This document shows positions 1 through 64,000 of a DNA stretch of 64,000 bases, piece by piece. A program made the translations under genes and the position numbers. The notes beneath the pieces are model-generated. The model had not been told where the DNA came from and made no database searches. It worked only from the letters and a program-made list of their open reading frames with translations. How positions within the stretch are numbered: position 1 is the first letter of the stretch; every line of letters begins with the position of its first letter. Origin of the DNA: Streptomyces syringium (GTDB lineage: Bacteria; Actinomycetota; Actinomycetes; Streptomycetales; Streptomycetaceae); contig NZ_JAGIOH010000001.1 of assembly GCF_017876625.1 (NCBI RefSeq), positions 6,345,501 to 6,409,500 of the forward strand, read 5' to 3'.

Positions 1-321
1 CGCCTCGGCATCGAGCCGCCCTGCCTCGTGACCGGGCCGCGCGCCCAGCCCATCGCCTACGCGGCGGGGTGCGTGTCCGCCCAGACCGCGGGCAACAACC
101 GCTCGACCACCGCCGCCGACATCGTCCGCACCTCGGGTCGCGAGCCGACGGCCGTCCTCTTCGATCCCCGCGACGGTCATCTGCCGTCCTACGCCCGCGA
201 CTGGCTGCCCCGGCCGCTGCCGGGCACCGGCTGGATCGCGTACGTCCCGTGGGCGCCGCCGGGGCCGCCCGGTCAGGCCTCCCGCAGCAGCGCGGCGAGG
301 TCACTGTCCACGTCGAGGTGA
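1..321 (+). CDS. C-terminal end of an unidentified protein (5' end outside window)
   Basis: The first reading frame is open from base 1 to a TGA at 319-321, so this is probably the last ~106 codons of a gene that begins upstream. The visible part reads RLGIEPPCLVTGP... and includes Cys-containing and Pro/Gly-rich stretches but no domain I recognise. It is faintly like the soluble tail of polytopic membrane glycosyltransferases, which is a guess. Its last ~49 bases run antisense across the 3' end of ssgD, so the two genes would converge with overlap. Because it is cut, neither start nor function can be judged. Confidence 0.4.
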   Translation, partial: RLGIEPPCLVTGPRAQPIAYAAGCVSAQTAGNNRSTTAADIVRTSGREPTAVLFDPRDGHLPSYARDWLPRPLPGTGWIAYVPWAPPGPPGQASRSSAARSLSTSR

Positions 322-686
322 CCCGCCTCGGTGCCCGCGGGCACCAGCTCGTAGGAACGCCCCAGGAAGAGGCGGAGTTCGGCGGTGTCGAGCTGGACCA
401 TGGCCACCCCCTCCCGCGCGTGGAACTCCAGCACCGTACGGTCCGTCCCGCACGGCCACACCTGGACGTCCCCGCAGCCCGTCGAGGTGTTGAGGCCCGT
501 CGCCAGCAGCTCGCGGGCGAAGGTCCACTCGACCTCCGCGCCGTCGAGGGAGGCGGCGGGCGGGAACGCGATGTGCACGGCGAAGGGATCGGAGCGCTCG
601 TAGCGCAGCCGCGCGGGAACGGCGCGGGCCGGCGGGGCCGAGACGATGAGCCGGGCCTGGACGGCCTGGTCGATGAGAGTGGACAA
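273..686 (-). CDS. ssgD: SsgA-like sporulation/cell-division protein, probably SsgD
   Basis: A 137-aa protein of the SsgA-like (SALP) family, small proteins restricted to morphologically complex actinomycetes that guide septum placement and wall remodelling. Family marks are visible: the LRYERSDPFAVHIAF core (~residues 27-41), the TFARELLATGL segment (~54-64) and a C-terminal YELVPAGTE stretch. The sequence is closer, from memory, to SsgD (wall integrity) than to SsgA or SsgB. The start is taken as TTG at 686, because GGAG lies about 6 bases upstream and the resulting N-terminus MSTLIDQAVQARL matches relatives. The frame runs open further upstream, but that part does not look like a SALP. Paralogue assignment is less sure than the family. 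Confidence 0.85.
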   Translation of the reverse strand: MSTLIDQAVQARLIVSAPPARAVPARLRYERSDPFAVHIAFPPAASLDGAEVEWTFARELLATGLNTSTGCGDVQVWPCGTDRTVLEFHAREGVAMVQLDTAELRLFLGRSYELVPAGTEAGHLDVDSDLAALLREA

Positions 687-819
687 CGCCTGCTCCCTTG
701 CGCTTGATTCCGGGTGGTGCGGGTCCTTGCCTCTTCGGCTGGAGAGACGGGATATCGATCGCCCTCGTGCACATGAATCGAGCGTGAGCTGCGTCACTGC
801 CCTTGGATGGGGCAGACAT

Positions 820-848
820 TTGCCATCTACGCTTGCGAACTCTAGGTA
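820..848 (+). promoter_or_regulatory. Predicted promoter of the ECF sigma gene
   Basis: TTGCCA (820-825) and TAGGTA (843-848) are separated by 17 bases, a good match to the principal-sigma pattern of Streptomyces. The predicted transcript start near 855 leaves a leader of about 70 bases before the ATG at 924. It lies in the divergent gap between ssgD and the sigma gene; I saw no equally good promoter for ssgD. Confidence 0.45.
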
Positions 849-923
849 ATGCCTCCAAGGGCGGGCGGACCTGCAGAGAAGCCGCCCGCCCGCGGCGAGG
901 CCCCGACAGGAGTACGCACCACG

Positions 924-2339
924 ATGACCGACCGTTCGACAGCGCCGGGAGCGGCCGACTACACGCGGCTCTACGAGCGCGAACACCCACGGCTCGTGGC
1001 GTACGCGCGCACCCTCACCGCCGACTCCTGGGCCGCCGAGGACCTCGTGGCCGAGGCCCACTTCCGGGTCTGGCGCCGGCTGCGGGACGGGCACGACATC
1101 GACAATGTGTCCGCCTACCTCACCACCACCGTGAAGAACCTCGCCACCACCGTGGGACGGGCGACGCGTGAGATCCCGCAGGACCCGGTGGACGGGCCCG
1201 CCTGGCCGGACGTCCCGGCCACGGCCGGCGCCGACCCCTTCCAGCGCGTCGCCTACGTCGAACTGCTCGCGAAGGTCCTCGGACAGCTGCCCCGCCGCTG
1301 GGTCACCGCGCTCTGGCTGGCGGAGGCCGAAGGCCAGCCGCTGGAGACGGTCGGCCGGCGCATCGGCGCCGGGCGCGGCGCCACGGCCGTCCTGCTGCAC
1401 CGGGCCCGCGAGGGTATGCGCCAGGCGTTCCTGCGCACTCTGCCGGGCACCCCGGAACGGGCGGCGTGCGGGAAGCACTGGGAGCGCATGCCGGCGTGTG
1501 TCCGGGGCGTGGCCCCGGCCCGGCAGTCCGACGGGCTCGACGCGCACGTCGCCGATTGCCCCGACTGCCGGGCCCGGTTGGCCCTGCTGACCCGGGCCAA
1601 CCACCGGCTGCCCGCCCTCGTCGGCCCGGCGCTGCTGGTGCTGTTCGCCGGGGGCGCGGGGAAGTTCCTGCTCCCGGTGGCGGGTGCGGCGGGTGCGGCC
1701 GGTGCGGCGCAGGGCGGTTCGGGCGGTTCGGGGTCGGGCGCGCTGAAGTCCGTGGGGCAGTTGCTGCGTGGCGGGACGGGACAGGCCGGTCCCGTCGCGG
1801 CGGGCGTGACCGGTGTGGGCGTGCTGGCGGTGGCGGGCGCGGTCGCCGCGGGTATCGCGCTGGCCGCCGGGACCGGATCCGGGCCACGGCAGGAGGCCGC
1901 AGCCCCGGGCGTGACGGCGCCGGCGCGTACCGGTTCGCCGGGGCCTGCGGGTTCCCCGGAGGCTACGGGCCCGGAAGGGGCGGCGCCGGCGGGGCCGACG
2001 GAAGGGCCTGCCTCATCGGCTCCCGGGGCGACGGGACGGCAGACGCCGGGGGTGCCCGCGCCCTCCGCCACGGCTGCCCCGCGCACGGTCGCACCGACGG
2101 CGCCCCCGGTCGTCCGGCCGCCCGGTCCGTCCCCCACGGCCACGTCCGCACCCACGTCCGCGCCCACGGCCGCGGCCCCCACCCGGCCCCCGACCCCCGC
2201 CCCGACCCCGACGGTCGTCCCGTCGACCACCCCGCCGCCGATCCCGAGCCCCACCCGGGCACCGAACCCGTCGCCCTCGCCCACCCGCCACTGCCTGGAG
2301 TGGGGCGCCGGGCGCTGGACGATCTGCTGGTACGGCTGA
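924..2339 (+). CDS. ECF sigma factor with fused zinc-finger-like, membrane and Pro-rich extracytoplasmic regions
   Basis: A 471-aa protein. Residues ~12-75 match sigma region 2 (YERE...AEDLVAEAHFRVWRRL) and ~105-170 sigma region 4 (LPRRWVTALWLAEAEGQPLETVGRRI). It is far longer than a plain ECF factor (~180 aa). An H207-x3-C211-x2-C214 motif like that of zinc-binding anti-sigma factors follows. Then come two hydrophobic helices (~223-250 and ~288-312), a Pro/Thr/Ala-rich stretch of over 120 residues, and a short tail with two Cys. ECF groups with such fused C-terminal extensions are known in actinobacteria (ECF52/ECF53 types). I infer a membrane-tethered sigma factor that carries its own sensor. 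ATG 924 is chosen, with AGGAG at 908-912. No separate anti-sigma gene is adjacent. Confidence 0.8.
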   Translation: MTDRSTAPGAADYTRLYEREHPRLVAYARTLTADSWAAEDLVAEAHFRVWRRLRDGHDIDNVSAYLTTTVKNLATTVGRATREIPQDPVDGPAWPDVPATAGADPFQRVAYVELLAKVLGQLPRRWVTALWLAEAEGQPLETVGRRIGAGRGATAVLLHRAREGMRQAFLRTLPGTPERAACGKHWERMPACVRGVAPARQSDGLDAHVADCPDCRARLALLTRANHRLPALVGPALLVLFAGGAGKFLLPVAGAAGAAGAAQGGSGGSGSGALKSVGQLLRGGTGQAGPVAAGVTGVGVLAVAGAVAAGIALAAGTGSGPRQEAAAPGVTAPARTGSPGPAGSPEATGPEGAAPAGPTEGPASSAPGATGRQTPGVPAPSATAAPRTVAPTAPPVVRPPGPSPTATSAPTSAPTAAAPTRPPTPAPTPTVVPSTTPPPIPSPTRAPNPSPSPTRHCLEWGAGRWTICWYG

Positions 2340-2371
2340 GCCATCTGTGCGGGCCCTGCCGGGTACACCTC

Positions 2372-2500
2372 CGCTGCGCGGCGGTGTCCTCAATCGCCGG
2401 ACGGGCTTCATTCGGCTGAGCTCAGCCGCCAAGCCCGTCCGGCGTTTGAGGACGCGCCCGCAGGGCGCCCGCCGCCGCAGGCGGCAAGACGGCCCGCAGG
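2372..2500. repeat. Dispersed intergenic hairpin repeat, copy A (convergent gene ends)
   Basis: Imperfect long inverted repeat: the arm at 2372-2408 pairs with 2431-2467 and shares the block CGCCGGACGGGCTT / AAGCCCGTCCGGCG. A self-complementary loop (GGCTGAGCTCAGCC, 2415-2428) lies between, followed by GCCGCCGCAGGCGGC. The same blocks recur near 12.2, 14.7, 21.4 and 36.3 kb. Here it fills the gap between the convergent sigma and kinase genes and could act as a two-way transcription terminator. Confidence 0.8.
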
Positions 2501-2536
2501 CGGCAAGGCGGCCCGCAGTCCGCAGGACGAACCGCC

Positions 2537-3715
2537 CTACGGGCGGACAGGCAGCGCCGCCAGGACCTCCCAGCCACCCCCCGGAACCGGCCCCGCCGTC
2601 AACGTGCCGCCGATCGCGTCGGCCCGCTCGGTGAGGCCGACGAGGCCGAGGCCGCCGCTGTCCTCGGGCGCGCGGTGCGGCTGCCGTCCCGGCGCGGCGC
2701 CGTCGTCGTGCACGGACACGAAGAGGCGGTGGCCGGCCCGGCGGAGGGTGACGCGGACGGCCGAGGCGCCGGGGCTGTGCCGGGCCACGTTGGCCAGGGC
2801 CTCGCCGACGATGCGGTGCACGGACGCCGCCAGTTCGGGGGCGAGGCCCGCGTCGAAACAGGGGTCGACGTGCAGGGTGACCCGCGGGGCGCCCGGATGC
2901 GTCCGGTGGAAGCCGTCGACCAGGTCCGTGAGCCCGCCCACCCCCGGCAGCGGCTCGCGCTGGGGCTGGTCCTGATGCAGGACGCGCAGCAGCCGCCGGG
3001 CCGACGTCATCGCCTCGTCACCGGCCTCCTCGATGTCCCGCAGGGACGCGGCGACCCGCTCGTCCTTCGCCAGTGAGCCGGTGGCGCGCGCCAGCAGGGT
3101 CATCGCGGCGACGTGATGGGAGACGAAGTCGTGCAACTCGCCCGCCAGCTCCAGCCGTTCGGCGTCGCGCGCGGCGGCCACCGCCTTGGCGCGCTCGGTG
3201 TCCCGGTAGCGCAGACACAGGCCCAGCGCGGCGACCCCGGCCACGACGAGGGCGTAGGCGACGACGGCGGCGCCGATCGCGTTCGCGTCCCGCACGGGTG
3301 CGGCGAGCACACCGGCGGCCAGCGCGACGCCCAGCGGCAGCGCGGCCCGTACCGGAACGCGCCAGGCGACGAGTGCCAGCAGCGTCAGCAGCGCCACGCT
3401 CTCGGCGACCCCCCAGACCGGCACGTGCACCCCGAAGGCCAGCAGACAGCCGGTCGCGGACCACGACACCCCGGCGGCCGCCAGGGCCCGTACGGGGAGT
3501 CCGGCCCACGGCAGCACACACAGGGCGACCAGCAGCCCCGCGACCCACACCACCAGGTGCGCGTGACCCCCGCCCGGCTGGTCCGCGGCCGCCCGGCTCA
3601 GCCACCAGCCCTCGATCAGCCACAGGCCGCACAGCGCGGCCGCCGGCCATCGGTGCCGTCGACGCGGGAGCCCGGGGGGAGTGCCGAAGGAGGACGGCAG
3701 GGGGAGGGGGGTCAT
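2537..3715 (-). CDS. Orphan sensor histidine kinase (NarL/DesK-type, HisKA_3)
   Basis: A 392-aa membrane kinase. An N-terminal block (~residues 20-165) holds about five or six hydrophobic helices. The dimerisation/phosphoacceptor segment ELAGELHDFVSHHVAAMTLL carries the His of the HisKA_3 family. The C-terminal HATPase_c domain shows an N-box (VGEALANVARHS) and a GGLGLVGLTERADAIGG G-box. Such kinases normally sit beside a LuxR-type response regulator, but none is adjacent: the neighbours are a convergent sigma gene and a divergent Asp-box protein. Start ATG 3715 is chosen; a GTG three codons upstream is possible, and neither has a clear ribosome-binding site. The signal sensed is unknown. Confidence 0.85.
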   Translation of the reverse strand: MTPLPLPSSFGTPPGLPRRRHRWPAAALCGLWLIEGWWLSRAAADQPGGGHAHLVVWVAGLLVALCVLPWAGLPVRALAAAGVSWSATGCLLAFGVHVPVWGVAESVALLTLLALVAWRVPVRAALPLGVALAAGVLAAPVRDANAIGAAVVAYALVVAGVAALGLCLRYRDTERAKAVAAARDAERLELAGELHDFVSHHVAAMTLLARATGSLAKDERVAASLRDIEEAGDEAMTSARRLLRVLHQDQPQREPLPGVGGLTDLVDGFHRTHPGAPRVTLHVDPCFDAGLAPELAASVHRIVGEALANVARHSPGASAVRVTLRRAGHRLFVSVHDDGAAPGRQPHRAPEDSGGLGLVGLTERADAIGGTLTAGPVPGGGWEVLAALPVRP

Positions 3716-3875
3716 GCGTTTCACGCTAGGCGCGCCCGCCGGGCCCCGGATCACCCGTACAGCCACACTCGATCGGTCAAAAGGATGAAACTTGTACTGT
3801 TTCCTTCGGTAACGGCCCCGCCTCCGGTAACGGCACCATCGACGGGCCGCCGCCGGTCGGCTAGCTTCCCGCCCC

Positions 3876-4991
3876 ATGAGACGGATGGGGAAGACGACAA
3901 GAGGATTACTCGCCGGGATCTGTGGGGTGGCGCTCGCCGTCGTGGGCACCGCGCCCGCCCGGGGCGCCGCACCCGCCGCGCAAGGCGACGGTGGCCCGCG
4001 GCAGCCGGCGTGGGAGACGAGGACCAGCGGATCCGACGCACGGTTCCGCGGGCTCGCGGCCGTGAGCCGCAGCACCGCGTGGGTGGCGGGCACCAAGGGG
4101 ACCGTGCTGCTCACCCGCGACGGGGGACGCCGCTGGCGCGATGTCTCACCGCCCGGCGCGGGCGGGCTGGAATTCCGGGACGTGGAGGCCTTCGACGGGC
4201 GCCGCGCGGTCGTCCTGGCGATCGGCGAGGGCGAGGCCTCGCGCGTCTTCCGCACGGACGACGGCGGCACCACCTGGACGGAGAGCTTCCGGAACACCGA
4301 CCCGAAGGCCTTCTACGACTGCCTCACGTTCTTCGACACCCGCCGCGGCATCGCGCTCGGCGACCCCGTGGACGGGAAGTTCCGGATCCTCGCGACCGAC
4401 GACGGCGGGCGCCGCTGGCGGGTGCTGCCCTCGGCCGGCATGCCCGCCGCCCTGCCCGGCGAGGCGGCGTTCGCCGCGAGCGGCCAGTGCGTGGTCGGCG
4501 CGGACGCGCGCGCCGGAACCCACGCGTGGTTCGCCACCGGCGGCGGCGCGACGTCCCGCGTCTTCCACTCGGCCGACCGCGGCCGCACCTGGACGGTCAC
4601 CGACACGCCCCTGCCGGCCGGCGACCCCGCGCGCGGTGTCTTCGGGCTCGCCTTCCGCGACCGCGCGCACGGGCTGGCCGTCGGCGGCGACTACCGCGCC
4701 GGGCAGCCGTCGGCCCGCGCCGCGGCCGTCAGTGGCGACGGCGGCACGACCTGGGCACCTTCGGGCCGGCCACCGGCCGCCTATCGCTCCGGCGTGGCCT
4801 GGCTGCCGCACAGCCGGTCCGCCGCCCTCGCCGTCGGACCCACCGGCAGCGAGTTCAGCACGGACGCGGGCCGCACCTGGCGCGCCTTCGATTCCGGCTC
4901 GTACGACACGGTCGACTGCGCACCGGACCGCGGCTGCTGGGCGGCGGGGGAGAAGGGGCGGGTCGCCCGCCTCGCCCGGCCGGGCCGGTGA
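3876..4991 (+). CDS. Secreted Asp-box (BNR/sialidase-like) beta-propeller protein
   Basis: A 371-aa protein with a Sec-type signal peptide (RRMGKTTRG then LLAGICGVALAVVGTAPARGA, cleavage near residue 31). The mature part carries six Asp-box motifs of the form S/T-x-D-x-G-x-x-W: TRDGGRRW, TDDGGTTW, TDDGGRRW, SADRGRTW, SGDGGTTW and STDAGRTW. These sit on beta-propeller blades in sialidases and Ycf48/VPS10-like proteins. The Arg triad and Asp needed for sialidase activity are not obvious, so the protein is more likely a structural or ligand-binding propeller; databases often call such proteins oxidoreductases without basis. It ends 16 bases from the convergent YciI gene. Confidence 0.75.
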   Translation: MRRMGKTTRGLLAGICGVALAVVGTAPARGAAPAAQGDGGPRQPAWETRTSGSDARFRGLAAVSRSTAWVAGTKGTVLLTRDGGRRWRDVSPPGAGGLEFRDVEAFDGRRAVVLAIGEGEASRVFRTDDGGTTWTESFRNTDPKAFYDCLTFFDTRRGIALGDPVDGKFRILATDDGGRRWRVLPSAGMPAALPGEAAFAASGQCVVGADARAGTHAWFATGGGATSRVFHSADRGRTWTVTDTPLPAGDPARGVFGLAFRDRAHGLAVGGDYRAGQPSARAAAVSGDGGTTWAPSGRPPAAYRSGVAWLPHSRSAALAVGPTGSEFSTDAGRTWRAFDSGSYDTVDCAPDRGCWAAGEKGRVARLARPGR

Positions 4992-5007
4992 CCGGGACCG
5001 GCGGGGC

Positions 5008-5307
5008 TCAGGAAGGCAGTTCCTGCCGGTAGGACTCCAGCGGCGGGGCGGTCTTCGTCGCGATGAACTCCGTGACCGAGTACTCGCACACCCCCGCCAC
5101 GGTGAACGGGTCGCTCTCCACGATCTCCTCGATCTTCGACCGGTCGTCACCGAGGGCGATGATGACTCCGCCGTCGCGCGGCACCTTGCGGCCGGAGGCG
5201 ATGAAGACACCGGACGCGTAGTGCGCGTCCAGCCAGGCGATGTGCTCGGCGAGGGCGGCCTCGACGCGCTCGACGGGGGCGATGTAGGTCAGCTCCAGTA
5301 CAAACAT
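5008..5307 (-). CDS. YciI family protein
   Basis: A 99-aa protein matching the YciI/YCII fold, a small ferredoxin-like alpha/beta domain. It starts MFVLELTYIAP, has the typical GRKVPRDGGVIIALGDD turn where a conserved acid and Gly pair sit, and continues with DPFTVAGVCEYSVTEF. Relatives are dimeric with a His-Asp pocket and unclear function; a few act as dehydrochlorinases or muconolactone-isomerase-like enzymes. The full family length is present. It is divergent from the endonuclease V gene, with about 85 bases between the two starts. The specific role is unknown. Confidence 0.8.
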   Translation of the reverse strand: MFVLELTYIAPVERVEAALAEHIAWLDAHYASGVFIASGRKVPRDGGVIIALGDDRSKIEEIVESDPFTVAGVCEYSVTEFIATKTAPPLESYRQELPS

Positions 5308-5375
5308 GATCAACAGGCTACGCGCCCGTGGCGTCCGGGGCCCGCCCCGGAAGCCCGGCGCGCCCACCCCTCGAT

Positions 5376-5391
5376 TAACGTGAGCCGCACT
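5376..5391 (+). promoter_or_regulatory. Predicted -10 element and very short leader of endonuclease V gene
   Basis: TAACGT (5376-5381) fits the TAnnnT -10 pattern and lies only 10 bases before the ATG at 5392. No ribosome-binding site is visible, suggesting a leaderless or nearly leaderless transcript. The -35 region is weak. Confidence 0.35.
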
Positions 5392-6129
5392 ATGACCACT
5401 GCGCATCTTGACCACGACGGCCGCGAGAACCCGCCGGGCGACTGGCCGACGACGGAGGCGGAAGCGCTCGCCGTCCAGGACGAGTTGCGCGGCCGGGTCG
5501 TGACGGACGAGGCGGGGCCGCCGCCCGGGGAGCCGCTGGTGGCCGTCGGTGTGGACGTGGCCTACGACGACGAACGGGACGTCGTCGCGGCGGCGGCCGT
5601 CGCGCTCGACGCGCAGACGCTCGATGTCGTCGAGGAGGCCACGGCGGTCGGCCGCGTGGCCTTCCCCTACGTGCCGGGCCTGCTGGCCTTCCGCGAGATC
5701 CCCACCGTGCTCGCGGCCCTCGACCGGCTCACCGTCACCCCCGGCCTGGTCGTCTGCGACGGCTACGGGCTCGCCCACCCCCGCCGCTTCGGCCTCGCGG
5801 CCCACTTGGGCGTCCTCACCGGCCTGCCCACGATCGGCGTCGCGAAGAACCCCTTCACCTTCACCTACGCCCCACCCGGCCCGCGCCGCGGCGACACGTC
5901 CGCGCTCCTGGACGGTGACGAGGAGGTCGGCCGCGCCCTGCGCACCCAGGACGGCGTCAAGCCCGTCTTCGTCTCCGTCGGCCACCGGGTGAGCCTCGAC
6001 CACGCCTGCGCCCACGCCCTGCGCCTGGCCCGCGACTTCCGCCTCCCCGAAACCACCCGCGCGGCGGATTCCCTCTGCCGAAGGGCGCTGTCGGGAGTGG
6101 GGGAGCCGGGGCGGAGTACGGGCGTCTGA
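5392..6129 (+). CDS. nfi: Endonuclease V (deoxyinosine 3' endonuclease)
   Basis: A 245-aa enzyme of the endonuclease V family, which nicks DNA (or RNA) at the second phosphodiester bond 3' to deaminated adenine (inosine). The catalytic acids fall in the expected motifs with family spacing: D55 in VGVDVAY, E102 in PYVPGLLAFREIP, and D123 in CDGYGLAHPRRFGLAAHLGV. The conserved Lys of GVAKN follows. Length is normal for the family with a ~15-residue N-terminal extension. ATG 5392 is chosen over a GTG four codons upstream because the upstream codon falls inside the predicted -10 element. It stands alone, with no repair operon around it. Confidence 0.9.
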   Translation: MTTAHLDHDGRENPPGDWPTTEAEALAVQDELRGRVVTDEAGPPPGEPLVAVGVDVAYDDERDVVAAAAVALDAQTLDVVEEATAVGRVAFPYVPGLLAFREIPTVLAALDRLTVTPGLVVCDGYGLAHPRRFGLAAHLGVLTGLPTIGVAKNPFTFTYAPPGPRRGDTSALLDGDEEVGRALRTQDGVKPVFVSVGHRVSLDHACAHALRLARDFRLPETTRAADSLCRRALSGVGEPGRSTGV

Positions 6130-6488
6130 CGGCGACGCGTGTGCGCGTGCGCGCGCCCGCCGGATCCGCGAAACCCGCGCCGGCCCGCGCACCGCGGGGG
6201 CGGGCTCGGCCGTCTCGTCGGGGGCGCGGGCGGCGCCGCGCGCGGGCGTTCGGCTTCGGTCGTCGGCCCGGGGGGCGTGGCGGGTGCGGCTACGGGCGGC
6301 AGCCCAACGGCTTCCCCGGCGTGGGATCCCCTCCCCCGGTCGGGAGGCCGCCCCGCCGTCTTGACACCTCCCGGCCGCTGGGACAGATTCGGCCGCAGGC
6401 GCGGAAGCGGATCCGCCGTGTCCGGATCGCTCGCCCGTTCCCCTCCCGTCGAAGTCCCGTCGAAGTCCCGTCAAAGGCAGGTTCCGCG
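6130..6488. other. Intergenic stretch with one candidate promoter
   Basis: These 359 bases carry no credible gene; the frames open here are compositional. The only recognisable element is a TTGACA hexamer (6361-6366) followed after 17 bases by CAGATT (6384-6389), about 100 bases before the aldolase gene. Short CCCGTCGAAGT direct repeats lie at ~6446-6470. Confidence 0.4.
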
Positions 6489-7424
6489 ATGCGTCTGCCC
6501 AGTCCCCTTTCCGGTGTCGTCCCTCCGCTGTGCACGCCGCTCACCCCATCGGGCGACATCGACACCCGCTCCCTCGCCACCCTCGTCGAACACGTCCTCA
6601 GCGCGGGCGCCACCGCCGTCTTCGTCCTCGGTTCCAGCGGGGAGACCGCCTACCTGAGTGACGCCCAGCGCCGTACCGCGCTGCGGGCCGCCGTCGACGC
6701 CGTCGCCGGCCGGGTCCCCGTGCTGGCCGGGGTCATCGACATGACCACCGCCCGCGTGCTCGACCAGGCCCGCGCCGCCGCCGCGCTCGGCGCGGACGGG
6801 CTCGTCGCCACCGTGCCCTTCTACTCGCACCCCCACCCGGCCGAGGCCGCCACCCACTTCCGCCGAATCCGCGACGGGGTGGACCTGCCGCTCCTCGCCT
6901 ACGACATCCCGTCCGCCGTCCACACCAAGCTCGCCGCCGCCACCGTCCTCGCGCTCGCCGAGGACGGCACCCTGGCCGGGCTCAAGGACAGCAGCGGCGA
7001 CGGCGGAGCGCTGCGCCGGCTGCTGGTCGCCCTGCGCGGCCGTGGCCTCGCCGATGGTTTCTCCGTGCTGACCGGCTCCGAACTCACCGTCGACGCCGCC
7101 CTGCTGGCGGGCGCCCACGGCGTCGTCCCCGGGCTCGGCAACGTCGACCCGGCCGGCTACGTACGGCTGTACGGGCACGCGCGCGCGGGCCGCTGGGCCG
7201 AAGCGGCCGCCGAACAGGACCGGCTGGCCGCGTTGTTCGCGCTCGCCGAGACGGGCGACCCGGCGGTCATGGGCGGCAGCTCCTCCGCCCTCGGCGGCTT
7301 CAAGGCCGCCCTCCATCTGCTCGGCGTCATCGACTGCCCGGCCACCGCCGTCCCCCAGACCCCGCTGCCCGACTCCGCTGTGCGGTCCGTACGCCGCTAC
7401 CTGGAGGAGGGCGGCCTCCTGTGA
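6489..7424 (+). CDS. DapA/NanA-family Schiff-base aldolase (dihydrodipicolinate synthase-like)
   Basis: A 311-aa TIM-barrel class I aldolase. The Schiff-base lysine is K166 in AGLKDSSGD, the proton-relay Tyr is Y138 in LLAYDIPSA, and the substrate-carboxylate loop is GSSGET (49-53). In true lysine-pathway DHDPS the loop is GTTGE and the Tyr motif YNVP. The GSSGE and YDIP variants point instead to a catabolic member acting on a keto-sugar acid or similar. No lysine or sialic-acid gene is nearby. ATG 6489 gives the right N-terminus (SGVVPPLCTPLTPSG). The substrate is unassigned. Confidence 0.8.
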   Translation: MRLPSPLSGVVPPLCTPLTPSGDIDTRSLATLVEHVLSAGATAVFVLGSSGETAYLSDAQRRTALRAAVDAVAGRVPVLAGVIDMTTARVLDQARAAAALGADGLVATVPFYSHPHPAEAATHFRRIRDGVDLPLLAYDIPSAVHTKLAAATVLALAEDGTLAGLKDSSGDGGALRRLLVALRGRGLADGFSVLTGSELTVDAALLAGAHGVVPGLGNVDPAGYVRLYGHARAGRWAEAAAEQDRLAALFALAETGDPAVMGGSSSALGGFKAALHLLGVIDCPATAVPQTPLPDSAVRSVRRYLEEGGLL

Positions 7425-7709
7425 GCGCGACGCCCCCGGCGCCTCCCCGGCGTTAATTCGCTGGGCGCCCGCCGGCCCGCGCGCTACCGTCATCGACGTG
7501 ATCACTCACCGAAAGTCCCATGCCGCGTAAGCCCCCCCCGGATCCGTCCCGGGCTGCCCAGAAGGCCGCGCAGTCACGACCGCCCCGGTCGCGTCGTCCC
7601 CGGGCTCTCCGCCCCCGCCCAGCGGCAGACGGCCGACTATGAAAACGTCCACGACCGCCCCGGCGGCCTCGCCGACGCCGTCACTTCCTGGTCCCGGACC
7701 GTCCACGGA

Positions 7710-7955
7710 ATGCGACGTCACGCCTCCGAAGGGGACTGGAACGACGACCCGGACCACCCCTGCTGCTCCACGAGCCGCGAGGCGCGCATCCTCCTGGAGG
7801 AAGCCCTTCACGCTCTTCCGCCACGCGCCGCGCGGGAACTGCGCGCGGTGGTCGCGCCGCTGGACGCGCTGTTCCTCGACCGGGTCCTCCCCGACCAGCG
7901 CCACAGCGACGCCCCCGACTGGTGGACCTACACGCACCACCGAAAGCGCTACTGA
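7710..7955 (+). CDS. Small conserved-looking hypothetical protein; N-terminus uncertain
   Basis: The frame from ATG 7710 gives 81 aa (MRRHASEGDWNDDP...SREARILLEEALHALP...DWWTYTHH), with strong coding bias and an acidic, Trp/His-rich end. The same frame stays open and protein-like for ~40 codons upstream (ending VTSWSRTVHG) but has no start codon there. ATG 7520, in another frame, begins a plausible N-terminus (MPRKPPPDPSRAAQKAAQ) that runs to a stop near 7640. The intact gene may therefore start at 7520 and be interrupted by a one-base shift around 7590-7610. I do not recognise the family. Confidence 0.5.
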   Translation: MRRHASEGDWNDDPDHPCCSTSREARILLEEALHALPPRAARELRAVVAPLDALFLDRVLPDQRHSDAPDWWTYTHHRKRY

Positions 7956-8057
7956 CGCGACGCGACGCGACGTGCCGCGCCGCCGCCCGCGCACTAGCGT
8001 GTGACGGACAGCGGCGCGTGCCGTGTCACGTAGGAGCAGCCCCGACCGGAGGACCCC

Positions 8058-8435
8058 ATGCCGGCATCCCCAGCCCCCCTCACCGCACGGGCGAAGGTCC
8101 GCGACTTCGCGCTCGGACTTCCCGGAGCCGTCGAGGAGTTCCCGTGGGAGGACGACGCCGTCATCAAGGTCAACAAGAAGATCTTCGTCTTCCTGGGGGC
8201 CGAGGGGAACACCGAGAGCCCCGGCATCGGCGTCAAGCTCAAGGACGAGGAAACCCACGGGCACGCCCTCGCCGTACCCGGAGCCGCGCCCAGCGGGTAC
8301 GGGCTCGGGCGGTCGGGCTGGGTGTCCGTGCCGCTGACCGGCGGGACGCCGGTCGACCTGCTCTGCGACTGGGTCGAGGAGAGCTACCGGACCATCGCCC
8401 CCAAGAGGCTGGTCGACCGGCTCGATACGGGCTGA
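8058..8435 (+). CDS. MmcQ/YjbR family protein
   Basis: A 125-aa protein of the MmcQ/YjbR family (CyaY-like fold). Marks are the N-terminal helix ending LPGAVEEFPWEDDAVIKVNKKIFVFL, a mid GIGVKLKDEE strand, the Gly-rich GYGLGRSGWVSVPL and the C-terminal ESYRTIAPKRLVDRL. Members are small cytosolic proteins often called DNA-binding on thin evidence. A clear GGAGGA lies 5-10 bases before the ATG. A TAGCGT -10-like element at 7994-7999 may start its message. No operon partner is evident. Confidence 0.85.
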   Translation: MPASPAPLTARAKVRDFALGLPGAVEEFPWEDDAVIKVNKKIFVFLGAEGNTESPGIGVKLKDEETHGHALAVPGAAPSGYGLGRSGWVSVPLTGGTPVDLLCDWVEESYRTIAPKRLVDRLDTG

Positions 8436-8532
8436 GCCCCCCACCCCCGCCCCCCGCCCGATCCCGCCGACGCCGTGGCCAAGTGCCGCGGCGGCAGCGG
8501 GATTTTGCCGTCCACGGAACACTCCCGGGGGC

Positions 8533-8572
8533 TTGTGGAAAGTGGAACACGTTCTTAACATCGCGAGTGTTA
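8533..8572 (+). promoter_or_regulatory. Predicted promoter with palindromic operator before the acyl-CoA block
   Basis: TTGTGG (8533-8538), 17 bases, then TAACAT (8556-8561). The -10 is overlapped by an inverted repeat TAACA-(TCGCGAG)-TGTTA at 8556-8572. A 17-bp palindrome on a -10 element suggests repressor control, for example by a TetR-type fatty-acid or acyl-CoA sensor. The regulator is not identified. Confidence 0.45.
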
Positions 8573-8615
8573 CAGCAGTTGTGTCACAAGTGGTCGTCAC
8601 AGGACTGGGGTCTGG

Positions 8616-9749
8616 ATGACAGCGTCAGGGAACGGCCCGCTCACCGGGGTGCGCGTCGTCGAGCTCGCGGGCATCGGGCCGGGCCCGTTCGCGGCCATGC
8701 TCCTCGCCGACCTCGGTGCCGACGTCGTCCGCGTCGACCGCCCCGGCGGTCCGGGGCTCGCCATCGACCCCGACCACGACCTCGCCAACCGCAACAAACG
8801 CTCCGTCGTCGTCGACCTCAAGGACGGGCACGGCCCGGCCACCGTGCTCGACCTCGTCGAACGGGCCGACGTGCTGCTGGAGGGCTACCGCCCCGGCGTC
8901 GCCGAGCGGCTCGGTGTCGGCCCCGACACCTGCCTCGCCCGCAATCCCCGGCTCGTCTACGGACGGATGACCGGCTGGGGCCAGGAGGGCCCGCTCGCGC
9001 ACACCGCCGGGCACGACATCGGCTACATCGCCGTCACCGGCGCCCTGGGCATGACCGGCCCGGCCGACGGCCCGCCGTACCCGCCCGCCAACCTCCTCGG
9101 CGACTACGCGGGCGGCTCCCTCTACCTCGTCATCGGCGTCCTCGCCGCCCTCCAGCACGCCCGGACCACCGGCACCGGACAGGTCGTCGACGCCGCCATC
9201 GTCGACGGCACCGCTCACCTCACCGCCATGATCCACGGCATGCTGGCGGCCGGTGGCTGGCAGGACCGGCGGGGGGTCAACCTCCTCGACGGGGGCGCGC
9301 CCTTCTACGGCACGTACGAGACGGCCGACGGCGGTCACATGGCGGTCGGGGCGCTGGAGCCCCGCTTCTACGCCGAGTTCATCCGCCTGCTCGGCGTCGA
9401 GGAGACCGCGCCCGCCCGCGACGACCTCGCCCGCTGGGGCGAGCTGCGCACCGCCGTCGCCGACCGGTTCCGGCAGCGCACCCGCGCCGAGTGGACGTCC
9501 GTCTTCGAGGACTCGGACGCCTGTGTCGCGCCGGTGCTGTCGCTGCGCGAAGCCCCCGGGCATCCGCACCTCGCCGCGCGCGGCACCTTCGTCGAGCACG
9601 CCGGCCTCGTTCAGCCGGCCCCCGCCCCGCGCTTCTCCGCCACCCCCGGCTCCGTCCGCAGGCCGCCCGCGCGGCCCGGCGCCGATACCGCCGAGGTCGC
9701 CCGCGACTGGGGCGTCCGCGGCCTCGAGAAGCCCCAGGAGGGCCCGTGA
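8616..9749 (+). CDS. CaiB/BaiF CoA-transferase-family protein, alpha-methylacyl-CoA racemase-like
   Basis: A 377-aa type III CoA-transferase fold protein. The N-terminus GVRVVELAGIGPGPFAAMLLADLGADVVRV is typical. H133 and D163 are spaced 30 residues apart as in mycobacterial alpha-methylacyl-CoA racemase (His126/Asp156), and D163 also occupies the place of the catalytic Asp of true CoA transferases. Racemase activity would convert 2R- to 2S-methyl-branched acyl-CoAs so that beta-oxidation can proceed, which fits the acyl-CoA dehydrogenase, thiolase and FadB-like genes behind it. Its stop overlaps or abuts the start of the dehydrogenase gene, so the two are cotranscribed. Confidence 0.85.
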   Translation: MTASGNGPLTGVRVVELAGIGPGPFAAMLLADLGADVVRVDRPGGPGLAIDPDHDLANRNKRSVVVDLKDGHGPATVLDLVERADVLLEGYRPGVAERLGVGPDTCLARNPRLVYGRMTGWGQEGPLAHTAGHDIGYIAVTGALGMTGPADGPPYPPANLLGDYAGGSLYLVIGVLAALQHARTTGTGQVVDAAIVDGTAHLTAMIHGMLAAGGWQDRRGVNLLDGGAPFYGTYETADGGHMAVGALEPRFYAEFIRLLGVEETAPARDDLARWGELRTAVADRFRQRTRAEWTSVFEDSDACVAPVLSLREAPGHPHLAARGTFVEHAGLVQPAPAPRFSATPGSVRRPPARPGADTAEVARDWGVRGLEKPQEGP

Positions 9750-9751
9750 CG

Positions 9752-10894
9752 ATGCAGCGCCGGATCTTCACCGCCGACCACGAGGCGTTCCGCGAGACCG
9801 TGCGGAGGTTCCTCGCCAAGGAGGTGACGCCGCACTACGCGCGGTGGGAGGAGGATGGCGTCGTCTCCCGCGACGCCTGGCTCGCGGCCGGGCGGCAGGG
9901 ACTGCTCGGCCTCGCGGTGCCCGAGGAGTACGGCGGCGGGGGAGAGCCCGACTTCCGCTACAGCGCCGTGCTCACCGAGGAGTTCACCCGGGCCGGCGTC
10001 TCGGGACTGGCGATCGGGCTGCACAACGACATCATCGGCCCGTATCTGACCTCGCTCGCCACGGACGAGCAGAAGCGCCGCTGGCTGCCCGGCTTCTGCA
10101 CGGGCGAGACCGTCACGGCCATCGCCATGACCGAGCCGGGGGCCGGCTCCGACCTCCAGGGCATCCGCACCGCCGCCGAGGACCGGGGCGACCACTGGGT
10201 GCTGAACGGCTCCAAGACCTTCATCTCCAACGGCATCCTCGCCGACCTCGTCATCGTCGTCGCGAAGACCACGCCCGATGGCGGGGCCAAGGGCCTCAGC
10301 CTGTTCGTGGTCGAGCGGGGGGCCGAGGGCTTCGAGCGCGGCCGCAACCTCGACAAGATCGGCCAGAAGGCCCAGGACACCGCCGAGCTGTTCTTCCACG
10401 ACGTCCGCGTCCCCAAGGAGAACCTCCTCGGGGAGCTGCACGGCGCGTTCGGGCACCTGATGACCAATCTGGCCCAGGAGCGGATGAACATCGCCGTCGC
10501 CGGCATCGCGGCGGCCGAGCACCTGCTGGAGATCACCACCGCGTACGTCAAGGAGCGCGAGGCGTTCGGCCGTCCGCTGGCCAAGCTCCAGCACATCCGC
10601 TTCGAGATCGCCGAGATGGCCACCGAGTGCGCCGTCACCCGCACGTTCCTGGACCGCTGCATCGAGGACCACGCCCGGGGCGCACTTGATGCCGTGCACG
10701 CCTCGATGGCCAAATGGTGGGCGACCGAGCTGCAGAAGCGGGTCGCCGACCGCTGTCTGCAACTGCACGGGGGGTATGGCTATATGACCGAGTACCGGGT
10801 CGCCAAGGCGTTCACCGACGGCCGGATCCAGACGATCTACGGCGGGACCACCGAGATCATGAAGGAGATCATCGGCCGGTCCCTGCTCTCCTGA
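9752..10894 (+). CDS. Acyl-CoA dehydrogenase (long-chain/isovaleryl-type active site)
   Basis: A 380-aa FAD enzyme catalysing alpha,beta-dehydrogenation of acyl-CoAs. FAD/substrate signatures [14 protein letters not shown] and the C-terminal [20 protein letters not shown] are present. The usual medium-chain catalytic Glu of IYEGT is Gly here ([16 protein letters not shown]). The base is instead probably E243 in AQERMNIA, as in long-chain and isovaleryl-CoA dehydrogenases, suggesting branched or long substrates. ATG 9752 is chosen because AGGAGGG (9736-9742) sits 9 bases upstream; GTG 9746 overlaps the previous stop and is too close. Electron-transfer flavoprotein genes are not in the window. 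Confidence 0.9.
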
Positions 10895-10970
10895 TCCGCC
10901 CGCGCGCCCCACAGCTCTCCCCCGATACAGGGGTCCCCGATCTCCCCTTTTTCCCGAAAGGCTGCCGACC

Positions 10971-12185
10971 TTGAGCACCGAAGCGTTTGTGTACGACGCG
11001 ATCCGCACCCCGCGCGGCCGCGGCAAGGCCAATGGGTCGCTGCACGGCACCAAGCCGATCGATCTCGTCGTCGGCCTGATCCACGAGATGCGCCGTCGTT
11101 TCCCGGAGCTGGACCCGGCCGCCATCGACGACATCGTGCTCGGCGTCGTCAGCCCCGTCGGCGACCAGGGCTCCGACATCGCCAAGATCGCGGCCATCGC
11201 CGCCGGGCTCCCCGACACCGTCGCCGGCGTCCAGGAGAACCGCTTCTGTGCCTCGGGCCTGGAGGCCGTCAACCTCGCCGCCGCCAAGGTGCGCTCCGGC
11301 TGGGAGGACCTGGTCCTCGCGGGCGGCGTCGAGTCGATGTCCCGCGTCCCCATGGCCTCCGACGGGGGCGCCTGGTTCGCGGACCCCATGACGAACTTCG
11401 ACGTCAACTTCGTTCCCCAGGGCATCGGCGCCGACCTCATCGCCACCCTCGGCGGCTTCACCCGCCGCGACGTCGACACCTTCGCCGCCCGCTCCCAGGA
11501 GCGCGCCGCCGAGGCGTGGAAGGCCGGCCGCTTCGACCGCTCCGTCGTGCCCGTACGGGACCGCAACGGCCTGATCGTCCTCGACCGGGACGAACACCTG
11601 CGCCCCGGCACCACCGCCGACTCCCTGAGCGCCCTGAAGCCCTCCTTCGCGGGCATCGGCGAGGCGGGCGGCTTCGACGCGGTGGCGCTCCAGAAGTACC
11701 ACTGGGTGGAGAAGATCGATCACGTCCACCACGCGGGCAACTCCTCCGGCATCGTGGACGGCGCGGCCCTCGTCGCCATCGGCAACCGCGAGGTCGGCGA
11801 GCGCTACGGCATGGCGCCCCGCGCCCGTATTGTCTCCGCGGCCGTCTCCGGCGCCGACCCCACCATTATGCTTACCGGCCCCGCCCTCGCCACCCGCAAG
11901 GCCCTCGCCAAGGCGGGCCTGACCATCGACGACATCGATCTGATCGAGATCAACGAGGCGTTCGCCGCCGTGGTGCTGCGCTTCGCCCACGACATGGGCA
12001 TCGGCCTGGAGAAGATCAACGTCAACGGCGGTGCCATCGCCCTCGGCCACCCCCTCGGCGCGACCGGCGCGATGCTGCTCGGCACCGTCGTCGACGAACT
12101 GGAGCGCCAGGACAAGCGCTACGGCCTGATCACCCTCTGCGTCGGCGGCGGCATGGGCAGCGCGACCGTCGTCGAGCGCCTCTAG
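10971..12185 (+). CDS. Acetyl-CoA acyltransferase (thiolase, FadA-like)
   Basis: A 404-aa thiolase that cleaves 3-ketoacyl-CoA with CoA in the last step of beta-oxidation. The nucleophile is C93 ([12 protein letters not shown]), with H360 ([17 protein letters not shown]) and C390 (LCVGGGMG) completing the active site. The start is TTG at 10971: GAAAGG lies about 10 bases upstream and the N-terminus ([16 protein letters not shown]) fits the family exactly. It is followed by the FadB-like gene, forming the usual A-B pair. The 231-base gap between them carries a dispersed repeat fragment. Confidence 0.93.
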
Positions 12186-12205
12186 CCCGCCGGCCGTGGC
12201 CTGTC

Positions 12206-12300
12206 CGTGCCGCCTGCGGCGGCGAGCGCCCTGCGGGCGCGTCCTCGAGCGCCGGACGGGCTGCTGTGCCGTGGCCTCGAACGCCCGACGAGCTCGGCGG
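12206..12300. repeat. Dispersed intergenic repeat, copy E (inverted, partial)
   Basis: GCCGCCTGCGGCGGC, CGCCCTGCGGGCGCGTCCTC and GCGCCGGACGGGCT appear here in the order and orientation of the reverse complement of the right arm of copy A. A degenerate partner (CGAACGCCCGACGAGCTCGG) follows. Unlike the other copies it lies inside a same-strand gene pair, between the thiolase and FadB-like genes, so it could lower or process the joint transcript. Confidence 0.65.
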
Positions 12301-12416
12301 CCGAGTCCAGCCACAACCTCGTACGGCCCGCACAGGACCAGCACCATCCCGCGCAGACCCCCCGGACAGGCTCAGCGCCCGGCGCACCGCTACCGGAACA
12401 CCCTGGAGACTTCGAC

Positions 12417-14600
12417 ATGAGCGAGAGCACCACCATCCGCTGGGAGCAGAGCGGCGACGGCGTCGTCACCCTCGTCCTGGACGACCCGAACCAGTCGGCC
12501 AACACCATGAACGACGCGTTCCGGACGTCCCTCCAGGCGGTCGCCGACCGCCTGGAGGCCGAGCGCGCCTCGGTGACCGGCGTCATCGTCACCTCCGCGA
12601 AGAAGACCTTCTTCGCGGGCGGCGACCTCAAGGACATGATCAGGATCGGGCCCGCCGAGGCCCAGCAGGCCTTCGACGCGGGCATGGCCATCAAGCGCGA
12701 CCTGCGCCGCATCGAGACCCTCGGAGTGCCCGTCGTCGCCGCGATCAACGGCGCCGCCCTCGGCGGCGGCTACGAGATCGCCCTCGCCTGCCACCACCGC
12801 GTCGCGCTCGACGCCCCCGGCACCAAGATCGGCCTGCCCGAGGTCACCCTCGGCCTGCTCCCGGCGGGCGGTGGCGTCACCCGCACGGTCCGGCTGCTCG
12901 GCATCACCGACGCGCTGCTGAAGGTCCTCCTCCAGGGCAAGCAGTACGACCCGCGCCGCGCCCTGGAGGCGGGCCTGATCCACGAGACCGCGGCCACCGG
13001 CGACGAACTGCTCGCCAAGGCCCGCGCCTTCGTCGCCGCCCACCCCGAGTCCCGGCAGCCCTGGGACGTCAAGGGGTACAGGATCCCCGGCGGTACCCCG
13101 TCCAACCCCCGCTTCGCGGCCGACCTGCCCGCCTTCCCGGCGAGCCTGAAGAAGCAGCTCGCGGGCGCCCCCTACCCCGCCCCGCGCAACATCCTGGCCG
13201 CCGCCGTCGAGGGCTCCCAGGTCGACTTCGAGACCGCCCAGGTCATCGAGGCCCGCTACTTCACGGAGCTGGTCACCGGGCAGATCTCCAAGAACATGAT
13301 CCAGGCCTTCTTCTTCGACCTCCAGGCCGTCAACGCGGGCCGCAGCCGCCCGCAGGGCACCGCCCCCCGCACGGTCCGCAAGGTCGCCGTCCTCGGCGCC
13401 GGCATGATGGGCGCGGGCATCGCGTACTCCTGCGCCCGGGCCGGCATCGAGGTGGTCCTCAAGGACGTCACGGCCGAGGCCGCGGCCAAGGGCAAGGCCT
13501 ACTCCGAGGGCCTGCTCGCCAAGGCGCTCTCCCGCGGCCGCACCACCGAGGCGAAGCGCGACGAACTGCTCGCCCGGATCACCCCCACCGCCGACCCGCA
13601 GGACCTCGCCGGCTGTGACGCCGTCATCGAGGCGGTCTTCGAGGACCCGGCCCTCAAGCACAAGGTGTTCCAGGAGATCCAGCACATCGTCGAGCCCGAC
13701 GCGCTGCTGTGCTCCAACACCTCCACCCTGCCCATCACCGTCCTGGCCGAAGGCGTGGAGCGCCCGGCGGACTTCGTGGGCCTGCACTTCTTCTCGCCCG
13801 TCGACAAGATGCCGCTGGTGGAGATCATCAAGGGAGCGCGGACCGGCGACGAGGCCCTCGCCCGCGCCTTCGACCTCGTCCGGCAGATCCGCAAGACGCC
13901 CATCGTGGTCAACGACTCGCGCGGCTTCTTCACCTCACGCGTCATCGGCCGGTTCATCAACGAGGGCGTGGCCATGATCGGCGAAGGCGTCGACCCCGCC
14001 TCCGTCGAACAGGCCGCCGCCCAGGCCGGCTACCCCGCCAAGGTGCTCTCCCTGATGGACGAGCTGACCCTCACCCTGCCGCGCCGGATCCGCGACGAGA
14101 CGCGGCGCGCGGTCGAGGCCGCCGGCGGCACCTGGGCACCGCACCCCGCCGACGCCGTCATCGACCGGATGGTGGACGAGTTCGGCCGCACGGGCCGCTC
14201 CGGCGGCGCAGGCTTCTACGACTACGCCGACGGCAAGCGGACCGGTCTGTGGCCGGGCCTGCGCGAGCACTTCGGCCGGGACACCGGGCGGGACGGGGCC
14301 CTCCCGCCCGTGCCCTTCGCGGACATGAAGGACCGCATGCTCTTCTCCGAGGCGCTGGACACCGTCCGCTGCCTGGAGGAGAACGTCCTGACCTCCGTCG
14401 CCGACGCCAACATCGGCTCCCTGCTGGGCATCGGCTTCCCCGGCTGGACGGGCGGGGTGCTCCAGTTCATCAACGGCTACGAGGGCGGGCTGCCCGGCTT
14501 CGTGGCCCGAGCCCGGGAGCTCCAGGCCGCCTACGGCGACCGCTTCGAGCCGCCCGCGCTGCTGGTGGAGAAGGCGGAACAGGGCGGCACGTTCCGCTAG
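12417..14600 (+). CDS. FadB-like fusion: enoyl-CoA hydratase plus 3-hydroxyacyl-CoA dehydrogenase
   Basis: A 727-aa multifunctional beta-oxidation protein. The N-terminal crotonase domain (~1-300) keeps both catalytic acids: E120 in GAALGGGYEIA and E142 in IGLPEVTLGLLP. The C-terminal half has the NAD fold VAVLGAGMMGAGIAYSCA (~residues 320-340) and the dehydrogenase His in VGLHFFSPVDKMPLVEII, followed by two 3HCDH helical domains. It hydrates enoyl-CoA and oxidises the hydroxyacyl-CoA for the preceding thiolase. GGAG lies about 10 bases before ATG 12417. Length is usual for the family. A dispersed hairpin repeat follows its stop. Confidence 0.93.
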   Translation: MSESTTIRWEQSGDGVVTLVLDDPNQSANTMNDAFRTSLQAVADRLEAERASVTGVIVTSAKKTFFAGGDLKDMIRIGPAEAQQAFDAGMAIKRDLRRIETLGVPVVAAINGAALGGGYEIALACHHRVALDAPGTKIGLPEVTLGLLPAGGGVTRTVRLLGITDALLKVLLQGKQYDPRRALEAGLIHETAATGDELLAKARAFVAAHPESRQPWDVKGYRIPGGTPSNPRFAADLPAFPASLKKQLAGAPYPAPRNILAAAVEGSQVDFETAQVIEARYFTELVTGQISKNMIQAFFFDLQAVNAGRSRPQGTAPRTVRKVAVLGAGMMGAGIAYSCARAGIEVVLKDVTAEAAAKGKAYSEGLLAKALSRGRTTEAKRDELLARITPTADPQDLAGCDAVIEAVFEDPALKHKVFQEIQHIVEPDALLCSNTSTLPITVLAEGVERPADFVGLHFFSPVDKMPLVEIIKGARTGDEALARAFDLVRQIRKTPIVVNDSRGFFTSRVIGRFINEGVAMIGEGVDPASVEQAAAQAGYPAKVLSLMDELTLTLPRRIRDETRRAVEAAGGTWAPHPADAVIDRMVDEFGRTGRSGGAGFYDYADGKRTGLWPGLREHFGRDTGRDGALPPVPFADMKDRMLFSEALDTVRCLEENVLTSVADANIGSLLGIGFPGWTGGVLQFINGYEGGLPGFVARARELQAAYGDRFEPPALLVEKAEQGGTFR

Positions 14601-14630
14601 GGCCGTTCCGGCGGATCATGGGCGCGCGCA

Positions 14631-14750
14631 CCACCGCTGCGCGGCGGTGTCCTCAATCGCCGGACGGGCTTGGCGGCTGAGCCCAGCCGATAGCAGCCCG
14701 TCCGGCGTTTGAGGACGCGCCCGCAGGGCGCTCGCCGCCGTAGGCGGCAA
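14631..14750. repeat. Dispersed intergenic hairpin repeat, copy B
   Basis: CACCGCTGCGCGGCGGTGTC, CTCAATCGCCGGACGGGCTT, then CAGCCCGTCCGGCGTTTGAG and GACGCGCCCGCAGGGCG followed by GCCGCCGTAGGCGGC: both arms of the family are present and nearly identical to copy A. The block GGCCGTTCCGGCGGATCATG just before it resembles the block before copy D, so the repeat has a further left-hand module. It lies between convergent genes. Confidence 0.8.
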
Positions 14751-14753
14751 CGG

Positions 14754-14799
14754 CCGCGCGGCGGCGACATCCGGCCATCCGGAGTCGGCCGCCGCGCGG
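14754..14799. terminator. Hairpin terminator between convergent genes
   Basis: CCGCGCGGCGGC (14754-14765) pairs perfectly with GCCGCCGCGCGG (14788-14799) across a 22-base loop. It can serve both the FadB-like gene and the MerR gene ending at 14847. No T-run is present, which is normal in this group. Confidence 0.5.
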
Positions 14800-14846
14800 A
14801 GACCGGCACGTTCTGCAGGACGCGCCCTAAGCCGGGCCGGCCAGGC

Positions 14847-15575
14847 CTACGGCTCCCCGGCCGCGTACATCGCCCGCAGCTCCTGCTTCAGCGACCGCTG
14901 GAACGCCGTCACCAGGGCCTGCACCACCAGCGGCTGCATATGGGCCGACAGCGACTTCATCGCCTCGATGTTCCCCGTGTCCACCTCGCCCTCGAAGAGC
15001 CTCGTCAGCTCCCGGGCCGTGGAGCGGGCGTGCTCCAGCAGCACCGTGCGGGCCGCGAGGATCGTCTCCAGCGCGATCGGCACGTCCAGCAGCCGCACCC
15101 CCAGCCGCAGCAGCCCCGGGTCCACCCGGAACGCGTCCCCGGCGCCGCTCGCACCCTCCTGCTCGCCCATCCGCTCCAGGACGTTCAGCGCCGTCAGCCG
15201 GTCGATGTCCTCCTCGGACAGCGCCCGCCCGGCGCGTCGCTCCAGCTGGGCCTGGGTGGCCTCCTCCGCCTTGTCCGGCAGCCAGGACGCCACCATGGCC
15301 CGGTGGATGGCCAGGTCGTGCGCGCTGAGGTCCGGCGGCAGCTGGTGCACATAGCGTTCGATGGCGGCGAGCGTCAGCCCCTGGTGCTGCAACTCCTCGA
15401 TCAGCGCCAGCCGGGACAGATGGTCCGGGCCGTAGTGTCCGACCCGGCGCGGCCCGATCTCCGGCGGGGGCAGCAGCCCCCGGGTGCTGTAGAAACGGAC
15501 CGTCCGGACGGTGACCCCCGCGCGGGCGGCCAACTCGTCGACGGTGAGGGTGGGTTCCCCGGAATCCGTGGCCAT
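14847..15575 (-). CDS. MerR family transcriptional regulator
   Basis: A 242-aa regulator. The N-terminal winged helix (~residues 9-75: LTVDELAARAGVTVRTVRFYSTRGLLPPP...GHYGPDHLSRLALIEELQHQGLTLAAI) is a textbook MerR DNA-binding domain. The long C-terminal helical region lacks the Cys pairs of metal sensors and probably binds a small molecule. It is divergent from an acyl-CoA ligase gene, so fatty acids or acyl-CoAs are plausible effectors (inference). The 168-base divergent gap holds a short inverted repeat, ACAG-TATTG-CTGT (~15652-15664), a weak operator candidate. ATG 15575 is chosen, preceded by GCGAGGCG. Confidence 0.85.
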   Translation of the reverse strand: MATDSGEPTLTVDELAARAGVTVRTVRFYSTRGLLPPPEIGPRRVGHYGPDHLSRLALIEELQHQGLTLAAIERYVHQLPPDLSAHDLAIHRAMVASWLPDKAEEATQAQLERRAGRALSEEDIDRLTALNVLERMGEQEGASGAGDAFRVDPGLLRLGVRLLDVPIALETILAARTVLLEHARSTARELTRLFEGEVDTGNIEAMKSLSAHMQPLVVQALVTAFQRSLKQELRAMYAAGEP

Positions 15576-15743
15576 CGGCGGCGCCTCGCTCTCTCTTCCG
15601 GCTCTGCTGCGGTCGGCTCCGTTGCGGTGTCCGTCCGGCTCAATCGAGTTCAACAGTATTGCTGTGCCACCACCACTGTGAAACCTTCCCTCTCGACCGG
15701 TCGTCAGCCCAAGGCCCACGGACACCAACACCTGGAGGCCGCA

Positions 15744-17570
15744 TTGACCACGCCCCCGCGCCGTCGACTCCCCGCCGCACCGGACGAACTCACCCTCCCC
15801 GCGCTGCTGCTGCGCAACGCCGAGGAATACCCCGAACTACCCGCCCTGACCTGGCGCGACCCCGATGGCGCCGCACCGCGCACGCTCAGCTGGGCGCGGG
15901 TCCGCGCCGAGGTCGCGGGCCTCGCCGCGGGCTACGCCGCGCTCGGCGTCGCGCGCGGTGACCATGTGCTGATGATGATGGGCAACCGGCCCGAACACTG
16001 GCTCAGCGACCTCGCCCTCGTCCACCTCGGCGCCGTCCCCGTCTCGGTCTACGGCACCTCCTCGCCCGAGCAGATCGCCCACATCGCCCGGCACAGCCGG
16101 GCCCGGCTGGCCGTGCTCGAAGGGGCGGGCGAGCTGGCCCGCTGGGAGCCGCTGACCGACGACGCCACGGTTCCCCTGGAGAGGATCCTGGTCGTCGACG
16201 CCGCGGTGGCCGGACGGCACACCCCCTACGCGACGCTCACCGCGCGGCAGCCGGCACCCCACGACGGCGCGGCCTTCGACAAGGCCTGGCGGGAGGTGCG
16301 CCCCGCCGACCCGGTGACCGTCGTCTACACCTCGGGCACCACCGGCGACCCCAAGGGTGTGGTGATCACCCACCGTGCCGTGCTGCTCGACTGCGTCGGC
16401 ATCGACCGCGCCGTCGACCTCCCCGAGCACGTCGAGCACCTGTGCTATCTGCCCTTCGCGCACATCGCGGAACGGGTGCTCGGCATCTACCTCCCCGTCC
16501 TGCGGGCCGCACACGTCCACCTCTGTGACGACCCGGCCACCGTGGCGGCCCGGGCACGCGAGCTGCGCCCGGCGGAGTTCTTCGGGGTGCCGCGGGTGTG
16601 GGAGAAGCTGACCGCGTCCGTCCGGGCCGCGCTGGAGACCCTGCCGGAGGAGCGGCGGCGGGTGATCGAGGCCGCGGGCGAGACGGCCCGCGCGCACGTG
16701 GCGCACCGGGCCCGCGGCGAGGAGCCACCGCCCGCGCTGGCGGCCGCGTACGAGGCGGCCCGGCAGCAGGTGCTCGTGCCGTTGCTGGCCCTGGCGGGCC
16801 TGGACAGGCTGATGTGGGCCGGCAGCGCCACCGCCCCGATGCCGCGGGAAGTCGTCGACTTCTGGACCGGGTTCGGCATTGTGATCATGGACGGGTGGGG
16901 GCTGACCGAGACCTCGGGCGTGGTGACCCTGAACGCGCCGGCCGACTTCCGCCTCGGGTCCGTGGGCCGCCCGCTCGACGGGGTGGAGGTGCGGACGGCC
17001 GCCGACGGCGAGCTCGAAGTGCGCGGCGAGATCGTCTGCGCCGGATATCTGCGGGCGGACGGGTCGGTGGAGAGCGCGACCAACGCCGAGGGCTGGTTTC
17101 CCACCGGTGACATCGGGCGGATCGACGAGGACGGCTTCGTCTGGGTCGTCGACCGCAAGAAGGAGATCATCGTGACCTCGACGGGCAAGAACGTCTCGCC
17201 CGCGCTCGTCGAGAACGCCCTCAAGGAACACCCGCTCGTCGGCCAGGCGTTCGTCCACGGCGACGGGCGGTCCTATCTCGTCGCCCTGCTCGTCCTCGAT
17301 GCCGAGCTGACCCGCCCCTGGGCCGCCCGGCACGGCATCGACGCCGCCCCGGACGCCCTGGCGGACCACCCGGCTGTGCGGGCGGAGATCGACCGGGCCG
17401 TGGCGGCGGCCAACGCGCGGCTGAACCGCACCGAGCAGATCAAGCGGTACCGGCTGCTCACCCGCGAGTGGGGCCCGGCGACGGGGGAGCTGACGCCCTC
17501 GCTCAAGCTGCGGCGGCGGGTCGTACGGGAGAAGTACGCCGCGGAGATCGAGGAGTTGTACGCCCCGTGA
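15744..17570 (+). CDS. Long-chain fatty-acid-CoA ligase (FadD15-type AMP-binding enzyme)
   Basis: A 608-aa adenylate-forming enzyme that activates fatty acids to acyl-CoA through acyl-AMP. Visible motifs: P-loop VVYTSGTTGDPKGVVITH, the WGLTETSG acyl-AMP motif, WFPTGDIGRIDEDGFVWVVDRKKEII hinge, and a C-terminal LTPSLKLRRR that supplies the catalytic Lys. The start is TTG at 15744: GGAGG (15734-15738) is 5 bases upstream and the upstream frame is non-coding. The enzyme feeds the beta-oxidation genes just before it. Control by the divergent MerR protein is likely but unproven. Confidence 0.9.
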   Translation: MTTPPRRRLPAAPDELTLPALLLRNAEEYPELPALTWRDPDGAAPRTLSWARVRAEVAGLAAGYAALGVARGDHVLMMMGNRPEHWLSDLALVHLGAVPVSVYGTSSPEQIAHIARHSRARLAVLEGAGELARWEPLTDDATVPLERILVVDAAVAGRHTPYATLTARQPAPHDGAAFDKAWREVRPADPVTVVYTSGTTGDPKGVVITHRAVLLDCVGIDRAVDLPEHVEHLCYLPFAHIAERVLGIYLPVLRAAHVHLCDDPATVAARARELRPAEFFGVPRVWEKLTASVRAALETLPEERRRVIEAAGETARAHVAHRARGEEPPPALAAAYEAARQQVLVPLLALAGLDRLMWAGSATAPMPREVVDFWTGFGIVIMDGWGLTETSGVVTLNAPADFRLGSVGRPLDGVEVRTAADGELEVRGEIVCAGYLRADGSVESATNAEGWFPTGDIGRIDEDGFVWVVDRKKEIIVTSTGKNVSPALVENALKEHPLVGQAFVHGDGRSYLVALLVLDAELTRPWAARHGIDAAPDALADHPAVRAEIDRAVAAANARLNRTEQIKRYRLLTREWGPATGELTPSLKLRRRVVREKYAAEIEELYAP

Positions 17571-17577
17571 GCGCGAC

Positions 17578-17617
17578 GGCGGCCCGGTACCCCGCACACG
17601 CGGGGTACCGGGCCGCC
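17578..17617. terminator. Perfect 18-bp hairpin, bidirectional terminator
   Basis: GGCGGCCCGGTACCCCGC (17578-17595) and its exact complement at 17600-17617 flank a 4-base ACAC loop. It lies between the stops of the convergent ligase and M1 peptidase genes and should terminate both. Confidence 0.8.
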
Positions 17618-17638
17618 GGGCGGCAACGAAGTGAGGGA

Positions 17639-19171
17639 TCAGTGCCTGTGCGCGCTCTGCGCGGACTGGATCTTCTTCCACGACTTGGGCTCGGCGACCT
17701 TGCCGGACCCGTCGGCCGACACGCCCTTGCCCGCCTTGCCCGTGGCGGCGGCCTTGCCGATGCCCGCCTTCGCCGCGCTCGCCTTCGAGGGCTTCGACGT
17801 GGTGAACAGCCAGGTGTCGAAGAGTTTCTGGAGCGGCTTGCCCGACGCCTTCTCCGCGAACTTCACGAAGTCCTGGACCGAGGCGTTGCCGAACTTGTTC
17901 GCCGCCGTCCAGTCCTTGAGGATCGCGAAGAACGTCTTGTCGCCCACCGTGTTGCGCAGCGCCTGGAGGGCGACCGCGCCACGGTTGTAGACGGCGGTGT
18001 GGAACTGGTTCTCCGCACCCGGGTCGCCCGGCTTGACCTTCCAGAAGGCGTTGTCCGCCGGGATCGAGGTGTAGATGTAGTCGGCCAGCTCCTGGGCGGT
18101 GCCCTCGCCCTCCTTCTCCGACCACAGCCACTGCGAGTACGTCGCGAAGCCCTCGTTGACCCAGATGTCGCGCCAGTTCTTCACCGAGACGCTGTCACCG
18201 AACCACTGGTGCGCCAGCTCGTGCACGACCAGCGAGACGTTCGCGCCGTTCGCGAAGCCCTTGGGGCTGTAGAACGGACGGGTCTGGGTCTCCAGCGCGT
18301 AGCCCGTCGGCACGTTCGGCACATAGCCGCCGGCCGCGTTGAACGGGTACGGGCCGAAGACCTTGCCGCCCCAGTCGAGAACCTCGGTGGTGCGCTCGAC
18401 GCTGGCCTTCGCCGACGCCGCGTTGTCGCCCAGGTCCTTGCTGTAGGCGTTCACGACCGGCAGACCGTTGGTCGTGGTGTCCGTCGTGATGTCGAACCTG
18501 CCGACCGCGAGGGTGGTCAGATACGTGGCCTGCGGCTTGGTGGCGCGCCAGTTGTAGCGCGTCCATCCGAGCTTCGAACTCTTCGACGCCAGGACGCCGT
18601 TGCTGATCGCCTGGACGTCGTCCGGTACCGACACGGAGATGTCGTACGTGGCCTTGTCGGTCGGGTGGTCGTTGCTCGGGAACCACCAGATCGAGCCCTC
18701 CGGCTCGCCCGCGATGGCCGCGCCGTCCGGCGTGCGCAGCCAGGCCGTGGATCCGTCGACCTTCACCTGGGACGGCACGCCGCTGTAGCGGACGACCACG
18801 CTGATCTGCTTGTCCTTCTCCAGCGGGGCGGCGGGGGTGACCTCCACCTCGTGGGAGCCGGACTTGGCGAACGTCGCCTTCTTGCCATTGACCAGCACCT
18901 CGCTCACATCGAGCGCGAAGTCGAGGTTGAAGCGGGACAACGTCTGGGTGGGGGTGGCGATCAGCGTCGCCGTGCCCTCCAGCTTGTCCGTCTTCGGCTG
19001 GTACTTCAGCCGCAGGTCGTAGTGGGACACGTCGTACCCGCCGTTGCCGGCGGCCGGATAGTAGGAGTCTCCGACGCCCGGTGCCCCCGGCGTGGCGTCG
19101 GCTGCCGACGCCGGGATCGCCAGCAGCAGGCAGGCGGCGGCCGCACTCGGAACGATGAGTCTGTGACGCAC
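17639..19171 (-). CDS. Secreted M1 family metallopeptidase
   Basis: A 510-aa zinc aminopeptidase of family M1. A signal peptide (hydrophobic 5-22, ending PASAADA) targets it for secretion. The zinc site is H317-E318-L-A-H321 with E340 (HELAHQWFGD...WVNEGFATY). The substrate-binding GAMEN motif appears as GYALE (290-294), a variant seen in secreted actinobacterial members. An N-terminal beta domain precedes it; the last ~60 residues are Lys/Ala/Gly-rich and low complexity. The start is GTG 19171 with GGAGG four bases upstream. A perfect 12-bp tandem duplication lies in the leader. It is shorter than classical ~850-aa M1 enzymes. Confidence 0.88.
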   Translation of the reverse strand: MRHRLIVPSAAAACLLLAIPASAADATPGAPGVGDSYYPAAGNGGYDVSHYDLRLKYQPKTDKLEGTATLIATPTQTLSRFNLDFALDVSEVLVNGKKATFAKSGSHEVEVTPAAPLEKDKQISVVVRYSGVPSQVKVDGSTAWLRTPDGAAIAGEPEGSIWWFPSNDHPTDKATYDISVSVPDDVQAISNGVLASKSSKLGWTRYNWRATKPQATYLTTLAVGRFDITTDTTTNGLPVVNAYSKDLGDNAASAKASVERTTEVLDWGGKVFGPYPFNAAGGYVPNVPTGYALETQTRPFYSPKGFANGANVSLVVHELAHQWFGDSVSVKNWRDIWVNEGFATYSQWLWSEKEGEGTAQELADYIYTSIPADNAFWKVKPGDPGAENQFHTAVYNRGAVALQALRNTVGDKTFFAILKDWTAANKFGNASVQDFVKFAEKASGKPLQKLFDTWLFTTSKPSKASAAKAGIGKAAATGKAGKGVSADGSGKVAEPKSWKKIQSAQSAHRH

Positions 19172-19189
19172 GAATCCTCCAACTCGTAA

Positions 19190-19213
19190 GGGAGAACGAT
19201 CGGGAGAACGATC
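19190..19213. repeat. Perfect 12-bp tandem duplication in the M1 peptidase leader
   Basis: GGGAGAACGATC occurs twice in direct tandem (19190-19201 and 19202-19213), 19 bases upstream of the M1 peptidase start. It may be a regulator binding repeat or a slippage product. Confidence 0.6.
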
Positions 19214-19370
19214 AATCACTCGCACCCTATGTACTCACTGTGCACGGCACCATGTCCATGGCTTATCCCGACATGTGATCGACACGCGGCTGTCATCAGT
19301 GCGATCCCGGCCACCTCGTGAGTCCCGGTCCGAGTGCTCCCGCCCCTTCTGTACGGCAGTTGACTCACGC

Positions 19371-19383
19371 TACGGTCCGGCCG
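19371..19383 (+). promoter_or_regulatory. Predicted -10 element for a leaderless S15 peptidase transcript
   Basis: TACGGT (19371-19376) is followed after exactly 6 bases by the GTG start at 19383. No ribosome-binding site exists upstream, so transcription probably begins at the start codon itself. The -35 region is weak. Confidence 0.45.
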
Positions 19384-21368
19384 TGCCCAAACGCGCGCGG
19401 GACACCCGCATACCTGTGACAACGTTCGTCGTCGCGGCCCTGGCCGCCCTGGTCGCCGTACTCGTCCCGCTGCCGCCGGCCGCGCACGCCGCGCCCGCCC
19501 CGGACAGCGGACCACGGGGCGGGCAGAGCAGACCCGTCTACTCCTACGACCGCGCCGTGCGCGAGACCGTATGGGTCGACATCGCCCTCGACGGCGACGG
19601 GGACGGCCGCACCGACCGGGTCGCCGTCGACATCATCCGCCCCCGCGAAGCCGCCGAACGCGGCCGCCGGGTGCCGGTCGTCATGGACGCCAGCCCCTAC
19701 TACTCCTGCTGCGGACGCGGCAACGAGAGCCAGAAGAAGACCTACGACGAGCAGGGCGCCCCCGTCGGCTTCCCGCTGTACTACGACAACTACTTCGTAC
19801 CGCGCGGCTACGCCGTCGCCCTCGTCGACCTCGCCGGAACCAATCGTTCCGACGGCTGTACCGATGTCGGCGGCCGCTCCGACATCCAGTCCGCCAAGGC
19901 CGTCGTCGACTGGCTGAACGGCCGTGCGCACGGCTACCGCACCCGCACCGGCACCGACGCCGCCCCGGCCGACTGGACCACCGGCGCCGTCGGCATGATC
20001 GGCAAGAGCTACGACGGCACGATCGCCAACGGCGTGGCCGCCACCGGCGTCGAGGGCCTGGAGACGATCGTCCCGATCGGGGCTATCAGCTCCTGGTACG
20101 ACTACTACTTCGCCAAGGGTGCCGCGCTCTTCGGCAGCGGCCCCGACGGGCTCGCGCACCGCGTCGAGAGCCCCGAGGCACGCGGCCGCTGCCAGTCCGT
20201 ACAGCGCCGGCTCGTCGAGGGCGCACCGCGCAACGGCGACTGGACCGCTCTGTGGAGCGAGCGCGACTACGTCCCCGACGCGCACCGGGTCCGCGCCAGC
20301 GTCCTCGCCGTCCACGGCATGCAGGACCTCAACGTCCGCACCAAGCACTTCGGCCAGTGGTGGGACGCCCTCGCCGAGAACGGCGTCGAACGCAAGCTCT
20401 GGCTCTCCCAGACCGGGCACGTCGACCCGTTCGACTTCCGCCGCGAGGCCTGGGTCTCCACCCTGCACCGCTGGTTCGACCACTACCTCCTCGGCTACGA
20501 CAACGGCGTCGAGCGCGAGCCGATGGCCGACATCGAACACGCCCCCGACCAATGGCGCACCGACCGCGTCTGGCCGCCCCGCGCCACGGCCACGACCACC
20601 CTGCGCCCCGCACCCGGGACCGCCCCGGGCGTCGGCACCCTCGGCCTCGCACCCGCGCCGCGCGGCGCCACCGAGGTGTTCACCGACGACCCCGCGAAGA
20701 GCGAGCGCGACTGGGCGGACCGCATCGACACCGCCACCCCCGAAAAGGCCGGCTTCGTCACGAAACCGCTCACCCGTGATCTGCGGCTGTCCGGTTCCTC
20801 CCGGGTGAGCCTCACGGTCACCCCGTCCACCACCTCCGCCCACCTCTCGGCCGTCCTCGTCGACCTCGGCCCGGCCGGCATCCGCGACTACGCGGCCTAC
20901 GGCGAGGGCATCCGTACCCTCGACGACCGCACCTGCTGGGGCAGCACCGGCGCGGGCGACAGCGCCTGTTACAAGCGCACGGAGGCCGAAACGGCGCAGG
21001 TCGGCCACACGGTCTTCAGCCGGGGCTGGGCCGACCTGGGGCATCACGCGAACCTCGCCCAGGGCCGCCCGCTGACCCCCGGCAAGCCGTACACCATCAC
21101 CCTCGACCTGGCCGCGAGCGACCATGTCGTCCCGGCGGGCCACCGCTTGGCGCTGATCGTCGCGGGCACGGACCGGGGTCTGCTCCAACCCGCCTCCACC
21201 ACCCCGCGACTGACGGTGGACCTGCGCCGCACCACCGCCCGGCTCCCGCTCGTCGGCGGCTACGCGGCCTTCGCCCGGGCGACGGCGGGGACGCACGACG
21301 GCCGGCCGCCGACGCCGGTCGCCCCGGCGCGCGGCCTGGGCATCCCGGCCCTCGACCACTTGCCGTAG
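19383..21368 (+). CDS. Secreted S15-type Xaa-Pro dipeptidyl-peptidase
   Basis: A 661-aa serine peptidase with a signal peptide (KRARDTR then VTTFVVAALAALVAVLVPL, cut near AHA-AP, residue ~37). The alpha/beta-hydrolase triad is visible: S209 in GKSYDGT, D315 in VHGMQDLNV and H346 in QTGHVDPF. The C-terminal ~220 residues form the jelly-roll beta domain of X-Pro dipeptidyl-peptidases and cocaine-esterase relatives. It probably removes Xaa-Pro dipeptides from extracellular peptides. Its start lies ~210 bases from that of the divergent M1 aminopeptidase, suggesting joint peptide scavenging. GTG 19383 is chosen from the signal peptide and the leaderless promoter. Confidence 0.88.
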   Translation: MPKRARDTRIPVTTFVVAALAALVAVLVPLPPAAHAAPAPDSGPRGGQSRPVYSYDRAVRETVWVDIALDGDGDGRTDRVAVDIIRPREAAERGRRVPVVMDASPYYSCCGRGNESQKKTYDEQGAPVGFPLYYDNYFVPRGYAVALVDLAGTNRSDGCTDVGGRSDIQSAKAVVDWLNGRAHGYRTRTGTDAAPADWTTGAVGMIGKSYDGTIANGVAATGVEGLETIVPIGAISSWYDYYFAKGAALFGSGPDGLAHRVESPEARGRCQSVQRRLVEGAPRNGDWTALWSERDYVPDAHRVRASVLAVHGMQDLNVRTKHFGQWWDALAENGVERKLWLSQTGHVDPFDFRREAWVSTLHRWFDHYLLGYDNGVEREPMADIEHAPDQWRTDRVWPPRATATTTLRPAPGTAPGVGTLGLAPAPRGATEVFTDDPAKSERDWADRIDTATPEKAGFVTKPLTRDLRLSGSSRVSLTVTPSTTSAHLSAVLVDLGPAGIRDYAAYGEGIRTLDDRTCWGSTGAGDSACYKRTEAETAQVGHTVFSRGWADLGHHANLAQGRPLTPGKPYTITLDLAASDHVVPAGHRLALIVAGTDRGLLQPASTTPRLTVDLRRTTARLPLVGGYAAFARATAGTHDGRPPTPVAPARGLGIPALDHLP

Positions 21369-21380
21369 GCGTGGCACAAC

Positions 21381-21440
21381 CAAGCCCGTCCGGCGTTTGA
21401 GGACGCGCCCGCAGGGCGCCCGCCGCCGCAGGCGGCAAGA
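21381..21440. repeat. Dispersed intergenic repeat, copy C (right arm only)
   Basis: CAAGCCCGTCCGGCGTTTGA, GGACGCGCCCGCAGGGCGCC and GCCGCCGCAGGCGGC follow one another, identical in order to the right half of copy A. The left arm is missing. It lies after the S15 peptidase stop. Confidence 0.8.
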
Positions 21441-21450
21441 CGGCGGGCAG

Positions 21451-21520
21451 CCGGGGATCCGGCGGAGTAAACGGCACGACGGCCCGTAGGCCGGGGACCG
21501 GCGGAGCAAACGGCACGGTC
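21451..21520. repeat. Two-unit direct repeat, 40-base period
   Basis: Units at 21451-21480 and 21491-21520 share CCGGGGA(T)CCGGCGGAG and AAACGGCACG, differing at a few positions. The second unit reaches the stop codon of the flavoprotein gene. Function unknown; it may be a decayed tandem duplication. Confidence 0.55.
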
Positions 21521-22472
21521 AGCCCTCGGCCAGCTCCGCCGCCGCCAGGGCGCAGCCCCAGGAGACCGTGACCCCGGCCCCGCCGTGACCGTAGTTGTGG
21601 ACCAGCCGCGCCCCGCCCGGCAGCCGGGCGGCCTCCAGCCGCACCCGGGACCGGGCCGGGCGCAGCCCCACCTTGTGCGCCAGGACGGGCGCGTGCGCGA
21701 GAGCGGGGTACACCCGGGCACAGCGGGCGACGATCGCCTCGGCGGTGACGGGCGTGGGCGTACGGTCCCAGACATGGTCCAGGGCGGTGCCACCGAGCAC
21801 CACACCGTAGGGCTGGGGGAGTACGTAGAGGATGTCGGCGGCGTTCTGGGCGGCGGCCACGAACCACTCGGTCACGCCCGGGGCGTCGACGACGACGATC
21901 TGCCCCCGCACGGGGTGCACGTCCGGGTCGGGCACCAGATCACGGGCGCCGAGCCCGGTGCAGTTCACGACGGTCGCCGCCGCGCGGCCCGCCTCCGCCA
22001 GGGAGCCGGCCGTGCGGGCGGTGACCGTGCCGCCGGCGGCGGCCAATCGCCGGTGCAGATAGCCGAGATGGACCGGCATGTCCAGCAACGGGGTGCGGGC
22101 GCGCAGCCCGTGCCCGTACCCCGCGGGCAACTCCTCCGGTGCGGCCGCCCGCAGCCCCGGCACCCGCGCCGCCCACGGGCCCAGCTCACCCAGGCCGACC
22201 TCCGCCTGGATGCCGTCGACCATGCGCACCCCGGTCTCCGCGGGCCGCCCGGCCAGCTCGGTCATCTCCCGCAGCGACCGCAGCGCCCATTCCCCGGCCG
22301 CGGCCTCCGGCTCGATGCGGTACGGCCACCACAGCCCCCCGGCCAGCGCCGACGTGGTGTCGACGGACGGTTCCCGGCTCCACACCTCGACCCGCCGCCC
22401 GCGCTCGGCCAGCACGACCGCGCTGGTCAGACCTATGACCCCGGCACCGATCACGATCACATCACTCGCCAT
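21519..22472 (-). CDS. FAD-dependent oxidoreductase, D-amino-acid-oxidase family
   Basis: A 317-aa flavoprotein. The N-terminus DVIVIGAGVIGLTSAVVLAERG is the FAD-binding Rossmann motif. VVNCTGLGARDL and HPVRGQIVVVDAP are family landmarks, and VHNYGHGGAGVTVSWGCA near the C-terminus matches the D-amino-acid-oxidase signature. The length is right for DAO (about 320-350 aa). Expected reaction: oxidation of D-amino acids to keto acids with H2O2 release. The Tyr/Arg substrate residues cannot be verified by eye, and a glycine/sarcosine oxidase-like role is possible. It is divergent from the unknown gene at 22542, with 69 bases between the starts. Confidence 0.88.
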   Translation of the reverse strand: MASDVIVIGAGVIGLTSAVVLAERGRRVEVWSREPSVDTTSALAGGLWWPYRIEPEAAAGEWALRSLREMTELAGRPAETGVRMVDGIQAEVGLGELGPWAARVPGLRAAAPEELPAGYGHGLRARTPLLDMPVHLGYLHRRLAAAGGTVTARTAGSLAEAGRAAATVVNCTGLGARDLVPDPDVHPVRGQIVVVDAPGVTEWFVAAAQNAADILYVLPQPYGVVLGGTALDHVWDRTPTPVTAEAIVARCARVYPALAHAPVLAHKVGLRPARSRVRLEAARLPGGARLVHNYGHGGAGVTVSWGCALAAAELAEG

Positions 22473-22541
22473 GCGGCGACGCTACCCGCGAAATCCCCGG
22501 CGGCGGGCTCGAAGCGGCACACGCGGGGGAATACTGCGGGC

Positions 22542-23573
22542 ATGGCGGAGTACGCGACCTTCGGGCTGGCGCCGGCGACGCGCGCCGGCGGTGTGCTGCC
22601 GGACGGCGGGTACCAGGCGCACCGGGACTTCCTGGACTTCATCGTCGACGGCCGGGCCCTGCTGGCCCGCCTCGCCGACGTCGACGCGGTCTCCCCGCTC
22701 GCCGCCGACCTCGGCCCGTCGATCTTCACCGCACACGTCCGCCGACTGCTGCTGGACGCCGACCCCCCGCTCGCCGACGGACGGTACGTGCTCTACGGCT
22801 GCCCCGAGTGCGAGGGCCTGGCGTGCGGGGCGGTCACCGCCGTGATCGAGCGGGACGGCCCCGACATCGTCTGGCGGGACTTCGCCTGGCAGACCGACGA
22901 GAGCCCCGACCTCGCCCGCGACGGCTACCCCGGCATAGGCCCCTTCCGCTTCCGGGCCGACGCGTACCGCGCCACGCTGGAACGGCTCCTCGCCGACGGC
23001 GCCCACCGCACGGCCGCCCGCCGGGTCCTGCTGGTCGGCGGCCGCGCCGCCGTGCTCGCCCGGCTCGCGGCGGCCCTGCGGTCCATCGGCGTCGGCGCCG
23101 AGATCACCCGCGACGCGGCGGGCGCGGCCGCGGAGGAACTGCGGACGTACGGGGCCGTGGCCTTCGACCCGGCGGTCGGTGAGGACGAGCGGGCCGCCGT
23201 CCGCGCCGCGTTCGCGGCCGCGGGATCCGATGCCGTCCTCGTCGAACCCCTCGCGCCCATCGTCCCGCTCCTCGTGGCCCGCATCGAGCAGGCCCTCCAG
23301 CGCACCCCCGACGACCGGCGCCCGCTGACCGCTCTCACCGCCACCACGGCCGACGCCCGCGTCGAGGTGTCCGCCGCCTGCCGGGTCCGTCTGACCGGCT
23401 ACCGGCTGGACCGCCTGCACCGGGTCCGCGCCTACGACCTCCTCGACGCCCGCCTGGAACCGGGCCCGCACACGGTGCCCCTCGACGGACGCCTGGGAAA
23501 GCGGGCGAAGGCCGGGGCGTATCTGGTGGCGCGCACCTTCGGGGACGTTCGCGTGGCCAGGGTCGGCGGGTGA
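22542..23573 (+). CDS. Conserved-looking hypothetical protein with a CPECEGLAC motif
   Basis: A 343-aa protein I do not recognise as a named family. The first ~140 residues include YGCPECEGLACGAVTAVIERDGPDIVWRDF, whose Cys spacing (C-x2-C-x4-C) could bind metal. Residues ~155-260 look like an alpha/beta nucleotide-type domain (RRVLLVGGRAAVLARLAAAL). The tail is rich in Arg and beta strands and ends AYLVARTFGDVRVARV. No signal peptide or membrane helix is seen. Coding bias is strong. ATG 22542 follows a GGGGGA tract. Pairing with the divergent flavoprotein is the only context clue. Confidence 0.7.
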   Translation: MAEYATFGLAPATRAGGVLPDGGYQAHRDFLDFIVDGRALLARLADVDAVSPLAADLGPSIFTAHVRRLLLDADPPLADGRYVLYGCPECEGLACGAVTAVIERDGPDIVWRDFAWQTDESPDLARDGYPGIGPFRFRADAYRATLERLLADGAHRTAARRVLLVGGRAAVLARLAAALRSIGVGAEITRDAAGAAAEELRTYGAVAFDPAVGEDERAAVRAAFAAAGSDAVLVEPLAPIVPLLVARIEQALQRTPDDRRPLTALTATTADARVEVSAACRVRLTGYRLDRLHRVRAYDLLDARLEPGPHTVPLDGRLGKRAKAGAYLVARTFGDVRVARVGG

Positions 23574-23620
23574 GCGGCGGGCCGGGGGAAATCCGGTTCG
23601 GGAGCGCCCGGCCCAGCGGC

Positions 23621-23636
23621 TAAAGTCGAAGGTCTT
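23621..23636 (+). promoter_or_regulatory. Predicted -10 element of the ABC-F gene
   Basis: TAAAGT (23621-23626) fits TAnnnT and ends 10 bases before ATG 23637. The leader would be at most a few bases, with only GAAGG (23628-23632) as a poor ribosome-binding site. No antibiotic-style attenuator leader is present. Confidence 0.35.
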
Positions 23637-25274
23637 ATGAGTGCCACTCTCGTCGCCAAGGACCTCGCCGCCGGACACGGCGACCGCACCCTCTTCTCCG
23701 GGCTCGACCTCGTCGTCGCGCCCGGTGACGTCATCGGTCTCGTCGGGGCCAACGGCGCCGGGAAGTCGACACTGCTGCGCCTGCTCGCGGGCCTCGACAC
23801 CCCCGAGGCGGGCGGCCTCCGGCTCAGCCCGCCCACCGCGAACGTCGGCCACCTTCCGCAGGAGCCCGACCGGCGCGACGGCGAGACCGTGCGGGCCTTC
23901 CTCGCCCGCCGCACCGGGGTCGCCGAGGCCCAGGCCACGCTCGACGCCGCCACCCAGGCGCTCGTCGACGGCACGCCCGGCGCGGACGACGCGTACGCCA
24001 CGGGCCTCGACCGCTGGCTCGACCTCGGCGGCGCGGACCTCGACGAGCGTGCGGCGGAGGTCGCGGGCTCCCTCGGCCTCACGGTCGACCTCGACCGGCC
24101 CATGACCAGCCTCTCCGGCGGCCAGGCCGCCCGCGCCGGGCTCGCCTCGCTGCTGCTCAGCCGCTACGACGTCTTCCTCCTCGACGAGCCCACCAACGAC
24201 CTCGACCTGGACGGCCTGGCCCGCCTGGAGAACTTCGTCACCGGACTGCGCGCCGGCACGGTCCTCGTCAGCCACGACCGCGAGTTCCTCGCCCGCACGG
24301 TGAACAAGGTCCTCGAACTCGACCTCGCCCAGCAGCAGGTCACCCTCTACGGCGGCGGCTACACCGCCTACCTGGAGGAGCGCGAAACGGCCCGTCGGCA
24401 CGCCCGCGAGGCCTACGAGGAGTACGCCGACACCCGGGCCGGGCTGGAGGACCGCGCCCGCACCCAGCGGAACTGGATGGAGAAGGGCGTCCGCAACGCC
24501 CGTCGCAAGTCCACCGACAACGACAAGATCGGGCGCAAGCTCCGCGCCGAGTCGACCGAGAAGCAGGCGGCCAAGGCCCGGCAGACCGAGCGGCTCATCG
24601 AGCGGCTGGACGTGGTCGAGGAGCCGCGCAAGGAGTGGGAGCTGCGCATGGAGATCGCCGCCGCGCCCCGCTCGGGCGCGGTCGTGGCCACCCTGCGCGG
24701 AGCCGAGGTACGCCGGGGCTCCTTCACCTTCGGCCCCGTCGACCTCCAGATCGACTGGGCGGACCGGGTCGCCATCACCGGCGCCAACGGCTCGGGCAAG
24801 TCCACGCTCCTCGCGGCACTGCTCGGCCGGCTGCCGCTGGACGCGGGCGGCGCGACGCTGGGCCCGGGCGTCGTGGTGGGCGAGGTGGACCAGGCGCGCG
24901 GCCTGTTCTTCGGCGACGAGGCCCTGCTGGCGGCGTTCGAGGCGGCCGTACCGGAACTGGAGCCGGCCGACGTCCGTACCCTGCTCGCCAAGTTCGGCCT
25001 CAAGGCCGCGCATGTGCTCCGCCCGGCCGCGACGCTCTCCCCGGGCGAGCGCACCCGCGCCGCGCTGGCACTCCTCCAGGCCCGCGGAGTCAACCTCCTC
25101 GTCCTCGACGAGCCCACCAACCACCTCGACCTGCCGGCCATCGAGCAGCTGGAATCGGCACTCGACTCGTACAACGGCACGCTGCTCCTGGTCACCCACG
25201 ACCGTCGCATGCTCGAAGCGGTCCACACGACGCGCCGCATCGAAGTAGCGGCGGGCCGCATCGCGGAGCGCTGA
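23637..25274 (+). CDS. ABC-F family ATPase (ribosome-associated, soluble)
   Basis: A 545-aa protein with two nucleotide-binding domains and no membrane helices. Domain 1 has Walker A GANGAGKST, signature LSGGQ and Walker B VFLLDEPTND. The ~80-residue charged linker (ERETARRHAREAYEEYADTRAG...) is the P-site tRNA-interaction motif region. Domain 2 has GANGSGKST, a degenerate signature LSPGERTR and LLVLDEPTNHLD. ABC-F proteins act on the ribosome in translation rescue or antibiotic protection. It lacks the regulatory leader of drug-induced members, so a housekeeping or general protective role is as likely as resistance. The next gene, 96 bases on, is the NACHT protein. Confidence 0.9.
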   Translation: MSATLVAKDLAAGHGDRTLFSGLDLVVAPGDVIGLVGANGAGKSTLLRLLAGLDTPEAGGLRLSPPTANVGHLPQEPDRRDGETVRAFLARRTGVAEAQATLDAATQALVDGTPGADDAYATGLDRWLDLGGADLDERAAEVAGSLGLTVDLDRPMTSLSGGQAARAGLASLLLSRYDVFLLDEPTNDLDLDGLARLENFVTGLRAGTVLVSHDREFLARTVNKVLELDLAQQQVTLYGGGYTAYLEERETARRHAREAYEEYADTRAGLEDRARTQRNWMEKGVRNARRKSTDNDKIGRKLRAESTEKQAAKARQTERLIERLDVVEEPRKEWELRMEIAAAPRSGAVVATLRGAEVRRGSFTFGPVDLQIDWADRVAITGANGSGKSTLLAALLGRLPLDAGGATLGPGVVVGEVDQARGLFFGDEALLAAFEAAVPELEPADVRTLLAKFGLKAAHVLRPAATLSPGERTRAALALLQARGVNLLVLDEPTNHLDLPAIEQLESALDSYNGTLLLVTHDRRMLEAVHTTRRIEVAAGRIAER

Positions 25275-25370
25275 CGCGCCGCGCATGCGCAGCTCCACAG
25301 CACCCCCGTGAGAACGGAAGACCGAAGGCCGCACCTGTAACTGCGGCCGATCGCGCGTCGTTTCACTCGT

Positions 25371-27721
25371 ATGGGCCGGCGATGGATGATGACCTGGGCG
25401 CTGTGCGCCGCGGTCGCGTGTGGGCTGTTATGGGTGTGGCCGCTGCGGGACCCTGACCGGCTCTCTGCCGTCGCCGCGGTGCTGGGCACGGTCATCGCCC
25501 TGTTCGGAGTGCTGTCCGCGTGGGCCTGGCGGGCCGGCAGGGGCCGTGCGCACTCCAGCAGTGAGCAAGTCGCGGACGCCGCGGAGGTGCTGGCCCGTAC
25601 GGTCCGCCGGCAGTGGGAGGAAGAGGCGGTTCTCCGGCAGCTGTACGACCCGGCGCCGCTGCCTTTGGTCTGGTCCGACTGTTCCCACCCAGGAGTGTCG
25701 GACCACCGTCAGCTGGTGGGCACCGCAGTGGTCTGCCGGGCCGGCGACCCGCAGGAACTGGCCACGGCCTTCGGGTCACTCGCACGCCGCCGACTGGTGG
25801 TTCTGGGACCGGGAGGATCGGGGAAGACGACCTTCGCCGTCCTGCTCATGCTCGCCCTGCTGCGCACGCGCACCACCGGCGACCCGGTACCGGTGCTCTG
25901 TTCGCTGTCCTCCTTCGACCCCGCGCGCGAGAGCGCCGGGAACTGGCTGCGCCGCCGCATCGCCGCGGACTACCCGGCCATGGCCGACGCCGAGAACTAC
26001 GGTGCCAGTGTCATCGAGGACCTCCTCACCGAGCACCGCCTGATCCCCGTACTCGACGGGCTCGACGAACTCCCCGAACGAAGCCGGGCAGCAGCACTGG
26101 CCTCCCTCAACGACACCCTGCCGTCCGACACCCCGCTCGTTCTCACCTGCCGCACCGCCGACTACGTGCGCGCGGTGGCGGAGAGCGGCGTCCTGACCGG
26201 AGCGGCGGTCCTGGAGCCCGCGCCCGTACGCACCAGCGACGCCCTCGACCTGCTGAGGCTGGCCACGCCGCCGGATTCCCGCCGTCAGGACGGCTGGACC
26301 GCCCTGGCGGAGCACCTCGACCGCCGGCCGCAGGCCCCTGCCGCCCAGGCCCTCACCAGCCCGCTGATGGTGGCCCTGGCCCGGTCCGTCTACGCCGACC
26401 ACGACAACGACCCCGTGGAACTCGCCGACACGGAACGCTTCCCCACTTCCGCCGACATCGAGCGCCACCTCCTCGGCGGGCTGGTCCCGGCCCTCTTCCG
26501 CCGTGCCCGGCGACAGTGCCCCGCGCGCAGCTGGGACCCCCGGCAGGCCCATGACTACCTGGCCCGTCTCGCGGCGGGGATGCACGCCCAGGGCACCTAC
26601 GATCTGGCGTGGTGGCGGCTGTACCAGTGGACTCCGGCCCTCGCCGGGCCATGGCGGCGCGCCGGGACGTGGGCCGTGATCATGTGCGCCGGACTGCTGC
26701 TGACCACGTCGTTCCTGGTGGCGGTCCTGGACGTGCCGTCACGGCCGGAGGCTTTGCGGTGGTTCCCCCTGTCGGTGCTCGAATCCTTCGCCATCGTGCC
26801 CATGCTGGGCCTCAGCGGCCTGATATCCCGGCGGGAACGCAGCCTGACCCGTGCGTCCGCCATGGCTGCCCTCGTCGCGCTGTCCGCCGGTCTCGTGATT
26901 CCCCCGCGTCGTGGTACTACTACCGCGGCGCTCCCGCGACGGAGATCGCGGCGCTGATGGTGGCCTCCATCGGCTTGTTCTGTTTCGCCCTGTGGCTCGT
27001 GATGCTGGGCGCCGGCCTGCCGTCCCCTCCCCGAACACCGAGCCGGAGCCGCCCCGCGCGGCGACGCTGGCGCAGACAGTTGGTCCGGGCACTCGTACTC
27101 GTCGTCGGCGTCGCCGCCATCACCGAGACGCTGTTCCTCAGTTACGCGATGGCCGGGTACGAAGACGTCCTTCCGTCCGGGACCATGCCATGGGGGCTGA
27201 CGATCGGCACCGTGGCGGGCATCGGCCTGGCCGCCCTGGACTGGGTCCGGGGCCCGTCCACCGCTGATGACGTGGCGACGGCCATGTCCTCCATTCAGGC
27301 GGACCGCCTGGTTTCGGTCATCGGCGGAGTGGCCTGCGCGGTGGTTTTCAACATTCCCGACGGTGCCATGCGGGCCGGGCCCTGGGCCCCGTCCGATCCG
27401 CTGCGTACCACTGGGTTCGCGGCCGTCGTCGGTCTCTTCCACTGCGCGATCATCGGTCTCACCACCGCCCTGGCCGCTCACTCCTGGCCCCACTACACGA
27501 TCGCCCGTCTGCTCCTGGCCGCGCGCGGCAAGCTCCCCTGGCGACCGCAGGCGTTCCTCGCCGACGCGCACCAGCTCGGCATCCTCCGCCGGATCGGCCC
27601 CGTCTACCAGTTCCGCCACGCCCGCCTCCAGCACCACCTCGCCACCCACCCCGCGGCAGCCGACCCCCGTACGGACCAGCGGCCGGACCGCTCCAGCCCC
27701 GTAGGAGCGACCAGCACCTGA
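25371..27721 (+). pseudogene. Membrane NACHT-domain NTPase, apparently split by a frameshift
   Basis: Two overlapping frames together encode one ~783-aa STAND NTPase. The first (25371-26957) has an N-terminal hydrophobic pair (~7-55), Walker A GPGGSGKTT (146-154) and NACHT Walker B LIPVLDGLDE (224-233), then hydrophobic helices. At the C5 run 26901-26905 the coding sense moves to the -1 frame, which continues SWYYYRGAPATEIAALMVASIGLF through more helices to FLADAHQLGILRRIGPVYQFRHARLQHHL, the usual end of Streptomyces membrane NACHT proteins, stopping at 27721. One lost base in the C run, a sequencing error or programmed slippage would explain it. NACHT proteins often serve phage defence. ATG 25371 lacks a clear ribosome-binding site. 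Confidence 0.75.
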
Positions 27722-27760
27722 TGCGGTTGCCCGCCCGTCACCGCCGGTCTCCACCGCCGG

Positions 27761-27793
27761 GGCCGGACGCCGTCGGCGGCCGCGCGTCCGGCC
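27761..27793. terminator. Hairpin between convergent NACHT and tex genes
   Basis: GGCCGGACGC (27761-27770) pairs perfectly with GCGTCCGGCC (27784-27793) over a 13-base loop. It lies between the two stop codons and is a likely bidirectional terminator. Confidence 0.55.
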
Positions 27794-27797
27794 AGGG

Positions 27798-30203
27798 CTA
27801 CCGCTTCGGGTTCAACAGCCCCGCTCGGCGGAGGGCGTCCGCCATCGCGTCGTTCGCCGGGGGAGCCGCCTCACGGGGGGTCGTGCCGCCGCGGCGCTGC
27901 TGCGGGGCGGCGCGGCGGTCGCCGCTTCGGTCGGCGCCGCGGGCGCCACCGCGGGGGCCGCGCGGCTCGCGGGCCGCAGGCCCGCCCGCACCCCCGCCGC
28001 CGGACGGCGACTCGTCGTCCAACCTGAGCGTCAGTGAAATCCGCTTGCGCGGAATGTCGACGTCCATGACCTTCACCCGCACGATGTCGCCCGGCTTGAC
28101 CACATCCCGCGGATCCTTCACGAACGTCTTCGACATGGCCGACACATGCACCAGCCCGTCCTGGTGGACACCCACGTCCACGAAGGCACCGAAGGCGGCC
28201 ACGTTGGTGACGACTCCTTCCAGGAGCATCCCCGGCGTCAGATCGCCGATCTTCTCGACGCCGTCCTTGAACGTCGCCGTCTTGAACGCCGGACGCGGGT
28301 CCCGGCCCGGCTTCTCCAGCTCCCGCAGGATGTCCGTGACCGTCGGCAGGCCGAAGGAGTCGTTCACGAAGTCCGCCGGGCGCAGCGAGCGCAGCGTCGT
28401 CGTGTTGCCGATGAGGGAGGCGACCTCGCCGCCCGTCGACTTGATCATCGCGCGCACCACGGGGTACGCCTCGGGGTGCACGCTGGACGCGTCCAGCGGG
28501 TCGTCGCCGCCGCGGATGCGGAGGAAGCCCGCGCACTGCTCGTAGGCCTTCGGGCCGAGCCGGGCCACGTCCTTCAGCGCCCGGCGGGACCGGAAGGGGC
28601 CGTTGGAGTCGCGGTGGGCGACAATGTTCTCCGCGAGGCCCGCGCTGATGCCGGAGACGCGCGAGAGCAGCGGCGCGGAAGCGGTGTTGACGTCGACGCC
28701 CACGCCGTTGACGCAGTCCTCGACGACCGCGTCGAGGGAGCGGGAGAGCTTCACCTCGGACAGATCGTGCTGGTACTGCCCGACGCCGATCGACTTGGGG
28801 TCGATCTTGACCAGCTCGGCCAGCGGGTCCTGGAGCCGCCGGGCGATCGACACCGCGCCGCGCAGCGACACGTCCAGGTCCGGCAGCTCCTGCGAGGCGA
28901 AGGCCGACGCGGAGTACACCGACGCCCCCGCCTCCGACACCATCACCTTCGTCAGCTTCAACTCCGGCTGCCGGGCGATGAGATCCGTCGCGAGCTTGTC
29001 CGTCTCGCGCGACGCCGTGCCGTTGCCGATCGCGATCAGCTCCACGTCGTGCTCGCGGGCGAGGCGGGCCAGCGTGGCCAGCGACGCGTCCCACTTCTGC
29101 TGCGGGACGTGCGGGTAGATCGTCTCGGTCGCGGCGACCTTGCCCGTGGCGTCCACGACGGCGACCTTCACGCCCGTACGGAAGCCGGGGTCGAGGCCCA
29201 TCGTGGCGCGGGTGCCCGCGGGCGCGGCGAGCAGCAGGTCCCGCAGGTTGGCCGCGAAGACCCGGACCGCCTCGTCCTCGGCGGCCTGCCGCAGCCGCAG
29301 CCGCAGATCGATGCCGAGGTGGACCAGGACGCGGGTGCGCCAGGCCCAGCGCACGGTGTCGGCCAGCCACTTGTCACCCGGCCGGCCCCGGTCGGCGATG
29401 CCGAACCGCCGGGAGATCGCCTGCTCGTAACTGCTCGGGCCGCCGTCCTCGCGCGGCTCCTCCGGCTCCAGGGTGAGGTCGAGGACTTCCTCCTTCTCGC
29501 CCCGGAGCATCGCCAGCACCCGGTGCGAGGGCAGCTCGGTGAAGGGCTCGGCGAAGTCGAAGTAGTCGGCGAACTTCGCGCCCGCCTCCTCCTTGCCGGC
29601 CCGCACCTTCGCCGCCACGCGCCCGCGCGACCACATGCGCTCGCGCAGCTCCCCGATCAGGTCCGCGTCCTCCCCGAACCGCTCGGTCAGCACGGCCCGC
29701 GCGCCCTCCAGCGCGGCGGCCGCGTCGGCGACGCCCTTGCCGGGGTCCACGAAGGCCGCTGCCGCGGCGAGGGGTTCGACGCCGGGGTCCCGCAGCAGCC
29801 CGTCCGCCAGCGGCTCCAGCCCGGCCTCCCGCGCGATCTGCGCCTTGGTGCGCCGCTTGGGCTTGAAGGGCAGATAGATGTCCTCCAGCCGCGCCTTGGA
29901 GTCCGCCTCGCGGATCCGCGCCTCCAGCGCCTCGTCCAGCTTGCCCTGCGACCGCACGGACTCCAGGACCGCCGTCCGCCGGTCCTCCAGCTCCCGCAGG
30001 TACCGCAGCCGCTCCTCGAGGGCGCGCAGCTGCGCGTCGTCGAGCATCTCGGTCGCTTCCTTGCGGTAACGGGCGATGAACGGCACGGTCGACCCGCCGT
30101 CGAGCAAGTCGACGGCCGCCTTCACCTGCCGCTCCCGCACGCCGAGCTCCTCGGCGATCCTGCCTGCGATCCTGCCTTCGGTCGACGCACCAGCTGCCGT
30201 CAC
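27798..30203 (-). CDS. tex: Tex family RNA-binding transcription accessory protein
   Basis: An 801-aa Tex protein, a conserved bacterial relative of eukaryotic Spt6 that binds nucleic acid during transcription. In order: N-terminal helical/HTH region (~10-200), the YqgF/RuvC-like domain (TRATMGLDPGFRTGVKVAVVD), helix-hairpin-helix segments (LLSRVSGISAGLAENIVAHRD), and a C-terminal S1 domain (LEGVVTNVAAFGAFVDVGVHQDGLVHVS, ~655-725). The last ~70 residues are Arg/Gly/Pro-rich and disordered, an actinobacterial add-on. GTG 30203 is preferred because GCGGAG lies about 8 bases upstream; GTG 30209 is only 2-3 bases from it. It is a stand-alone gene converging on the NACHT gene. Confidence 0.95.
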   Translation of the reverse strand: MTAAGASTEGRIAGRIAEELGVRERQVKAAVDLLDGGSTVPFIARYRKEATEMLDDAQLRALEERLRYLRELEDRRTAVLESVRSQGKLDEALEARIREADSKARLEDIYLPFKPKRRTKAQIAREAGLEPLADGLLRDPGVEPLAAAAAFVDPGKGVADAAAALEGARAVLTERFGEDADLIGELRERMWSRGRVAAKVRAGKEEAGAKFADYFDFAEPFTELPSHRVLAMLRGEKEEVLDLTLEPEEPREDGGPSSYEQAISRRFGIADRGRPGDKWLADTVRWAWRTRVLVHLGIDLRLRLRQAAEDEAVRVFAANLRDLLLAAPAGTRATMGLDPGFRTGVKVAVVDATGKVAATETIYPHVPQQKWDASLATLARLAREHDVELIAIGNGTASRETDKLATDLIARQPELKLTKVMVSEAGASVYSASAFASQELPDLDVSLRGAVSIARRLQDPLAELVKIDPKSIGVGQYQHDLSEVKLSRSLDAVVEDCVNGVGVDVNTASAPLLSRVSGISAGLAENIVAHRDSNGPFRSRRALKDVARLGPKAYEQCAGFLRIRGGDDPLDASSVHPEAYPVVRAMIKSTGGEVASLIGNTTTLRSLRPADFVNDSFGLPTVTDILRELEKPGRDPRPAFKTATFKDGVEKIGDLTPGMLLEGVVTNVAAFGAFVDVGVHQDGLVHVSAMSKTFVKDPRDVVKPGDIVRVKVMDVDIPRKRISLTLRLDDESPSGGGGAGGPAAREPRGPRGGARGADRSGDRRAAPQQRRGGTTPREAAPPANDAMADALRRAGLLNPKR

Positions 30204-30327
30204 GATCACGCTCCGCTTTCTCTTCGAGCTGCGATCTGCATTGTGGCAGGTACCGCCGACAGCGCCGCCCGCCGCCGCGCGTTGCTCTCCACGCGGCGGC
30301 GGGCGGCCCGGATCGGGGAAGGGGGCC

Positions 30328-31179
30328 TCAGCCGCGCAGGTCCGGCGGGAACGCGCCCGCCTTGACGACGGCCGTCGCGAAGACCGTCCCCAGCTCGGTG
30401 AGCCGCTCCACGCCCGCCGCGCCCAGGTGCTCGTACGGCCCCGCGTCCAGCCGGTCCGTCTCGTCCTCCAGGTCCTCGCGCTGCTTGACGCCCGCCTCCG
30501 TCAACTTCCCCTCCGCGTCGAGCAGTCCGCTCTCCCGCAGCCGCTCCCGCCCCGCGGCCAGCTCCTCCTCGCTCCAGCCGCGCGTGGCCAGCAGCCACTT
30601 CTCCGACATGCCCTGGCCGCTCGCGGCGTGGCCGACGATCGCCTCCACCGGCCCGACGCCCGCCGCGGCCAGCGCCATCAGATGCCCGTCGCCGCGGTGC
30701 TCGCGCAGCAGCGTGGCGGCGTGCCAGTAGGCGAGGTGCGGGGCGTCCGGCACCGGCAGATCGGCGTGCGCGGAGTACAGCGGGCGGGCGGAGCGGCTGC
30801 AGCCCTCCGTGGCGCGCAGCGCGAGTTCGGCCGCCTCGGCCATCTCCGGGGAGGCCACGACGTCGTCGCCGAGCAGCCGACGCATCATGCTGTCACAGGC
30901 CCGCAGCCGGGCCTGGAGGACGTCCTGCGGCGAGGCGACGTCCCACAGCCGCGGAATGAACCCGGCCACCAGCTCGTGCTTGAAGTTGTAGAAGGTCGCC
31001 GTGATGGTGCCCGCCCCGACCCGGCCGAGGGCGGCGCCCCGTCCGGCGAAGTAGGCGCCCTCCTGGAGACCGAGCCGGCCCAGCTCGTCCCGCAGGTCCG
31101 GCGAGAAGTACAGGGCGGAGTGCACGGTGTTGACAACGTTGTGGCAGCGCCGACCGGCGCGCTCGGGCAGAGTGGTCAT
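30328..31179 (-). CDS. SCO6745-family protein (SalK/winged-helix-like)
   Basis: A 283-aa soluble helical protein matching, from memory, the actinobacterial SCO6745 family, annotated as SalK-like or winged-helix. Landmarks are RRCHNVVNTVHSALYFSPDL at the start, the FAGRGAALG turn, HLAYWHAATLLREHRGDGHLMAL in the middle, and a C-terminal half with a wing-like segment (LLDAEGKLTEAGVKQREDLEDETD). It has no enzyme motif I can name. An 18-bp near-perfect palindrome sits 10 bases upstream of its ATG, suggesting tight repression, possibly autoregulation. Context gives no pathway. Confidence 0.75.
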   Translation of the reverse strand: MTTLPERAGRRCHNVVNTVHSALYFSPDLRDELGRLGLQEGAYFAGRGAALGRVGAGTITATFYNFKHELVAGFIPRLWDVASPQDVLQARLRACDSMMRRLLGDDVVASPEMAEAAELALRATEGCSRSARPLYSAHADLPVPDAPHLAYWHAATLLREHRGDGHLMALAAAGVGPVEAIVGHAASGQGMSEKWLLATRGWSEEELAAGRERLRESGLLDAEGKLTEAGVKQREDLEDETDRLDAGPYEHLGAAGVERLTELGTVFATAVVKAGAFPPDLRG

Positions 31180-31189
31180 GTCCCGCACG

Positions 31190-31207
31190 TTACCTACTAG
31201 TTGGTAA
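31190..31207 (-). promoter_or_regulatory. Palindromic operator candidate upstream of the SCO6745-family gene
   Basis: TTACCTACTAGTTGGTAA is an 18-bp palindrome broken by one mismatched pair. It begins 10 bases before the ATG of the minus-strand gene and overlaps the AT-rich stretch where a -10 element would be expected. The size and arms suit a dimeric MarR/HxlR/TetR-type repressor; no such gene is adjacent except the target itself. Confidence 0.55.
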
Positions 31208-31265
31208 GGGTGGTAGGGCGGGGTGGGCCCTCCCGGGCCCGCCGCGAGACCCCCGGGGGCGCCGG

Positions 31266-32030
31266 CTAGCGCGGCCGTCCCACGGTCCACCCGAAGCGCG
31301 GCGCCCGGCGCTCCAGGAAGGCGGTGACCCCCTCGGCGGTGTCACCGCTGCCGCGCGCCTGCTCCGCCCAGTACGCGAGCCGCTCCTCCCCGGGCCGTGC
31401 CCCCGCCGCGAACTCCTTCGCCGCCGCCTGGGTCAGCTGCGACCGCGAGGCCAGCACCCGGGCGAACTCCGCCACCCGCTTGTCCAGCGCGTCCCGCGGC
31501 CACACCTCGTCCACCAGGCCCGTCCGCAGCGCGCGGTCGGTGTCGATCAGCTCGGCGGAGAAGAGCAGGTACTTCGCCGCCGCCGGGCCGACCAGCTCCA
31601 CCAGCCGCCGGGTGGACGACGCCGCGTAGACGATCCCCAGCCGCGCCGGGGTGATGCCGAAGGACGCCCCTTCCGCCGCGAACCGCAGGTCGCAGGCGGC
31701 CGCGAGCTGGCAGCCGCCGCCCACGCAGTGCCCCCGCACGGCCGCGACCGTCGGCTTGGGGAACGCGGCGAGGGCCTCCTCGGCCGCGACCGCCAGATCC
31801 CGCGACGCCTCGGCGCCCTCGGTCAGGGTGGCGATGTCCGCGCCCGCGCAGAAGGTGTCCCCCTCGCCGGTCAGGACGAGGACGCGGACGGCCGGGTCGG
31901 CCGCGCACTCCGCGAGCAGTCCGGGCAGCGCCCGCCACATGTCCGTGGTCATGGCATTCCGCTTGGCGGGGTTGGCGATGCGGACGGTCGCGACACCGTC
32001 GGCGGTGTCCAGATGCAGTGCGGGCTCCAT
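31266..32030 (-). CDS. Crotonase-superfamily protein lacking the two hydratase glutamates
   Basis: A 254-aa enoyl-CoA hydratase/isomerase-fold protein. The oxyanion-hole motifs are present (TFCAGADIATL and GHCVGGGCQLAAACDLRFA). Where enoyl-CoA hydratase has two catalytic Glu, this protein has Q108 (GGGCQLA) and A129 (GITPARLG). It should therefore not be a normal hydratase; isomerase, decarboxylase or another acyl-CoA reaction using a different residue is possible. The fold and CoA-binding parts look intact, so it is not obviously decayed. A TAGCAT box exactly 6 bases before its ATG suggests a leaderless message. Divergent from the DUF308 gene. Confidence 0.85.
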   Translation of the reverse strand: MEPALHLDTADGVATVRIANPAKRNAMTTDMWRALPGLLAECAADPAVRVLVLTGEGDTFCAGADIATLTEGAEASRDLAVAAEEALAAFPKPTVAAVRGHCVGGGCQLAAACDLRFAAEGASFGITPARLGIVYAASSTRRLVELVGPAAAKYLLFSAELIDTDRALRTGLVDEVWPRDALDKRVAEFARVLASRSQLTQAAAKEFAAGARPGEERLAYWAEQARGSGDTAEGVTAFLERRAPRFGWTVGRPR

Positions 32031-32036
32031 GGCCGG

Positions 32037-32074
32037 ATGCTATCCGGGCGCGATCATGCGATCCGGCCTATGAT
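32037..32074. promoter_or_regulatory. Divergent -10 elements between the crotonase and DUF308 genes
   Basis: Minus strand: TAGCAT (32042-32037) lies exactly 6 bases before ATG 32030, the leaderless arrangement. Plus strand: TATGAT (32069-32074) is a near-consensus -10 for the DUF308 gene, about 30 bases before its ATG 32105. Both -35 regions are weak. Confidence 0.45.
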
Positions 32075-32104
32075 CCGGACAGGGGGCGCTACGAGGAGGC
32101 GCTG

Positions 32105-32752
32105 ATGTCCAGAGCCCGCAGGCGACAGGACGGGCGGGCCGGCTCCCACCGCGCACTGAGCCGCAGCTTCGGCCGGCTCGCGCTGCTGGGCGCGGTGCTC
32201 GTCGTCGCGGGAGTGGTGGGTCTGCTCTACGTCGGCTTCGCGACCCTCACCACCATGATCCTCTTCGGCTGGCTGCTGCTGGTGGGCGGTCTCGTCGGAC
32301 TGCTGCACGCCTTCCAGTCGCGGCAGAGCAACTTCTTCTGGCTGGCCGTGGTGGTCGCCGCGCTGAACCTCGCCGCGGGCGTGGTGGTGATCCGGCAGCC
32401 CGAGGGCACCGCCGAGGCCCTGACGATGTTCGCGGCGCTGCTCTTCCTGGCCGGCGGGGTGTTCCGGCTGGCGGGCGGTCTGGTGGTGCGCGGCCCACAG
32501 TTCGGCTGGACGCTGGTGCAGGGTGCCTTCGGGGTGCTGCTGGGCGTTCTGGTGCTCGCCGACTGGCCGCACAGCAGCCTCTATGTGATCGGCACCTTCT
32601 TCTCCCTCGCGCTGCTGTTCGACGGCCTCGGGCTGATCGCGATCGGGGTGGGCGGGCGCCGCGTGGTGAGCCTGGTGGAGCAGGAGGGGCAGCAAAAGGG
32701 GCACGGGGGCAGAGGGGGAGCGGGCCCGGCGGCCAGCACGCCCCCGGGCTGA
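32105..32752 (+). CDS. HdeD/DUF308-like membrane protein
   Basis: A 215-aa integral membrane protein with six hydrophobic helices in paired repeats (~25-50, 52-72, 78-100, 108-128, 138-155, 160-182). This is typical of the DUF308/HdeD family, known in enterobacteria from the acid-resistance locus but of unknown mechanism. A short basic N-terminus (SRARRRQDGRAGSHR) and a Gly/Gln-rich cytosolic tail flank the helices. GAGGAGG lies 6 bases before ATG 32105. No partner genes suggest its substrate or stress signal. Confidence 0.85.
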   Translation: MSRARRRQDGRAGSHRALSRSFGRLALLGAVLVVAGVVGLLYVGFATLTTMILFGWLLLVGGLVGLLHAFQSRQSNFFWLAVVVAALNLAAGVVVIRQPEGTAEALTMFAALLFLAGGVFRLAGGLVVRGPQFGWTLVQGAFGVLLGVLVLADWPHSSLYVIGTFFSLALLFDGLGLIAIGVGGRRVVSLVEQEGQQKGHGGRGGAGPAASTPPG

Positions 32753-32951
32753 CTCGGAGTCTGATATTCCGCATCGTTCATGGAACGCGGAACACGGCGA
32801 CCGGAATCGGTCACCCGGGCACCCCATTGCCGCGTGCTCGATCAAATGCCATCGATAAGTGCCGATTTCTACACAGTGCGCAGGTGTGGACCTTTGCATT
32901 CCCCAACACTCGTGGATGCGGCACAGCCACGGTGAGGGGTTGGTATCGGAC

Positions 32952-33455
32952 ATGGAAATCCTCGGGAGCGTCCCGCCCGAACCGGGGCAGGCCGCCCCGC
33001 TCCGGAGACCGATGGAATTCGACGGCACCTGGCGGTTCACCGCCCCCGCGCTCGACTCCTCCGTGCCCCAGGCCAGGCACGCGGTCCGCGATCTGCTCCG
33101 GCACCAGGGCGTACGGCTGCCGGGTGATCTGCTGCACGGGCTGCTGCTGATCGTCTCCGAGCTGGTCACCAACGCGGTGCAGCACGCGGCGCTGCTCTCC
33201 CCGGAGGTGGCCGTGGAGGTCTCCCTCGGCCCGGACTGGGTGCGGGTGGCCGTCGAGGACAACCACCCCTACCGGCCCAAGCCCCTGGAGGCGGACGACC
33301 ACCGCACCGGCGGCCGGGGACTGCTGCTGGTCAAGACCATCTCGGAGGAGGCGGGCGGCCGGTGCGACGTCGAGCACACCGCGAGCGGCGGCAAGGTGGT
33401 CTGGGCCGCCCTGCCGCTCCTCGCGACGGTTACCAGCCCGCCGCGTCCCCGGTGA
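32952..33455 (+). CDS. Anti-sigma-type ATP-binding protein (HATPase_c_2)
   Basis: About 167 aa forming a single GHKL ATP-binding domain like RsbW/SpoIIAB and the many Streptomyces regulatory ATPases. N-box SELVTNAVQHAA, G1 box VRVAVEDNHPYRP and G2 box GGRGLLLVKTISEEAGG are present. There is no sensor or dimerisation domain, so it probably acts as a serine kinase/anti-sigma factor whose partner is elsewhere. Start is unsettled: ATG 32952 (GAGGGG 12 bases upstream) or ATG 33012 (GGAG 4 bases upstream); both precede the domain. Its 3' end overlaps that of the convergent idi gene by 26 bases. Confidence 0.8.
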   Translation: MEILGSVPPEPGQAAPLRRPMEFDGTWRFTAPALDSSVPQARHAVRDLLRHQGVRLPGDLLHGLLLIVSELVTNAVQHAALLSPEVAVEVSLGPDWVRVAVEDNHPYRPKPLEADDHRTGGRGLLLVKTISEEAGGRCDVEHTASGGKVVWAALPLLATVTSPPRPR

Positions 33456-34020
33456 TCTCCCGCACCACCGGCCGGGCGGCGTCGAGCACGGTCATGAACC
33501 ACGCGGAGAAGGGATACTCCGCCATCAGCGCGTCCAGCTCGGCCGGGGTGACGAACGCCGTCTCGCCGATCTCCTCCGGATCCGGGTGCGGCTCGGCCGT
33601 CACGGTCCCGACGAAGAGGTGGTTGTACTCCTGCTCGACCAGGCCCGAGGCCGGATCGGGGTGGTTGTAGCGCACGGTGCCGGCCTCCCGCATCAGCGCG
33701 GGGGCCAGACCCAGCTCCTCGCCGGTGCGGCGGGCCGCGGCGACGAACGGGGGCTCGTCGGGGTACGGATGGCCGCAGCAGGTGTTCGACCAGACACCAG
33801 GGGAGTGGTACTTCCCCAGCGCCCGGCGCTGCAGCAGCAGCCGGCCGCGGTCGTCGAAGAGGAAGACCGAGAACGCGCGGTGCAGTCTGCCCGGCGCGAC
33901 ATGGGCGGAGAGCTTCTCGGCGGTACCGATGGTTCTGCCGTTCTCGTCGACCAGCTCCAGCATGATCGGTTCAGCGGCGGATACGGAGTCGGCGGAGCCC
34001 TCGGCTGATGTGATCGGCAT
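33430..34020 (-). CDS. idi: Isopentenyl-diphosphate delta-isomerase, type I
   Basis: A 196-aa Nudix-fold enzyme that interconverts IPP and DMAPP. Catalytic C82 (WSNTCCGHP) and E131 (VEQEYNHLF) are spaced 49 residues apart, as in E. coli Idi (C67/E116). The Nudix-like helix RRTGEELGL and metal-binding H84 are present. AGAGGATGG precedes ATG 34020. It lies ~10 kb from the hopanoid cluster and complements its MEP-pathway dxs by balancing the precursors for farnesyl diphosphate and squalene. That link is inferred from pathway logic, as it is a separate transcription unit. Confidence 0.93.
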   Translation of the reverse strand: MPITSAEGSADSVSAAEPIMLELVDENGRTIGTAEKLSAHVAPGRLHRAFSVFLFDDRGRLLLQRRALGKYHSPGVWSNTCCGHPYPDEPPFVAAARRTGEELGLAPALMREAGTVRYNHPDPASGLVEQEYNHLFVGTVTAEPHPDPEEIGETAFVTPAELDALMAEYPFSAWFMTVLDAARPVVREITGDAAGW

Positions 34021-34076
34021 TGACCATCCTCTTTGTCGGTCTTCGGTCCACAAGTCTGCCGTACGCGCCCCCGCGG

Positions 34077-35024
34077 TCAGTGACAGAGTTTGGCTTCGTG
34101 CTCGGCATGTCCGCTGGGCTCCAGCTGGAACGTGCAGTGCTCCACGTCGAAGTGCTCGCCCAGGCAGCCCTGCAGATCGTGCAGCATCTTCTCGTGACCG
34201 CCGGTCTCCAGCGCCGACTGGTCCACCACCACGTGCGCCGAGAGCACCGGCATGCCGGATGTGATCGTCCACACATGCAGGTCGTGCAGGTCCATCACCC
34301 CCGGCAGCGCCATGATGTGCGCCCGGACCTCGTCCATGTCGACGTCCTTCGGCGCGGCCTCCAGCAGGATGTCCAGCGCCTCGCGCAGCAGCTTGAGCGT
34401 GCGCGGCACGATCATCAGACCGATCACCAGCGAGGCGATGGGGTCCGCCTGCGTCCAGCCGGTGGCCATGATCACCAGGGCCGAGACGACCACGGCCAGC
34501 GAGCCCAGGGCGTCCGAGAGCACCTCCAGGAACGCCCCGCGGACGTTGAGGCTCTCCTTCTGGCCGCGCATCAGCAGGGCCAGCGAGATGACGTTGGCCA
34601 CCATGCCGATGAGACCGAAGACGACCGTCATGCCGCCCGGCACGTCCGTCGGATTGATCAGCCGGTCGACGGCCTCGAAGAGGATGTAGCCGCCCACGCC
34701 CAGCAGCAGCAGACAGTTCAGCAGCGCCGCGAGGATCTCGGCGCGGGCGTAGCCGTAGGTGCGCCGCGCGCTGGCCGGCCGGTTGGCGAAGTGGATCGCC
34801 ACCAGCGCCATCGAGACCCCCACCGCGTCCGTCGCCATGTGCCCGGCGTCCGCGAGCAGCGCCAGCGAACCGGTCAGCGCGGCCCCGATGATCTCCGCGA
34901 CCAGCACCGTGAGCGTGATGCCGAGCGCGATCCGCAGCCGCCCCCGGTACGCGGCGGCCGCGGTGCCGCTCGTACCCGGCGGCGGTGCTCCGTGCGAGTG
35001 GCCGTGGTCGTGCCCTGCGCCCAT
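34077..35024 (-). CDS. Cation diffusion facilitator (CzcD/ZitB-like) metal exporter
   Basis: A 315-aa CDF transporter, usually a Zn2+/H+ antiporter. Six hydrophobic helices span ~32-185. The TM2 metal site is H62-x3-D66 (ADAGHMATD). The TM5 site, normally H-x3-D or D-x3-D, reads E167-x3-D171 (LEVLSDALGS), which may alter metal choice. A His-rich N-terminus (HDHGHSHG), a cytosolic ferredoxin-like C-terminal domain and a His/Cys tail (GHAEHEAKLCH) should bind metal. GGAGG lies 8 bases before ATG 35024. Metal specificity cannot be fixed by eye, and no metalloregulator is adjacent. Confidence 0.9.
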   Translation of the reverse strand: MGAGHDHGHSHGAPPPGTSGTAAAAYRGRLRIALGITLTVLVAEIIGAALTGSLALLADAGHMATDAVGVSMALVAIHFANRPASARRTYGYARAEILAALLNCLLLLGVGGYILFEAVDRLINPTDVPGGMTVVFGLIGMVANVISLALLMRGQKESLNVRGAFLEVLSDALGSLAVVVSALVIMATGWTQADPIASLVIGLMIVPRTLKLLREALDILLEAAPKDVDMDEVRAHIMALPGVMDLHDLHVWTITSGMPVLSAHVVVDQSALETGGHEKMLHDLQGCLGEHFDVEHCTFQLEPSGHAEHEAKLCH

Positions 35025-35169
35025 GAATGCCGCCTCCCGAAACCGTCGCACGCACGGCCGACGGGCGTCGGCCGAGGCTTCAGTGAACTACGGGAGGGGG
35101 GTATTGGCAACGCGGCACTGAACACCGTTGTCATTGCCTCTGACCTGCGGTGATGCTCCGAGCGGCTGA

Positions 35170-36156
35170 TCAGCGACGACGTGCCTCCGGGTGGTGCAGA
35201 CACCAGCCTTCCCAGGCGGAGGTGACCATGGCGCGCACGTCGTGCGCGGGGCTCCAGCCGAGCTCCTTCGCGATCCGCTCGCCCGAGGCCACGACACGCG
35301 CCGGATCACCCGGACGGCGCGGCTCGACGACGGGCGCGGGCTCGGTGTAGCCGGTCACCGAGGCGATCAGATCGGCCATCTCCCGCACCGACACCCCCCG
35401 CCCGGTGCCGACGTTCAGCGTCAGATCGCCCGCGCCCGGCCGCTCGGCGAGCCGGCGGGCCGCGGCCAGATGGGCGGTGGCGAGGTCCTCGATGTGGATG
35501 TAGTCACGGACACACGTGCCGTCGGGGGTGTCGTAGTCGGCCCCGAAGATCCGGGGGCTCTCGCCCCGGGTGAGCCGGTCGAACATCATCGGAATGATGT
35601 TGTAGATCCCCGTGTCGGCGAGCTCCGGCTCGGCCGCGCCCGCGACGTTGAAGTACCGCAGACAGGCCGTGGAGATCCCGTGGGCCGCCCCGGTGGCCCG
35701 GACGAGCCACTCGCCCGCCAGCTTCGTCTCCCCGTACGGGTTCATCGGCAGACAGGGCGTCTCCTCCGTGACGAGGTCCACGTCCGGCATGCCGTAGACG
35801 GCCGCGGAGGAGGAGAAGACGAAACTGGCGACCTGCGCGTCGACCGCGGCCTCCAGCAGCCGCGTCAGGCCGTGCAGGTTCTCCCGGTAGTACAGCAGCG
35901 GCTTCTCGACGGACTCCCCGACCTGCTTCTTCGCCGCGAGGTGCACCACCCCCGTCACGTCCAGGTCCCCGAACGCCTGGTCCAGCGCCGCGCGGTCCAG
36001 GACCGACCCCCGGATCAGCGTGCACTCCTCCGGCAGCCGGGTCGCCACGCCGCTGGACAGATCGTCCAGCACGGCCACCCGCTCTCCGGCCTCCACCATC
36101 GCCCGCGCAACGTGCGCCCCGATATATCCGGCTCCGCCTGTGATCAGCCACGTCAT
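35170..36156 (-). CDS. galE: UDP-glucose 4-epimerase
   Basis: A 328-aa extended SDR enzyme interconverting UDP-glucose and UDP-galactose. NAD motif GGAGYIGAH (7-15), catalytic SSSAAVYG and Y-x3-K (NPYGETK), and the RYFNVAGA and YDTPDGTCVRDYIHIEDLA landmarks of GalE are all present, and the length is right. It is not in a gal operon. It is divergent from the glycerol-1-phosphate/ABC-exporter cluster, so its UDP-galactose may feed the glycosyltransferase there (inference). Other SDR epimerase specificities cannot be excluded. Confidence 0.93.
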   Translation of the reverse strand: MTWLITGGAGYIGAHVARAMVEAGERVAVLDDLSSGVATRLPEECTLIRGSVLDRAALDQAFGDLDVTGVVHLAAKKQVGESVEKPLLYYRENLHGLTRLLEAAVDAQVASFVFSSSAAVYGMPDVDLVTEETPCLPMNPYGETKLAGEWLVRATGAAHGISTACLRYFNVAGAAEPELADTGIYNIIPMMFDRLTRGESPRIFGADYDTPDGTCVRDYIHIEDLATAHLAAARRLAERPGAGDLTLNVGTGRGVSVREMADLIASVTGYTEPAPVVEPRRPGDPARVVASGERIAKELGWSPAHDVRAMVTSAWEGWCLHHPEARRR

Positions 36157-36220
36157 GACGGGCACCCTAGGCCGTGTCCGGCGGGTCGTGCGAGCCGGCC
36201 TCGCGGCCGGTGCCGTTTCG

Positions 36221-36380
36221 CACCACCGCTGCGCGGCGGTCGTCCTCGTGCGCCGGACGGGCTGATTGTGGCTGAGGCCGACCACATCCGCCGCCCGGGC
36301 CGGCGACTGAGGCCAGCCCCATCAAGCCTGTCCGGCGCTTGAGGACGCGCCCGCAGGGCGCTCGCCGCCGCAGGCGGCAC
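36221..36380. repeat. Dispersed intergenic repeat, copy D (long form)
   Basis: CACCACCGCTGCGCGGCGGT, CCTCGTGCGCCGGACGGGCT, a ~70-base spacer, then AAGCCTGTCCGGCGCTTGAG, GACGCGCCCGCAGGGCG and GCCGCCGCAGGCGGC. Both arms are present with more divergence and a longer loop than copies A and B. It is preceded by GGCCGTGTCCGGCGGGTCGT, like copy B. This copy lies between divergent starts (galE and the polymer cluster), so simple termination does not explain it. Confidence 0.75.
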
Positions 36381-36448
36381 AACGCGCCGCCAGTCCAGGG
36401 TTCGCCGGCCGGGCGAACGGCGGTGAACGACCGCCTCCGGTGATCCGA

Positions 36449-36454
36449 TAGCCT
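36449..36454 (+). promoter_or_regulatory. Predicted -10 element of the glycerol-1-phosphate cluster
   Basis: TAGCCT fits TAnnnT and lies 8 bases before the GTG of the 32-codon leader reading frame, about 114 bases before the first large gene. The -35 is weak (TGATCC region). Confidence 0.35.
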
Positions 36455-36462
36455 CTGCCGAC

Positions 36463-36561
36463 GTGCCGCACGCCGCCCCCGACGGGGCCCTGCCGCGCCA
36501 CACCGCTGCTCGGCCGCCCCCGCGGACGCGAAGAGCGGCCACGTCCGTTTCCAAGGAGTGA
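36463..36561 (+). CDS. Possible 32-aa leader peptide upstream of the DUF5941 gene
   Basis: GTG 36463 opens 32 codons (MPHAAPDGALPRHTAARPPP...) ending in a TGA at 36559-36561. The stop overlaps the AAGGAG ribosome-binding site (36553-36558) used by the next gene, whose likely CTG start is 7 bases further on. This geometry would allow ribosomes finishing the leader to restart on the main gene. A -10 element sits just upstream. The peptide is Pro/Arg/Ala-rich and has no recognised relative, so it may be chance. Confidence 0.3.
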   Translation: MPHAAPDGALPRHTAARPPPRTRRAATSVSKE

Positions 36562-36567
36562 GTTCGT

Positions 36568-38370
36568 CTGTCGACCGCCATCCTCACCGGTTTGCCGCCC
36601 GTCGGCTCCTCCCTCGAGGACGACCTGCGGTCCCTGGGCTTCGATGTGCGCGCGGCGGCCGACGCCGCCGGCACCGCGGCGGCGCTGGCCGCCGTCCCGG
36701 CGGCCGAGCGGGTCGCCCTCGTCGATGCCCGCTTCGTCGGCCACCTCCACGCCCTGCGTCTGGCCCTGACCGACCCCCGCTTCCCCGCGGCGGCGGTGGA
36801 GGGCGCGCTCACCGCGCAGCCCGAGGCGCGCGGCGCGCTCACCCGCGCGCTCGCCACGGTCACGGACGCGGAGCCGGGGGCGAACCTGCCCGACGCCCTC
36901 GCGCCCCGGCTGGAAGCCGACGGCGTCGGCGTGCACCGCCCCGACCTCGGGGTGCTCGTCGCGACCGTCCCCGCCGACGCCGACGTGCGTGCGAAGGCCG
37001 AAGGGGACGTCGCCGCGGTTGACGACGAGGCCGTACGGCTGCGCACCGCCGTGAAGTCCCGCGACGGGTTCTTCACCACCTACTGCGTCAGCCCGTACTC
37101 CCGCTACCTCGCCCGCTGGTGCGCCCGGCGCGGATTCACCCCCAATCAGGTGACGACCGCCTCACTGCTCACCGCGCTCATCGCCGCCGGCTGCGCGGCG
37201 ACCGGCACCCGGCCCGGCTTCGTCGCCGCCGGCGTGCTGCTGATCTTCTCGTTCGTGCTCGACTGCACCGACGGCCAGCTCGCCCGCTACTCCCTGCAGT
37301 ACTCCACGCTCGGCGCCTGGCTCGACGCGACCTTCGACCGCGCCAAGGAATACGCCTACTACGCGGGCCTCGCCATCGGCGCGGCCCACGGCGGCGGCAA
37401 CGACGACGTCTGGGCCCTCGCGCTCGGCGCCATGGTCCTGCAGACCTGCCGGCACGTCGTCGACTTCTCCTTCAACGAGGCGAACCACGACGCCACGGCC
37501 AATACCAGCCCCACCGCCGCCCTCTCCGACAAGCTCGACAGCGTCGGCTGGACGGTCTGGGCGCGCCGCATGATCGTGCTGCCCATCGGCGAGCGCTGGG
37601 CCCTGATCGCGGTCCTGACCGCGTTCACCACGCCCCGCACCGTCTTCTACGTGCTGCTCGCCGGCTGCGCGCTGGCCGCCTGCTACACCACGGCCGGCCG
37701 GGTGCTGCGCTCGCTGACCCGCAAGGCGCACCGCACGGACCGCGCGGCCCGGGCGCTGGCCGACCTCGCCGACTCCGGCCCGGTCGCCGAGCTCGCGAGC
37801 CGCACCGTGGGCACCACCTTCCCCCCCGGCGCCTACACGGCCCCCCTGTGGGCCCTGCTGGCCACCGCCTCGCTGTTCGTCGGCCCGCTCTTCGCGGGCA
37901 CCGCCGGCACCTGGCAGGCCGTCCTGCAGGCCGGGGTGTACGCCGTCTTCGCCGGCTGCGCCGTCGCCCGCCCCCTCAAGGGCCCCCTCGACTGGCTCGT
38001 ACCGCCGCTCTTCCGGGCGTCCGAATACGGGATCATCCTGCTCCTCGCCGCCAAGTCCGGCATCGACGGTGCCCTGCCCGCGGCTTTCGGCCTCGTGGCC
38101 GCGGTCGCCTACCATCACTACGACACGGTGTACCGCATCCGTGGCGGCAGTGGCGCGCCCCCGCACTGGCTGGTGCGGGCGATCGGCGGCCACGAAGGAC
38201 GCGTCCTGGCGGTCACGATCGCCGCCGCCCTGTGGCACAACCAAGGTTTCACCATCGCGCTGACGGTCCTCGCGGCCGCCCTCGCGCTCGCGGTGCTCAG
38301 CGAGAGCATCCGCTTCTGGGTGTCCTCCGGGGCCCCCGCAGTACACGACGAAACAGGAGAACCCGCATGA
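36568..38370 (+). CDS. DUF5941 / CDP-alcohol phosphatidyltransferase membrane protein
   Basis: A ~600-aa membrane enzyme. Residues ~1-160 form a soluble alpha/beta domain resembling the nucleotidyltransferase-like part of DUF5941 proteins (STAILTGLPPVGSSLEDDLRSLGFDV). Next comes a CDP-alcohol phosphatidyltransferase domain with the complete signature D-G-x2-A-R-x8-G-x3-D-x3-D (D235 to D257, DGQLARYSLQYSTLGAWLD then ATFD), and about ten hydrophobic helices. Such enzymes move a phospho-alcohol from a CDP-alcohol to an acceptor. The start is probably CTG 36568, 9 bases after AAGGAG; the next usable start (TTG 36592) has no ribosome-binding site. Its stop overlaps the next gene's start (ATGA). 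Confidence 0.8.
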   Translation: MSTAILTGLPPVGSSLEDDLRSLGFDVRAAADAAGTAAALAAVPAAERVALVDARFVGHLHALRLALTDPRFPAAAVEGALTAQPEARGALTRALATVTDAEPGANLPDALAPRLEADGVGVHRPDLGVLVATVPADADVRAKAEGDVAAVDDEAVRLRTAVKSRDGFFTTYCVSPYSRYLARWCARRGFTPNQVTTASLLTALIAAGCAATGTRPGFVAAGVLLIFSFVLDCTDGQLARYSLQYSTLGAWLDATFDRAKEYAYYAGLAIGAAHGGGNDDVWALALGAMVLQTCRHVVDFSFNEANHDATANTSPTAALSDKLDSVGWTVWARRMIVLPIGERWALIAVLTAFTTPRTVFYVLLAGCALAACYTTAGRVLRSLTRKAHRTDRAARALADLADSGPVAELASRTVGTTFPPGAYTAPLWALLATASLFVGPLFAGTAGTWQAVLQAGVYAVFAGCAVARPLKGPLDWLVPPLFRASEYGIILLLAAKSGIDGALPAAFGLVAAVAYHHYDTVYRIRGGSGAPPHWLVRAIGGHEGRVLAVTIAAALWHNQGFTIALTVLAAALALAVLSESIRFWVSSGAPAVHDETGEPA

Positions 38371-39119
38371 TCGGCCTCGTGCTGGCAGCCGGCGCTGGAC
38401 GGCGTCTGCGCCCCTACACCGACACCCTGCCCAAGGCTCTGGTGCCGGTCGGCCCCGAGGGGGAAGAGGAGTCGATCACCGTCCTCGACCTCACGCTCGG
38501 CAACTTCGCCGAGGTCGGCCTGACCGAGGTCGCGATCGTCGTCGGCTACCGCAAGGAGGCCGTGTACGCGCGCAAGGAGGCGCTGGAGGCGAAGTACAAC
38601 CTCAAGCTCACCCTGATCGACAACGACAAGGCCGAGGAGTGGAACAACGCCTACTCCCTGTGGTGCGCGCGTGACGTCCTGGGCCGCGGTGTGATCCTCG
38701 CCAACGGCGACACCGTCCACCCCGTCTCCGTCGAGAAGACCCTGCTCGCCGCCCGCGGCCAGGGCCAGAAGATCATCCTCGCCCTCGACACGGTGAAGAA
38801 GCTCGCCGACGAGGAGATGAAGGTCGTCGTGGACCCCGCCAAGGGCGTCCAGAAGATCACCAAGCTCATGGAGCCCGCCGAGGCCACCGGTGAGTACATC
38901 GGTGTCACCCTCATCGAGGCCGAGGCGGGCGCCGAGCTCGCCGCCGCGCTGAAGACCACCTTCGAGCGCGACCCGGACCTCTACTACGAGGACGGCTACC
39001 AGGAGCTCGTCAACGGCGGCTTCAAGATCGACATCGCGCCGATCGGCGACGTCAAGTGGGTCGAGATCGACAACCACGAGGACCTCGCCAAGGGCCGGGA
39101 GATCGCGTGCCAGTACTGA
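38367..39119 (+). CDS. Sugar/alditol-phosphate nucleotidyltransferase
   Basis: A 250-aa NTP transferase. The N-terminal signature LAAGAGRRLRPYTDTLPKALVPVG (6-29) binds NTP, and ILANGDTVHP holds the metal-binding Asp. Size and motifs resemble CTP-using enzymes such as phosphocholine or inositol-1-phosphate cytidylyltransferases more than hexose-1-phosphate enzymes with their longer C-termini. Next to a glycerol-1-phosphate dehydrogenase and two CDP-alcohol transferases, I infer that it makes a CDP-activated polyol, possibly CDP-sn-1-glycerol. ATG 38367 overlaps the preceding stop, and the next start lies inside its last codons, so translation is coupled. Confidence 0.82.
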   Translation: MIGLVLAAGAGRRLRPYTDTLPKALVPVGPEGEEESITVLDLTLGNFAEVGLTEVAIVVGYRKEAVYARKEALEAKYNLKLTLIDNDKAEEWNNAYSLWCARDVLGRGVILANGDTVHPVSVEKTLLAARGQGQKIILALDTVKKLADEEMKVVVDPAKGVQKITKLMEPAEATGEYIGVTLIEAEAGAELAAALKTTFERDPDLYYEDGYQELVNGGFKIDIAPIGDVKWVEIDNHEDLAKGREIACQY

Positions 39120-40168
39120 CGAGGCTCATCCCCTCGCCGGTCGTCGTCGACATCCGTGCCGGAGCGCTGGACGATCTGGCGAAGATCCTCGCCGATCAGC
39201 GGATCTCCAGCTCCGGCAAGCTGGCCATCGCCATCAGCGGCGGCTCCGGGGCGAAGCTGCGCGAGCGGCTCGCCCCGGCGCTGCCCGGCGCCTCCTGGTA
39301 CGAGGTCGGCGGCGGCACCCTCGACGACGCCATCAAGCTCGGCGACGCGATGAAGTCCGGGCGCTACGACGCGGTCGTGGGCCTCGGCGGCGGCAAGATC
39401 ATCGACTGCGCGAAGTACGCCGCGGCGCGGATCGGCCTGCCGCTGGTCGCCGTCGCGACGAACCTCTCGCACGACGGTCTCTGCTCGCCCGTCGCGACCC
39501 TCGACAACGACGCGGGCCGCGGCTCCTACGGTGTGCCGAACCCGATCGCCGTCGTGATCGACCTCGACGTCATCCGTGAGGCCCCGGTCCGCTTCGTGCG
39601 CTCCGGCATCGGCGACGCGATCTCCAACATCTCCGCCGTCGCGGACTGGGAGCTCGCCCACCGCGAGCGCGGCGAGGACATCGACGGCCTGGCCGCCGCC
39701 ATCGCCCGGCAGGCCGGCGAGGCCGTGCTCCGCCACCCCGGCGGCGTCGGCGACGACGGCTTCCTCCAGGTGCTCGCCGAGGGCCTCGTGCTCACCGGCA
39801 TCTCGATGTCGGTCGCGGGCGACAGCCGCCCGGCCTCCGGTGCCTGCCACGAGATCAACCACGCCTTCGACCTGCTCTTCCCCAAGCGCGCCGCCAGCCA
39901 CGGCGAGCAGTGCGGCCTCGGCGCGGCCTTCGCCATGTACCTGCGCGGTGCCCGCGAGGAGTCCGCGCTGATGGTCCAGGTGCTGCGCAGGCACGGGCTG
40001 CCGGTCACACCGCAGGAGATCGGCTTCACCACGGAGGAGTTCGTCCAGGCCGTCGAGTACGCCCCGCAGACCCGCCCCGGGCGCTACACGATCCTGGAAC
40101 ACCTCGACCTCTCCACCGACCAGATCAGGGACGCATACGCCGACTATGCAAAAACCGTCAGTCGCTGA
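39107..40168 (+). CDS. sn-glycerol-1-phosphate dehydrogenase-like (EgsA/AraM family)
   Basis: A 353-aa member of the iron/zinc alcohol dehydrogenase fold. NAD-binding GGGKIIDCAKYAA (94-106) and the family motifs TNLSHDGLCSPVA (118-130), GIGDAISN with D170, RPASGACHEINHAFD with H248, and HGEQCG with H265 match glycerol-1-phosphate dehydrogenase and its three metal ligands. The enzyme reduces dihydroxyacetone phosphate to sn-glycerol-1-phosphate, the enantiomer of archaeal lipids, also made by Bacillus AraM. GTG 39107 is chosen (GGGAG 5 bases upstream) and overlaps the previous gene by 13 bases. 2-deoxy-scyllo-inosose synthase-like relatives fit worse. A key part of the seven-gene cluster. Confidence 0.85.
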   Translation: MPVLTRLIPSPVVVDIRAGALDDLAKILADQRISSSGKLAIAISGGSGAKLRERLAPALPGASWYEVGGGTLDDAIKLGDAMKSGRYDAVVGLGGGKIIDCAKYAAARIGLPLVAVATNLSHDGLCSPVATLDNDAGRGSYGVPNPIAVVIDLDVIREAPVRFVRSGIGDAISNISAVADWELAHRERGEDIDGLAAAIARQAGEAVLRHPGGVGDDGFLQVLAEGLVLTGISMSVAGDSRPASGACHEINHAFDLLFPKRAASHGEQCGLGAAFAMYLRGAREESALMVQVLRRHGLPVTPQEIGFTTEEFVQAVEYAPQTRPGRYTILEHLDLSTDQIRDAYADYAKTVSR

Positions 40169-40925
40169 ACTCCGCCCGGTCGTCCACCCCGCAGGGGTCA
40201 AGGACCGGCGCAGCGGTGAGCACTGGGCCGGTCGCCTGTACATGCGAGAGATCTCGCTGCGCTGCGACCGGCATCTGGTGAACACCCGGATCACGCCCAA
40301 CCAGCTCACCTACCTGATGACCGTCTTCGGCGTCCTCGCCGCTCCGGCCCTGCTGGTGCCGGGGATCGCGGGCGCCGTGCTCGGCGTGCTGATGGTCCAG
40401 CTCTATCTGCTGCTGGACTGCGTCGACGGCGAGGTCGCCCGCTGGAAGAAGCAGTTCTCCCTCGGCGGCGTGTACCTGGACCGGGTCGGCGCCTATCTGT
40501 GCGACGCCGCGGTGCTGGTCGGCTTCGGTCTGCGCGCCGCGGACCTGTGGGGCTCCGGCCGGATCGACTGGCTGTGGGCCTTCCTCGGGACCCTCGCCGC
40601 GCTCGGCGCCATCCTGATCAAGGCCGAGACCGACCTCGTCGGCGTCGCCCGGCACCAGGGCGGGCTCCCGCCGGTCAAGGAGGCGGCGTCCGAGCCGCGG
40701 TCGTCCGGCATGGCACTGGCCCGCAAGGCCGCCGCCGCGCTGAAGTTCCACCGCCTCATCCTCGGGATCGAGGCGTCGCTGCTGATCCTCTTCCTCGCGG
40801 TCCTGGACACGGTCAGGGGCGACCTGTTCTTCTCGCGCCTCGGCGTGGCCGTCCTCGCGGGCATCGCCCTCGTGCAGACGCTGCTCCACCTCGTGTCCAT
40901 CCTCGCTTCGAGCAGGCTCAAGTGA
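40146..40925 (+). CDS. Second CDP-alcohol phosphatidyltransferase-like membrane protein
   Basis: A 259-aa membrane protein with about six hydrophobic helices. The family signature is present but incomplete: D94-G-E-V-A-R, eight residues, G108-V-Y-L-D112-R-V-G-A116. The fourth Asp, normally the catalytic base, is Ala. Either a nearby acid (for example in LCDAA) substitutes, or the protein is a non-catalytic or altered partner of the DUF5941 enzyme. Its ATG lies 23 bases inside the dehydrogenase gene, and its stop overlaps the next start (GTGA). A role in moving a glycerol-phosphate-type group at the membrane is inferred from context. Confidence 0.82.
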   Translation: MQKPSVAELRPVVHPAGVKDRRSGEHWAGRLYMREISLRCDRHLVNTRITPNQLTYLMTVFGVLAAPALLVPGIAGAVLGVLMVQLYLLLDCVDGEVARWKKQFSLGGVYLDRVGAYLCDAAVLVGFGLRAADLWGSGRIDWLWAFLGTLAALGAILIKAETDLVGVARHQGGLPPVKEAASEPRSSGMALARKAAAALKFHRLILGIEASLLILFLAVLDTVRGDLFFSRLGVAVLAGIALVQTLLHLVSILASSRLK

Positions 40926-41815
40926 GTGCCCCGACGAGGCTCGGCGCGGTCGTCCTGACCATGGGCAACCGCCCCGAGGAACTGCGCGCGCTGCTCGACT
41001 CCGTCGCCAAGCAGCAGGGCGAGGCCATCGAGGTCGTCGTCGTCGGCAACGGCTCGCCGCTGCCGGAGCTGAACGTGCCGGGGCTGACCGTACGGACCGT
41101 CGAGCTGCCCGAGAACGTGGGCATCCCGGCGGGCCGCAACGTCGGCATCGAGGCGTTCGGACCCGGCGGCCGCGAGGTCGACGTGCTGCTCTTCCTCGAC
41201 GACGACGGCCACCTGCCCGGCCAGGACACCGCCGAGCTGTGCCGTGAGGCGTTCGCCGCCGATCCGAAGCTGGGCATCATCAGCTTCCGGATCGCCGACC
41301 CCGACACCGGGGTCACCCAGCGCCGCCACGTACCGCGGCTGCGGGCGGCCGACCCGATGCGGTCCTCGCGGGTGACGACCTTCCTCGGCGGCGCCAACGC
41401 GGTCCGCACGAAGGTCTTCGCCGAGGTCGGCGGGCTGCCGGACGAATTCTTCTACGCGCACGAGGAGACCGACCTCGCGTGGCGGGCCCTGAACGCGGGC
41501 TGGATGATCGACTACCGGTCGGACATGGTGCTGCACCACCCGACCACGGCCCCCAGCCGGCACGCGGTCTACCACCGCATGGTGGCCCGCAACCGGGTCT
41601 GGCTGGCCCGGCGCAATCTCCCGGCCCCCCTCGTCCCGGTCTACCTCGGGGTGTGGCTGCTGCTGACGCTGGCCCGGCGGCCGTCGCCGCCCGCGCTGCG
41701 CGCCTGGCTGGGCGGCTTCAAGGAGGGGTGGACGACGCCCTGCGGTCCACGGCGCCCCATGAAGTGGCGTACCGTTTGGCGCCTGACCCGACTGGGTCGC
41801 CCTCCCGTGATCTGA
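40922..41815 (+). CDS. GT2 family glycosyltransferase
   Basis: A 297-aa GT-A fold glycosyltransferase. N-terminal LGAVVLTMGNRPEELRALLDSV, nucleotide/metal motif LLFLDDDGHLP (~89-99), and the acceptor-side HEETDLAWRALNAGW (~179-193) are typical of rhamnosyl/galactosyl-type GT2 enzymes. A C-terminal hydrophobic/basic helix (PVYLGVWLLLTLARR) may tether it to the membrane. GTG 40922 overlaps the preceding stop. It probably adds sugar to the lipid-linked product of the cluster; the donor could be UDP-galactose from the divergent galE (inference). Confidence 0.88.
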   Translation: MSAPTRLGAVVLTMGNRPEELRALLDSVAKQQGEAIEVVVVGNGSPLPELNVPGLTVRTVELPENVGIPAGRNVGIEAFGPGGREVDVLLFLDDDGHLPGQDTAELCREAFAADPKLGIISFRIADPDTGVTQRRHVPRLRAADPMRSSRVTTFLGGANAVRTKVFAEVGGLPDEFFYAHEETDLAWRALNAGWMIDYRSDMVLHHPTTAPSRHAVYHRMVARNRVWLARRNLPAPLVPVYLGVWLLLTLARRPSPPALRAWLGGFKEGWTTPCGPRRPMKWRTVWRLTRLGRPPVI

Positions 41816-41884
41816 CAAGCTCGTGTCTGAGAGCATCGGGCGCTGCCCGGGGCACCGCCCCGGCAGCGCACCTTGAGGACGAAA

Positions 41885-42829
41885 GTGTCAACTGTGAGCG
41901 AGACAACGCACGACAGTGCGGTCGCCCTGAGTGCCCCACCGTCACCCGACGACGGACTCCCCGCCGCCGAGCTGGCCAAGAAGTACGGCCTGGCGGTCAG
42001 CGGTGCCCGGCCCGGGCTGGGGGAGTACGCGCGGCAGCTGTGGGACCGGCGTCACTTCATCGTGGCGTTCTCCCGGGCGAAGCTGACGGCGCAGTACAGC
42101 AAGGCGAAGCTCGGACAGGTCTGGCAGGTGGCCACGCCCCTGCTCAACGCCCTGGTGTACTTCTTCATCTTCGGCGTGCTGATGGGTGCCCACGGGGACA
42201 TGGGGACGGACACCTACATCCCCTTCCTGGTCACGGGTGTCTTCGTCTTCACCTTCACCCAGACCTCGGCGATGGCCGGCGTCCGGTCGATCGCGGGAAA
42301 CCTGGGCCTGGTACGTGCCCTGCACTTCCCCCGGGCGGCACTGCCGATCTCCTTCGCGCTGCAACAGCTCCAGCAGCTGCTCTTCTCCATGAGCGTGCTG
42401 TTCCTCATCCTGATCGGCTTCGGGCACTTCCCGAAGCCGTCGTGGGCGCTGATCATCCCGACGCTGGTGCTGCAGTTCGTCTTCAACACCGGTCTCGCGC
42501 TGGTCATGGCCCGCGCGGGCAGCAAGACCCCCGACCTGGCGCAGCTGCTGCCCTTCATCACCCGGACGTGGATGTACGCGTCCGGCGTGATGTACAGCAT
42601 GACGACCCAGCTGGAGAAGGCCCACGCCCCGGCGTGGGTGATCGACGTCCTCGGGGCCAACCCCGCGGCCGTCTACATCGACCTCATGCGCTTCGCGCTG
42701 ATCGACGGCTACGGCGCGGACAAGCTGCCGCCGCACGTCTGGGCGCTGGCGCTCGGCTGGGCACTGCTGCTCGGTCTCGGGGGCTTCGTGTACTTCTGGA
42801 AGGCTGAGGAGCAGTACGGCCGTGGCTGA
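41885..42829 (+). CDS. ABC-2 type exporter permease (Wzm/TagG-like)
   Basis: A 314-aa permease with an N-terminal cytosolic helix (YARQLWDRRHFIVAFSRAKLTAQYSKAKLG, the gate/interface helix) and six hydrophobic segments (~85-107, 117-140, 158-185, 193-213, 225-245, 280-305). This matches the O-antigen/teichoic-acid exporter family. With the ATPase that follows it should flip a lipid-linked polymer or glycolipid. GTG 41885 is chosen, with GAGGACG 6 bases upstream. The frame is also open from TTG 41873. It overlaps the ATPase gene by 8 bases. Confidence 0.9.
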   Translation: MSTVSETTHDSAVALSAPPSPDDGLPAAELAKKYGLAVSGARPGLGEYARQLWDRRHFIVAFSRAKLTAQYSKAKLGQVWQVATPLLNALVYFFIFGVLMGAHGDMGTDTYIPFLVTGVFVFTFTQTSAMAGVRSIAGNLGLVRALHFPRAALPISFALQQLQQLLFSMSVLFLILIGFGHFPKPSWALIIPTLVLQFVFNTGLALVMARAGSKTPDLAQLLPFITRTWMYASGVMYSMTTQLEKAHAPAWVIDVLGANPAAVYIDLMRFALIDGYGADKLPPHVWALALGWALLLGLGGFVYFWKAEEQYGRG

Positions 42830-43619
42830 TCAGAACAGTGCCGACAAGGCGGCGGCGTCGAGCCGCGTCCCCACCGTGATCGCGGACGACGTCCACATCG
42901 TCTACCGCGTCTACGGGGGCAGCACCGGCCGGGGCAGCGCGACCGCCGCCCTGAACCGGATCATCAAGCGCAAGCCGGACGCCGGTGTCCGTGAGGTGCA
43001 CGCCGTCAAGGGCGTCAGCTTCACCGCCTACCGGGGCCAGGCCATCGGCCTCATCGGCTCCAACGGCTCCGGCAAGTCCACCCTGCTCAAGGCCATCGCC
43101 GGGCTGCTGCCCGCCGAGCGGGGCAAGGTCTACACCGACGGCCAGCCCTCGCTGCTGGGTGTCAACGCGGCGTTGATGAACGACCTCACGGGCGAGAAGA
43201 ACGTGATGCTCGGCGGGCTGGCGATGGGCATGACCCGGGAGCAGATCCGCGAGCGCTACCAGTCCATCGTCGACTTCTCGGGCATCAACGAGAAGGGCGA
43301 CTTCATCACGCTGCCCATGCGGACGTACTCCTCCGGCATGGCGGCCCGGCTGCGCTTCTCCATCGCCGCGGCCAAGGACCACGACGTGCTGATGATCGAC
43401 GAGGCGCTGGCCACCGGCGACCGTTCCTTCCAGAAGCGCTCCGAGGCCCGCATCCGCGAGCTGCGCAAGGAAGCCGGCACCGTCTTCCTCGTCAGCCACA
43501 ACAACAAGTCCATCCGCGACACCTGTGACCGGGTGCTGTGGCTGGAGCGCGGCGAGCTGCTGATGGACGGGCCGACCGACGAGGTCGTCCGTGCGTACGA
43601 GAAGGAGACGGCCCGCTAG
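42822..43619 (+). CDS. ABC exporter ATPase (Wzt/TagH-like, short form)
   Basis: A 265-aa ATPase. Walker A GSNGSGKST, an SSGMAARL signature (the variant typical of polysaccharide and teichoic acid exporters), Walker B DVLMIDEAL and H-loop SHNN are present. The N-terminal extension VPTVIADDVHIVYRVYGG is usual in TagH/Wzt proteins. It stops after the nucleotide-binding domain: the C-terminal carbohydrate-binding domain of long Wzt is absent, so chain length or cap recognition is not read here. GTG 42822 has GAGGAG upstream. Last gene of the cluster, followed by a strong terminator. Confidence 0.92.
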   Translation: MADQNSADKAAASSRVPTVIADDVHIVYRVYGGSTGRGSATAALNRIIKRKPDAGVREVHAVKGVSFTAYRGQAIGLIGSNGSGKSTLLKAIAGLLPAERGKVYTDGQPSLLGVNAALMNDLTGEKNVMLGGLAMGMTREQIRERYQSIVDFSGINEKGDFITLPMRTYSSGMAARLRFSIAAAKDHDVLMIDEALATGDRSFQKRSEARIRELRKEAGTVFLVSHNNKSIRDTCDRVLWLERGELLMDGPTDEVVRAYEKETAR

Positions 43620-43942
43620 CCGTCACCGGTCAAGTCCGCCCGCCGCGCTCCGGCGGGCGGACTTGACCGACCTGTAACGATCAACTCGCTTATTGACAGG
43701 GTTGATTCACTCCCTGCGTGGCATTGTATGGATCAAGCACATACCCCGGCGCGCGTCGGACATTTGTGCGGCGTACGCTGTACCGTGCTGATTTGTGCCG
43801 AAGCGTGACGATACCCGGGTATCCCCGGCCTCGGCGGGGGCGGGACGGGGGCGGGACAGAGGGGTCAAGGGTGGGGGGACCTGCGGCGTGTCCGAAATAG
43901 GATGTTCTGGGTTTGCAGTGTAGAACGGGAGATGTGACGGCA
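43620..43942. other. Intergenic region between export cluster and hopanoid cluster
   Basis: After the terminator at 43628-43668 this stretch has a TTGACA (43693-43698) without a clear partner, and a relatively AT-rich patch (43680-43800). It then carries TAGGAT (43898-43903), the best -10 candidate for the hopanoid operon, giving a start near 43910 and a ~33-base leader to the small frame at 43943. The GC-rich tract GGCCTCGGCGGGGGCGGGAC (~43830) could pause transcription. No gene. Confidence 0.4.
43628..43668 (+). terminator. Perfect 17-bp hairpin terminator after the ABC exporter
   Basis: GGTCAAGTCCGCCCGCC (43628-43644) and its exact complement (43652-43668) flank a 7-base loop, starting 9 bases after the ATPase stop. 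It closes the seven-gene unit and separates it from the hopanoid genes. Confidence 0.85.
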
Positions 43943-44008
43943 ATGGCTACGGGAACTCTCCAGCTCCGCGGCGCGCACGCCGTCCCCGGTCCTGGCAGCC
44001 CGCGATGA
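43943..44008 (+). CDS. Possible 21-aa leader peptide coupled to hpnC
   Basis: ATG 43943 opens 21 codons (MATGTLQLRGAHAVPGPGSP R) ending at TGA 44006-44008, which overlaps the hpnC start as ATGA. GGGAG (43927-43931) lies 11 bases upstream, whereas hpnC itself has no ribosome-binding site. The natural reading is that ribosomes translate the small frame and restart on hpnC. No Cys/Trp/Leu run suggests amino-acid attenuation. Its sequence is unfamiliar, and conservation in other Streptomyces would decide whether it is real. Confidence 0.45.
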   Translation: MATGTLQLRGAHAVPGPGSPR

Positions 44009-44904
44009 CCGCAGGGACGGACGCGCACGCGCGCGCCGTGCTCGACAAGGCCGCGCACGAGAACTTCCCCGTGGCTCCCTTCTTCGTGCCCCGCTCCTGG
44101 CGCGCCGACCTCATGGCCATCTACGGCTACGCCCGCCTCGTCGACGACATCGGCGACGGTGACCTGGCCCCCGGCGGCCGGGACGCCGAGCTGCTCGGCC
44201 TCGACCGCGAGCAGGCCGACGACCGGCTCGCCATGCTCGACGCCTTCGAGGCCGACCTGGGCCGGGTCTTCGACCGCACCGGCACCGGCCCGCGCCACCC
44301 GCTGCTGCTCCGCCTCCGGCCGACCGTCCGCCGGTGCGGCCTGACCCCCGAGCCCTTCCTCGGACTGATCGAGGCCAACCGCCAGGACCAGCGGGTGCGC
44401 CGCTACGCCACCTACGAGGAACTGCTCGCCTACTGCGAGCTGTCCGCCAACCCCGTCGGCCGTCTCGTCCTCGGCATCACCGGCACACTGAGCCCCGAGC
44501 GGATCCGCCGCTCGGACGCGATCTGCACGGCCCTGCAGATCATCGAACATCTCCAGGACGTCGCCGAGGACCTCGCGCGCGACCGCATCTACCTGCCCGC
44601 CGAGGACATGAAACGCTTCCGCGTGAGCGGGAGCGATCTCGCCCTTGCGACCAGTGGCGCATCGGTGCGCGCACTGGTCGCGTACGAGGCGGAACGCGCC
44701 GGGGACCTGCTGAATGAAGGCACCCCCCTGGTGGGTAGCGTCCACGGCAGGCTGAAGCTGTTGCTCGCGGGGTTCGTGGGCGGCGGGAAGGCCGCACTCA
44801 AGGCGGTCGCCGCCGCGGGCCACGACGTACTCCCCGGACCGCCCAAGCCCACCAAGCTCAGCCTGCTGCGCGAGGTGGGGGCGACACTGCGAAGAGAGGG
44901 GTGA
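44005..44904 (+). CDS. hpnC: Hydroxysqualene synthase HpnC
   Basis: A 299-aa trans-isoprenyl-diphosphate-synthase-like enzyme that converts presqualene diphosphate to hydroxysqualene. The HpnC hallmark HENFPVAPFFVP (18-29) and both Asp motifs, YARLVDDIGD (42-51) and LQDVAEDLARDRIYLP, are present. It is the first gene of the HpnCDE route that replaces squalene synthase. Start ATG 44005 overlaps the small leader frame, and its stop overlaps hpnD (GTGA). The 1:1 pairing with HpnD next door makes phytoene synthase unlikely. Confidence 0.93.
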   Translation: MTAGTDAHARAVLDKAAHENFPVAPFFVPRSWRADLMAIYGYARLVDDIGDGDLAPGGRDAELLGLDREQADDRLAMLDAFEADLGRVFDRTGTGPRHPLLLRLRPTVRRCGLTPEPFLGLIEANRQDQRVRRYATYEELLAYCELSANPVGRLVLGITGTLSPERIRRSDAICTALQIIEHLQDVAEDLARDRIYLPAEDMKRFRVSGSDLALATSGASVRALVAYEAERAGDLLNEGTPLVGSVHGRLKLLLAGFVGGGKAALKAVAAAGHDVLPGPPKPTKLSLLREVGATLRREG

Positions 44905-45851
44905 GCGGGACCGTGAACGGAACGCCGACCGCGTCCGCGCCGGTGCTCGCCGCGTACAGCTACTGCGAGGCCGTCACCGCACAGCAGGCAGGTAACTTCA
45001 GCTACGGCATCAGACTGCTCCCGACCGCGAAGCGCCGGGCCATGTCCGCGTTGTACGCCTTCTCGCGGCGGGTCGACGACATCGGCGACGGCACTTTGGA
45101 CGCGGCGTCCAAGACGCTGCGGCTGGAGGAGACGCGCGCGCTGCTCGACCGGATCCGGGAGGGCACCGTCGACGAGGACGACACCGACCCGGTGGCCGTC
45201 GCGCTGACGCATGCCGCGCGCCGCTTCCCCATCCCCCTCGGGGGGCTCGACGAGCTCATCGACGGCGTCCAGATGGACGTGCGCGGTGAGACCTACGAGA
45301 CCTGGGACGACCTCGCCCTGTACTGCCGCTGCGTCGCGGGCGCCATCGGCAGGCTCTCGCTCGGCGTGTTCGGCACCGTCCCCGGCGCCCGGGACACCGA
45401 GCGCGCCTCGGAGTACGCCGATACGCTCGGCCTCGCCCTGCAGCTCACCAACATCCTGCGCGACGTCCGTGAGGACGCGGCCAACGGCCGTACGTACCTC
45501 CCCGCCGAGGACCTCGCCAAGTTCGGCTGCTCCGCGGGCTTCCACTCCGCCACGCCCCCGGCCGGCGCCGACTTCACCGGCCTCGTGCAGTACGAGGTCC
45601 GGCGCGCCCGCGCGCTGTTCGCCGAGGGCATGAAGCTGCTGCCCATGCTGGACCGGCGCAGCGGCGCCTGTGTCGCCGCCATGTCCGGCATCTACCGCAG
45701 ACTCCTGGACCGCATCGCCCAGGACCCCCGGGCCGTGCTGCGTGGCCGGGTCTCCCTGCCCGGCCACGAGAAGGCCTATGTCGCCGTGCGCGGCCTGTCC
45801 GGCTTCGACGCCCGCAGCGTCCACCGGCAGACCGTCAAGGGGCGCGCTTGA
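44901..45851 (+). CDS. hpnD: Presqualene diphosphate synthase HpnD
   Basis: A 316-aa squalene/phytoene-synthase-family enzyme condensing two farnesyl diphosphates to presqualene diphosphate. The N-terminal SYCEAVTAQQAGNFSYGIRLLP, first Asp motif FSRRVDDIGDG (54-64) and second NILRDVREDAANGRTYLP are intact. GTG 44901 overlaps the hpnC stop; GTG 44912 is a weaker alternative. Its own stop overlaps (TGATG) a 28-codon frame that bridges to hpnE. Confidence 0.93.
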   Translation: MSGTVNGTPTASAPVLAAYSYCEAVTAQQAGNFSYGIRLLPTAKRRAMSALYAFSRRVDDIGDGTLDAASKTLRLEETRALLDRIREGTVDEDDTDPVAVALTHAARRFPIPLGGLDELIDGVQMDVRGETYETWDDLALYCRCVAGAIGRLSLGVFGTVPGARDTERASEYADTLGLALQLTNILRDVREDAANGRTYLPAEDLAKFGCSAGFHSATPPAGADFTGLVQYEVRRARALFAEGMKLLPMLDRRSGACVAAMSGIYRRLLDRIAQDPRAVLRGRVSLPGHEKAYVAVRGLSGFDARSVHRQTVKGRA

Positions 45852-45937
45852 TGGCCCGAGCTCACACCGAGGACCGGTGTGCAACCCTCCGCCCCGCGGA
45901 CGCGTCCCTGACAGCAGCCGAGGGAGAGGGCGCATGA
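45851..45937 (+). CDS. Possible 28-aa micro-protein bridging hpnD and hpnE
   Basis: ATG 45851 shares bases with the hpnD stop (TGATG), and 28 codons later the TGA at 45935-45937 overlaps the hpnE ATG (ATGA). The peptide reads MARAHTEDRCATLRPADASL then TAAEGEGA. AAGGGG lies 8 bases upstream. Both junctions have the form used throughout this operon for coupled translation, so the frame may serve to carry ribosomes across an 82-base gap that also holds a 7-bp hairpin (45863-45881). Chance cannot be excluded. Confidence 0.45.
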   Translation: MARAHTEDRCATLRPADASLTAAEGEGA

Positions 45938-47382
45938 CAGCACGGACGACGACCCGGCCCGACGGGCACCGCGCGCAGGAGGCAGGCCGCCCCGTCGGGG
46001 CGGCCGCGGTGGTGATCGGGGGCGGCCTCGCCGGCACCACGGCGGCGCTCGAACTCGCCGACGCGGGGCTGCGCGTGACCCTGATCGAGGGGCGGCCCCG
46101 GCTGGGCGGGCTGGCCTTCTCCTTCCGCCGCGGCGAGCTGACCGTCGACAACGGCCAGCACGTCTACTTGCGCTGCTGCACCGCCTATCAGTGGTTCCTC
46201 GACCGGGTCGACGCCCGGGCGCTCGCCCCGCTGCAGAGCCGGCTGGACGTCCCCGTCCTCGACGTCGGCCACCCCTCGGGGCGGCCGGTCCTGGGCCGGC
46301 TGCGCCGCACCGCGCTGCCCGTGCCGCTGCACCTGGCGGCCAGCCTCGCCGGCTACCCGCACCTCTCGCTCGCCGAGCGGGCCAAGGTCGGCCGCGCCGC
46401 GCTGGCGCTGCGCGCCCTCGACCCGATGGACCCCGCACTGGACGGGGAGGACTTCGCGGGCTGGCTGCACCGCCACGGCCAGTCCTCCCGCGCGGTCGAG
46501 GCGCTGTGGGACCTCGTCGGCGTCGCCACCCTCAATGCCACCGCCGACCAGGCCTCCCTGGGCCTGGCCGCCATGGTCTTCAAGACCGGGCTGCTCTCCG
46601 AGCCCGGCGCCGCCGACATCGGCTGGGCGCACGTCCCGCTGGGCGAGCTGCACGACGTCCGCGCCCGCGCGGCCCTCGACAAGGCGGGCGTCCGCACCTG
46701 CCTGCGCACCCGCGCCACCGGTCTCACCCGGGGCGACGACGGCATCTGGCACGTGGACACCGAGTCCGGGCCGGGTGCGGCCGAGCGGCTGGACGCCGAC
46801 ACCGTGGTGCTCGCCGTCCCGCAGCGCGAGACCCACGACCTGCTGCCCGAGGGCGCCCTGGACGACGCCGACCGGCTGCTCGGCATCGGCACCGCCCCGA
46901 TCCTCAACGTGCACGTCGTCTACGACCGCAAGGTCCTGCGACAGCCGTTCTTCGCGGCCCTCGGCTCCCCCGTGCAGTGGGTCTTCGACCGCACCGACTC
47001 CTCCGGCCTCGCCGGCGGCGGCCAGTACCTGGCCGTCTCCCAGTCGGCCGCGCAGGACGAGATCGACCTGCCGGTCGCCGAGCTGCGCGACCGCTATCTT
47101 CCCGAGCTGGAGCGGCTGCTGCCCGCGGCACGCGGCGCCGGTATCCGGGACTTCTTCGTGACCCGGGAGCGGACAGCGACGTTCGCCCCCACCCCGGGCG
47201 TCGGCCGGCTCCGGCCGCACGCCCCCACGAACGCGCCCGGCCTGTACCTGGCCGGCGCGTGGACCGCCACCGGCTGGCCCGCGACCATGGAGGGCGCGGT
47301 GCGCAGCGGTCTGTCCGCCGCCGGCGCGGCCCTCTCCGAGCTCGGGCGTCCGCATCAGAGCCCCCTCCGGGAGCCGGCATGA
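45934..47382 (+). CDS. hpnE: Hydroxysqualene dehydroxylase HpnE
   Basis: A 482-aa FAD-dependent enzyme that reduces hydroxysqualene to squalene. FAD motif VVIGGGLAGTTAALELADAG (~27-46) with EGRPRLGGLAFSF, the central WDLVGVATLNATADQASLGLA segment and the C-terminal GLYLAGAWTATGWPATMEGAVRSG follow the phytoene-desaturase/HpnE pattern. GAGGGAGAGG lies just upstream of ATG 45934. Its stop overlaps the next start (ATGA). With HpnC and HpnD it completes squalene synthesis. Confidence 0.93.
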   Translation: MTARTTTRPDGHRAQEAGRPVGAAAVVIGGGLAGTTAALELADAGLRVTLIEGRPRLGGLAFSFRRGELTVDNGQHVYLRCCTAYQWFLDRVDARALAPLQSRLDVPVLDVGHPSGRPVLGRLRRTALPVPLHLAASLAGYPHLSLAERAKVGRAALALRALDPMDPALDGEDFAGWLHRHGQSSRAVEALWDLVGVATLNATADQASLGLAAMVFKTGLLSEPGAADIGWAHVPLGELHDVRARAALDKAGVRTCLRTRATGLTRGDDGIWHVDTESGPGAAERLDADTVVLAVPQRETHDLLPEGALDDADRLLGIGTAPILNVHVVYDRKVLRQPFFAALGSPVQWVFDRTDSSGLAGGGQYLAVSQSAAQDEIDLPVAELRDRYLPELERLLPAARGAGIRDFFVTRERTATFAPTPGVGRLRPHAPTNAPGLYLAGAWTATGWPATMEGAVRSGLSAAGAALSELGRPHQSPLREPA

Positions 47383-48518
47383 ACGAGCGAGCCACCCAAG
47401 GCGTGCACCCCCGGCACGGGGGACGCATGAGCATGAACACCAGAGGAGAGACCGTGACTTCGGCGATCCCAGCTGTCGACACCGCAGGCGTCACCGCCCT
47501 GCTGGAGCGCGGACGGACGCTTGCCACGCCGGTGCTGCGTGCCGCCGTGGCCCGGCTCGCGCCGCCCATGGACACCGTCGCCGCCTACCACTTCGGCTGG
47601 ATCGACGCCGAGGGCCGCCCCTCGCACGGCGACAGCGGCAAGGCGATCCGCCCCGCCCTCGCCCTGCTCTCGGCCGAGGCGGCCGGGGTCGCCCCCGAGG
47701 TGGGCATCCCCGGCGCGGTGGCCGTGGAGCTCGTGCACAACTTCTCGCTGCTCCACGACGACCTGATGGACGGCGACGAGCAGCGCCGCCACCGCGACAC
47801 CGTGTGGAAGGTGCACGGCCCGGCCCAGGCCATCCTGGTCGGCGACGCCCTCTTCGCCCTCGCCAACGAGGTCCTGCTGGAGCTCGGCACGGTCGAGGCC
47901 GGCCGCGCCACCCGGCGGCTGACCACCGCGACCCGCAAGCTCATCGACGGCCAGGCCCAGGACATCTCCTACGAGCACCGCGAGCGCGTGACCGTCGAGG
48001 AATGCCTGGAGATGGAGGGAAACAAGACGGGCGCCCTGCTCGCCTGCGCCGTCTCCATCGGCGCGGTCCTCGGCGGCGCCGACGACCGCACGGCCGACAC
48101 CCTGGAGGCCTACGGCTACCACCTCGGCCTCGCCTTCCAGGCCGTCGACGACCTGCTCGGCATCTGGGGCGACCCGGAGGCCACCGGCAAGCAGACCTGG
48201 AGCGATCTGCGCCAGCGCAAGAAGTCCCTGCCCGTCGTCGCCGCGCTCGCCGCCGGCGGCCCCGCCTCCGAGCGGCTCGCCCGGATCCTCGCCGCCGACG
48301 CCAAGCTCAGCGACGCGGCGGCCGCCGACTTCGACGAGGAAGAGTTCGCCAGCCGCGCGGCGCTGATCGAGGAGGCGGGCGGCCGGGAGTGGACCTCCCA
48401 GGAGGCCCGCCGCCAGCACACCACCGCGATCGAGGCGCTGGACGGCGTCGACATGCCCGCAGAGGTCCGAGCGCAGCTCGTCGCGCTCGCCGACTTCGTC
48501 GTCGTACGAAAGAGATGA
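47379..48518 (+). CDS. Polyprenyl (probably farnesyl) diphosphate synthase
   Basis: Up to 379 aa. The first Asp-rich motif LLHDDLMDGDEQRR (~125-138) and second AVDDLLGIWGD define a trans-prenyltransferase making FPP or a longer chain for HpnD. The residues before the first Asp motif (VELVHNFSLLHDD) lack bulky Tyr/Phe at the -4/-5 chain-stop positions, so product length is open. Two starts are possible: ATG 47379 overlapping the hpnE stop (GGGAG upstream), or GTG 47454 directly after AGAGGAGAG and closer to the first conserved residues. The protein core is the same. Confidence 0.9.
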   Translation: MNERATQGVHPRHGGRMSMNTRGETVTSAIPAVDTAGVTALLERGRTLATPVLRAAVARLAPPMDTVAAYHFGWIDAEGRPSHGDSGKAIRPALALLSAEAAGVAPEVGIPGAVAVELVHNFSLLHDDLMDGDEQRRHRDTVWKVHGPAQAILVGDALFALANEVLLELGTVEAGRATRRLTTATRKLIDGQAQDISYEHRERVTVEECLEMEGNKTGALLACAVSIGAVLGGADDRTADTLEAYGYHLGLAFQAVDDLLGIWGDPEATGKQTWSDLRQRKKSLPVVAALAAGGPASERLARILAADAKLSDAAAADFDEEEFASRAALIEEAGGREWTSQEARRQHTTAIEALDGVDMPAEVRAQLVALADFVVVRKR

Positions 48519-48556
48519 TTCCCATTCACCCGATCTAGACCTCGCAGTCGCCGGCA

Positions 48557-48578
48557 GGCGCCCCTCGCTCGGGGCGCC
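48557..48578 (+). terminator. Hairpin between polyprenyl synthase and squalene-hopene cyclase genes
   Basis: GGCGCCCC (48557-48564) pairs perfectly with GGGGCGCC (48571-48578) over a TCGCTC loop, 38 bases after the synthase stop and 64 before the shc ATG. A partial terminator, attenuator or RNA-processing signal is possible; no T-run. Confidence 0.4.
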
Positions 48579-48641
48579 GCCGACGGAACCCCCAAGTACG
48601 GCAGTACGGCAGAGAAGAAACTCACTGCAAAAGGGGAAGCC

Positions 48642-50648
48642 ATGACAGCGACGACCGACGGAGGCACCGGGGCGGGCTCGCCCCCTGCGGCCGCGGCCAC
48701 CGAGAGCACCACCGTCCTGCCCACCGCCGACCCGGCCGGGCAGGAGCAGCCGCACGCGGCCGCGGAGCGGGCCACCGCCCGCGCGACCCGGCACCTGCTC
48801 GCCCGGCAGGACGCGGCGGGATGGTGGAAGGGCGACCTGGAGACCAACGTCACCATGGACGCCGAAGACCTGATGCTCCGCCAGTTCCTCGGCATCCAGG
48901 ACGAAAAAACCACCCGGGCGGCGGCCCTCTTCATCCGCACCGAGCAGCGCCCGGACGGCACCTGGTCCACCTTCCACGGCGGGCCCGCCGAACTCTCCGC
49001 CACCATCGAGGCCTATGTCGCGCTGCGGCTCGCCGGGGACGCCCCCGAAGCCCCGCACATGGCCGCCGCCGCGCTCTGGATCCGCGAGCAGGGCGGCATC
49101 GCCGCCGCCCGGGTCTTCACCCGGATCTGGCTGGCCCTCTTCGGCTGGTGGAAGTGGGACGACCTCCCCGAACTGCCGCCCGAAATCATGTACTTGCCGA
49201 AGTGGTTCCCGCTCAACATCTACGACTTCGGCTGCTGGGCCCGGCAGACCATCGTGCCCCTGACCGTCGTCTCCGCGAAGCGCCCGGTACGGCCCGCGCC
49301 GTTCCCCCTCGACGAGCTGCACACCGACCCGCGGCGCCCCAACCCCCCGCGCCCGGCGGCCCCGGCCGCGAGCTGGGACGGCCTCTTCCAGCGCCTGGAC
49401 AAGGCACTGCACGTCTACCGCAGGTTCGCGCTCGCCCCGCTGCGCCGCACCGCGCTCAGAGCGGCCGAGCGCTGGATCATCGAGCGGCAGGAGAACGACG
49501 GCTGCTGGGGCGGCATCCAGCCCCCCGCCGTCTACTCCGTCATCGCCCTGCACCTCCTCGGCTACGACCTCGGGCACCCGGTGCTGCGTGCCGGGCTCGA
49601 GTCGCTGGACCGTTTCGCCGTCTGGCGCGAGGACGGCGCACGGATGATCGAGGCGTGCCAGTCGCCCGTCTGGGACACCTGCCTCGCCGTCATCGCGCTC
49701 GCCGACGCGGGCGTCGCCGCCGACCACCCGGCCCTCGTCAAGGCCGCCGACTGGATGCTGGACGAGCAGATCACCCGGCCCGGCGACTGGACCGTGCGCC
49801 GGCCCGAGCTGCCCCCGGGCGGCTGGGCCTTCGAGTTCCACAACGACAACTACCCCGACATCGACGACACCGCCGAGGTCGTCCTCGCCCTCAAGCGGGT
49901 ACGCCACCCCAATCCCGGGCGCGTCGAGACGGCCATCCGGCGGGCCACCCGCTGGAACCTGGGCATGCAGTCCAGGAACGGCGCCTGGGGGGCCTTCGAC
50001 GCCGACAACACCAGCCCCTTCCCCAACCGGCTGCCGTTCTGCGACTTCGGCGAGGTCATCGACCCGCCGTCCGCCGACGTCACCGCCCATGTGGTCGAGA
50101 TGCTGGCGGTCCTCGGCAGGCAGCACGACCCGCGCACCCGGCGCGGCATCGACTGGCTGCTCGCCGAGCAGGAGCCGTCCGGCGCCTGGTTCGGCCGCTG
50201 GGGCACCAACTACGTCTACGGCACCGGGTCGGTGCTGCCCGCCCTCGTCGCCGCCGGGCTGCCCGTCTCGTACCCGGCCGTCCGCCGGGCCGTGGCCTGG
50301 CTGGAGAGCGTGCAGAACGCCGACGGCGGCTGGGGCGAGGACCAGCGCTCCTACCGCGACCCCGAGTGGATCGGGCGCGGCGCGACCACCCCCTCGCAGA
50401 CCGCCTGGGCGCTGCTGGCGCTGCTGGCCGCGGGGGAGCGGGAGAGCAAGGCCGTCGAGCGCGGCGTGGCCTGGCTGGTGGACCACCAGCGCCCGGACGG
50501 CTCCTGGGACGAGCCGCACTTCACCGGGACCGGCTTCCCCTGGGACTTCTCCATCAACTACCACCTGTACCGGCAGGTCTTCCCCCTCACGGCCCTCGGC
50601 CGCTATCTGCACGGCGAGCCCTTCGCCCCCGACGGGCGGGAGGGCTGA
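48642..50648 (+). CDS. shc: Squalene-hopene cyclase
   Basis: A 668-aa membrane-associated cyclase converting squalene to hopene/diplopterol, the defining hopanoid step. The catalytic acid motif is D406-I-D-D-T-A (YPDIDDTAEVV). Several QW repeats are visible (QDAAGWWKGD, QENDGCWGGI, QNADGGWGED, QRPDGSWDE). Length matches bacterial Shc (~630-680). The first ~40 residues are a low-complexity Ala/Thr/Gly extension. AAAGGGGAAG lies just before ATG 48642. Its stop overlaps hpnG (TGATG). Also known as hpnF. Confidence 0.96.
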   Translation: MTATTDGGTGAGSPPAAAATESTTVLPTADPAGQEQPHAAAERATARATRHLLARQDAAGWWKGDLETNVTMDAEDLMLRQFLGIQDEKTTRAAALFIRTEQRPDGTWSTFHGGPAELSATIEAYVALRLAGDAPEAPHMAAAALWIREQGGIAAARVFTRIWLALFGWWKWDDLPELPPEIMYLPKWFPLNIYDFGCWARQTIVPLTVVSAKRPVRPAPFPLDELHTDPRRPNPPRPAAPAASWDGLFQRLDKALHVYRRFALAPLRRTALRAAERWIIERQENDGCWGGIQPPAVYSVIALHLLGYDLGHPVLRAGLESLDRFAVWREDGARMIEACQSPVWDTCLAVIALADAGVAADHPALVKAADWMLDEQITRPGDWTVRRPELPPGGWAFEFHNDNYPDIDDTAEVVLALKRVRHPNPGRVETAIRRATRWNLGMQSRNGAWGAFDADNTSPFPNRLPFCDFGEVIDPPSADVTAHVVEMLAVLGRQHDPRTRRGIDWLLAEQEPSGAWFGRWGTNYVYGTGSVLPALVAAGLPVSYPAVRRAVAWLESVQNADGGWGEDQRSYRDPEWIGRGATTPSQTAWALLALLAAGERESKAVERGVAWLVDHQRPDGSWDEPHFTGTGFPWDFSINYHLYRQVFPLTALGRYLHGEPFAPDGREG

Positions 50649-51298
50649 TGACCCCCGGCACGGGCACCCCCGGCTCCGCTCCGCTGCTGATCGCCTGTGC
50701 GCTCGGCATCGAGCGGCTGGCCCTGGGAGGCGGCTTCGGCGGAGCCGCCGGGCCCGTGACCGTACTGCGCACCGGCATGGGACCGCAGGCCGCGGACCGG
50801 GCCGTGGCCCTCGCGCTCGGGGACGACCCGGCGCTGTGCGACGCCGCCGTGATCGCCACCGGCTTCTGCGCCGGCCTCGCCCCGGGGATGCACCCCGGGG
50901 ACCTGGTCGTCGCCGACGAGACCCGCGACGACGCCGGGCGCACCGAGTGCGTCGGCGTGGAGCTGCTGGCCAAGGAGCTGGCCCGGGCCGCGCCCCGGCG
51001 CGTCATCCACACCGGCCCGCTGGTCGGCTCGGACCACATCGTGCGCGGCGCGGAGCGGACGGCCCTGCACGCCGCGGGAGCGCTCGCGGTGGACATGGAG
51101 TCCGCCGCCACGCTCCGAAGCGCCGTGCGGGCCGGTCCGCGCCCGGTTGCGGCCGTCCGGGTGGTCGTGGACGCTCCAGAACATGAACTCGTCCGAATTG
51201 GGACCCTGCGGGGTGGAATATCGGCTTTCCGCGTACTGCGCACTGTTCTTCCGGCCTTTTTCGAATGGCACCGTTCTTTGCTGCTCCCCAGGAGGTGA
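50648..51298 (+). CDS. hpnG: HpnG, adenosylhopane nucleosidase (PNP/MTAN family)
   Basis: A 216-aa phosphorylase-superfamily protein. ALGIERLAL (start), RTGMGPQAADRAVALAL, the nucleoside-binding VVADETRDDAG and VDMESAA (~148-154) are the PNP-type landmarks. In hopanoid clusters HpnG removes adenine from adenosylhopane to give ribosylhopane or its phosphate. It is translationally coupled to shc and followed after 5 bases by hpnH, whose ribosome-binding site lies in its 3' end. Confidence 0.9.
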   Translation: MTPGTGTPGSAPLLIACALGIERLALGGGFGGAAGPVTVLRTGMGPQAADRAVALALGDDPALCDAAVIATGFCAGLAPGMHPGDLVVADETRDDAGRTECVGVELLAKELARAAPRRVIHTGPLVGSDHIVRGAERTALHAAGALAVDMESAATLRSAVRAGPRPVAAVRVVVDAPEHELVRIGTLRGGISAFRVLRTVLPAFFEWHRSLLLPRR

Positions 51299-51303
51299 GC
51301 TAG

Positions 51304-52326
51304 ATGGCCATGCCGCTCCGCCAGACCATCCGGGTCGGGACGTACCTTTTTGAACAGAAGCTCCGCAAGCGGGAAAAGTTTCCGCTGATCGTGGAACTCG
51401 AGCCGCTTTTCGCCTGCAACCTCAAGTGCGAGGGCTGCGGGAAGATCCAGCACCCGGCCGGGGTGCTCAAGCAGCGGATGCCCGTCGCCCAGGCCGTGGG
51501 CGCGGTGCTGGAATCCGGTGCGCCCATGGTGTCCATCGCGGGCGGCGAGCCCCTGATGCACCCCCAGATCCACGAGATCGTGCGGCAGCTGGTGGAGCGG
51601 AGGAAATACGTTTTCCTCTGCACCAACGCCATGCTGATGCGCAAGAAGATGGAGAAGTTCACGCCCTCGCCCTATTTCGCCTTCGCGGTGCACATCGACG
51701 GGCTGCGCGAGCGGCACGACGAGTCCGTCGCGAAGGAAGGCGTCTTCGACGAGGCGGTCGAGGCGATCAAGGAGGCGAAGCGGCGCGGCTTCCGGGTCAC
51801 CACCAATTCGACCTTCTTCAACACCGACACCCCCCAGACCATCATCGAGGTGCTCAACTACCTCAACGACGACCTCCAGGTCGACGAGATGATGATCTCG
51901 CCCGCCTACGCCTACGAGAAGGCACCCGACCAGGAGCACTTCCTCGGCGTCGAGCAGACCCGCGAGCTGTTCAAGAAGGCCTTCTCGGGCGGCAACCGGG
52001 GCCGCTGGCGGCTCAACCACAGCCCGCTCTTCCTCGACTTCCTCGAGGGCAAGGCGGACTTCCCGTGCACCGCGTGGGCCATCCCCAACTACTCCCTCTT
52101 CGGCTGGCAGCGCCCCTGCTACCTGATGAGCGACGGCTACGTGCCGACGTACCGGGAGCTGATCGAGGACACCGACTGGGACAAGTACGGGCGGGGCAAG
52201 GACCCGCGGTGCGCCAACTGCATGGCGCACTGCGGCTACGAACCCACGGCCGTGCTGGCCACCATGGGCTCCCTCAAGGAGTCGCTGCGCGCCGCCCGGG
52301 AGACGATCGCCTCCAACCGGGGCTGA
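51304..52326 (+). CDS. hpnH: HpnH, adenosylhopane synthase (radical SAM)
   Basis: A 340-aa radical SAM enzyme joining an adenosyl radical to hopene, the first step of side-chain building. The [4Fe-4S] motif is C38-N-L-K-C42-E-G-C45. A SPASM-like C-terminal Cys set ([12 protein letters not shown]) follows. The fixed HpnH features [20 protein letters not shown] and [13 protein letters not shown] are clear. AGGAGGTGAG ends just before ATG 51304. It is the last gene of the coupled hpnC-hpnH run: two strong hairpins separate it from dxs. Confidence 0.95.
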
Positions 52327-52334
52327 GTCCCGTG

Positions 52335-52405
52335 GCCCCGGCGCGCGACGGACAGCGCCGGGGCTCCCCCGCGCACCGGCCCGGCGCCGGGACCCCCGGC
52401 GCCGG
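52335..52405 (+). terminator. Two consecutive GC hairpins between hpnH and dxs
   Basis: First hairpin: GCCCCGGCGC (52335-52344) with GCGCCGGGGC (52355-52364). Second: CCGGCGCCGGG (52381-52391) with CCCGGCGCCGG (52395-52405), an 11-bp stem with a 3-base loop. Both are perfect. They could end or attenuate the hpnC-hpnH transcript ahead of dxs and hpnO. No promoter is obvious between them and dxs, so partial read-through is likely. Confidence 0.55.
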
Positions 52406-52453
52406 CCGGCCGGTGAGTACGGAGACGAGAGCGAAAGACGAGGAGGGGCCCGC

Positions 52454-54364
52454 GTGTCGTTGTTGGAGAACATCCGCGGTCCGCGCGACCTGAAGACGCT
52501 CGACGCGGAGGACCTGACCGAACTGTCCGAGGAGATCCGGCACTTCCTGATCCACGCGGTTGCCAGGACCGGCGGCCACCTGGGCCCGAACCTCGGCGTG
52601 GTGGAGCTCTGCATAGCCCTGCACCGCTCCTTCGACTCGCCCGCCGACCGCATCCTGTGGGACACCGGGCACCAGAGCTACGTGCACAAACTGCTCACCG
52701 GGCGGCAGGACTTCTCCAAGCTGCGCGGCAAGGGCGGTCTCTCCGGCTACCCCTCGCGCGAGGAGTCCGAGCACGACGTCATCGAGAACAGCCACGCCTC
52801 CACCGTCCTCGGCTGGGCCGACGGGCTCGCCAAGGCCAACCAGGTGCTCGGGCGCTGGAACCGCCACGTCGTCGCCGTCATCGGCGACGGCGCGCTGACC
52901 GGCGGCATGGCCTGGGAGGCGCTGAACAACATCGCCGCCGCCAAGGACCGGCCGCTGATCATCGTCGTCAACGACAACGCGCGCTCCTACGCGCCCACCA
53001 TCGGCGGCCTCGCCCACCACCTCGCCGGGCTCCGCACCACCGACGGCTACGAACGCGCCCTGTCCTGGGGCAAGGACATCGTCCAGCGGCTGCCGCTGCT
53101 CGGCACCCCGCTCTACGAATCGCTGCACGGCGCCAAGAAGGGCTTCAAGGAGGCCTTCGCCCCCCAGGGCATGTTCGAGGACCTCGGCCTGAAGTACGTC
53201 GGGCCGATAGACGGACACGACATCGGGGCCGTCGAGGAGGCGCTGCGCCGGGCGAAGCGCTTCCACGGGCCCGTGCTCGTGCACTGCCGCACCGAGAAGG
53301 GGCGCGGCTACCGGCCCGCCCTGGAGGACGAGGCCGACCGTTTCCACACCGTCGGCGTGATGAACCCGCTGACCTGCGAGCCGCTGGTCCCGGCCGGCGG
53401 CCGGTCCTGGACCTCGGTGTTCGGCGACGAGATGCTGCGCATCGGGGCCGAGCGGCCGGACGTGGTGGCGATCACCGCGGCGATGCTGCACCCCGTGGGC
53501 CTGACGAAGTTCGCGGCCGCCTACCCCGACCGGGTCTGGGACGTCGGGATCGCCGAGCAGCACGCGGCGACCTCGGCGGCCGGGCTGGCGACGGGCGGGC
53601 TGCACCCGGTCTTCGCGGTGTACGCCACCTTCCTCAACCGCGCCTTCGACCAGGTCCTGATGGACGTGGCCCTGCACAAGTGCGGAGTGACGTTCGTGCT
53701 GGACCGGGCCGGGATCACCGGCACCGACGGTGCCTCGCACAACGGCATGTGGGACATGTCGATCCTCCAGGTCGTCCCCGGGCTGCGGATCGCCGCCCCG
53801 CGCGATGCCGACCAGCTCCGCGCCCAGCTGCGCGAGGCCGTCGACGTCCACGACGCCCCGACCGTCGTGCGCTTCCCCAAGGAGACCGTGGGCCCGTCCC
53901 TCCCCGCCCTGGCCCGGGTGGGCGGCATGGACGTGCTGAGCGCGCCGGAGACCACCCACCCCGATGTGCTGCTGGTCGCGGTCGGCGCCATGGCCCACGT
54001 CGCCCTCGAAGCCGCCGACCTGCTCGCCGCGCGCGGCACCGCCTGCACCGTCGTCGACCCCCGCTGGGTCAAGCCGGTCGACGAGGCACTGCCCGCGCTC
54101 GCCGCGCGCCACCGCGTCGTCGCCGTCGTCGAGGACAACAGCCGCACCGGTGGCGTCGGATCGGCCATCGCGCAGACGCTGCGCGACGCCGGCGTCGACC
54201 TGCCCGTGCGGACCTTCGGCATCCCCGAGCAGTTCCTGCCGCACGCCAAGCGCGGCGAGGTGTTGGCGGACCTGGGTCTCACCCCCGCCGAGATCGCCGG
54301 CCGGATCAGCGCCGCGCTGGTCCGCCGGGCGGCCGCCCCGGTCACCGAGGAGAGGGACGCATGA
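52454..54364 (+). CDS. dxs: 1-deoxy-D-xylulose-5-phosphate synthase (cluster-borne)
   Basis: A 636-aa thiamine-diphosphate enzyme joining pyruvate and glyceraldehyde-3-phosphate, the entry step of the MEP isoprenoid pathway. TPP motif [51 protein letters not shown] and [18 protein letters not shown] are present, with small departures from housekeeping Dxs (GGHLGPNLG for GGHLASNLG; ASHNG for PTHQG). It is probably a paralogue dedicated to hopanoid supply. GTG 52454 follows GAGGAGGGG. Its stop overlaps hpnO (ATGA). From memory, S. coelicolor has an ispG paralogue between hpnH and dxs; none is here. Confidence 0.93.
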
Positions 54365-55755
54365 CGGACGACACCCCCGGCTTCGACCTCGCCCGGCTCC
54401 TGGCGGAGCGCGGCGGCGAGCGGTACGACCTGCATACCCGGTACCTCAACCACCAGCTCCCGCGCATGCTGCGCACCATCGGCTTCGACAAGGTCTACGA
54501 ACGGGCCGAGGGCGCGTACTTCTGGGACGCGGACGGGCAGGACTACCTCGACATGCTCGCGGGCTTCGGGGTGATGGGCCTCGGCCGGCACCACCCCGTC
54601 GTGCGCAAGGCACTGCACGACGTCCTCGACGCCTCCCTCGCCGACCTCACCCGCTTCGACTGCCAGCCGCTTCCCGGCCTGCTCGCCGAGAAGCTGCTGT
54701 CGTACGCACCGCACCTGGACCGGGTCTTCTTCGGCAACAGCGGCACCGAGGCCGTCGAGACGGCCCTGAAGTTCGCCCGCTACGCCACCGGCAGGCCCAG
54801 GATCCTGTACTGCGCGCACGCCTTCCACGGGCTGACCGTCGGCTCCCTGTCGGTCAACGGCGAGGGGGGCTTCCGCGACGGCTTCGCCCCCCTGCTGCCG
54901 GACACGGCGGTCGAGCTCGGCGACCTCGGCGCCCTGGAGCGGGAGCTGCGGCGCGGCGATGTGGCGGGCTTCGTGGTCGAGCCGATCCAGGGCAAGGGCG
55001 TCCTGGAGCCGCCGGCCGGTTACCTGCGGGCCGCACAGGAGCTGCTGCGCCGGCACAAGGCCCTGCTGATCGCCGACGAGGTGCAGACCGGCATGGGGCG
55101 GACCGGTGCCTTCTTCGCCTACCAGCACGAGAGCGGGCTCGAACCGGACCTGGTGTGCGTGGCCAAGGCACTCTCCGGCGGCTACGTGCCGGTCGGTGCG
55201 ACCCTCGGCAAGGACTGGATCTTCAAGAAGGTCTACTCCTCCATGGACCGGGTGCTGGTCCACTCGGCGAGCTTCGGGGCGAACGCGCAGGCCATGGCGG
55301 CCGGGCTCGCGGTGCTCGCCGTGATGGAGGACGAACAGGTCGTCGCCAACGCCCGGCAGACCGGCGATCTGCTGCGGACCAGGCTGGCGGGGCTCGTCGA
55401 GAAGTACGAGCTGCTGCAGGAGGTGCGCGGCCGGGGCCTGATGATCGGCATCGAGTTCGGCCGGCCCAAGTCGCTCGGGCTGCGGAGCCGTTGGACCATG
55501 CTCCAGGCCGCACGGAAGGGGCTGTTCGCGCAGATGGTGGTGGTGCCGCTGCTCCAGCGGCACCGGGTCCTGACCCAGGTCTCCGGTGACCGGCTGGAGG
55601 TCATCAAGCTGATCCCGCCGCTGATCATCGGCGAGCGGGAGGTGGACCGGTTCGTGGAGGCCTTCACGGCCGTCATGGACGACGCCCACGGTGGCGGCGG
55701 GCTGATGTGGGACTTCGGCCGCACCCTGGTCAAGCAGGCGGTCGCGGGCCGCTGA
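54361..55755 (+). CDS. hpnO: HpnO, aminobacteriohopanetriol-forming aminotransferase
   Basis: A 464-aa class III PLP aminotransferase. [16 protein letters not shown] binds the cofactor phosphate, [11 protein letters not shown] carries the PLP Asp, and K269 ([13 protein letters not shown]) forms the Schiff base. Coupled to dxs at the end of a hopanoid cluster, it fits HpnO, which aminates the side chain to aminobacteriohopanetriol, the main extended hopanoid of aerial Streptomyces hyphae (established for the family). It is longer than ornithine aminotransferase relatives at both ends. A convergent terminator follows. Confidence 0.9.
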
Positions 55756-55790
55756 CGGCCGCGGGGGAAACGGGGGAGCCCCGCGGCCGT
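55755..55790. terminator. Bidirectional hairpin terminator after hpnO
   Basis: ACGGCCGCGGGG (55755-55766) pairs exactly with CCCCGCGGCCGT (55779-55790) over a 12-base loop, between the stops of hpnO and the convergent phosphatase gene. Confidence 0.7.
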
Positions 55791-55798
55791 CGGCCGGG

Positions 55799-56605
55799 TC
55801 AGTCGGTGAGCAGCCGCTCCCGCAGCCGCTCGCGCGTACCCGCCGCGAGCCCGAGACCCTCGGCGAGGTAGCGCTCGGTCGTCCCCCAGGTCTCCTCGAT
55901 GGCCGTGAAGGCGGCGGCGAGGTACTCGGCGCGGGCCTCGAACAGCGGCGAGAGCAGCTCCATGACCTCGGGGGACGTACCGCCGGGCGCGCCCTCGCCC
56001 CGGCGCACCCGGTAGCGGCGGTGCGGTGCGTTGGACTCCAGGTAGTCCGCCTCGATGGTCTCGCGCGAGGCGCCGACCGCGAGCAGGGTCACCGCGATGG
56101 ACAGCCCCGCCCGGTCCTTGCCGGCGGCGCAGTGCATGAGCGCGGGGACGCTGTCCTCGGCGAGGGCGTGCAGCACCCGGCTGTGGTCGGCGGTGCGGGT
56201 GGTGATGATCTCGCGGTAGGTGTCGGACATCCGCCCGGCGGCCCGGCCCTCGGACAGGATCGACCGCAGCAGCTCCAGGTCGCCGTCGCGGACCATCCGC
56301 CAGAACTCGGTGCCGTCCGCCGGGTCGGTCAGCGGGATGTTCACGTTCCGCACCCCGGTGAGGGTGACGTCCTCCCCCTCCAGCGCGATGTCGGCGGCGT
56401 TGCGGAAGTCGAAGACGGTGTGCAGCCCCAGCGAGTCCAGGAAGCGCGCGTCCGCCTCGGTCGCGTGGGCGAGGTGGCCGCTGCGGAAGAGCACGCCGGG
56501 CCGGACCCGTCGCCCGTCGGCGGCCGGCAGACCGCCGAGATCACGGAAGTTGCGCACCCCCGCCAGCTCCGGCTCGGTCGACGGGATCTGCGGCGTCTGC
56601 GTCAC
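55799..56605 (-). CDS. Tyrosine-protein phosphatase, PTP/DSP family
   Basis: A 268-aa phosphatase. The active-site loop is H158-C159-A-A-G-K-D-R-A-G (HCx5R with the GKDR variant of mycobacterial PtpB-like and inositide-acting enzymes). The N-terminal VRNFRDLGG...GVLFRSGHLAHAT block is standard for the family. It may dephosphorylate proteins or phosphoinositides; no kinase partner is adjacent. GTG 56605 is chosen, preceded by AGAGGAGAG. Converges on hpnO, so not part of the hopanoid unit. Confidence 0.9.
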   Translation of the reverse strand: MTQTPQIPSTEPELAGVRNFRDLGGLPAADGRRVRPGVLFRSGHLAHATEADARFLDSLGLHTVFDFRNAADIALEGEDVTLTGVRNVNIPLTDPADGTEFWRMVRDGDLELLRSILSEGRAAGRMSDTYREIITTRTADHSRVLHALAEDSVPALMHCAAGKDRAGLSIAVTLLAVGASRETIEADYLESNAPHRRYRVRRGEGAPGGTSPEVMELLSPLFEARAEYLAAAFTAIEETWGTTERYLAEGLGLAAGTRERLRERLLTD

Positions 56606-56817
56606 GGGCGCTCTCCTCTGGTCCGGCGTCGACGCTGCTCGTCGACGAAGCGGCCCAACGACCTTACGACACCCTTTTCACGGAGGGATCAGCCCGTACG
56701 GGAGCCGTCCGGACGTATTCCGCATACACCGACTTTGTCGGGGTGGGATACATCACGGCACGTCAACCCTTGGTTACGGTGGCGTAAGTCACTCGGTGAG
56801 GTGAAAGATGTGCTGAC

Positions 56818-57609
56818 GTGGCAGACGATTCGAAATCATTCAGCAAGGGCGCGATCGGGTCGTACGCAGCCGTCGGGGACAGTTTCACCGAAGGCGTCGG
56901 CGACCCTGGGCCGGACGACACCTTCATCGGCTGGGCCGACCGACTGGCCGTACTCCTCTCGGACCAGCAGGCGGAGCACTCCTTCAGATACGCCAACCTC
57001 GCGGTCCGCGGCAGACTTCTCGACCAGATCGTCGAAGAACAGATCCCCCGGGCGAAGGAGCTGGCGCCGGACCTCGTCACGTTCTGCGCCGGGGGCAACG
57101 ACATCCTGCGGCCGGGCAGCGACCCCGACGACGTGGCCGAGCGCTACGAGGCGGCCGTCGCCGAGCTGGCGGGTTCCGTCGGCACGGTGCTGCTGTGCAC
57201 CGGCTTCGACACCCGTGGCGTCCCCGTCCTGCGGCATCTGCGGGGCAAGATCGCGACGTACACCGCGCATGTGCGGGCCATCGCCGACCGGCACGACTGC
57301 CCGGTCCTCGACCTGTGGTCGCTGCGCTCGGTCCAGGACCGGCGGGCGTGGAGCGACGACCGGCTGCACCTCTCGGCGGACGGTCACACGCGCGTCGCGC
57401 TGCGGGCCGCCCAGGTCCTCGGGCTGCGGGTGCCGGCCGACCCCGACCAGGCCTGGCCGGAAGAGGGGCACCGCTCGCCCGCCGAGGTGCGCCGGGACAA
57501 CATCCACTGGGCGCGCGAGCACCTCGTGCCGTGGATCGGCCGACGGCTGCGCGGGGAGTCCTCGGGGGACCATGTGGAGCCCAAGCGGCCGGATTTGCTG
57601 CCGCTGTAA
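56818..57609 (+). CDS. SGNH/GDSL-family hydrolase
   Basis: A 263-aa esterase/lipase-fold protein. Block I AAVGDSFTEGVGD gives nucleophile S22, block III CAGGNDIL the oxyanion Asn, and block V DRLHLSADGH the Asp/His pair (~184/187). No signal peptide is seen, so it is likely cytosolic. The C-terminal ~45 residues (DNIHWAREHLVPWIGRRLRGE) are typical of actinobacterial members. GTG 56818 is preceded only by a distant GAGGTGA; a TAnnnT-type promoter is not clear. Substrate unknown. Confidence 0.88.
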   Translation: MADDSKSFSKGAIGSYAAVGDSFTEGVGDPGPDDTFIGWADRLAVLLSDQQAEHSFRYANLAVRGRLLDQIVEEQIPRAKELAPDLVTFCAGGNDILRPGSDPDDVAERYEAAVAELAGSVGTVLLCTGFDTRGVPVLRHLRGKIATYTAHVRAIADRHDCPVLDLWSLRSVQDRRAWSDDRLHLSADGHTRVALRAAQVLGLRVPADPDQAWPEEGHRSPAEVRRDNIHWAREHLVPWIGRRLRGESSGDHVEPKRPDLLPL

Positions 57610-57715
57610 CACCGCGCCTTCAGGTCGCGGTCGGGGGTGCGGGACCCGTACGGAAAACGCGTACGGAAACTCGTAGGGAAAGAACGGCTCGTACGGAAAG
57701 ACAGGTCCGTACGGC

Positions 57716-58210
57716 TCAGTGGGGGATCCGACGGTGCGACAGGTCGGCCCAGACGACACGGCCACGGCCGCTGTCGTCGGGCCGCACCCCCCAGGCCTCG
57801 GACACCGCGCCGACCAGCAGGAGACCGCGTCCGCTCTCCTCGTCCGCGCCGCTGCACCGCGCCCGGGGCTCGGTGGGCGTGTGCCCCTGATCGGTGATCT
57901 CTATGCGCAGCCGGGCGCCGCTGATCCGCAGTTGACAGCTGACCTTGTCGCTGTCGGTGTGCCGCACGGCGTTGGTGAAGAGCTCCGACACCACCAATTG
58001 GGCGTCGTCACAGGCCACTTCGTCGATGCCCCACTCCCGCAGCCGGGCGAGGACTCGTCTTCGCGCCTCCGCCACCGAGGTGTTGAGGGCCGGGAAGTGG
58101 AAGGCGTCTTGCAGACGCTCGGCGATGGAACTGCCGCAGCGCCCGAGCAGGGGGGCGTCATGGGAGGGGACCACTCCGCAACTATGTGCGATACGGCTCG
58201 GGTGTGGCAA
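57716..58210 (-). CDS. Regulatory ATP-binding protein (HATPase_c), partner of the XRE/DUF397 pair
   Basis: Up to 164 aa with a GHKL ATPase domain: N-box SELFTNAVRHTDSD, G1 LRIEITDQGHTPT and G2 SGRGLLLVGAVSEAWGV. There is no kinase dimerisation domain, so it is an anti-sigma-like or regulatory ATPase. It is divergent from an XRE/DUF397 pair, the arrangement seen at the many whiJ/abaA-type loci of Streptomyces. The start is unclear: TTG 58210 or GTG 58174, neither with a good ribosome-binding site; the conserved part begins near FHFPALNTSVAEARR. Confidence 0.8.
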   Translation of the reverse strand: MPHPSRIAHSCGVVPSHDAPLLGRCGSSIAERLQDAFHFPALNTSVAEARRRVLARLREWGIDEVACDDAQLVVSELFTNAVRHTDSDKVSCQLRISGARLRIEITDQGHTPTEPRARCSGADEESGRGLLLVGAVSEAWGVRPDDSGRGRVVWADLSHRRIPH

Positions 58211-58274
58211 GGTTCAATCTGTAAATTGCAGAATCGCAAGGACAGTCTGTCGGCTCCACAGGTCGCGTGGCACA

Positions 58275-58294
58275 CTGCTGGCATATGACAGCAG
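58275..58294. promoter_or_regulatory. Inverted repeat just upstream of the XRE regulator gene
   Basis: CTGCTG-(GCATATGA)-CAGCAG at 58275-58294 is a perfect 6-bp inverted repeat that ends 2 bases before the GGAGGGGG ribosome-binding site. It could be an operator for the adjacent HTH protein or a small leader hairpin. Confidence 0.4.
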
Positions 58295-58310
58295 TTGGAG
58301 GGGGTGGACA

Positions 58311-59177
58311 GTGGCGGACGCGCGCGGTGCAGGCGCCCCGACTGTCCTGCGGGTCGTGCTCGGCAAGCGGCTGCAGGACCTCAGAGAGAAGGCCGGGCTC
58401 TCCTTCGAGGAGGCGGGCCGCGCCCTCGACGTCACGCACGCCACCGTCCGGAGAATGGAAAAGGCCGAGGTCGGCCTGAAGATTCCGTACGTCGAGAAGC
58501 TGCTGCGGGTCTACGGCGTCACCGACCCGGCAGAGGTCGAGGGCTTCCTCACCCTCACCCGGGAAGCCAACCGCCCCGGCTGGTGGCACCGCTTCCGCGA
58601 CGTCCTGCCCGAGTGGTTCAGCGCGTTCGTCAGCCTGGAGGGAGAGGCCAATCTCATCCGCGCCTACGAACCGCACTACGTCCCGGGCCTGTTGCAGACG
58701 GAACAGTACGCCCGCGCCGTGCTCCGCGCCGGAATGCCCCACGCGCCCGACGCCGACATCGACCGCGCGGTGGCCGTCCGCCGCGAGCGCCAGAGCCTGC
58801 TCACCCGGGACCGGGCGCCGCTCCTGTGGGTCGTGATGGACGAGACCGTGCTGCGCCGCCCGATCGGCGGGCCCGGGGTGATGCGCGAGCAGATCGCCCA
58901 TCTCGCCGAGGCGACCGCGCTGCCGAACGTACGACTGCAGATCATGCCGTTCGCCGCCGGGCCGCACCCGGCGATGTACGGACCGTTCCATATCTTCCGG
59001 TTCCCGCTCCCCGAGCTGCCGGACATCGCCTACGCGGAAAACCTCGTCGGGGCCTCCTACTTCGACCAGCGTGACGATGTCTCGGCCTTCCTGGAGGCGC
59101 TGGACCGGATGTGCGCGCAAGCCGCGCCGGCACAGACCACCGAGGCCTTCCTGGGTGGCATTCGTAAGGAGATCTGA
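58311..59177 (+). CDS. XRE-family regulator with DUF5753 (WhiJ-like)
   Basis: A 288-aa protein. The N-terminal helix-turn-helix (LGKRLQDLREKAGLSFEEAGRALDVTHATVRRMEKAE, ~19-55) is followed by the DUF5753 domain (ANLIRAYEPHYVPGLLQTEQYARAVLRA to the C-terminus). These proteins occur in dozens of copies per Streptomyces genome, usually with a DUF397 partner, and some (WhiJ) repress development. GTG 58311 is chosen, 6 bases after GGAGGGGG. It is followed 3 bases later by the DUF397 gene. Confidence 0.92.
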   Translation: MADARGAGAPTVLRVVLGKRLQDLREKAGLSFEEAGRALDVTHATVRRMEKAEVGLKIPYVEKLLRVYGVTDPAEVEGFLTLTREANRPGWWHRFRDVLPEWFSAFVSLEGEANLIRAYEPHYVPGLLQTEQYARAVLRAGMPHAPDADIDRAVAVRRERQSLLTRDRAPLLWVVMDETVLRRPIGGPGVMREQIAHLAEATALPNVRLQIMPFAAGPHPAMYGPFHIFRFPLPELPDIAYAENLVGASYFDQRDDVSAFLEALDRMCAQAAPAQTTEAFLGGIRKEI

Positions 59178-59180
59178 ACC

Positions 59181-59438
59181 ATGGATCGCATCTACAACGG
59201 CATGCGGGCCACCGACCTCGGCACCGAGGGGTGGAGCAAGCCGTGGAGCGGCGGCAACGGAGGCAGCTGCGTGGAGGTCATGCGTCTGGGGGACGGCCGG
59301 GTCGCCGTCCGCCAGTCCACCGACCCGGCGGGCCCCGCTCTGATCTACACGCACCACGAGATGGAAACGTTCATCCGCGGCGCGAAGGCCGGCGAGGCCG
59401 ACTTCCTGCTCGCCGGACCGAGCGTCAGCGGCGAGTGA
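59181..59438 (+). CDS. DUF397 protein
   Basis: An 85-aa DUF397 protein: SGGNGGSCVEVMRLGDGRVAVRQSTDPAGPALIYTHHEMETFIRGAKAGEADFL contains the family's CVEV, VRDS-like (VRQS) and F-IRGAK elements. DUF397 proteins interact genetically with WhiJ-type regulators and have been likened to antitoxin/toxin partners. AAGGAGATCTGAACC precedes the ATG, and the previous stop lies inside this leader. The N-terminal MDRIYNGMRATDLGTEGWSK is a little longer than average. Confidence 0.9.
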   Translation: MDRIYNGMRATDLGTEGWSKPWSGGNGGSCVEVMRLGDGRVAVRQSTDPAGPALIYTHHEMETFIRGAKAGEADFLLAGPSVSGE

Positions 59439-59519
59439 GGCGGCCCCGCCGGCGAACGCGGCGGGGCGGCACCGGCACAACGGGCACCGAAGGTCATGCG
59501 TACCGAAGGGAACAACTGC

Positions 59520-60353
59520 GTGAGCGAGCAGGGATTCACGGTCGACCAGATCGACACCAGCCGGCCCCACCCGGCCCGGATGTACGACTACTACCTCGAC
59601 GGCTGGGACAACTACGAGGTCGACCGGCAGGCCGCCGAGCGCGTCATCGAGGCCCACCCCCAGGTCCGCCTCTCCGCCCGCGCGAACCGCGCCTTCCTGC
59701 GCCGGGCCGTCCGCGAGGTGGTGGGCGGCGGCATCCGCCAGATCATCGACGTCGGCACGGGCATACCCACCTCGCCCAACACCCACGAGGTGGCCCGGGA
59801 GGTGGCGCCGGACGTGAAGGTGGCCTACGTCGACAACGACCCGATCGTCGCCACCCACGCCGGGGCGAAGCTGACGAACGCGGGCGACGCCGGATTTGCC
59901 CTCGGCGACGTCCGCGACCCCGCGGCGATCCTCGCCGATCCCGTGGTCCGCACCCTCATCGACTTCGACCGGCCGGTGGCCCTGCTGCTCGTCGCCGTCC
60001 TGCACTTCGTCAAGGACGAGGAGGACCCCGCGGGCATCGTCGCCGCCTTCGCCGAGGCGCTGCCCTCCGGCAGCTGCCTCGTGCTCTCCCACGCCACCGG
60101 CGAACCCTACGAGGCGTACGAGGCGGGCCGCACGGACGAGGTGGCCCGGGACGGCGTCCTCGACGTCTACAAGAACGCCACCGCCACCCTGAACCTGCGC
60201 GGGCGCGCCGAGATCGCGCCGCTCTTCGGCGCGTTCACCCTCCTCGACCCCGGACTGGTCCGGGTACCGCTGTGGCGCCCGGACGGGCCGGTGCCGGGCG
60301 CCGAGGAGCTGAGCAACACCATTTTCTACGGGGGAGTCGGCCGCAAGGCCTAG
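59520..60353 (+). CDS. SAM-dependent methyltransferase-fold protein (DUF574 / Methyltransf_19)
   Basis: A 277-aa protein. N-terminal IDTSRPHPARMYDYYLDGWDNYEVDRQAAE is the diagnostic start of the actinobacterial DUF574 family. The SAM site shows QIIDVGTGIPTSPNTHEVA and VAYVDNDPIVATHA. No substrate is known for most members. GTG 59520 is preferred because GAAGGGA lies ~8 bases upstream; ATG 59496 would add eight residues without homologous look. Such genes often follow XRE/DUF397 pairs, as here, and may be co-expressed. Confidence 0.88.
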   Translation: MSEQGFTVDQIDTSRPHPARMYDYYLDGWDNYEVDRQAAERVIEAHPQVRLSARANRAFLRRAVREVVGGGIRQIIDVGTGIPTSPNTHEVAREVAPDVKVAYVDNDPIVATHAGAKLTNAGDAGFALGDVRDPAAILADPVVRTLIDFDRPVALLLVAVLHFVKDEEDPAGIVAAFAEALPSGSCLVLSHATGEPYEAYEAGRTDEVARDGVLDVYKNATATLNLRGRAEIAPLFGAFTLLDPGLVRVPLWRPDGPVPGAEELSNTIFYGGVGRKA

Positions 60354-60361
60354 GGCCTGTC

Positions 60362-60922
60362 CTAGCGGGAGCCCCGCGCCGGGATGTCGCAGCTGTCCTT
60401 GAACCCCTGGCCGGTCAGCCCGAACGCCGCGTTGACGCGCGAGCGGAGGTTCTCGACCGCGACCATCGCGGTCAGCTCGACCAGACCCTCGTCGCCGAGG
60501 TGCTGCCGCAGCCGCCCGGACAGGTCGTCCTCGACCGTCGGCGGGGTCGCGGTCATCGCCTCGGCGTACTCCATGACGTCCCGCTCCAGCGGGGTGTAGA
60601 CCTCGCTCTCCCGCCACCGGGGCACGTCGTGCAGCTTCTCGTGCGTCATGCCGTGCCTGCGGTTCTCCCAGTAGCCGAAGTCCATGCACCACGAGCAGCC
60701 GATGGCCGACGCCGACGCCATCACCGCGAGGGCCTTCAGACCGGGGTCGAGCTTCTTCCAGCGGCCCACCGACAGCTCGAAACGGGTCGTGCCGATCAGC
60801 ACCCGGCGGTGGTGGCCGTAGGCCATCAGCGGTTCGAGGACCTTCCCGTAAGCGCGCCGGGAGTACCACTCCAGCAGGCGGATCAGCGGGGTGCGGGGCG
60901 GGGTGAGGGAGATGCGGGCCAT
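60362..60922 (-). CDS. AhpD/carboxymuconolactone-decarboxylase-family protein
   Basis: A 186-aa all-helical protein with the redox pair C76-S-W-C79 (SAIGCSWCMDFGYW) followed by a conserved region ending EYAEAMTATPPTV, as in alkylhydroperoxidase AhpD-like members. It may act in peroxide reduction. The AhpD proton-relay His is not obvious near the pair, so the activity is uncertain. GGAGGT precedes ATG 60922. It converges on the methyltransferase gene, 8 bases between stops, and is divergent from alkB. Confidence 0.85.
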   Translation of the reverse strand: MARISLTPPRTPLIRLLEWYSRRAYGKVLEPLMAYGHHRRVLIGTTRFELSVGRWKKLDPGLKALAVMASASAIGCSWCMDFGYWENRRHGMTHEKLHDVPRWRESEVYTPLERDVMEYAEAMTATPPTVEDDLSGRLRQHLGDEGLVELTAMVAVENLRSRVNAAFGLTGQGFKDSCDIPARGSR

Positions 60923-61087
60923 GTCGGGTACCTCCGGTGGTCGTGCGCGTGTCGTCGCGGGTGTCGTCCGGTGGCGGCCGCTTCCGCGGTCGCCTCTGCC
61001 CGTACGACGGACGGGCCGTGCCCGTTCGTGACATCCGGGCGGGGAAGACCTGAGAAATCCTTTCCCGGCCCGCCGTGGACCCCCGCC

Positions 61088-61100
61088 TACGCTGGGGGAC
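61088..61100 (+). promoter_or_regulatory. Predicted -10 element immediately before alkB
   Basis: TACGCT (61088-61093) ends 7 bases before ATG 61101. This is the leaderless spacing, although the intervening GGGGGA could also serve as a ribosome-binding site. The -35 is weak. Confidence 0.4.
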
Positions 61101-61748
61101 ATGCACGACGAGCTGTTCCCCCGCCCCGCCGCCGAGATCGTCCCGGGCGCCGTGCACATCCCCGGCTGGCTGGACGAGGCCGCGCAGCGCCGTCTGCTGG
61201 CCGACTGCCGGGAGTGGGCGAAACCCCCGGCGGGCCTGCGGACCGTACGGATGCCGAGCGGCGGCGAGATGTCCGTACGATCGGTCTGCCTGGGCTGGCA
61301 CTGGTTCCCCTACGGCTACGCCCGGACCGTCGTCGACGGCGACGGCTCACCCGTCAAGCCCTTCCCGGACCGGCTCGGCGAGCTGGCCCGGGCGGCGGTG
61401 GCGCGCGCCTACGGACAGCAGGCGGCGACAGCCGAGTACGACATCGCGCTCGTGAACTTCTACGAGGCGGGTTCGCACATGGGCCTGCACCGGGACAGCG
61501 ACGAGAAGTCCGACGCGCCGGTCGTCTCGCTTAGCCTCGGCGACACCTGCGTCTTCCGCTTCGGGCACCCCGGCGGCCGCACCCGGCCCTGGACCGACGT
61601 CGAGCTGCGCAGCGGTGATCTCTTCGTCTTCGGCGGCCCCTCCCGGCTCGCCTACCACGGCGTCCCCCGCACCAGGCCGGGCACCGCGCCACCCGGCCTG
61701 GGCCTGACCGGCCGGCTCAACATCACCCTGCGCGTCAGCGGACTGTGA
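61101..61748 (+). CDS. alkB: AlkB-type 2OG-Fe(II) dioxygenase
   Basis: A 215-aa oxygenase that removes alkyl groups from 1-methyladenine/3-methylcytosine in DNA or RNA. Iron ligands H130-x-D132 (MGLHRDSDE) and H186 (RLAYHGVPR), plus the 2-oxoglutarate-binding RLNITLR (205-211), are all present at family spacing. Length equals E. coli AlkB (216 aa). No ada or other alkylation-response gene is next to it. Confidence 0.93.
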   Translation: MHDELFPRPAAEIVPGAVHIPGWLDEAAQRRLLADCREWAKPPAGLRTVRMPSGGEMSVRSVCLGWHWFPYGYARTVVDGDGSPVKPFPDRLGELARAAVARAYGQQAATAEYDIALVNFYEAGSHMGLHRDSDEKSDAPVVSLSLGDTCVFRFGHPGGRTRPWTDVELRSGDLFVFGGPSRLAYHGVPRTRPGTAPPGLGLTGRLNITLRVSGL

Positions 61749-62023
61749 ACGCCCTCCACACGGCGCCCGCCGGAAAAATTGACGTGCGCGCCGGGCGCCG
61801 AGCCTGCACAGTGGTTTCCCGGCCGACCTGGACGCCGCCGTCCGGGCCCCTAAGTCAACGGGGGTGGGCCCGGGCGGTGACGTCCAGGTGTACGCGCAGC
61901 TCAGCGGCCCGGCGCGTGGGATGGATCACCGTGTGCTCCGGCCGCTCGGGCCGATAATGGGGGGACCTGCCCTCCCCCGTGGCCCGCACGGCACGGGGGC
62001 GCCCCCATCGCCCTGGAGGTGCC

Positions 62024-63211
62024 GTGACCGGCTCCCGACCGCACAGCTCACCGCTCGACTCGCTGCGCCCGGCCGCCTTCGGGGCGGATCCGTCCGGGGA
62101 GCGGATGGCGCGCATCCGGCGGTCGCCGCACTTCGCCGACGGCCGGTTCGTCAATCCGGTCGCGGCCGACCGGACGCCGTCCGGCTCCATGCTGAAGTTC
62201 CTGCCCACCTACTTCCGCAAGGACGAGCGCGTCCGCAGAGCGCCTGCCGGGCCGGTGCCCGTGCACCCCACGACCATCGCCGACCTCGCGGACCCGGCCG
62301 CCTCCGGGCTGCGCATCACCTGGATGGGCCACTCCAGCGTCCTCGCCGAGATCGACGGCCGCCGACTGCTGTTCGACCCGGTGTGGGGCGAGCGCTGCTC
62401 GCCGTTCGACTTCGCGGGGCCCAAGCGCCTGCACCCGGTGCCGGTGCCGCTGGCCGAGGTCGGGCCGGTCGACGCGGTGATCATCTCCCACGACCACTAC
62501 GACCACCTGGACCTGCCGACGGTCAAGGCCCTGGCCCGGGCCGGTACGCGCTTCGTCGTACCGCTCGGCGTCGGCGCCCACCTCGAACACTGGGGGGTGC
62601 GGGCCGACCGGGTGACCGAACTCGACTGGCACGAGTCGACCCAGGTCGTCGAGGGCCTCACGCTCACCGCCACCCCCGCCCGGCACTTCTGCGGTCGGGG
62701 GCTGCGCAACACCCAGCACACGCTGTGGGCGTCCTGGGTGGTCACCGGCCCCGAGCACCGGATCTTCCACAGTGGTGACACCGGTTACTTCCCGGGCTTC
62801 GCGGAGATCGGCGCCCAGTACGGGCCCTTCGACGTCACGATGGTGCAGATCGGTGCGTACAGCGAATTCTGGCCGGACATCCACATGACCCCCGAGGAGG
62901 GCATGCGCGCCCATCTCGACCTGCAGGGCGGTGCGCCCCGCGGGATCATGCTGCCGATCCACTGGGGGACGTTCAACCTCGCCCCGCACCCCTGGGAGGA
63001 GCCCGCCGAGGGGACGCTCGCCGCGGCCCACCGCGCCGGAGCGGCGGTGGCCACCCCCCGTCCCGGGCAGCCGTTCGAGCCTGCCGCCGGGCTCCGGGCC
63101 GACCCGTGGTGGCGTGCGGTCGCGGTGCGGCCGGCGGGCGGCTGGGCCGACATCGGGGACGACGCCGCGAGCGGTGCCGAGGACGACGCCGAGGTCATTC
63201 TGCAGGCGTAG
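62024..63211 (+). CDS. MBL-fold hydrolase, NAPE-PLD/UlaG-like
   Basis: A 395-aa metallo-beta-lactamase-fold protein. The binuclear zinc motif is H156-D-H158-Y-D160-H161. WMGHSSVLAEIDGRRLLFDPVWGER, the His in TPARHFCGRG, HSGDTGYFPGF and the C-terminal PIHWGTFNLAPHPWEEP match the N-acylphosphatidylethanolamine phospholipase D/UlaG branch. The substrate may be a phospholipid or cyclic phosphate; this cannot be told from sequence. GTG 62024 is used, with GGAGGT just 3 bases upstream (tight but strong). The 275-base gap before it holds no gene. Confidence 0.88.
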   Translation: MTGSRPHSSPLDSLRPAAFGADPSGERMARIRRSPHFADGRFVNPVAADRTPSGSMLKFLPTYFRKDERVRRAPAGPVPVHPTTIADLADPAASGLRITWMGHSSVLAEIDGRRLLFDPVWGERCSPFDFAGPKRLHPVPVPLAEVGPVDAVIISHDHYDHLDLPTVKALARAGTRFVVPLGVGAHLEHWGVRADRVTELDWHESTQVVEGLTLTATPARHFCGRGLRNTQHTLWASWVVTGPEHRIFHSGDTGYFPGFAEIGAQYGPFDVTMVQIGAYSEFWPDIHMTPEEGMRAHLDLQGGAPRGIMLPIHWGTFNLAPHPWEEPAEGTLAAAHRAGAAVATPRPGQPFEPAAGLRADPWWRAVAVRPAGGWADIGDDAASGAEDDAEVILQA

Positions 63212-63324
63212 CGGGCCGGTCGGCGGCGCCCGGGCGGGTGCCGGGCTTTCGTGGCGGTATTTCACCAGGATGCGTACGAACCTCTTGTGGCGTGCGCGGA
63301 AGGGCCGCTTCAATGGCGCCGATG

Positions 63325-63343
63325 GTTAGGAAAGCTTCCTAAC
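63325..63343 (+). promoter_or_regulatory. Palindromic operator of the chitosanase gene (CsnR-type box)
   Basis: GTTAGGAAAGCTTCCTAAC is a perfect 19-bp palindrome 24 bases upstream of the chitosanase ATG. From memory it matches the operator recognised by the ROK-family repressor CsnR in front of Streptomyces csnA genes, which is released when chitosan oligosaccharides are present. Confidence 0.75.
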
Positions 63344-63367
63344 AGCCGATCGGGAACGGAGCTCCGC

Positions 63368-64000
63368 ATGCCCGCGCGCACCTCGAAGAGGATCCCTGTG
63401 TCCGGCCGTCTCGCCCTCGTGGGCCTGGCCGCCGCGATCCCCACCGCCCTCATGCTCAGCGGGGGCGGCCAGGCATCCGCCACCGCGACCTCCCCTGACG
63501 CCGCCCCCGCTCCCCGGGCGACCCTCCGCACCCTGGCGGCGGGCACCGACCTGAACGACCCGTACAAGAAGGACATGGCCATGCGGCTGGTGTCGAGCGC
63601 GGAGAACTCCTCGCTCGACTGGCGCGCCCAGTTCACCTACATCGAGGACATAGGCGACGGCCGCGGCTACACCGCCGGCATCATCGGCTTCTGTTCCGGC
63701 ACCGGCGACATGCTCGACCTCGTCGAGCGGTACACGAAGCAGAAGCCCGACAACCCGCTCGCCAAGTACCTCCCCGCCCTGCGCAAGGTCAACGGCAGCG
63801 ACTCGCACGCCGGCCTCGGCAAGCCCTTCGAGGACGCCTGGAAGAAGGCCGCCCAGCACAAGGCCTTCCAGGACGCGCAGGAGTCCGAGCGCGACCGTGT
63901 CTACTTCGACCCGGCGGTCAAGCAGGCCAAGGCCGACGGCCTGCGTGCGCTCGGCCAGTTCGCCTACTACGACGCGATCGTCATGCACGGCCCCGGCAGC
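63368..64000 (+). CDS. csnA: GH46 chitosanase, C-terminus cut by window edge
   Basis: The first 211 residues of a secreted family 46 chitosanase, which hydrolyses chitosan endo-wise. A basic N-terminus and hydrophobic core (SGRLALVGLAAAIPTALML) form the signal peptide, cut near residue 38. Catalytic E79 (SSAENSSLDW) and D97 (YIEDIGDGRGY) are 18 residues apart, as E22/D40 in the N174 enzyme. GIIGFCSGTGDMLDLVERYT and KADGLRALGQFAYYDAIVMHGPG are near-identical to known chitosanases. GGAG lies 6 bases before ATG 63368. Roughly the last 70 residues lie beyond the window. Confidence 0.95.
   Translation, partial: MPARTSKRIPVSGRLALVGLAAAIPTALMLSGGGQASATATSPDAAPAPRATLRTLAAGTDLNDPYKKDMAMRLVSSAENSSLDWRAQFTYIEDIGDGRGYTAGIIGFCSGTGDMLDLVERYTKQKPDNPLAKYLPALRKVNGSDSHAGLGKPFEDAWKKAAQHKAFQDAQESERDRVYFDPAVKQAKADGLRALGQFAYYDAIVMHGPGS

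Follow-up and report, generated by a model that had tools for sequence, protein, structure and literature searches.

Streptomyces and many other actinobacteria carry a conserved gene set that appears to form CDP-glycerol from the archaeal-type, mirror-image glycerol phosphate for an exported teichoic-acid-like surface molecule. The set lies in the window, the 64,000-nt stretch of Streptomyces syringium analysed here (NZ_JAGIOH010000001.1, GCF_017876625.1, positions 6,345,501-6,409,500), within which the positions of the unit are numbered. We consider it fairly probable that, starting from CDP-glycerol of the archaeal enantiomer, the unit both synthesises and exports an envelope molecule that contains glycerol phosphate and resembles teichoic acid. 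The substrates, the enantiomer, the acceptor and the polymer are what we infer; the gene content and its conservation, the pairing of genes B and C, the TagF and TagD pattern, the motifs and the folds were observed.

Pfam and NCBIfam profiles bore out the seven same-strand genes and the families named in an earlier note on this DNA. On the plus strand, gene A (36568..38370) encodes a degenerate cytidylyltransferase-like domain followed by a CDP-alcohol phosphotransferase domain (Pfam CDP-OH_P_transf) and DUF5941. It is followed by a LicC/IPCT-type nucleotidyltransferase (gene B, 38367..39119, Pfam NTP_transferase), an EgsA/AraM-type dehydrogenase (gene C, 39107..40168, Pfam Fe-ADH_2), a second CDP-alcohol phosphotransferase-like protein (gene D, 40146..40925, Pfam CDP-OH_P_transf) and a GT2 glycosyltransferase (gene E, 40922..41815, GTG start at 40922, Pfam Glycos_transf_2). 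Gene F (41873..42829) encodes a Wzm/TagG-type ABC permease (Pfam ABC2_membrane and a galactan-export permease profile) that starts at TTG 41873 or at a GTG a few codons further downstream. Gene G (42822..43619) encodes a Wzt/TagH-type ABC ATPase (Pfam ABC_tran) with TagH as its best named profile (178 bits); its next-best match within its own genome reached just 70 bits, leaving no close second. Starts and stops mostly overlap, as the note had described: with stops included, five of the six junctions do so (A/B 4 bp, B/C 13 bp, C/D 23 bp, D/E 4 bp and F/G 8 bp), and E and F are separated by about 57 bp.

Gene A had been given a start at 36463, which is impossible because the frame is interrupted by a TGA at 36559-36561. 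The CTG at 36568, preceded by AAGGAG, is the probable start, with TTG 36592 as the alternative; several relatives start with TTG-TCG-ACC at the position equivalent to 36568. The terminator previously described as a perfect 17-bp repeat is indeed perfect but is 19 bp long (plus strand, 43627-43645/43651-43669, 5-nt loop CGCTC) and has no T-run. It is likely the transcription end of the unit, which lies directly upstream of the hopanoid genes (hpnC at 44005), a point absent from the note.

Gene C is predicted from its sequence to encode an sn-glycerol-1-phosphate dehydrogenase. Its best NCBIfam profile is G1PDH PRK00843 at 246 bits (glycerol dehydrogenase, 91), and among solved structures archaeal G1PDH scored 153 bits and glycerol dehydrogenase 67; structure 3ce9, deposited as ‘glycerol dehydrogenase’, also matched at 151 bits. 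The profile score is under the G1PDH equivalog cut-off of 413 bits, which was exceeded by just 3 of the 14 control genomes, four archaea among them. Both the metal and the NAD motifs are intact, as had been noted: D170, H248 and H265, which we take to be metal ligands, and GGG at 94-96 align with 4rgq and vary little or not at all across 13 relatives.

The best solved relative of gene B is LicC, and the gene B model (pLDDT 94) is closest to the cytidylyltransferases LicC, IMPCT and PntC. LicC and IMPCT occupied ranks 1-3 in Foldseek, and structure comparison (VIA) gave Z scores of 28.9 for PntC, 26.5 for IMPCT and 25.6 for LicC, with sugar nucleotidyltransferases also reaching Z 26. Residues R13, K23 and D115, invariant among relatives, are the three catalytic residues R, K and D of the inositol-phosphate cytidylyltransferase IMPCT (PMC12275187). 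Gene B is predicted to be a CTP:sn-glycerol-1-phosphate cytidylyltransferase; the fold by itself settles neither base nor substrate. Caulobacter CpgD, a related cytidylyltransferase with IMPCT as its nearest structure, likewise activates a three-carbon unit with CDP, in its case for the envelope lipid ceramide diphosphoglycerate; it differs from the proposed B in that its substrate is phosphoglycerate and it gave no product with glycerol-1-phosphate (PMC12275187), a point against our explanation.

Gene A consists of the degenerate cytidylyltransferase-like domain (residues ~1-150, IspD Z 13 in the model), a CDP-alcohol phosphotransferase core (~165-385) and the DUF5941 membrane domain (391-600). 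Its signature DxxDGxxAR..GxxxDxxxD is intact, and the fourth Asp (D4) is kept in 88/88 scanned relatives. The model (pLDDT 86) matched AF2299 at Z 17 and CPT1/CEPT1 at Z 20; as a lead only, one whole-model alignment suggests that DUF5941 may resemble the C-terminal helices of CPT1/CEPT1. By sequence, the best solved relative of both A and D (E 1.6e-11 for D) is AF2299, an archaeal (Archaeoglobus) enzyme whose donor is CDP-glycerol (PMC4634129). The description of gene D as a second CDP-alcohol transferase-like protein holds for the family but not for the catalytic signature: D4 is Ala in the window protein and in most Streptomyces, His in most other relatives and Asp in none. A D4N mutation in a PIP synthase nearly abolishes activity (PMC4634129), and judged by its sequence gene D is probably inactive as a conventional transferase.

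In the proposed pathway, C would convert DHAP to sn-glycerol-1-phosphate, and B would use this with CTP to form CDP-1-glycerol, replacing the TagD route from glycerol-3-phosphate. The multi-spanning CDP-alcohol transferase A would then place the glycerol-1-phosphate group on an acceptor in the membrane (a lipid or glycolipid), and D, which lacks the usual catalytic Asp, probably either works together with A or acts as an unconventional transferase. E would add sugar and F/G would export the product. The same CDP-glycerol pool may feed TagF-type polymerases, whose genes lie away from the unit in Streptomyces and adjoin B-C in other genera. By stereochemical reasoning, a lipid formed when CDP-1-glycerol donates its glycerol-1-phosphate group to diacylglycerol would have the usual head-group configuration of phosphatidylglycerol, and polymers from CDP-1-glycerol would share the configuration of firmicute lipoteichoic acid. 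The core of this route, from glycerol-1-phosphate formation by C and CDP activation by B to membrane transferases and Wzm/Wzt export, had been put forward in the earlier note and is now partly supported by the B-C pairing in 297 genomes, the co-occurrence of TagF and absence of TagD, and the resemblance of A and D to AF2299.

The order A-G is intact in 62/63 complete Streptomyces loci and is therefore more than chance; the genomes compared for synteny were all close relatives within Streptomyces, including one that is labelled Streptosporangium. Across the class, 71 of 297 genomes contain both B and C, one gene without the other was seen in two cases, each at a contig end, and the pair is adjacent in 72 of the 75 copies, 63 of which have an identical 10-bp overlap between matches. 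Conserved co-occurrence, whose lack had been named as refuting the proposal, was thus found. One locus (L066) has the one-strand order B-C-TagG(Wzm)-TagH(Wzt)-TagF, another (L052) has the full gene set plus TagF, and in two cases (L057, L058) a second copy of C in Streptomyces is found close to TagF. Several loci have genes for LCP ligase and GDPD next to them.

A strong TagF-type glycerophosphotransferase was found in 67/72 genomes with C versus 39/225 others (27/29 versus 20/85 at the genus level). This link to TagF does not appear in the earlier note. TagD at 100 bits or more was present in none of the 72 C-bearing genomes and in 13 of the 39 TagF-positive genomes without C. The B-C, TagF and TagD associations are phylogenetically clumped, with two families contributing most C-bearing genomes. 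In the genome of the window itself, the single TagF-type polymerase (G000:C1, 2992569-2993651, E 2.1e-92) is 3.4 Mb away, with none near the unit, and the best match to TagD, at E 1.1e-6, does not qualify as TagD. Because one complete Streptomyces genome (G425) has B-C and no TagF, and 26 TagF genomes have neither TagD nor the C route detected, supplying TagF is not the sole role or the rule. Tentatively, and as a possibility to which we give somewhat less than even weight, a CDP-1-glycerol pool may replace TagD in actinobacteria with the unit, so that cytoplasmic assembly of teichoic or lipoteichoic acids would draw on the archaeal enantiomer, with the CPT/CEPT-like A priming a lipid acceptor and an ABC transporter exporting the product. 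If true, this would explain lipoteichoic acid in actinobacteria without LtaS. Lipoteichoic acid is reported to vary between species of one genus, present in some and missing from others (PMC3196553); the unit is universal in the sampled Streptomyces, unlike this patchiness, which counts against our best explanation. Our literature search gave nothing useful on which absolute configuration glycerol has in the teichoic acids of actinomycetes.

The glycerol-1-phosphate from C might instead be prenylated, as by AraM/PcrB in B. subtilis, with the CDP-alcohol transferases adding head groups to an archaeal-type ether lipid. C is indeed an EgsA/AraM relative, the unit adjoins isoprenoid (hopanoid) genes in Streptomyces, and a survey places Streptomyces among the genera in which some genomes have an ortholog for each of the three core archaeal lipid genes (PMC6431249). 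However, the GGGPS/PcrB family was absent from 40/40 C-bearing genomes tested, with positive controls detected, and ether lipid was rejected as the main fate of glycerol-1-phosphate; such a route, which we regard as highly improbable, would not need the near-perfect B-C coupling and would leave the exporter and GT2 unexplained. The product could also be a hopanoid- or phospholipid-linked glycerophosphoglycolipid and no polymer, if A/D attach one glycerol-1-phosphate, E adds one sugar and F/G flips the molecule. This would fit the adjoining hpnC in 61/63 complete Streptomyces loci, the alignment of the gene A model with cholinephosphotransferases acting on diacylglycerol, and G425 with B-C but no TagF. 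Nevertheless, a hopanoid acceptor is not general because 26 of the 33 tested C-bearing genomes, three Streptomyces included, lack a squalene-hopene cyclase over the family cut-off, and in other genera the neighbouring TagF, LCP ligase and GDPD genes speak for a polymer. We find the glycerophosphoglycolipid unlikely, and rejected a hopanoid-specific function: the hopanoid neighbourhood was seen only in Streptomyces, and most C-bearing genomes outside it lack the cyclase over the cut-off.

The relationship of A and D to AF2299 would suit an intracellular or secreted phosphodiester solute, such as the glycerophosphoinositol that Archaeoglobus forms from CDP-glycerol and inositol phosphate with an AF2299-like enzyme, but the conserved GT2 and polysaccharide-type exporter, the absence of an inositol-phosphate synthase from the unit, and the TagF, LCP and GDPD context leave this hardly credible. 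It is also quite improbable that B uses another phosphate, such as a polyol phosphate, phosphocholine or phosphoglycerate, and C another ketone phosphate, giving an envelope molecule that is not glycerol-based. While enzymes sharing this fold (LicC, IMPCT and CpgD) act on choline, inositol and glycerate phosphates, and gene C is under the G1PDH cut-off, gene C is far nearer to G1PDH than to other dehydrogenases by both profile and structure scores, B-C track TagF and exclude TagD, and A/D match a CDP-glycerol enzyme.

The proposed CDP-1-glycerol pathway resembles Bacillus and Staphylococcus wall teichoic acid synthesis (TagD, TagB, TagF, TagGH, LCP) in the inferred CDP-glycerol donor, the TagF co-occurrence, the TagGH-type exporter and the LCP neighbours at relatives' loci. 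Unlike that system, the unit has EgsA and a LicC-type cytidylyltransferase instead of TagD, with the opposite glycerol enantiomer predicted, and its transferases A and D have no counterpart there. Gene A shares with Archaeoglobus AF2299/IPCT-DIPPS the architecture of a cytidylyltransferase-like domain plus a CDP-alcohol transferase, but its N-terminal domain is degenerate, B is separate and active-looking, A has the extra DUF5941, and the unit additionally has GT2 and an exporter. An EgsA/AraM-type dehydrogenase in a bacterium is shared with B. subtilis AraM-PcrB, whereas PcrB is absent here and CDP activation is predicted for glycerol-1-phosphate rather than prenylation.

The available part of a 2026 synteny paper (PMC13118837) files a Streptomyces tagG/tagH/araM/crtB region under teichoic acid biosynthesis; judged by its listed genes this is the neighbourhood of the unit, and that part gives no mechanism, TagF/TagD analysis or distribution beyond Streptomyces. 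The earlier note did not mention this assignment. Searching papers by S. coelicolor locus tags brought up no functional report, and the statement that no Streptomyces product of such a gene set has been characterised still holds in the literature searched. A 2021 paper considered CDP-1-glycerol likely absent in bacteria. If our proposal is true, a large part of the actinobacteria makes it, an archaeal-enantiomer precursor serves bacterial envelopes, and a new bacterial route leads to teichoic-acid-like polymers. The unsolved LtaS-free lipoteichoic acid synthesis in Streptomyces (PMC3196553) would become testable via one gene cluster, and bacterial EgsA homologs, so far mostly a topic of lipid-divide debates, would gain a function.

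Plasmid records gave few hits, which were uninformative. As the earlier note said, galE (35170-36156, minus strand) is divergent from the unit, and it scored 316 bits against the TIGR01179 cut-off of 262. It lies upstream of the unit in 44/63 complete Streptomyces loci and is a loose partner that could possibly supply UDP-galactose; gene E is kept beside gene D in most relatives.

The unit comprises seven genes (A-G) on the plus strand at 36568-43619, encoding a CDP-alcohol transferase core joined to DUF5941 (A), a nucleotidyltransferase (B), an EgsA/AraM-type dehydrogenase (C), a second CDP-alcohol transferase-like protein (D), a GT2 (E), a Wzm/TagG-type permease (F) and a Wzt/TagH-type ATPase (G), as the earlier note had described. 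Adjacent genes overlap, the E/F junction excepted. The start of A previously placed at 36463 was ruled out because of an in-frame TGA at 36559-36561; the likely start is the CTG at 36568, preceded by AAGGAG. A perfect inverted repeat does follow G, but it spans 19 bp instead of the 17 bp claimed for a terminator; its loop is 5 nt long and it lacks a T-run. Co-occurrence of the seven genes held when checked: among the 80 Streptomyces-type loci fetched, 63 had full flanks, and of these 62 kept the A-G order, 61 had hpnC downstream and 44 had galE upstream. In a class sample of 297 genomes, each of the 28 that belong to the window's genus had C, and several families beyond Streptomyces carry B, C, D, E, A-like genes and an exporter. 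The unit is real and widely conserved. About 390 bp 3' of G lie the hopanoid biosynthesis genes hpnC, hpnD, hpnE-like, prenyl synthase and hopene cyclase (44005-50648), with hpnC starting at 44005 (TIGR03464, 318 bits). This adjacency is near-fixed in Streptomyces, and none was seen in the other genera examined. The window's genome also has a second, divergent hopene-cyclase-like gene (G000:C1:411880-413820; 254 bits, under the cut-off).

B and C were searched for separately in the same 297 genomes, leaving out a weak C match in G446. Each was found in 72 genomes, and the two sets differ only at G280 and G268, where a contig end cuts each. B adjoins C in 72 of the 75 C copies, and an identical 10-bp overlap joins the two matches in 63. 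Gene context can hardly tie two functions together more closely than such near-perfect pairing does: what C makes should be the substrate of B. C is nearest to the profile of sn-glycerol-1-phosphate dehydrogenase (G1PDH; 246 bits vs 91 for glycerol dehydrogenase) and, among structures, to archaeal G1PDH; it falls under the NCBI equivalog cut-off for G1PDH, which just 3 of 14 control genomes passed. Foldseek placed LicC, inositol-phosphate cytidylyltransferase and PntC on top for the B model (pLDDT 94), with sugar nucleotidyltransferases close after. R13, K23 and D115 of B, invariant in 15 sequences, are the counterparts of R16, K26 and D112 in the T. maritima enzyme (PMC12275187). The closest named relative of C (EgsA) is from Streptomyces netropsis (99%, L079). 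Second C copies (L064:8801-10599, L058:8752-10532 and L057:9493-10548) are accompanied by B in two of three, and in some Streptomyces are inserted beside an rne-like gene (RNase_E_G) and rplU.

A strong TagF (glycerophosphotransferase/polymerase; PF04464 member, E < 1e-40) was found in 67 of the 72 C-bearing genomes vs 39 of the 225 without C, and by genus in 27/29 vs 20/85. No C-bearing genome of the 72 had a TagD-type enzyme (glycerol-3-phosphate cytidylyltransferase) of at least 100 bits, a threshold of our choosing, and 13 of the 39 genomes with TagF and without C had one. The p values of ~2e-32 (genomes), ~2e-11 (genera) and ~5e-7 (TagD) ignore kinship, two families making up most C genomes. 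In locus L066, a single strand carries B, C, Wzm, Wzt and TagF, and a GDPD gene and LCP ligases are close by; L052 carries the whole set plus TagF; and in the Streptomyces loci L057 and L058 the second C copy lies at most ~10 kb from TagF. No obvious TagF was seen among the ORFs of the 20 kb surrounding the second C copy of L064. The window's genome has only one TagF, far from the unit, and no close second G (next match 70 bits). Among the 26 TagF genomes with neither C nor a good TagD, G280 is explained by a contig end and G331 is suspect for its low completeness; the remaining ones use another source, not found among the routes searched.

The best solved-structure sequence match of both A (E 4e-8) and D (E 1.6e-11) is the archaeal CDP-alcohol transferase AF2299, of which CDP-glycerol is a substrate (PMC4634129). 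The A model (pLDDT 86) shows two domains arranged as in AF2299 and IPCT-DIPPS (Z 17 and 16); residues 1-150 resemble IspD (Z ~13), and the nucleotidyltransferase signature of B is lost in this N-terminal domain. Since the longest match of A is to CPT1/CEPT1 (Z ~20, ~316 residues spanning 69-600), the model suggests, as a lead, that DUF5941 is the counterpart of the extra C-terminal helices in lipid-acceptor enzymes. In one actinobacterial family DUF5941 is a free-standing gene directly upstream of B (L050:11258-11896, L044:11281-11925, L041:2566-3210), and therefore may work as a separate subunit. In D (40146-40925), the fourth Asp of the CDP-alcohol transferase signature is Ala in the window and most Streptomyces and His in most others (His in 18 of 19 scanned outside Streptomyces and 15 of 73 within). 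This Asp is the proposed catalytic base, and its Asn mutant nearly kills PIP synthase activity with binding kept (PMC4634129). Because of this replacement, D would either work alongside A or be an atypical enzyme, and the occurrence of both His and Ala within a single genus suggests a non-catalytic function.

Based on families and context, we propose that C would convert DHAP to sn-glycerol-1-phosphate, B would convert this to CDP-1-glycerol, A with D would transfer its glycerol-1-phosphate group to a membrane acceptor, E would add sugar, and F/G would export the product. A TagF polymer would be a further or alternative fate of CDP-1-glycerol, ahead of the sugar and export steps. Streptomyces G425 has B-C and no TagF, so A/D must there give the unit a TagF-independent role; in L051 and L066, B-C and an exporter are present and A and D were not found in the fetched stretch. 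Taken together, both uses of the CDP-alcohol are likely. Both the head-group glycerol in phosphatidylglycerol and the units that make up firmicute lipoteichoic acid are in the glycerol-1-phosphate configuration. With CDP-1-glycerol as donor, this configuration would therefore arise directly in the cytoplasm, without LtaS. S. hygroscopicus has poly(glycerol phosphate) lipoteichoic acid; LtaS is missing, and some species lack lipoteichoic acid (PMC3196553). No link between EgsA and CDP-glycerol in actinobacteria was found in the literature searched, subscription papers being mostly outside its scope.

The sn-glycerol-1-phosphate made by C could instead enter an archaeal-type ether lipid, but the archaeal-lipid enzyme GGGPS was found in 0 of 40 C-bearing genomes, with positive controls detected. 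A phosphodiester solute as product would leave the GT2 and the exporter without explanation, and a link of the unit to hopanoids is positional only. It is possible that B and C act on a different substrate, chemically the least excluded alternative, and for the seven genes taken alone a single-unit glycolipid instead of a polymer is quite possible. As to mechanism, the unit is suggestive, and it would be a novel form of teichoic-acid-type synthesis, not a new kind of system. In one genome, locus L051 (7244-9346) holds a GlfT2-type galactofuranosyltransferase and a Wzm/Wzt pair together with B-C, a hint that a galactan may be decorated with glycerol phosphate.
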